From a virus, in the IMG/VR virus record IMGVR_UViG_3300043775_000899, positions 1 through 21,853 of that record: a stretch of DNA of 21,853 bases; one strand, written 5' to 3'. Each line of letters begins with the position of its first letter. Within the stretch, counting starts at the first letter, position 1. A program made the translations under genes and the position numbers. This document shows positions 1 through 21,853 of the stretch, in pieces. The notes below the pieces were generated by a model. That model saw only the letters and a list, made by a program, of their open reading frames with translations, made no database searches and was not told the origin of the DNA.

Positions 1-1
1 A

Positions 2-502
2 GAGGATTATTTAGGTCAAGAAATCACAATTCAGAAAGTATTTGATTTTAAACCGGGCAGTTTCGAAAGAAGTTGGATTGATAATTCAATATCAATTGGA
101 TTATCATATGGTTTTATTGAACCTTTAGAGGCCACATCGTTGATGTCAACGATTATGCAGTTAAAGAGATTAATAGATTTAGATTTTAACGATGAACATA
201 AAGAAAAGTTCAATAAATGGTGTGGAGAAATATATGAACAAAATTTAATGTTTATTCGGTATCATTATTTGTGTGAAAGAGACGACACTCAATTTTGGAA
301 GGATTGTACATCTAAACCAATCCCACACAAACTAAAAAAAATATTAGACAAAAATAACTCAATTACTGTAAAAACTGATGTTGAGTTATTGTCGTTATTT
401 GAATTGGAGGAAACTTCACCGAATGAACTAACTTTTTTTGTAAACAATTATCTAACAATTTTTAGAAAAAACAGAAAGGTACTTAAAAAAGAATTGATAT
501 AA
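2..502 (+). CDS. Flavin-dependent tryptophan-halogenase-like protein, C-terminal part (5' end outside window)
   Basis: The frame is open from the left edge, so only the last 166 residues are present and the FAD-binding GxGxxG and catalytic Lys regions cannot be seen. The piece carries the family signature GLSYGFIEPLEATS (about residues 34-47 of the fragment; bacterial halogenases have GFxEPLEST) and, further on, FIRYHYLCERDDTQFW, matching the FIxxHYxxxxRxDTxFW stretch of the Trp-halogenase family. Family members use FADH2, O2 and halide to halogenate tryptophan or other electron-rich aromatics. Relatives are known in cyanophages, including the iodinating enzyme VirX1. The fragment ends KKELI, close to the C-terminal signature of its neighbours. 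A downstream ATG at 140 is only an internal Met, because the signature lies upstream of it. One base separates it from the next gene. The true substrate is unknown. Confidence 0.88.
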   Translation, partial: EDYLGQEITIQKVFDFKPGSFERSWIDNSISIGLSYGFIEPLEATSLMSTIMQLKRLIDLDFNDEHKEKFNKWCGEIYEQNLMFIRYHYLCERDDTQFWKDCTSKPIPHKLKKILDKNNSITVKTDVELLSLFELEETSPNELTFFVNNYLTIFRKNRKVLKKELI

Positions 503-503
503 T

Positions 504-1157
504 ATGGAGAAATTATATTTTGATGATTCCACATACATTTGGAAAATTAAATTAAATAAGTTGTCCGATAAAGATACATTGTTGAAAGAAGCTAATTTTG
601 TTATCGAATCACAACCAGATATTAAGACTGATGGATTTGGATATAAAAAAGAATGGAACAACAACATAAATTTCACTGGTGAGATTACCATTGAAACAAA
701 AATGGATGAAATCATTCAAATGGGGATTGACTATTGTAAAGATTTATATAAAGAAAGGAACGTGGTATATAATAAAATTAATACCGACGCTTGGGTTAAT
801 GTTGTCCGTTCAACTAACCCGGTTCAAATACAATTCAAACACGAGGAATTAAAAGGAGTTGATAAATTTCACGTACATACGGATATAAACAAAGAAATGA
901 AATCTTTCATACCTCATTACACTTATGTTTATTATGTTCAAATGCCTGATGTTATGAATGGTGAGGATGGAGTACTTTATTTTAGGGGAAAGAATAATAA
1001 AGAATATTGGATTAGACCTGAGGAAGATGATTTGATTATTATGGAGGCGGATATGCCACATAGTCCAAATAATGCACCCAATTCAACTGTTGATAGAATT
1101 GTAGTTGCTGGTAATGTTGGATTCGATTATATAAAAAAAGAAAAATCTTTAATATAA
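504..1157 (+). CDS. 2OG-Fe(II) dioxygenase-like protein
   Basis: This 217-residue protein fits a single double-stranded beta-helix oxygenase domain. An HxD pair (H125, D127 in FHVHTD) is followed by a distal H186 in MPHSPN and an Arg at 198 (VDRIVVAGNVGF), the spacing of the Fe(II) facial triad and the 2-oxoglutarate-binding Arg. Family members couple decarboxylation of 2-oxoglutarate to hydroxylation of a protein, sugar or small molecule. Sequence alone does not give the substrate. The ATG follows the halogenase stop by one base and the stop abuts the next ATG, so translation is probably coupled. No clear Shine-Dalgarno is visible. The protein ends KKEKSLI, one of the shared C-terminal signatures of this cassette. 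The family call is good; hydroxylase activity is inferred. Confidence 0.8.
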   Translation: MEKLYFDDSTYIWKIKLNKLSDKDTLLKEANFVIESQPDIKTDGFGYKKEWNNNINFTGEITIETKMDEIIQMGIDYCKDLYKERNVVYNKINTDAWVNVVRSTNPVQIQFKHEELKGVDKFHVHTDINKEMKSFIPHYTYVYYVQMPDVMNGEDGVLYFRGKNNKEYWIRPEEDDLIIMEADMPHSPNNAPNSTVDRIVVAGNVGFDYIKKEKSLI

Positions 1158-1727
1158 ATGTTTACGAGGTACATTGAAAATTTTTTAACTCCCGATGAGT
1201 GTAACTCTTTAATAAAGTTAGGAGAATCAATCGGATTAATTCAAATGAAGTCATCACTTGTTGTGAATGGAAAAGTAATGACTGAGAATGTTGCATATGA
1301 AGGTAATAAACGAATGGGTACTTATTTTACCAATGAATTATTGGATTTACCAATACTAAAAGAGTTAACCGATAAAATCATCACATTATCGAATGAATTA
1401 AACCCATATAATGGAATCACGTATAATCGAATACACAATTATTCATTTAATAGGTACGGTGAAGGGGATTTTTTGGATTGGCACCCCGATAGTCACGAAA
1501 TTGTAAATGGTGCCACAATAACCTATATTATTCAATTAAACGACCAATACGAGGATGGTGATGTAAAGTATATTGTAAATGAAATCGAACATTCAGTACC
1601 TAAAAAAGAAGGTAGCGTATTCATTTTTGATTCGAACATTGTACATTCAGTAAAAGAAATAACAAGTGGAATTAGATATTCCATAAACGTATGGCCCTCC
1701 AAAGTAATTAAAAAATCCCTAATATAA
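1158..1727 (+). CDS. 2OG-Fe(II) dioxygenase, prolyl-4-hydroxylase/PiuC type
   Basis: This 189-residue protein shows the full iron and cosubstrate set of the prolyl-hydroxylase-like superfamily: H109-x-D111 in DWHPDSH, distal H163 in IVHSVKEITSG and the 2OG-binding R173 in GIRYSINVW. The N-terminus (YIENFLTPDECNSLI) is the usual opening helix of these enzymes. Length matches a stand-alone catalytic domain. It would hydroxylate an unidentified substrate in the infected cell. It starts directly at the stop of the previous gene and its stop overlaps the next ATG by one base. It is only distantly similar to the preceding oxygenase and closer to the one at 5370 (shared HGV/HSV...GIRYxxNVW). It ends KKSLI. 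Confidence 0.88.
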   Translation: MFTRYIENFLTPDECNSLIKLGESIGLIQMKSSLVVNGKVMTENVAYEGNKRMGTYFTNELLDLPILKELTDKIITLSNELNPYNGITYNRIHNYSFNRYGEGDFLDWHPDSHEIVNGATITYIIQLNDQYEDGDVKYIVNEIEHSVPKKEGSVFIFDSNIVHSVKEITSGIRYSINVWPSKVIKKSLI

Positions 1728-2518
1728 TGTTAGTCGAAAATAAGTTTTTTTATTTGAGTTTACCAAGATGTGCATCAACCGCCTTCCATTATTCTTGTTT
1801 GGTTAATGATGTTAATGTTCAAACACACAATGGTGAGTGGGAGTTAGCAAATTCAGATATCGATTTTAAATCGGTAGACAAAAAAGATTTGATGAACTAT
1901 ATCTATCACGGACACGAATCTTTAATTGATTTACAGAGTAAGTTTGGTAGAAACTATCCGATTATTGCCGTTAAAAGACAAAGACACGAAAGATTCTATT
2001 CACTATATAAACACGTTTTGTTTGATTTACAAAGAATGGGATTTCATAAGATTTATAAAAAGTTCTCTAAACTATCGTTGGATGAGTTATTCTTTTTTAC
2101 AAAAGAAGATGTAGCAACTAAAAAACAAAGATGGGATAAAATATGTGAGTTCTTAATGGATTTGAAACTGATTGACGAAAAAATAGATATCTCAGTAACA
2201 TCAAAATTTAAAAAGTCGGAAGAAGAGTATTTCAAATCAAATACCAAAGGGTATGCGGTTAATATGATTGATATCTTATTAACTCCGTTATCTAATTGGA
2301 CAAATAATGACCAAACAATAGTTTGGTTTGACTTTAATGAGTTGAATAAATTGGAGGAATGGGTATCTAACATTTTAGAAAAACCATTCGAACTTCATTC
2401 GGTTAATTCGAGTAAACATATGGAATGTGCGGTAACCTTAGATGATGATTTCATAAAAAAGTACAACAGTATTTATGATTATTACGACCTACCGAAATTA
2501 ACCAAGACTTTAATATGA
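1727..2518 (+). CDS. Sulfotransferase-like P-loop protein
   Basis: The N-terminus has the 5'-phosphosulfate-binding loop of sulfotransferases: SLPRCAST at residues 11-18 after a hydrophobic strand (FFYL). A second segment, IIAVKRQRHERFYSLYKH (about residues 78-95), fits the strand plus Arg/Ser element that binds the 3'-phosphate of PAPS. At 263 residues the protein is full length for small phage and Stf0-like members. The expected reaction is transfer of sulfate from PAPS to a sugar, protein or small-molecule hydroxyl. It overlaps the preceding gene by one base and the following gene by four (ATGA), indicating coupled translation. It ends LTKTLI. The remainder is divergent, so sulfotransferase activity is an inference from the fold motifs. 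Confidence 0.72.
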   Translation: MLVENKFFYLSLPRCASTAFHYSCLVNDVNVQTHNGEWELANSDIDFKSVDKKDLMNYIYHGHESLIDLQSKFGRNYPIIAVKRQRHERFYSLYKHVLFDLQRMGFHKIYKKFSKLSLDELFFFTKEDVATKKQRWDKICEFLMDLKLIDEKIDISVTSKFKKSEEEYFKSNTKGYAVNMIDILLTPLSNWTNNDQTIVWFDFNELNKLEEWVSNILEKPFELHSVNSSKHMECAVTLDDDFIKKYNSIYDYYDLPKLTKTLI

Positions 2519-2802
2519 TAGATTATAAAGAAATTTTTGAGGCTTGGAAAACATCGTTTAACCCAAACCCCGCCCAAGAGGAATTAGCGGAAAAAAGATT
2601 AAATGTGTGTTTGGGTTGTGATTATAGAAAAGAAGTTTTAAAGGGTATAAAATGGTCGGCTTATTGTGGTGATTGCGGTTGTCCTCTAAACAAAAAAGTC
2701 TTCTCAAAGAATTTTAATCCTTGTACTAAGGGTTATTGGGAAGAAGTGGATTCAGATTATATAACACCTGTTAAAAGTAAGAATAAGAGTACTTTAATTT
2801 AA
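2515..2802 (+). CDS. Small zinc-ribbon protein
   Basis: A 95-residue protein with five cysteines in two clusters: CLGCDYR (about residues 32-38) and CGDCGCP (about 51-57), with a further Cys in NPCTKGYW. The CxxC...CxxCxC arrangement predicts a zinc ribbon. Short proteins of this CLGC...CGxCGC...C type recur in T4-like marine phages without known function. It is the last gene before a 91-base intergenic region with a late promoter. Its C-terminus KNKSTLI carries the same signature as the four upstream genes although no gene follows closely. That argues the signature is not a by-product of overlapping stop and start codons. Confidence 0.78.
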   Translation: MIDYKEIFEAWKTSFNPNPAQEELAEKRLNVCLGCDYRKEVLKGIKWSAYCGDCGCPLNKKVFSKNFNPCTKGYWEEVDSDYITPVKSKNKSTLI

Positions 2803-2893
2803 TATATACATATATAATAAAAAAATAAACATTATAAATATCCTTTTCTAATAATATTTTTATAGATATATTTATTGTAAGGAAACAAAATTT
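2803..2893 (+). promoter_or_regulatory. Intergenic leader with T4-type late promoter
   Basis: This 91-base, almost pure A/T gap contains an exact TATAAATA at 2833-2840, the consensus -10 element of T4 late promoters (recognised by gp55 with gp33 and gp45 in T4). No -35 is expected. Predicted transcription start is about 2846-2848, leaving a leader of roughly 46 bases. An AAGGAA purine run at about 2879-2884 sits in ribosome-binding position before the ATG at 2894. It is the only exact late box seen in an intergenic region of the window. Confidence 0.6.
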
Positions 2894-4384
2894 ATGAAAG
2901 CAACTATAATTGGTAGTGACTTACTACAAACGGGAGACTCGGTGAAGTTTTTGGAAATAAACACAAACACCACAATCTATAATGAGGGTGCGGATTTGCT
3001 TGATTATACCTCATTATTCACGATGTTAGTTAGTAACAACATCACTGAATTCTACTTAATATGGACAGAAGGGGATGCTTATAAACCCTTAACTGAACAG
3101 TATAGATTTAAGAAAATATTAGAAGAAAAGTGTCAAGAGAATAATATGTCATTTACTGAATTTATTGTACCGGTTGGTTCAGTAACAGTACCATATATTG
3201 AAGATGATACACACAAGTTCATATTAAGACAATCCTTTGATACCACTGCGTTGGTTGATGAGACATATTGTGCAGATAAATTTGAATTTTTCTCATTAAT
3301 GAGTGGGTCGACATATGTACCAAACACATATTTCACATCCACCTCGTTAAATTTAGATACACTTAGTGATGTGGACTACACAACTGTAACAAATCCAAAT
3401 GTTTTAGTAAAACCAAGAAACCCAAGTTATAATCCAATGGACTATCCTGCGCTGTATACTGTTACAGGAAATACAGAATTATCAGATATAAAAAATGGTT
3501 TAGAAGAAAATCATTTAGTTCAGGAATTCATATTTTCAGAAGATAACTTGGTCCAAGGTAGATACTCAATTATAAGAAGTATCGATATTATCTATGGACC
3601 TGAATTGGACGTTATCCATATGGGTGGGTATACACAATCAACGATAATACCTTTAACATTTACAGATGATGAATTTGTTACAGGAACTAACAAGTTAAAT
3701 CAGAAAAGTAGATACAAATACATTACTAAAGAATTGGGTAACTACGCAAAGAACGATTATCACACAGATGATGATAGTGTTATTTTAAAATACGATGGAA
3801 CATTGTTGGATGTTGATACAATACAATTAGGGGATTACGTTCGTTCAATAGATTATGTCGATTTAAATGATAACCACGCAGCTAAATTTGAACAAAACAA
3901 AATTGACACGTTTGGTTGGGATAGTACTGTTGCTCAAGATAATTTAACTCTAGTACAAACCGGAACCACATTAAATGCTATGGTATCAGCTGAGGTTGAT
4001 ACAATTTACATTAGAATAACATTATCTGACGGTAGAACTTGGACTGACGCACCTTCAGCAACATATTATATTGAAGAATCAGGTTCAACAGCAACAAGAT
4101 TTGAGAGAGTTAATAAAATGTACGTTGGTGACAAGTTAGTAATCACTGACACTAATACCAATCTATTAACAACTGTAGAGATTACAGGATTGGAAATGGA
4201 ACACGCACAAAAAACCATTTACAGTTTAGACTTTGAATCTTCAGATTTATTCTTAGTTGATATTGGTGATGGTGATTTCAGTGTGATGCACAACAGTTGT
4301 TGGTGTCCTTGGAACTATTGTGGACACTGGTGTAATAGTTGGTACTGTCCTGGTTGTTCAAACGTACCAGTACCGAAATTATAA
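2894..4384 (+). CDS. ATP-grasp-like / Hint-domain protein with Cys/Trp-rich tail
   Basis: A 496-residue multidomain protein. Residues 125-250 resemble a divergent ATP-grasp core: a DKFEFFSLM...VPNTYF segment, NVLVKPRNPS (169-178) and LVQEFIFSED (208-217). Residues about 290-467 look like a Hint (hedgehog/intein) domain: SVILKYDGTLLDVDTIQLGDYV fits block A to B, VGDKLVITDT an internal strand, and IYSLDFESSDLFLV followed by VMHNS (464-468) fits the C-terminal F and G blocks, where inteins end in HN before S, T or C. The usual N-terminal Cys is missing; His290/Tyr289 lies where it would be. The last 29 residues (468-496) hold six Cys, four Trp and two Tyr. It starts behind the late promoter with an AAGGAA site. 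It lacks the C-terminal signature of its neighbours. It could be a structural protein; the domain calls rest on motif likeness only. Confidence 0.6.
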   Translation: MKATIIGSDLLQTGDSVKFLEINTNTTIYNEGADLLDYTSLFTMLVSNNITEFYLIWTEGDAYKPLTEQYRFKKILEEKCQENNMSFTEFIVPVGSVTVPYIEDDTHKFILRQSFDTTALVDETYCADKFEFFSLMSGSTYVPNTYFTSTSLNLDTLSDVDYTTVTNPNVLVKPRNPSYNPMDYPALYTVTGNTELSDIKNGLEENHLVQEFIFSEDNLVQGRYSIIRSIDIIYGPELDVIHMGGYTQSTIIPLTFTDDEFVTGTNKLNQKSRYKYITKELGNYAKNDYHTDDDSVILKYDGTLLDVDTIQLGDYVRSIDYVDLNDNHAAKFEQNKIDTFGWDSTVAQDNLTLVQTGTTLNAMVSAEVDTIYIRITLSDGRTWTDAPSATYYIEESGSTATRFERVNKMYVGDKLVITDTNTNLLTTVEITGLEMEHAQKTIYSLDFESSDLFLVDIGDGDFSVMHNSCWCPWNYCGHWCNSWYCPGCSNVPVPKL

Positions 4385-4396
4385 AATTAAAATATT

Positions 4397-4540
4397 ATGG
4401 CACAAAAAGAAAGAATAGAAAGACCTGCACAAACAATTAAAGCAATTGTTGCACCCATTTCAAGTGAATTAAAAACAAAAGTAGCAACTGCATTCCAAGC
4501 GGTTGTAACTGCGATTAAAGTTAAGCACTTGGGGGAATAA
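4397..4540 (+). CDS. Small hypothetical protein, 47 residues
   Basis: The ORF begins 12 bases after the Hint gene and ends 11 bases before the SGNH gene. It encodes MAQKERIERPAQTIKAIV at the start, then a predicted amphipathic, Ala/Val/Lys-rich helix (KTKVATAFQAVVTAIKVK) and ends HLGE. It has no Cys and no signal peptide. No strong ribosome-binding site precedes it (A/T-rich AAAATATT). It fills an otherwise 167-base gap in the right strand and register, which favours it being real. The charged N-terminus plus amphipathic helix could suit a small membrane-active or protein-binding peptide, or a precursor peptide, but no family is recognised. Confidence 0.5.
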   Translation: MAQKERIERPAQTIKAIVAPISSELKTKVATAFQAVVTAIKVKHLGE

Positions 4541-4551
4541 GATAATGTTTT

Positions 4552-5373
4552 ATGAAGTTATTCACATATGGAGATAGTTGGACGGAAGGTGTTGGAGGTA
4601 ATGTTGAGGAAGAATTAACAACAGAAATTCCTGAGGAAAGAACTAACATAAGACAAAAATATTGTTGGCCAAAACACTTATCAGAACTACTTGAATGTGA
4701 AGTTAAAAATAACGGAGTTGGTGCTTTTTCAAACAACTCAATATTCAATACCGTTTGTTATCAATTAAAAAATGAAATCATCACTCAAGATGATTTTGTT
4801 GTTATTATGTGGTCCTCATCATTAAGAGACCAACTACCATTTTTTCCAAATGAGAATAGTTTTCATATTTGGGGTGAAAGATATAAGAGTAAACAACATC
4901 TCTTCAAATATATTTTCGATGGTGTTAGTGGTGATAATGTAAACTATAATAGGGCGGAAAAAAATTTTAGAGATTACTACATTAGTAATTTGTTTAACGA
5001 CACGTACTATGATATTGTTAACCAAAACTACATTCTACATTTACAATTTATGTTTAAGGAGTTGGGAATTAGATATGTTTTTTGTGATGCGTTTGATACT
5101 ATGATTAACAAAAACATTGATGTTCTGGTTGATAAAACTCATTTGATTGAGAGTGAAAGATATTGGGGTTATAGAGATAAAACAATGGCTAATTTGTTAA
5201 TCGACACAAATAGAAAAGATGTTTGGGAGGATAATAATCGATGGGTGGACACAACCGCTGGTAAACATCCAAGTAACAACGGATATAAATTAATTGCGGA
5301 AGAATTATATAAATTCATAAATGATAACAATTTACTAATTAATAATAAAAAGAAAAATTCATATCTACTATGA
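4552..5373 (+). CDS. SGNH/GDSL-hydrolase-like protein
   Basis: This 273-residue protein opens with GDSWTEGVGG (residues 7-16), the block I of SGNH hydrolases with nucleophile Ser9. A Gly/Asn-rich block (NNGVGAFSNNS, 53-63) matches blocks II/III. HPSNNGYKLIAEEL (239-252) matches block V, with His239 as probable base. The Asp that normally stands three residues before this His (DxxH) is Ala236 here, so the triad is incomplete or the Asp is replaced (Asp233 is near). Family members hydrolyse or transfer O-acyl groups on polysaccharides and lipids. Phage versions often sit near surface-modification genes, as here. The C-terminus is a lysine run followed by NSYLL, a variant of the cassette signature. 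It overlaps the next gene by four bases. Confidence 0.72.
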   Translation: MKLFTYGDSWTEGVGGNVEEELTTEIPEERTNIRQKYCWPKHLSELLECEVKNNGVGAFSNNSIFNTVCYQLKNEIITQDDFVVIMWSSSLRDQLPFFPNENSFHIWGERYKSKQHLFKYIFDGVSGDNVNYNRAEKNFRDYYISNLFNDTYYDIVNQNYILHLQFMFKELGIRYVFCDAFDTMINKNIDVLVDKTHLIESERYWGYRDKTMANLLIDTNRKDVWEDNNRWVDTTAGKHPSNNGYKLIAEELYKFINDNNLLINNKKKNSYLL

Positions 5374-5936
5374 ATTATAATATAAACAATAATTTTTGTG
5401 ATAAAGAAACTGCTAAAGATATAATTGATTTTTGTCTTGAGTTCGGTGAACCCTTTTCATATAAACCAACCGAAGTATGGGATTGTAGAAGAATGTACGA
5501 TTCCAATTTTAAAGAAAGAATTATTGATTTATTAACAACCAATTACAAAAACGGAGATTTTAAACTATGGTTTGATTATTCAACATTTAATTTAAAAAAT
5601 TTCAATATAAGTTTAACATCGTACTATGATGGTAGGTACCTTAATCTACATAAAGACAAATCAAGTGAGTTAACGACAGTCATAGTTCTTTCTGACGATT
5701 TCGAAGGTGGTCAATTTGCACTAACCCAAGATGAGAATCCACCATACAACTTTGAGAAATTGGAAGGTTTAACATTATGTGATTTGAAATTGGGTGATAG
5801 TATTTCATTCAATGGTTCGGAAACATATCACGGAGTTTTACCGGTAACTAAGGGAATAAGATATGCGTTAAATGTGTGGATGACCGAAACTGATTTTGAT
5901 TATCCGAGAGTTAAAAGTAATAAAACATTGTTATGA
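5370..5936 (+). CDS. 2OG-Fe(II) dioxygenase, prolyl-4-hydroxylase type
   Basis: This 188-residue protein carries H94-x-D96 (LNLHKDKS), distal H154 (ETYHGVLPV) and R164 (GIRYALNVW), the Fe(II) and 2-oxoglutarate set of the double-stranded beta-helix oxygenases. FEGGQFAL between them is the typical strand seen in prolyl-hydroxylase-like members (EGGxxxL). It is a paralogue-like relative of the protein at 1158. It overlaps both neighbours by four bases (ATGA), so it is translated in a coupled block with the SGNH and sulfotransferase-like genes. It ends VKSNKTLL. Substrate is unknown; proline, aspartate, sugar or natural-product hydroxylation are all possible. Confidence 0.87.
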   Translation: MNYNINNNFCDKETAKDIIDFCLEFGEPFSYKPTEVWDCRRMYDSNFKERIIDLLTTNYKNGDFKLWFDYSTFNLKNFNISLTSYYDGRYLNLHKDKSSELTTVIVLSDDFEGGQFALTQDENPPYNFEKLEGLTLCDLKLGDSISFNGSETYHGVLPVTKGIRYALNVWMTETDFDYPRVKSNKTLL

Positions 5937-6430
5937 GTGTATTAATAATCTCCCTACCAAGAACGGGTTCTACTTCATTGTTACACAAAATAGCAAAAGA
6001 GAAGAATTTAAAACCTTTGTTTGAACCGTTTGATGGTACTGGTAGAGTTGAATATAATGGAGAAAAGAATGTTGTGGTTAAAACAATAATATGTCATCAC
6101 AACGATAATATACAACTATCAAAAAACTTTGATGAGGTGATATTATTAACGAGAAGAAACGTTAAAGAGTGTGTAGAATCACACGCTTACCAAACATACT
6201 TCTCAAAGATTAAAAATTATGACTCAAACAAACCTTATGTTTATGAAGAAATACCTAAAGATATTTTTGAACTGTGCCACAACGACATTATAAAATGGAA
6301 TAAGGAGTTAAGTGACTTATCCACCAAACTTAATACCTCAATTACGTATTATGAAGATATTTTTGATTTCAACAGTGAGCAGAGATTAAGAAAAGGTGAT
6401 AGAGATAAAACAATCAAGAAATTAATTTAA
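5933..6430 (+). CDS. Short sulfotransferase-like P-loop protein
   Basis: A 165-residue protein with a clear nucleotide loop at the N-terminus, SLPRTGSTSLLHKI (residues 7-20), the PRxGST form typical of sulfotransferase 5'-PSB loops. VILLTRRNVKECVESHAY (about 70-87) corresponds to the 3'-phosphate-binding strand and helix with Arg and Ser. It is shorter than classic sulfotransferases (about 250-300), but the two PAPS-contact elements are present, so it looks like a compact version rather than a broken gene. It overlaps the previous gene by four bases. It ends KTIKKLI, another cassette C-terminal signature. Activity and acceptor are unknown. Confidence 0.72.
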   Translation: MSVLIISLPRTGSTSLLHKIAKEKNLKPLFEPFDGTGRVEYNGEKNVVVKTIICHHNDNIQLSKNFDEVILLTRRNVKECVESHAYQTYFSKIKNYDSNKPYVYEEIPKDIFELCHNDIIKWNKELSDLSTKLNTSITYYEDIFDFNSEQRLRKGDRDKTIKKLI

Positions 6431-6433
6431 CCT

Positions 6434-7678
6434 ATGAAAATATTCGTTCATCATTATTATACCGATATGTTATTTCAAAAGTTCTTTCATAATGTTAAGA
6501 ACAAAGATATGGTTGAAGTAGATAACACTAATGGAGCAATTAGGGATATTACATTTGAATACGGAGGGAAGAACTTTGAGGTATCTTTTAATCCTGAAAT
6601 AAATGATGATGAGGGAATTCACATAATTGATTTCTTTGGTGCACTTAGACAAAGAGGTCAAGATACAAATTTTGAAAACACCGAACATAAAGGTTCGGAT
6701 TCTTTTGCCATAATCGAAAGAATGGCTGACCTTATTGAAGACAAAAAGAATTGGGTAGTATCTTTATTTAGAACTGAAAAAATATTCATTAAGAATGATA
6801 ATGCAAAAGTAAAGACAGACGGAACAATACAAATTGAAGAAATTGAAAATCAAGTTCTTAGACTATCAAATCATTTTATATTGACCGATAATATTTTTAC
6901 TAATAAGATTGTACTAAACAAACACCCAAATTTATACAACCCATTTACTAACATTATTTTTCAATGGAACGAAATGATTAGTATTAGGTGGTTTTATGAT
7001 TATAAAAATGTTAGTGATGCTATAGTTCCAAAATATAAAATGGGATATTCAGTAAGGGCACATAAACCTCTTAGAGTTAAAATTGCTGAGGAATTAACAC
7101 AAATCGAAGACGTGTTTGTTTCTCAAACAAATGTAATTGAAAAAGATTCAATACAACCAAAGTATAGAAAAATCGAAGGGGCTTATTTAAATGATTACGA
7201 TTCTGAAATAGATTTTCAAAACTTAAGAGTGTTAACAAATATAACGGTGGGACTTGATTATTTCTTGAGGATTTTACCAATGTCTAAAATTCAAATATGT
7301 GACGAATCTTGGTCACACATTTCCGCCAACTACCATAGTCAATATCTAAGTGAAAAGTCGTTAGGTTTAATTTTAGCAAACGTTCCTTTTGTTTCAACCC
7401 ACTCATATCCGTACGATTGTATTATGGATTTAGTTGGAATTAGAAAACATCCTTTTTATGATGAATCCAAACAATATCAGGGAAATGCAAAACTATTTGC
7501 AGATTTTATAAGAACATTCATTAGTGATTTTGATAACAATTATCAACTATGTAAGGATTGGATTAAAGAATGTCACGACATTTTTATTGATAGATTACAT
7601 AAAGAAAACTCAATGTTGGATATGATAGTTAATGGAGTTATAAGTGATGAACCTATACCAAAACGACCATTACTATAA
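6434..7678 (+). CDS. Glycosyltransferase-like protein (GT-B C-terminal motif)
   Basis: A 414-residue protein with no clear similarity in its first 250 residues. The region around 285-345 (QICDESWSHISANYHSQYLSEKSLGLILANVPFVST...CIMDLVGI) resembles the nucleotide-sugar-binding end of fucosyltransferase- and exostosin-like GT-B enzymes, where a SEKxxxxLxxxxPFV segment is followed by LxxLGF. A glycosyltransferase role is therefore plausible but not certain. Three bases separate it from the preceding gene and its stop shares one base with the next ATG. It ends PIPKRPLL, a weaker form of the cassette signature. No signal peptide or membrane segment is visible. Confidence 0.5.
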   Translation: MKIFVHHYYTDMLFQKFFHNVKNKDMVEVDNTNGAIRDITFEYGGKNFEVSFNPEINDDEGIHIIDFFGALRQRGQDTNFENTEHKGSDSFAIIERMADLIEDKKNWVVSLFRTEKIFIKNDNAKVKTDGTIQIEEIENQVLRLSNHFILTDNIFTNKIVLNKHPNLYNPFTNIIFQWNEMISIRWFYDYKNVSDAIVPKYKMGYSVRAHKPLRVKIAEELTQIEDVFVSQTNVIEKDSIQPKYRKIEGAYLNDYDSEIDFQNLRVLTNITVGLDYFLRILPMSKIQICDESWSHISANYHSQYLSEKSLGLILANVPFVSTHSYPYDCIMDLVGIRKHPFYDESKQYQGNAKLFADFIRTFISDFDNNYQLCKDWIKECHDIFIDRLHKENSMLDMIVNGVISDEPIPKRPLL

Positions 7679-8262
7679 TGGTTATTAAAATTTATAATAA
7701 CATAATAATGGCACCTGTAAAATGTGGTAGTAGGTATTTGGACAAAGTTTGGGAATCCGAAAGAACAGAATATATACATTATCAATACCTTAAATTTCCG
7801 AAGGTAAAATATATTGTAATAAGGGAACCGATGAGTCATTTAATAACCGCGTTACATACTGAAACAGTTGGATTTATAAATGAATTTGGTAGACGAGATG
7901 ATTTTTACCACCAATTAAACGACTTTATTAGTGTTGATGGTGCAACTCATTGGTGTGTTCCTTTTTATGAATATCTTTATTATTATAGAAACAAATATGG
8001 TGAAGATATTGAGGTGGTTAAATTGGAAAATTTAACTGAACTGTTAAAAAATTTAGGACATAATATCCAATATGTTCCTGAAGAATACCACTTCAAAAAA
8101 TACGAAAAATGGTGGTCTAAAGAAGATTTATTTAAAATGTTAAAGGAAATGTACCCAAAAGAGATAAATTGGTTAATAGATAAAGTCGAAACACAAAAAA
8201 TATATTATGAAAAACTTTTAAATAATGAAATAAATATAAATTTAAGAGGTAATGTATTATGA
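7678..8262 (+). CDS. Divergent sulfotransferase-like protein
   Basis: This 194-residue protein has a hydrophobic strand then APVKCGSRYLDKV (residues 12-24), where sulfotransferases have PKCGST, and YIVIREPMSHLITALHTE (about 45-62), which fits the conserved VRDPxxRxxSal element binding the 3'-phosphate of PAPS. Thr/Ser of the GST triplet is Arg19 here, which would weaken the phosphosulfate loop. Similar small, divergent proteins are frequent in aquatic phages. It overlaps the previous gene by one base and the next by four. It ends LRGNVL, at best a degenerate version of the C-terminal signature. Enzyme activity is uncertain. Confidence 0.55.
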   Translation: MVIKIYNNIIMAPVKCGSRYLDKVWESERTEYIHYQYLKFPKVKYIVIREPMSHLITALHTETVGFINEFGRRDDFYHQLNDFISVDGATHWCVPFYEYLYYYRNKYGEDIEVVKLENLTELLKNLGHNIQYVPEEYHFKKYEKWWSKEDLFKMLKEMYPKEINWLIDKVETQKIYYEKLLNNEININLRGNVL

Positions 8263-9032
8263 AATCAATGAAGTTTTGGACAAGTTCGGGGTTTGAGGTG
8301 GGTAACCATTCTTGGAGATTAGATGAACGTAGAAATAAAACATTCAACACATCAGGTTCCGATATTTCCGAAACTAATACCTACACATACAATGAAATGG
8401 GATTCAGGGGGGATTCATTATATAGGGACGGGTTTAGAATAATGTCAGTTGGTTGTTCCCACACTGAAGGTGTCGGGGTAAGTGATGACCAAACTTGGCC
8501 TCACTATTTCTCAAGACAGATACAGAACGGGGTAGATTTAAATTTGGGGTTTGGTGGACGTAGTAATGATTACATTGCCAGATGTATAATCACCTTAACT
8601 CAAAAGATAAGACCTAATTTGGTTAACTTAATGTACACCTATCCATCCCGTAAAGAATACTACCGATACAACGGAGAGTTGGAACCATTTCATATGACTC
8701 CTTGGGGTTATTTTAAGGAAGATAATGAAGGGAAGGAGGAGTATAAATCAATTGCAAGAATTACCCACGACGAGAACGATTTAATCAATTGGTACAAAAA
8801 CCATCTTCTAATTACCAATTATTTGGAGAACAGGAACATCCCATATATATGGAACGGTTCTTTCCTGATGGATAACGAATATTCTGACAAATATCGGTTC
8901 GATGGTGACTACGGAGATTTCCGTGAATTTTCTATTGATGGTAAACACGCAACCCCAAAACACAACGAAGAATACTCCAAAAAACTACTTCAGTTTGTAA
9001 AATCCAATTTTCCCGATTATTTACCTAAATAA
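8259..9032 (+). CDS. SGNH/GDSL-hydrolase-like phage protein
   Basis: A 257-residue protein with YNEMGFRG (residues 44-51) followed by IMSVGCSHTEGVGV (61-74). This is a common phage arrangement of the SGNH block I in which the Asp of GDS is Cys66 and Ser67 is the nucleophile. GFGGRSND (97-104) is the Gly/Asn block, and IDGKH (226-230) supplies a proper DxxH pair (Asp227, His230), unlike the SGNH protein at 4552. An AAGAGGT site at 8244-8250, eight bases before the ATG, is one of the few good Shine-Dalgarno sequences in the cassette and supports this start. It ends in YLPK and so lacks the cassette tag. It is the last gene before the fibre region. Confidence 0.72.
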   Translation: MKSMKFWTSSGFEVGNHSWRLDERRNKTFNTSGSDISETNTYTYNEMGFRGDSLYRDGFRIMSVGCSHTEGVGVSDDQTWPHYFSRQIQNGVDLNLGFGGRSNDYIARCIITLTQKIRPNLVNLMYTYPSRKEYYRYNGELEPFHMTPWGYFKEDNEGKEEYKSIARITHDENDLINWYKNHLLITNYLENRNIPYIWNGSFLMDNEYSDKYRFDGDYGDFREFSIDGKHATPKHNEEYSKKLLQFVKSNFPDYLPK

Positions 9033-9086
9033 ACGGAAGTCATAACCGACAAACAAAGTATTTATCTAAGTATAATAACATATTAG
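9033..9086 (+). promoter_or_regulatory. Intergenic gap with possible promoter before the tail fibre
   Basis: A 54-base gap holds TATAAT at 9071-9076, with a weak CCGACA 19 bases upstream. If used, transcription would start about four bases before the fibre ATG. The larger TATAATAA also partly resembles a late box. No terminator hairpin is visible. The call is tentative. Confidence 0.3.
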
Positions 9087-12000
9087 ATGAATATATTTGA
9101 CGCACACATATCGGGTTCCCTGTCGGTATCCTCTTCAGCGGAAATACAGGGAGACTTAAGGGTACTTGGAATAATTAATGCAACCATTAGTGGTAACACC
9201 ACAAGTGCGGATACCGCATCTTTTGCTCCGAGATATACCCTAACCTCAAGTTTTTACGCTTACTCAGGAACTACCAATGGTAGATTAACCGCGATAGAAA
9301 CCTCAACCGCGAGTTTAAACACATTTACATCAAGTGCTGATGGTAGATTAACTTCAATTGAGGGGGTTACTGGTTCTATATCCTCGTTAAACACATACAC
9401 AGGAAGTAACAATACTGTTATCGGTACATTACAAACTGCAACATCAAGTTTAAACACATTCACGTCAAGTGCTTCGGATAGGTTAGTTGCATTGGAGACA
9501 TCTACAGGTTCAATAAACACCTATACATCATCTAATACAACCAATATAAACGCTATTCATACCTCAACTGCGAGTTTGAATACATATACGGGAAGTAACA
9601 ACACCGTTATTGGTACATTACAAACGTCCACAGGAAGTTTGAACACTTATACAAGTTCAAACACTACAAATATAAATGCAATTCACACAGCAACCGCAAG
9701 TTTGAATTCATTTTCCTCAAGTGCGGGTGGTAGATTAACTTCTATTGAGGGGGTAACCGGTTCAATCGCAGCATTGAATACTTACACAGGTTCGAACAAC
9801 ACCGCAATCAATGCATTGAATTCTTACACGAGTAGTAACACTACTAATATTAATGCGATTCATACTGCAACAAGTAGTTTAAATTCATATACAAGTTCAA
9901 ACACAACAAACATAAATGCTATTCATACTGCAACAAGTAGTTTGAATAGTTTCACAAGTAGTGCTTCGGGTAGATTAACCGCGTTAGAAACTGCGTCAAG
10001 TAGTTTAAATTCTTACACGAGTAGTAACACAACCGCAATTAATGCGTTGAATTCATTTACTACATCATTTAACACCGCATTTGGTTTAAGTGGTGCGAAT
10101 GTTACGGTTAAAGGTAATTTAACAGTGCAAGGTTCAACAACTCAAGTTGATTCAACAACTGTTAATATTGGTGATAATATTATTCAATTAAATGGTACAG
10201 GGGCAACTAATGCAGGTATCGTTGTTAGAGATGCCACATCACCAACATTTACTTCAGGTTCATTCCTTTGGGATTCAACAAATGATAAATGGGTTGCAGG
10301 TCCGTTAGGTTCTGAAGACGAAGTTGTATTAAAGACAGCATCACAAGCACTAACAAACAAAACAATTAGTGGAGGTTCCAACACATTATCAAATATTGGT
10401 AATTCTTCACTTACAAATAGTTCAATTACAATTGCGGGTACGAGTACATCATTAGGTGGTTCAATAACCGCCGCAACAATATTAACATCAACAGGTGTTT
10501 GGTCGGGTTCGGCTCAGTTACCTGCGGGAGTTGTAAGTGGTTCTGCTCAGGTAATTGCAAATTTACCATCAGGTACGGTATCAGGTTCGTCACAAGTATT
10601 AAGTGGTACAGGTATTTGGTCGGGTTCAGCTCAACTCCCAAGTGGTGTAGTATCAGGAAGTTCACAGGTATTGGCTGGAACAACAATACATTCAGGTAGT
10701 TTCTTTAATGGAATATCCGTAGTATCCGGTTCCGCACAAATATCATTCAATGGTATAACTGACAAACCAGCATTGGTTTCGGGCTCTTCTCAAATATCAC
10801 TAGCATCAACAACAGGATTTGGAACATATTTAAATCAAGCCGTTTTAACAACATCAACACCAACATTTGATTATGTAATTACTTCAAATAATGCGAACGG
10901 TACAAATATTAGACTTGGTGATGACACTTGGATTGGTGATATTAATATTGCTAATACATTTAGAGTTCAGGGTTTACAAGATGCAACACAAGGATATATC
11001 GTATTTGGTAACAGTAACACAACTGCGTTAGGTAGAAGTGGAACAGGTGCATTAACTTATGGTGGAAATACTGTCTATCACGCAGGTAACTTAACAAACC
11101 TTAACCAATTAACAAATGGTCCTGGTTACATTACAGGTATTAACTCAAGTGCTGTAACTACGGCGTTAGGATATACACCATATAATGCAACCAATCCAAG
11201 TGGTTATATTAGTTCATACACTGAAACTGATACGTTGTCGTCAGTAACTGCTCGTGGAGCAACTTCATCTACTCAAATTACTCTTTCGGGTAAATTAAGA
11301 ATGAGTTCCGATTTAGGTATAGATGCGGGTAATGCATTATATTTTGGTAGGGAAGAATCTTTTGGTGGCTCTAATACAGGTGGTGACGATTATGGTTACA
11401 TAACATTTGACAATAATAGTACAACTTATAGTGATGCTGGTGGTACTGAAAGGTCAGTACTTAGAATAGGTACATCTAATGATGGTGTAGGTAGTGTGGA
11501 AGATAACTTAGCCCTTGAATCTACCGCCAACATATATTTAAATCCTGCAGGTGTCATATATCGTGGTAATAAAGCAACGAGATATACAATTTGGGATTCG
11601 GGTAATTTAACTAACCTTAACCAATTAACAAACGGTCCGGGTTATATTACCGGCATTTCATTCGCAAACGTATCATCCAAACCAACAACGATTAGTGGGT
11701 ATGGAATAACGGATGCAATTACAACAGGTAATATTGGTTCACAATCCGTATCATACGCAACAACCGCAGGTTCACTGACCAGTATGAACATATCTCAGTT
11801 TACAAACAACTCTGGTTATTTAACAAGTGTAACGAATATTAGTGGTACTGCAGGTAGTGAAACTCTCGCAACCGTTACAGGAAGAGGTGCGAGCACAAGT
11901 ACGGCAATTTCTATTAATAATACTTTGACGGTTACAAGTGGTAGATTAATTGTAAGAACGGGAGGTGCCAACACATATGGTATTGTGTCAGGTTATGACA

Positions 12001-13031
12001 ACAGTAATCACTTGATGACATTTAGAGCCGACATTGCGGGTGCAACAAGTTCCCCAACACTTACTGCGGGACACCAAATGTGTTTTGTTGAATATGCCGA
12101 AGCTAACGACACCACAGGTTGGTTTTTTAAATCATCATCAACAGGGACGTACCAAGAAATAGCTAGAATTACAAGGTCAACATTTAACTATAACGGATAC
12201 ACAGTTTATCACTCGGGTAATATACCTACGTGGAACCAAAATACCACAGGAACGGCATCTAACATTACTGCATATACAATTAATCAAAGTGTCGGTACCG
12301 GCAACTCCCCAACATTTGCTGGGGTATCAGCATCACAAGTGGCGGCAACATCTACGGCAGATGCTACCGGATTATCATTAAGAAGTACCTCAGAGGTTTT
12401 AAGTGGTGAAGGATGGTGTACCGCATTATATTGTTATAATAATAATGATGGTTTCTTAGTGGTAGGTAGAGACGCTAGTGCAAATGCTCGACCTGTTTTC
12501 CACGTGGGTGGTTTTAACAACGCAGGACACGGAGGTTGGAGTGACGGAGATGCGATGGTTACTTTAGTTAGAATGGATGGAGTTAAAACCACGGGTAGTG
12601 CTAATTCATATAGAGGTTTATCTAACTCATCATATTATTCTAATATTGTAAAAACAACATCAAGAACTGAGTTTAAAGATTCACAAGGAGCGCACTATTT
12701 CAACGGCACATTAACAACCGGTGGTAATATGACAGTTGGTGGTACGTTAACTGAAAACTCATCAATCCGATATAAGAAAGATGTTGAAACCATTAGTTAT
12801 GGTTTGGATAAAGTTTTACAATTAAGAGGCGTTACTTACATTAAAAAAGAGAATAACGTTAAAGAAATGGGTGTTATTGCGGAAGAAATTGCCGAAATTT
12901 TACCTGATGTGGTACTTTACGATTCAGAAGGTAAAGTAGATTCCGTATCTTATGGTAGAATTACTGCGGTATTAATCGAGGCGATAAAAGATTTGAAAAA
13001 AGAAATAAACGAATTAAAGAATAATGGCTAA
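9087..13031 (+). CDS. Long tail fibre with C-terminal S74 chaperone domain
   Basis: A 1314-residue Ser/Thr/Asn/Gly-rich fibre subunit. The order is: N-terminal segment (IFDAHISGSLSVSSSAEIQG), then 21-residue coiled-coil-like repeats (about 73-328), then a LTVQGSTTQVDSTTVNIGDN and LTNKTISGGSNTLSNI module typical of T4-like marine fibres (about 345-450). A string of VSGSAQ/VSGSSQ repeats follows (about 471-571), then two copies of LTNLNQLTNGPGYITGI (from 669 and 841) each after a YHAGN- or WDSGN-type lead-in. The peptidase S74 intramolecular chaperone occupies about 1225-1314 (SSIRYKKDVETI, GVIAEEIAEILPDVV, SVSYGRITAVLIEAIKDL). In the family, this domain trimerises the fibre and cuts itself off just before the Ser of the SxRxKK motif, here Ser1225/Ser1226. 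The gene overlaps the next one by eight bases. Confidence 0.92.
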   Translation: MNIFDAHISGSLSVSSSAEIQGDLRVLGIINATISGNTTSADTASFAPRYTLTSSFYAYSGTTNGRLTAIETSTASLNTFTSSADGRLTSIEGVTGSISSLNTYTGSNNTVIGTLQTATSSLNTFTSSASDRLVALETSTGSINTYTSSNTTNINAIHTSTASLNTYTGSNNTVIGTLQTSTGSLNTYTSSNTTNINAIHTATASLNSFSSSAGGRLTSIEGVTGSIAALNTYTGSNNTAINALNSYTSSNTTNINAIHTATSSLNSYTSSNTTNINAIHTATSSLNSFTSSASGRLTALETASSSLNSYTSSNTTAINALNSFTTSFNTAFGLSGANVTVKGNLTVQGSTTQVDSTTVNIGDNIIQLNGTGATNAGIVVRDATSPTFTSGSFLWDSTNDKWVAGPLGSEDEVVLKTASQALTNKTISGGSNTLSNIGNSSLTNSSITIAGTSTSLGGSITAATILTSTGVWSGSAQLPAGVVSGSAQVIANLPSGTVSGSSQVLSGTGIWSGSAQLPSGVVSGSSQVLAGTTIHSGSFFNGISVVSGSAQISFNGITDKPALVSGSSQISLASTTGFGTYLNQAVLTTSTPTFDYVITSNNANGTNIRLGDDTWIGDINIANTFRVQGLQDATQGYIVFGNSNTTALGRSGTGALTYGGNTVYHAGNLTNLNQLTNGPGYITGINSSAVTTALGYTPYNATNPSGYISSYTETDTLSSVTARGATSSTQITLSGKLRMSSDLGIDAGNALYFGREESFGGSNTGGDDYGYITFDNNSTTYSDAGGTERSVLRIGTSNDGVGSVEDNLALESTANIYLNPAGVIYRGNKATRYTIWDSGNLTNLNQLTNGPGYITGISFANVSSKPTTISGYGITDAITTGNIGSQSVSYATTAGSLTSMNISQFTNNSGYLTSVTNISGTAGSETLATVTGRGASTSTAISINNTLTVTSGRLIVRTGGANTYGIVSGYDNSNHLMTFRADIAGATSSPTLTAGHQMCFVEYAEANDTTGWFFKSSSTGTYQEIARITRSTFNYNGYTVYHSGNIPTWNQNTTGTASNITAYTINQSVGTGNSPTFAGVSASQVAATSTADATGLSLRSTSEVLSGEGWCTALYCYNNNDGFLVVGRDASANARPVFHVGGFNNAGHGGWSDGDAMVTLVRMDGVKTTGSANSYRGLSNSSYYSNIVKTTSRTEFKDSQGAHYFNGTLTTGGNMTVGGTLTENSSIRYKKDVETISYGLDKVLQLRGVTYIKKENNVKEMGVIAEEIAEILPDVVLYDSEGKVDSVSYGRITAVLIEAIKDLKKEINELKNNG
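9306..10074 (+). repeat. Tandem 21-residue (63-base) repeats in the fibre
   Basis: Roughly a dozen imperfect units of the form SSLNxYTSSNTTNINAIHTAT, alternating with NNTVIGTLQT and GRLTxIE versions. Leu/Tyr/Ile recur with heptad spacing (three heptads per unit), which suits a trimeric fibre shaft. The copies are close at protein level but differ at many synonymous positions. Confidence 0.75.
10499..10800 (+). repeat. VSGS[AS]Q[VIL] repeats in the fibre
   Basis: Short units coding SGSAQLP(A/S)GVVSGS(A/S)QV and VSGSxQIS recur eight or so times with variable linkers. They lie between the NTLSNIGNSSLTNSS module and the next beta-rich part, probably as shaft beta-structure. The two GSAQLPxGVVSGSxQV copies differ mainly at third codon positions. 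Confidence 0.6.
11091..11657 (+). repeat. Duplicated LTNLNQLTNGPGYITGI module
   Basis: The same 17 residues are coded at 11091-11141 and at 11607-11657, with most differences synonymous. Each follows a [YW]-x-[AS]GN lead-in. This motif is common in phage fibres and marks duplicated shaft modules within the protein. Confidence 0.65.
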
Positions 13032-13452
13032 TTTTTTAGCAAATACGAGACCAGCACCTGGCGTTCAGTTGGGATTTTTTAGAGATAGGTATTATGGTGG
13101 AAACAATTATTTTCACTATAAAACAAATATCAATATGGCTAACATTATGTGTACCATTGAAGCTGTTGGTTATGCGTATGGTGCGAATCAAGCCATTAGA
13201 GCGGCTTGGAGTTTTTATGCTTATGCCGCTAGTAGTTCAACAATTAATATTGGGACATCTAATGCTTATGGTGGTTTGAGTGCTCACGGAGTTTACACAT
13301 CATCAGATGGATATGTAGTTATAAGAGCGAACTGTGCATCGTATTATAGTGGATGGATTCTTAATGCGTATTGTTTAAATCCGACAGGATATAATTTTGA
13401 GGTTAGTATACTTGCTAGCGTTCAAACAGATAATGCAGGAAACTACTACTAA
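13024..13452 (+). CDS. Fibre-tip/adhesin-like protein, paralogue 1 of 3
   Basis: A 142-residue protein, Tyr/Ala/Gly/Ser-rich and beta-predicted, with no signal peptide. It shares a backbone with the next two genes: IEAVGYAYG, AIRAAWSFY, LSAHGVYTSSDGYVVI, YYSGWILNAY and a final SVQTDNAGNYY. No named domain is recognised. The position directly after the fibre (eight-base overlap) and before an assembly-like protein suggests a receptor-binding or fibre-tip subunit. The unique parts are the N-terminal 35 residues and the loops between the shared strands, as expected for variable binding surfaces. Function is inferred from context. Confidence 0.75.
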   Translation: MANFLANTRPAPGVQLGFFRDRYYGGNNYFHYKTNINMANIMCTIEAVGYAYGANQAIRAAWSFYAYAASSSTINIGTSNAYGGLSAHGVYTSSDGYVVIRANCASYYSGWILNAYCLNPTGYNFEVSILASVQTDNAGNYY

Positions 13453-13889
13453 TGGCTAATTTACAAGGAACTGGAATATATCCTGAAGGAGGTTACTTAG
13501 AGCAACTTGGAATTTATAATGTTGCCAATTTGTCATCAGGTGGTGGTCAATATTATCATATGAAATTGAACATCACCCACCAATCATATCAAATGATTAT
13601 GATTGAGGCTGTTGGATATAATTACGGGACATCTGCACCAATTAGATGTGCTTGGAATTTTTATACTTACACATATTTTTTTGGTAATGTCCAAACTTCA
13701 GCATACGATGGGATGACGGCACATAGTCACTATGTTGCATCAGATAATAAAATCGTAATAGTGGGATATGCAAGTAGTTTATATTATTGTGGATTTACGT
13801 TAAATGCGTACAATACCGCAGGAAACGGTTATGGAACCATAACATCCGTAGTATCTGCGGTTCAAACATCAGCAGCAACATATTATTAA
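13452..13889 (+). CDS. Fibre-tip/adhesin-like protein, paralogue 2 of 3
   Basis: A 145-residue paralogue of the genes on either side. Shared elements are YYHMKLNI, IEAVGYNYGTSAPIRCAWNFY, MTAHSHYVASDNKIVIV, YYCGFTLNAY and VVSAVQTSAATYY. It begins on the last base of the previous stop (TAATG), so translation is coupled. The loop between the Trp strand and the AHxxY strand differs completely from the sisters (YTYFFGNVQTSAYDG). It is probably a receptor-binding or tip subunit. Confidence 0.75.
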   Translation: MANLQGTGIYPEGGYLEQLGIYNVANLSSGGGQYYHMKLNITHQSYQMIMIEAVGYNYGTSAPIRCAWNFYTYTYFFGNVQTSAYDGMTAHSHYVASDNKIVIVGYASSLYYCGFTLNAYNTAGNGYGTITSVVSAVQTSAATYY

Positions 13890-13892
13890 ACT

Positions 13893-14381
13893 ATGGCAAT
13901 ATTAACACCACCATTTAGAATAGGTTCAGTAAGTAGTTGGTACTTTCAACAAAAGTACATCTACACTTTTAATACCACTGCGGGTAGTCCATTGTATATT
14001 CATATGAAGACTAATTTAATTGGTGCAACAACATATAATATGTGGATGTTCGAAGCGGTTGGTTATAATTACGGAGTTGCAGCGCCTATCAGATGTTCGT
14101 GGGGTTTTCACATTAGTACTGCAGGTATGCCGTATACTAATGGTTTCCTTTACAATATAGGTTTAAGAAATCAATACCCTGGTATGTCCGCACACGGAGT
14201 TTATATTGCGTCTGATGGGTATATTGTATTAAGAGCATATGCGAATGGTAGTAATTATTATAACGGATTTACATTGAACGCTTACGCAACTAGAAGTGAT
14301 GTGACACAATCAAATGTAAGTATAATTGCAGCGGTTCAAACAAGTGATAGTGGCAACTATTACGGAGGACCAGTACAATAA
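13893..14381 (+). CDS. Fibre-tip/adhesin-like protein, paralogue 3 of 3
   Basis: A 162-residue paralogue and the longest of the three. Shared elements are LYIHMKTNL, FEAVGYNYGVAAPIRCSWGFH, MSAHGVYIASDGYIVLRAY, YYNGFTLNAY and IAAVQTSDSGNYY. It has an enlarged loop after the Trp strand (ISTAGMPYTNGFLYNIGLRNQ) and an extra GGPVQ tail. It starts three bases after paralogue 2. It shares PIRC with paralogue 2, so those two look closest. The tandem set indicates gene duplication at the adhesion locus. Confidence 0.75.
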   Translation: MAILTPPFRIGSVSSWYFQQKYIYTFNTTAGSPLYIHMKTNLIGATTYNMWMFEAVGYNYGVAAPIRCSWGFHISTAGMPYTNGFLYNIGLRNQYPGMSAHGVYIASDGYIVLRAYANGSNYYNGFTLNAYATRSDVTQSNVSIIAAVQTSDSGNYYGGPVQ

Positions 14382-14393
14382 AATTAAAAATAT

Positions 14394-14765
14394 ATGAGAA
14401 GATTTATTGACAATTTAGGAGTATTTCATTTATTACTCGACGGAGAAACTCCCCAAGAAAGTTGGACGGAGGTTATTGACCAATATAAAAGGTATAAAGC
14501 ACCAAATGGTGATATTCATACCATATTATTCGATGCCGAACCCGAAGAAGATTGGGTTGAAGATAATATTGAATATATGCCATATCCCGACCCTTCATAT
14601 GTTCCACCATATGGTGCATTAAGAAAGATGAGTTACCCTGATTTAGGAGAACAATTGGATATGTTATGGCACGAAATAAATGAAAATGGTTCGATATCAT
14701 CTTCAGGACAATGGTTCCAATCTATTAGTGATGTTAAAACTCAGTTCCCTAAAGACGAAGAATAA
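14394..14765 (+). CDS. Tail-fibre-assembly-like protein
   Basis: A 123-residue acidic protein. Its C-terminal third, YGALRKMSYPDLGEQLDMLWH followed by WFQSISDVKTQFPKDEE, matches the phage pattern (R)xYPxxxEQLDMLxHDI...WxxxIxxVKxxFPK. That pattern recurs in tail-fibre-assembly and tail-accessory proteins of many phages. The N-terminal part (FIDNLGVFHLLLDGE, TILFDAEPEEDWVEDNI) is less conserved. It stands 12 bases after the last adhesin paralogue and closes the host-recognition module. Whether it acts as a chaperone or is a virion component cannot be told from the sequence. Confidence 0.65.
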   Translation: MRRFIDNLGVFHLLLDGETPQESWTEVIDQYKRYKAPNGDIHTILFDAEPEEDWVEDNIEYMPYPDPSYVPPYGALRKMSYPDLGEQLDMLWHEINENGSISSSGQWFQSISDVKTQFPKDEE

Positions 14766-14767
14766 CA

Positions 14768-14802
14768 TTGACATTTATGAAAATTTTTAGTATAATTAAT
14801 TT
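14768..14802 (+). promoter_or_regulatory. Perfect sigma70-type promoter, near-leaderless
   Basis: TTGACA (14768-14773), a 17-base spacer and TATAAT (14791-14796) match both consensus hexamers and the optimal spacing. The -10 ends six bases before the ATG at 14803, so the predicted start (about seven bases past the -10) falls on or next to the A of the ATG. There is no room for a ribosome-binding site. Confidence 0.78.
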
Positions 14803-15258
14803 ATGGAAAAGATATCATTAAAATTAAAAGACGTACTTCAATTAGAAAGTGAAATTAACGGATTTACCAATCCTGAGACCGGTGAAAAATATTATGAAGG
14901 ATTTATAAATCAAAAATTACCAATCATCTTAAAATATGATTTGACCGAAACTACAAAATTTTTAGAAACTGAAAGAAAAAAAGTAGATAACTTAAGAGAT
15001 GAATTAGTAACCAAATATGGTAAGATGGACAATAATGGTAGAATTGTTGTTAATACGCATATCTTCGAAAAAGATGAAAATGGTGTTATCATCTCAAAAA
15101 AATTGAATCCTGATTACTTAGAATTTGAAAAGGAATATACTCAATTACTAGATAAAGAGATTGAGGTGGAATACCCCGAAATTACTAAAGAAGATTTGAT
15201 AAACGCAGGAAAAACAAAAGATAATTATATAGTTTTATTTAGACTAATTAAAAAATAA
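14803..15258 (+). CDS. DUF1617-like phage protein
   Basis: A 151-residue, Lys/Glu-rich, mostly helical protein. LPIILKYDLTETTKFLETERKK followed by LRDELVTKYGKMDNNGRIVV and FEKEYTQLLDKEIEVEYP resembles the small DUF1617-like phage proteins, which have a YG...(D/E)xxG...F.KEYxxLL layout. The function of that family is unknown. It is the only gene here with a private consensus promoter and is closed by its own terminator, so it may be expressed by host RNA polymerase early in infection, apart from the late fibre genes. The family match is from memory of the pattern and is tentative. Confidence 0.6.
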   Translation: MEKISLKLKDVLQLESEINGFTNPETGEKYYEGFINQKLPIILKYDLTETTKFLETERKKVDNLRDELVTKYGKMDNNGRIVVNTHIFEKDENGVIISKKLNPDYLEFEKEYTQLLDKEIEVEYPEITKEDLINAGKTKDNYIVLFRLIKK

Positions 15259-15278
15259 GGAGGTTATTTAACCTCCTT
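15257..15278. terminator. Bidirectional hairpin terminator between convergent genes
   Basis: A perfect 9-bp inverted repeat, AAGGAGGTT (15257-15265) and AACCTCCTT (15270-15278), with loop ATTT. T-rich sequence follows on the + strand (TCTTATTTCT) and a run of T follows on the - strand (ATTTTTTAATTA). The hairpin overlaps the stop codon of the + gene. It also contains the last codons and stop of the - strand glycosyltransferase. Confidence 0.85.
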
Positions 15279-16376
15279 TCTTATTTCTATCATCATATTA
15301 CCAATTTGATATTCCCCTACCTCATAATAGGGTATTGATAACCTTAATTTATGTAAGGTTCTAATATCCATATCATCAAATGGTGCAGTTTCATAAATCA
15401 TCACATCTACGTTATCTGTGAACGTAAATTTCGACCTTAAATCGTAACGGGTATTCTTCTGTTCATTTTCAATATAGTCCTCAGGAATCGTCCCTATTTC
15501 GATTTTATCGAAGAATGGTTCAATCTCCATAAAACGATTTCTATTGTTGGTGGTTAATCCCATCGTGAAGGTTTTATACTTAAAGTTCTTCTCTTCCCAA
15601 TATCTTAGTTCATTGAATGCTGAGAATGGTATTCCCCACTTCCTAACAAAGTTTCTATTGGATGATACTTCGATGATTCTTCTATCAACTCTCATATCAT
15701 CACTGAATCTTGAAGTCTGCGAAACAAAATGATAAACAATTGCGGAATCACAAGTCTTTAGTTCATAACCTTTTAGTTTCGCACGAACCAAAAAATCATC
15801 ATCCTCACAGAAACACGGAACAAAACTAAATCCATCGAAACCACCCACATCATCAAACATCTTTTTAGTTCCACTCATAAAGAATACTGCACCATCATAT
15901 AGATTCTTACTATCCTTCCATTGATTAACGTAATTGTTGAAATGGAAATAATCGAAGTCATCAAAACTAGAACCTAAATTCAATAAAACTTTACCTGGTC
16001 TTAAGTGACCTTTGAATATTGGAGGCTCTACTGTGGTGTAAGAGATGATAGTATTTGAATTCTCATCCAATAACGATTCTAAGTTCTCAAGAAAGTGTTC
16101 ACCTAAAATCATATCGTTATGAATCAATACTAATTTATCGGTATCGACTAACTTGATTCCTGCGTTATATGTGTCTGAGAATGTTATTCTATCGTCATCG
16201 TGTATGAATGAAAGATTGTCGTCTTCTAATGATTCTAACCACTCTTTCGTTCCATCACTTGAACCACCACTACTAATCACAAATGGGGCGTCAGGATATA
16301 ACAGACGAACTCTCTCATAACATTTTTTTGTTAGGTCTAATTTATTGTAGACCGCCATTACTAATGATATACTCAT
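15264..16376 (-). CDS. Glycosyltransferase family 2 with C-terminal extension
   Basis: A 370-residue protein with a GT-A fold N-terminus: ISLVMAVYNKLDLTKKC at the start, GGSSDGTKEW (about 37-46) and HND (about 86-88) as the metal-binding DxD equivalent. GGFDGF...CEDDDFLVRAKLKGY (about 180-207) is the acceptor and catalytic-base region of rhamnosyl-type GT2 enzymes. Residues from about 250 form an extra domain of no recognised family. It transfers a sugar from a nucleotide donor to an unknown acceptor. It is the last gene of the - strand operon. Its coding end (RKEVK) lies inside the terminator stem, and its start overlaps the upstream gene by four bases. Confidence 0.85.
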   Translation of the reverse strand: MSISLVMAVYNKLDLTKKCYERVRLLYPDAPFVISSGGSSDGTKEWLESLEDDNLSFIHDDDRITFSDTYNAGIKLVDTDKLVLIHNDMILGEHFLENLESLLDENSNTIISYTTVEPPIFKGHLRPGKVLLNLGSSFDDFDYFHFNNYVNQWKDSKNLYDGAVFFMSGTKKMFDDVGGFDGFSFVPCFCEDDDFLVRAKLKGYELKTCDSAIVYHFVSQTSRFSDDMRVDRRIIEVSSNRNFVRKWGIPFSAFNELRYWEEKNFKYKTFTMGLTTNNRNRFMEIEPFFDKIEIGTIPEDYIENEQKNTRYDLRSKFTFTDNVDVMIYETAPFDDMDIRTLHKLRLSIPYYEVGEYQIGNMMIEIRKEVK

Positions 16377-16996
16377 CTCATTTTACTTATTACGTTCGCC
16401 CAAGCAATTCCGTCTTCTCTAATAACAGGACTGAACTCAGCTTTTAATACTGTTTTTGATATATGTCCACCCATTTTCCAGTTTAACATTTGGAATGCTT
16501 GTTTAGGTCCTTTGTGAATTAAAAAATTATCACCATACCATACTTTTATTTCAGGAGGTATCGGTCTATAAGATTTCTTATGTATAAAAAATAAACAGGC
16601 GAACCCACCAATTAATTGATAAATCGGTGTTAACAAAAACCTTCCTTTAGGTTCCGTCCAACAACCATCACCCAATCCAATAATACCTTTTTCTTCAGTG
16701 ATGCTATCGTGGATTTTATCAAGTAAAGACCAGTCAGTTGTTATATCATCATTAAGAAACATTAATTTATCTTCCTTTGCCATTGAATAACCTTTATTCC
16801 AAGCAGGGTTTACGTATGTGTTCTTACCTTCTTTAACATAAACTAATTTTGGTATTTCTTCTTTTATATGAATCTCATCATCATTTGTGTTATCAATCAA
16901 AATCAATTCACTAACTAAAGGATGTGAAGTAACTTCTTTAATTAATTCGACAACACCATCCGGCACGAACATCGTCGGCATTATTACACTTATCAT
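16373..16996 (-). CDS. Glycosyltransferase family 2-like (compact)
   Basis: A 207-residue protein with a GT-A start (ISVIMPTM), a nucleotide-binding strand (ELILIDNTND), NPAWNKGYSMA (about 62-72) and a metal motif FLNDDI (about 79-84). GGFACLFFIHKKSY and YGDNFLIHK follow where GT2 enzymes contact the acceptor. It is shorter than most GT2 proteins and lacks the C-terminal helices. It overlaps the downstream GT2 gene by four bases and follows the epimerase by three, so all three are probably made from one transcript. Confidence 0.75.
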   Translation of the reverse strand: MISVIMPTMFVPDGVVELIKEVTSHPLVSELILIDNTNDDEIHIKEEIPKLVYVKEGKNTYVNPAWNKGYSMAKEDKLMFLNDDITTDWSLLDKIHDSITEEKGIIGLGDGCWTEPKGRFLLTPIYQLIGGFACLFFIHKKSYRPIPPEIKVWYGDNFLIHKGPKQAFQMLNWKMGGHISKTVLKAEFSPVIREDGIAWANVISKMR

Positions 16997-16999
16997 ATA

Positions 17000-17998
17000 T
17001 TATTTTTTATTTTTCCAAAATGAATAAATTCCTTTATCTAACTCATAGAACGGCCAAACAAATCTTTCCCTTACAGGTTGTTGTTTTGCCCAATCCCACA
17101 TCTTCGTTAGTCCTTCCTTCAAATCCGTCTTAAACTCAAAATCTAATAGGTCTATTGATTTTTGCCAAGTAGGTATCGAATGTTTAACTTCGTGTCTTTG
17201 TTCATAATATTGAACAGAACCACCACCAACAACTTCTCTTAATATTTCATTAGCTTCATTGATTGAATATTCTTTGATACCACCAAGATTAATAATTTGT
17301 TTACTTGCTCTAACATCTTGAGACGCTTTCCATAATGGACCAAGGCTATCATCGATATAACTAAATGCTCTTGTTTGTGTACCATCACCAAAGATTGTCA
17401 TTGGTTCACCAATCATATGTTGATACATCCAAATACCTAATACGTTTCTATACTTGTCCCATATGTTTTGTTTAACTCCAAATACATTATGAGGACGAAT
17501 GATACACCAATCTAATCCGTGTTGTTCACCAGCAATTTGAATATCCATTTCACAACCATACTTAGCAACACCATATGGGTCAATAGGTTTAGGTACTTGA
17601 ACCTCATCAAACATATTACCGTCTTGGTGACCATACACTGCTAATGTTGATGTAAACACTAAACGTTTAACATCGTGTTTGATACATTGTGTTATGATTC
17701 TTGATGTTGCAACTAAATTGTTTTGATAGTTGTAAGTTCTAATGAATGGTGACAACCCTTCTGCTGCGTATGCTGCAAAGTGATAAACATAATCAAACTT
17801 ATGAACCTCGAAACAATTTTCAATTGGATGTTCAACCAAATTCATTTGCCAAAACTCAACCTTTGGGTTTACATTTTCTTTGTAACCACCACTCAAGTCA
17901 TCCATACCAACTATGTGTACATCTGGATGATTCTCGGCAATATAGTCTGCTAATCTCGACCCTAATAATCCTGCTACTCCTGTAATTAATATCTTCAT
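17000..17998 (-). CDS. NAD-dependent nucleotide-sugar epimerase/dehydratase
   Basis: A 332-residue extended short-chain dehydrogenase. The Rossmann motif GVAGLLG (residues 7-13) gives the GxxGxxG dinucleotide site. Ser117/Thr118 in FTSTLAVYG and Y142-x3-K146 (PYGVAKYG) complete the catalytic set. IIRPHNVFG and FGDGTQTRAFSYIDD are the substrate-side signatures shared with GalE-like and dTDP-glucose-dehydratase-like enzymes. It should interconvert UDP-, dTDP- or GDP-sugars to supply the neighbouring glycosyltransferases. The exact sugar cannot be fixed. The end (VWPFYELDKGIYSFWKNKK) is longer than in plain GalE. Confidence 0.9.
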   Translation of the reverse strand: MKILITGVAGLLGSRLADYIAENHPDVHIVGMDDLSGGYKENVNPKVEFWQMNLVEHPIENCFEVHKFDYVYHFAAYAAEGLSPFIRTYNYQNNLVATSRIITQCIKHDVKRLVFTSTLAVYGHQDGNMFDEVQVPKPIDPYGVAKYGCEMDIQIAGEQHGLDWCIIRPHNVFGVKQNIWDKYRNVLGIWMYQHMIGEPMTIFGDGTQTRAFSYIDDSLGPLWKASQDVRASKQIINLGGIKEYSINEANEILREVVGGGSVQYYEQRHEVKHSIPTWQKSIDLLDFEFKTDLKEGLTKMWDWAKQQPVRERFVWPFYELDKGIYSFWKNKK

Positions 17999-17999
17999 T

Positions 18000-18620
18000 T
18001 TATAATGTTAAGTAAAAGTTATTTTGTTTTTCTTGTCTTTCAATTTTTTTATGATGGATTATACAAAAATCTTCACTATCAGGTAACGAGGTAACTGTTT
18101 CAGCCCCCATTATTCTTTCGTGAACATTACCGAACCACTTTAAATTCTTTCTGAATATTCTACCCTGTTTATCAGGAAAGTTAATCCAACCTTTTTGATT
18201 TACACTCCAACCCCACTTCCTTATGTGTTCGTCAGTTATACCATCAACAATGTTTATTCTTGATAGATAATATAAATCAACTTCAGGATTAGTTTCGAGT
18301 ATCGGTTTGATGTTTAACATAAACATTTCACCAACCAACTCATCAGCATCCAATTGGAATATATAATCTCCTTTACAATAGTCAGATAATTTGTTCTTCC
18401 AATCAGCAAAATTATTTTTAAAATCTAATCCTCTCCAAGTTTGTACATTTGGTAATTTATTAAACTCTAACAAATACTCAAGTACTTCAGGAGAACCATT
18501 GGTCTCATCAAAAAGAATCACCACCTCATCATTGATTCCTTTTTTCTCAATTAAGAAAGGTAACAATCTTTTGATTTCATCTAATTCATTACAAACTGTA
18601 ATTGCGTAACTTAATATCAT
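18000..18620 (-). CDS. Glycosyltransferase family 2 protein
   Basis: A 206-residue GT-A protein: SYAITVCNELDEIKRLL (start), VVILFDETNGS, and the metal motif DYIFQLDADE (about 85-94) with DAD coordinating the divalent cation. RIFRKNLKWFGNVHERI near residues 153-169 is the GxVHE segment seen in WaaE- and SunS-like GT2 enzymes that act on LPS core sugars or peptides. It is compact, about one catalytic domain. One base separates it from the epimerase downstream and three bases from the small gene upstream. The acceptor is unknown. Confidence 0.83.
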   Translation of the reverse strand: MILSYAITVCNELDEIKRLLPFLIEKKGINDEVVILFDETNGSPEVLEYLLEFNKLPNVQTWRGLDFKNNFADWKNKLSDYCKGDYIFQLDADELVGEMFMLNIKPILETNPEVDLYYLSRINIVDGITDEHIRKWGWSVNQKGWINFPDKQGRIFRKNLKWFGNVHERIMGAETVTSLPDSEDFCIIHHKKIERQEKQNNFYLTL

Positions 18621-18623
18621 ATT

Positions 18624-18842
18624 TTATGCTCTTTGATTATATCCTCCGTTTATTCTTCTTGTTAGTTGATTCACAATGTCGTTATCAATTTCACGAGAAA
18701 TCTGTTCAGAAAGTGCTCTTGATAATTCTGATACGACATCAGTATAATTGACACCATCATCTATTAATTCCGGTCTCCAATCCACACGTAACACTCTTCC
18801 TTTTTTAGGTATACCCCAGAAAAATTTAAATTCACTAACCAT
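18624..18842 (-). CDS. Small hypothetical protein, 72 residues
   Basis: The N-terminal part is short beta-like and basic/aromatic (FKFFWGIPKKGRVLRVDWRPE). A predicted amphipathic helix follows (VVSELSRALSEQISREIDNDIVNQLTRRINGG). The family is not recognised. It overlaps the upstream 85-residue gene by eight bases, so the two are probably translated together and may act together. Both sit inside the glycosyltransferase operon but look more like small structural or accessory phage proteins. Confidence 0.65.
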   Translation of the reverse strand: MVSEFKFFWGIPKKGRVLRVDWRPELIDDGVNYTDVVSELSRALSEQISREIDNDIVNQLTRRINGGYNQRA

Positions 18843-19092
18843 TTATAGCCTCCCTTGCAAATAATTTAAATGTTGAGCCCTCATTACTTGTGAATGTCAC
18901 AATACCATCGGGAGTTGGAGACAAACGAATAGTACATTCATTAGAACCTGTTGCAAATACCGTAGGTTCGTTGTTCCCGAACTGAAAACAAAATTCTACA
19001 TTTTGAAATGTTGGTCGGTAAAATGTTAACATTTGCATTGGTTCCAATTGTAAATATGAATCTGTTTTTCCTTTAAAAAATTTAAATGACAT
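18835..19092 (-). CDS. Small hypothetical beta-rich protein, 85 residues
   Basis: A beta-rich protein (LTFYRPTFQNVEFCFQFG, PTVFATGSNECTIRLS, GIVTFTSNEGSTFKLFA) with two Cys and no signal peptide or membrane segment. No family is recognised. The alternating hydrophobic pattern suits a small beta-sandwich, as in decoration or head-completion proteins, but this is only a shape argument. Its start shares one base with the stop of the upstream GT4 gene, and its end overlaps the next gene by eight bases. Confidence 0.65.
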   Translation of the reverse strand: MSFKFFKGKTDSYLQLEPMQMLTFYRPTFQNVEFCFQFGNNEPTVFATGSNECTIRLSPTPDGIVTFTSNEGSTFKLFAREAING

Positions 19093-20339
19093 TACTTAAT
19101 TTTTGTAAGCTTTGGTAAAACCAAATTATGTTCTTTCGGTTGAACGGTATATGGTTTAATCAAATTCATAAACACATCTTTCATTTTTTCCATTGAGAAC
19201 TTTTCTTTATTTTCTTCTCTTAGTGTTTCTGATTTTTCTTTGAATTTGTCATAATCATTTTTAACCAATCTTAACACTTCTGCGAACTCATTATAGTTTG
19301 CGGTAAACCATTTAGAACCCTTTAATATGAAACTATCAGCAGCACTTTCGTGTACATCGGTCAACGAACCTCCAACCATAATTGCCTTATCCATTGGTAA
19401 GAAATCTTTATGACCTGACCAGTTAGATGCGATGATTGGTTTTCCTGTCATTGAAAATTCTAATAGAGGTCTACCAAAACCTTCACCTTTGGTAATTGAT
19501 ACCATTGACTTAATTTTTGGATGATTGTACAATTCGTTCATTTCTTGATTGGTCAATTCACCAAACAATAGATAAACAGATGGAGGATTATCATATCCGT
19601 TTGTCAACTCTTCAATCTTTCTTCTCATATTCTCACGTTCTTTAATTGAGAATGTTGCTGAAGAAGTCTTAAGTACAAGAGCGGGTTTATCCTCAACGTC
19701 TTTGAATGATTCCATAAAACATTTAATCATCATTCCCACATCCTTTCTATCCTGTCCGAGTGAACCTTTCAACCAATGACCAACAAACAAGTATGCGAAA
19801 TCTTCTTTGATATCCAAATCAATACCATTATATTCATTGTTGAATGTAGTAACATCGACACCTTCAAATAGAACCTCAACCGGTTTTTGTATCTTGTGTT
19901 GTTTAATTAATTTTCCTGTGTTGTTTTCGTTCTCATTGTATACTGTTGATAACAATACTTCTTTTGAAAACTTTGATGTTGTTATAACTAAATCCATTCT
20001 ATTACAACCATCAATCCATTCTTTAGGTGCAACTGTGGTTTCAATTCCTGCAGTTATACCTACGTTAAACTTACCTCTCCTTTCAAATTCATTAGGTACA
20101 GTTACTTGGACATAGAAATCAGAAGTAACACCGGCAGGGTTAATTATATTTGACTCAATCCATTTATGAAATTGATTACCCTTCTCCAACGCAGTCATTG
20201 GTGTTGACCCCCACATACAACTATCTATCTTTATCTCAAACAAATCCATTTCGTATAGTGATTGTAATAAATCTCTTGAATGTGCACCATACCCACTTCT
20301 TGTTTTTACCGGTCCTCTAAATAATAAAAATGGTTTCAT
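19092..20339 (-). CDS. Glycosyltransferase, GT4-type (GT-B fold)
   Basis: A 415-residue GT-B enzyme. The N-terminal part begins with RGPVKTRSGYGAHSRDLL, the GGxxxHxxxL-like acceptor-side opening of GT4 proteins. FAYLFVGHW starts the C-terminal Rossmann domain, and the nucleotide-sugar motif EGFGRPLLEFSMTGKPIIAS (E-x7-E form) lies near residues 285-305. It would move a sugar from a UDP- or GDP-donor. The C-terminus runs into a Lys/Glu-rich helix (EKSETLREENKEKFSMEK). It is one base from the upstream GT4 gene, so the pair is likely to act in sequence on one acceptor. Confidence 0.87.
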   Translation of the reverse strand: MKPFLLFRGPVKTRSGYGAHSRDLLQSLYEMDLFEIKIDSCMWGSTPMTALEKGNQFHKWIESNIINPAGVTSDFYVQVTVPNEFERRGKFNVGITAGIETTVAPKEWIDGCNRMDLVITTSKFSKEVLLSTVYNENENNTGKLIKQHKIQKPVEVLFEGVDVTTFNNEYNGIDLDIKEDFAYLFVGHWLKGSLGQDRKDVGMMIKCFMESFKDVEDKPALVLKTSSATFSIKERENMRRKIEELTNGYDNPPSVYLLFGELTNQEMNELYNHPKIKSMVSITKGEGFGRPLLEFSMTGKPIIASNWSGHKDFLPMDKAIMVGGSLTDVHESAADSFILKGSKWFTANYNEFAEVLRLVKNDYDKFKEKSETLREENKEKFSMEKMKDVFMNLIKPYTVQPKEHNLVLPKLTKIK

Positions 20340-20340
20340 A

Positions 20341-21696
20341 TTATACTATCTTATATAATTCAAATCTTTCTCTTGGTTTATAGTTTTCAAAAACTCTTTC
20401 AATACCTTCAATCAATGAGTTATTCATAATGTCTGAAGATAAATTCTCAATCATAAATTCTCTACCTAACAAACCTCTTCTCTTTCTTTCTTCCTTATTC
20501 CAAGAGTAAACAGTGGCGATTTTATTTGCAACCTCATCATCATTAACTCTATCGTCAAAGATGTAAGGTGTAGGTACTGAACCATTTAAGTTAATTGCTG
20601 CTGGCCAAATAGGAAGAACCCATTCACCGTGTAATGTCGAACCGTGTGTTTTCTTATCGTGTAGAGTACCAAATGTTATGTAGTCATCGGCACTATAATT
20701 AAATCCACATTGGTCTTGTAAACCACCAGTTACATTTACAATAATTGGTGTACCCGCCATTAATGATTCTGCGGTTGTTAAACCAAACCCTTCATTGTTC
20801 GCAATGTTAATGGTACAATCAACAAGATTGTAAATTTCATTTAACTTATCTTGTTCTAATTTTAATCCTGTAAATTTAACATCATAAGGACACAATGCTT
20901 TAATCACTGCAGGTAAATCAGTCCCGTTCTCATCAACAGCCGCTGTGTGCATTAATAATAAACATTTGTCCGATTGTTCTTTTGGTAATTTATCGCAGAA
21001 TAATTTATAAGAGTAGATTACATCCGATGGTTGTTTTCTTCTTATGTTTCTGTTGTTATAGAACAACACAAAATCATATTCTTTATCACCGAACATTAGT
21101 TTTTTAATGTCATCACTAACCTCATCTAAAGGTTTGAATACCTTCGGATTGATTCCGTGAGGAACATAACTAATTTGCCAATCCTCCAATGGTTTATGTG
21201 TAACCTCATCAATCATTTTACCAACTCGATGAACAATACCATATGTTTGTTTAGATATGCAACCAACCCAATCACAACTCTCGTAATAATCTCTATTGTA
21301 TTTTGGGTCAGGCAAATCATCCCAAATGTGATAATATAATATTGGGACTTGTTGTCTTATCTCGTGTTCATTGTCATATAACCACTGCCAATAATGTGGG
21401 TCGGTGAAGTGTAAGATAGCGTCTGGTTTTTCAAGTGCCAATAATGTTCTTAAAATATTAATATCACCATAACCGTGGTTAGGATATATTTTAAGATTCG
21501 CATCTTCGATACCTGTTCTTTCTCTCACATCTTGATTCACATCCACCACTTTACCAAACTCAGGATGTTGAATTGCAGCACCCAATTGTACCCAATCGTA
21601 CTTGTGAATTGTTCCCAATACAAGTTCCCTTGACATAGTAGATATACCTGATGTCATTCTCAAATCATCAGATAATAATAATATCTTTTTTTTCAT
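20341..21696 (-). CDS. Glycosyltransferase, GT4-type (GT-B fold)
   Basis: A 451-residue GT-B enzyme. It opens KKKILLLSDDLRMTSGISTMSREL, a variant of the GT4 glycine loop (SGI in place of GG). FVLFYNNRNIRRKQPSDVIYSY begins the donor domain, with the donor motif EGFGLTTAESLMAGTPIIV (E-x7-E) and TGGLQDQ after it (about residues 300-330). A WQWLYDNEHEIR...PILYYHIWDDLP stretch in the N-domain fits the glycogen-synthase/GT4 architecture. The start is an ATG followed by a Lys run with no clear Shine-Dalgarno, three bases after the stop of the upstream truncated gene. The acceptor is unknown. Confidence 0.87.
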   Translation of the reverse strand: MKKKILLLSDDLRMTSGISTMSRELVLGTIHKYDWVQLGAAIQHPEFGKVVDVNQDVRERTGIEDANLKIYPNHGYGDINILRTLLALEKPDAILHFTDPHYWQWLYDNEHEIRQQVPILYYHIWDDLPDPKYNRDYYESCDWVGCISKQTYGIVHRVGKMIDEVTHKPLEDWQISYVPHGINPKVFKPLDEVSDDIKKLMFGDKEYDFVLFYNNRNIRRKQPSDVIYSYKLFCDKLPKEQSDKCLLLMHTAAVDENGTDLPAVIKALCPYDVKFTGLKLEQDKLNEIYNLVDCTINIANNEGFGLTTAESLMAGTPIIVNVTGGLQDQCGFNYSADDYITFGTLHDKKTHGSTLHGEWVLPIWPAAINLNGSVPTPYIFDDRVNDDEVANKIATVYSWNKEERKRRGLLGREFMIENLSSDIMNNSLIEGIERVFENYKPRERFELYKIV

Positions 21697-21699
21697 TAA

Positions 21700-21853
21700 T
21701 TAAAACTTTGAACCACTAGACGCTAATCCGTTATGATTGTCAATCTTGTCTTTAAAATCTTCACTCTTAGTATATAAATCTAAAGACCTGTTTACAAGTT
21801 TTTGTAGATTGATTGAACCATCAATCGATTTAATTTTGAATTTTTTATAAACA
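21700..21853 (-). CDS. Unidentified protein, C-terminal end only (5' part outside window)
   Basis: Reading in from the right edge on the - strand there is an open frame of 50 residues, beginning VYKKFKIKSIDGSINLQKLV and ending GLASSGSKF, with stop at 21700-21702. It lies three bases upstream of the GT4 start and in the same strand, matching the tight packing of the operon, so it is probably a real gene end. The piece is too short to assign to a family. Any promoter of the operon must lie further upstream, outside the window. Confidence 0.6.
   Translation of the reverse strand, partial: VYKKFKIKSIDGSINLQKLVNRSLDLYTKSEDFKDKIDNHNGLASSGSKF

Follow-up and report, generated by a model that had tools for sequence, protein, structure and literature searches.

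Promoter and genes in the window

The window analyzed here is the whole 21,853-nt stretch of the viral record IMGVR_UViG_3300043775_000899, with an AT content of 67%. Beside its fibre genes, it encodes a 151-aa protein of unknown function, followed by a terminator-like stem and a convergent glycosyltransferase gene (Table 1). As originally predicted, a perfect TTGACA-17-TATAAT lies in front of the 151-aa gene, with its −10 element ending 6 nt before the ATG (intervening bases: TAATTT). This is the sole perfect match to the two hexamers in the window (12/12 at spacer 17), and it sits in the correct orientation in a 37-nt gap after the upstream stop codon. A usual −10-to-+1 distance of 6 nt puts the predicted +1 at the A of ATG 14803, and the claim that this geometry places the transcription start on the start codon, yielding a 5′-AUG mRNA, is borne out as a prediction from sequence.

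Table 1. Features of the window discussed in the text.
Feature	Position	Strand	Remarks
Late-type TATTTAT	2869..2875	+	18 nt before ATG of gene 2894–4384; leadered
Late-type TATTTAT	9059..9065	+	Ends 21 nt before fibre ATG; leadered
TATAAT named in the original prediction	9071..9076	+	10 nt from ATG, in trough of distance distribution; GACAAA at spacer 17
−35 element TTGACA	14768..14773	+	TTG, TTT or TTC here in 47/48 distinct upstream regions of relatives scoring at least 9/12
17-nt spacer	14774..14790	+	Differs among the 3 distinct upstream sequences of the window's clade; both hexamers constant
−10 element TATAAT	14791..14796	+	TATATT in most relatives
ATG start codon	14803..14805	+	A is the predicted +1, judged by −10 spacing and by the 6-nt peak seen genome-wide; base −1 is T
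151-aa protein, phrog_1401	14803..15258	+	Function unknown; early/host-type promoter class
Terminator-like stem, 9 pairs, loop 4	15257..15278		Scores on both strands; starts within stop codon, between convergent genes
Family 2 glycosyltransferase	15264..16376	−	Convergent; similar convergent gene follows in most relatives examined

In DNA this rich in AT, and with many such windows screened, a chance match has to be weighed. Sigma70-like sites overall show no excess in 5000–21853 (75 found versus 86.3 ± 7.5 in shuffles), so that only the 14768–14796 site stands out. With the spacer set at exactly 17, however, only 0.010 perfect matches are expected per window (3 matches in 300 shuffles), and 0.17 if spacers of 15–19 on both strands are allowed (at least one match in 16 of 100 shuffles). 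Coincidence was thus already disfavored, and conservation across relatives and a genome-wide peak at the same distance, both described below, make it very improbable.

Several other features were recorded along the window. A TTGATA-18-TATAAT (11/12) lies on the + strand at 18719–18748, within minus-strand genes, while TATAAT strings at the junctions of genes 504 and 19092 were rejected as promoters because they are stop/start overlaps (ATA TAA T ATG). Between 504 and 8262, genes are tightly packed and lack Shine-Dalgarno signals, and many of the encoded proteins end in LI or LL as a result of stop codons that overlap or directly adjoin the next start codon (ATATAAATG-like junctions). The 496-aa protein encoded at 2894–4384 has no Pfam match and carries a cysteine-rich tail (CWCPWNYCGHWCNSWYC), preceded by a layout reminiscent of a Hint/intein-like end. 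After the fibre gene, three consecutive similar small genes (13024–14381; 142, 145, and 162 aa) share NAY and GYxYG-like stretches without clear family assignment.

The 151-aa protein, its relatives, and their promoters

The AlphaFold2 model of the 151-aa protein was confident, with a mean pLDDT of 92.4. Foldseek matched this model to nothing in the PDB at E ≤ 0.001, VIA-align produced no match reaching Z ≥ 5, and 22 matches with E ≤ 0.001 were obtained in BFVD, the named ones being uncharacterized phage proteins and several others nameless. By sequence, nothing convincing was found in the PDB (best E 0.1), and Pfam returned only DUF7572, below cut-off, for the window protein and scattered weak matches for its relatives. 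Matches to Campylobacter “homing endonucleases” (E 0.7–1) were not retained as relatives. No close relative was detected among isolate phages with two other family members as query, and none was confirmed among genome contigs. In IMG/VR, a first scan provided 13 confirmed loci and a profile scan at least 128 relatives, 80 of which were returned and 37 aligned. The gene is thus not “lone” as had been claimed: beyond these relatives, its promoter is conserved, and a convergent glycosyltransferase usually follows the gene. In the 37-relative alignment, M1 is invariant and the N-terminus is conserved, which makes a downstream start unlikely; we rejected the downstream start codons on the basis of this invariance, and the possibility, raised with the original prediction, of a true start further downstream is improbable accordingly.

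Upstream regions of the orthologues (84 loci, corresponding to 52 distinct 50-nt sequences) support the promoter as well: with the spacer fixed at 17, 48 of the 52 score at least 9/12, and when the spacer could range from 14 to 20, a length of 17 ranked among the best for 46 of the 52 sequences, a number that averaged 18.0 and never exceeded 25 in 40 shuffled sets. An EM motif search returned one sensible motif and two composition artefacts. The form common in relatives is TTGACT or TTTACT, 17 nt, and TATATT, and its −10 element ends 13–24 nt before the ATG in 45 of the 48 regions. For this gene, the 6-nt placement is confined to the window's clade (3 distinct upstream sequences), while L082 and L083 also display a perfect TTGACA-17-TATAAT, but 24 nt from the ATG. 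From this comparison, the simplest reading looks to be that the leader was lost in the window's clade, where leaderlessness would be derived. In L084, the −35 element of the orthologue lies within an inverted repeat (TTGACTT...AAGTCAA), a possible operator.

The four remaining regions (L011, L013, L014, and L066) score 8, and in the first three the late-type TATATATTTATATA takes the place of the host-type promoter. In L011 and L013, the gene directly precedes what we take, from sequence, to be tail sheath and tail tube genes, a context that hints at a tail-related role for the protein. This lineage also bears on whether most expression of the window gene stems from late fibre operon transcripts that continue into it, with a weak or idle promoter and a long-leadered working mRNA. 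Such read-through would be consistent with the late-type motif and the tail gene neighbors in this lineage, with the late motif in front of the fibre gene, and with the layout of the window, where the upstream genes end 2 nt before the −35 element and no terminator-like site lies between 14765 and 14768. As the main source of expression we nevertheless consider it unlikely, because the promoter is kept in 48 of the 52 distinct upstream regions although the upstream neighbor differs between lineages, and because a terminator directly follows the gene. The original prediction of a gene under its own control inside a late structural region is instead upheld insofar as the promoter of the window gene, though beside fibre genes, belongs to a non-late class.

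Genes with their own promoter and terminator, inserted between phage genes, are known as morons, and the 151-aa gene carries both a promoter and a terminator-like stem of its own. Across relatives, its left neighbor varies and its right neighbor is mostly the same convergent glycosyltransferase.

Distances between −10 elements and start codons across the phage group

We evaluated the spacing of −10 elements in nine contigs carrying the gene (1.33 Mb), which provided 769 upstream regions with a gap of at least 15 nt in 512 orthologue clusters, with gene starts called as the first ATG of the open frame. TATAAT itself was not enriched at 6 nt, being found there in only 3 of 769 regions. For TATNTT, on the other hand, 40 regions had the motif at 6 nt, compared to 16 and 17 at 5 and 7 nt, followed by a trough (3, 4, 6, and 1 at 10–13 nt) and a broad second peak near 20 (26 at 19 nt). 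The reversed control motif was flat, with 11 at 6 nt and 12, 6, 7, and 15 at 10–13 nt. Counted per orthologue cluster, TATNTT at 6 nt was found in 26 clusters versus a local baseline of 5.4 (Poisson 1.7e-10; these statistics treat clusters as independent and are hence approximate).

Two features that were not used in choosing the sites set apart the 28 clusters with a −10 element at 6 nt (TATAAT included). The −35 TT was found at the 17-spaced position in 23 of the 28, compared to 18 of 53 for sites at 8–14 nt (Fisher 5e-5), and a pyrimidine preceded the ATG in 27 of 28 compared to 231 of 410 elsewhere (5e-6). TTG was observed exactly 23 nt before the −10 element in 12 of the 28, and adenine at −3 showed no significant difference (11/28 leaderless versus 218/410 other genes). 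In these phages, −10 elements some 12 bp upstream of a start codon thus form a genome-wide class that exceeds chance.

These distributions also bear on whether a real promoter could initiate a few nucleotides away from the ATG and leave a very short leader instead of none. Transcription start sites can vary by 1–2 nt, and the counts at 5 and 7 nt (13 and 14 clusters) likewise exceed those in the trough. However, the peak at 6 nt is sharp, counts are low at 10–13 nt, and the near-invariant T or C at −1 (27/28 clusters) is as expected for a start at the A of the ATG, so that we regard a short leader as quite improbable.

A second, late-type motif showed a similar proximity to start codons. TATTTAT had 51 cluster counts at 4–6 nt versus 4.5 expected from 7–12 nt, with a second group from 13 nt, and these 51 counts are part of 185 cluster-by-distance counts within 30 nt. 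Here too, a pyrimidine preceded the ATG more often than elsewhere (44/50 late-type clusters versus 231/410; 6e-6).

Six additional contigs, comprising 616,523 bases and 370 regions in 312 clusters, served as a hold-out set, and both classes were recovered in it. Host-type elements were found at 6 nt in 15 clusters versus 3.0 expected (6.7e-7), with the −35 TT in 12/16 versus 8/34 (0.0014) and a pyrimidine at −1 in 15/16 versus 121/231, while late-type elements reached 28 at 4–6 nt versus 6.0 (6.3e-11), with a pyrimidine at −1 in 25/28 versus 121/231. Among the 107 hold-out clusters lacking a homologue in the initial nine contigs, the late-type peak persisted (9 versus 2.0; 2.4e-4) and the host-type 6-nt peak was absent (1 versus 1.57).

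A PHROGs scan of representatives of 80–800 aa covered 93 of 123 late clusters and 72 of 94 host-type clusters. Late-led genes included terminase large subunit, portal, virion structural, head-tail adaptor, and fibre families, with matches to homing endonucleases and PhoH too, and a gp25-like baseplate wedge protein had the late-type leaderless geometry in all 3 cluster members. Genes of the host-type class included primase, sigma factor, methyltransferase, tRNA nucleotidyltransferase, protease, and glycosyltransferase families, with a RuvC-like resolvase and a primase as single leaderless cases. Ribosomal protein bS21, considered as a phage-wide helper of leaderless translation, was present in only 1 of 12 records, namely G010, where 280773–280964 encodes a small protein whose match to S21 passes the Pfam cut-off.

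The fibre gene of the window does not belong to either of the close-spaced groups. A TATAAT 10 nt before its ATG had been proposed to have a geometry similar to that of the 151-aa gene. The string is there, but its −35 slot (GACAAA) matches at only 2/6 positions, and a late-type TATTTAT lies at 9059–9065; without a −35 element at spacer 17, it was not retained as a comparable case.

Host, interpretation, and known systems

The nearest long relative of the window is G004, a contig of 159,820 bases (the contig of L006) whose 151-aa homologue is 97% identical. Its baseplate wedge protein matched 9 phage records, including four of Flavobacterium phage immuto (29% identity), and for its ribonucleotide reductase, 79 of the 80 genome loci among the matches listed had Bacteroidota titles, the other being Omnitrophica. 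Shine-Dalgarno-like strings were near chance in six contigs (e.g., 5 of 199 genes in G004 versus 1.9 shuffled), similar to Bacteroidota loci (10/1200) but not to T4 (29/125). Signal peptides ending in SFSQ or AFSQ were observed, which presumably fit a Bacteroidota host. By these comparisons, the host is most likely a member of the Bacteroidota.

When a phage from the environment shows a perfect E. coli consensus, the polymerase that reads it is not necessarily of the E. coli type. The Bacteroidota primary sigma uses TTTG/TAnnTTTG, and E. coli promoters are reportedly not expressed in Bacteroidetes (PMC6847099). Given the likely host, the E. coli framing of the original prediction is therefore probably wrong: the family-wide −10 is TATATT, and TATAAT is not enriched at 6 nt. 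In F. johnsoniae, the −7 element TAnnTTTG extends from T−12 to G−5, 4–5 nt before the start, and the register of the 6-nt sites agrees with the mapped promoter described there (PMC6847099). Combined with a TATNTT ending 6 nt before the ATG, this register would place +1 on the A of the ATG. The window's TATAATTA matches 4/6 of T−12, A−11, T−8, T−7, T−6, and G−5, and the relatives' TATATTTT matches 5/6, while the TTG expected at the −33 element is found at 14768. Judged by these comparisons, the site is a variant of the TTG-20-TATATT class proper to the phage, and its perfect agreement with the E. coli consensus is in part accidental.

Candidate sigma factors are encoded by the phages themselves. 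A primary-type sigma of about 270 aa is found in G004 (39458–40267), with homologues in G008, G009, G010, G011, and G014; the four of these phage sigmas that were scanned contain both region 2 and region 4 and are similar in sequence to primary sigmas. One search detected a sigma70 region 2 protein above the cut-off in 5 of 12 records, and a second search did so in 1 of 5. With such a sigma in at least six of the related contigs, the polymerase that reads the promoter may or may not be the unmodified host enzyme of the original prediction.

Taken together, the promoter, the conserved start codon, the terminator, the conservation among relatives, and the group-wide excess of −10 elements at 6 nt are all present in sequence and establish the promoter as real, and a leaderless mRNA is its most likely product given geometry and comparison. 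Against a leaderless reading, the −10 element is TATAAT, seen at 6 nt in 3/769 regions, and only 4/6 near-invariant positions of TAnnTTTG are matched. The missing host-type peak in hold-out clusters without homologue and the restriction of the 6-nt placement of this gene to one clade also speak against it. We consider it likely that this is a genuine non-late promoter of the 151-aa gene, with an RNA that starts at the A of ATG 14803, lacks a leader, and ends at 15257–15278. An RNA polymerase with a Bacteroidota-type primary sigma, either the host's or the phage's own, would read 14768–14796 as a member of the TTG-20 nt-TATATT/TATAAT class that is the non-late class of the phage group. With RNA beginning at the A of ATG 14803, the 5′ AUG itself would be the ribosome signal, probably through 70S-type translation, and timing would be early or constitutive. 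Transcription would end at the terminator. The late fibre operon has no terminator upstream of 14768, and its read-through would probably add leadered late transcripts. Of the original reading, a real, non-late promoter owned by the gene thus stands, while its E. coli-type sigma70, its “lone” gene, and the parallel with the fibre TATAAT are not supported.

Beyond this gene, the no-leader arrangement seems to apply to many genes of related phages, including those for parts of the particle; the hosts of these phages are probably Bacteroidota. In a broader reading, to which we give an even chance, widespread uncultivated T4-like phages of Bacteroidota would rely on leaderless mRNAs for a substantial share of their proteins, terminase, portal, and baseplate components among them. 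Over one quarter of late-type promoters would be positioned for transcription to begin at the AUG, probably with a primary-type sigma of the phage itself, in hosts with a small leaderless minority; leadered and leaderless units would form two separate groups, with short leaders avoided, and the window gene would be one non-late member. With such a separation, a phage could shift translation between the two groups during infection. If true, this would represent leaderless translation at large scale for virion proteins, in a phylum without Shine-Dalgarno signals where translation initiation is still poorly understood.

A similar geometry exists in the likely hosts. In 79 Bacteroidota loci (1.53 Mb, 1200 regions, without the Omnitrophica-titled L185), TATNTT peaked at 6 nt (34 sites, with counts of 3 and 13 at the neighboring distances), and the host-type leaderless share was not clearly higher in phages (TAHHTT at 6 nt in 51/769 regions versus 65/1200 in hosts). 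Published leaderless minorities are in line with this: about 3.7% of 5′ UTRs are shorter than 10 nt in B. thetaiotaomicron (PMC7366714), and 5.5% are leaderless in F. psychrophilum (PMC9723704). A host-type leaderless class is thus present in hosts at low level, sharing the geometry of the phage sites. TATTTAT, however, was nearly absent from the host loci at these distances (2 at 4 nt and none at 5 or 6 nt in 1200 regions), and the late-type leaderless class is, by this motif comparison, what sets these phages apart from hosts.

Among reference phages, no clear peak was found in P-SSM2 (160,000 of 252,401 bases used), crAss001 (100,000 of 102,679), or phi14:2 (100,000 of 100,418), all with small numbers, nor a clear leaderless peak in Flavobacterium phage immuto (3 TATNTT at 5–7 nt, 2 TATTTAT at 4–6 nt); for G013 and G018, 100,000 of 101,769 and 60,000 of 60,471 bases were used. 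T4 has sigma70-like early promoters and AT-rich, −10-only late promoters, and the phages studied here are alike in this early/late split. However, the T4 late motif TATAAATA was found only at 13–28 nt within the counted range, with none at 4–7 nt and no TATNTT at 5–7 nt, whereas TATTTAT here often lies at 4–6 nt.

To our knowledge, most leaderless mRNAs described in phages belong to single genes, an example being lambda cI, which is transcribed from the host-type promoter PRM as a leaderless mRNA. The likeness to lambda thus lies in a phage leaderless mRNA, of one regulatory gene there and of many genes, including virion genes, here. A literature search, mostly at title level, yielded no genome-wide leaderless class for T4-like or Bacteroidota phages. 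The AR9 paper states, in a passage citing an E. coli study, that phage transcripts are often leaderless (PMC5312081), and this statement counts against novelty. In the survey of Zheng et al. 2011, bacterial leaderless genes carry a TANNNT box some 12 bp ahead of their start codon and are found chiefly in Actinobacteria and Deinococcus-Thermus but in only 1 of 37 Bacteroidetes/Chlorobi genomes, and leaderless initiation is noted in lambda phage (PMC3160421). The cases described here resemble those genes in the −10 element about 12 bp before the ATG, the missing leader, and the start codon as signal, and differ from them in occurring in phages and in including a second, late-type motif.
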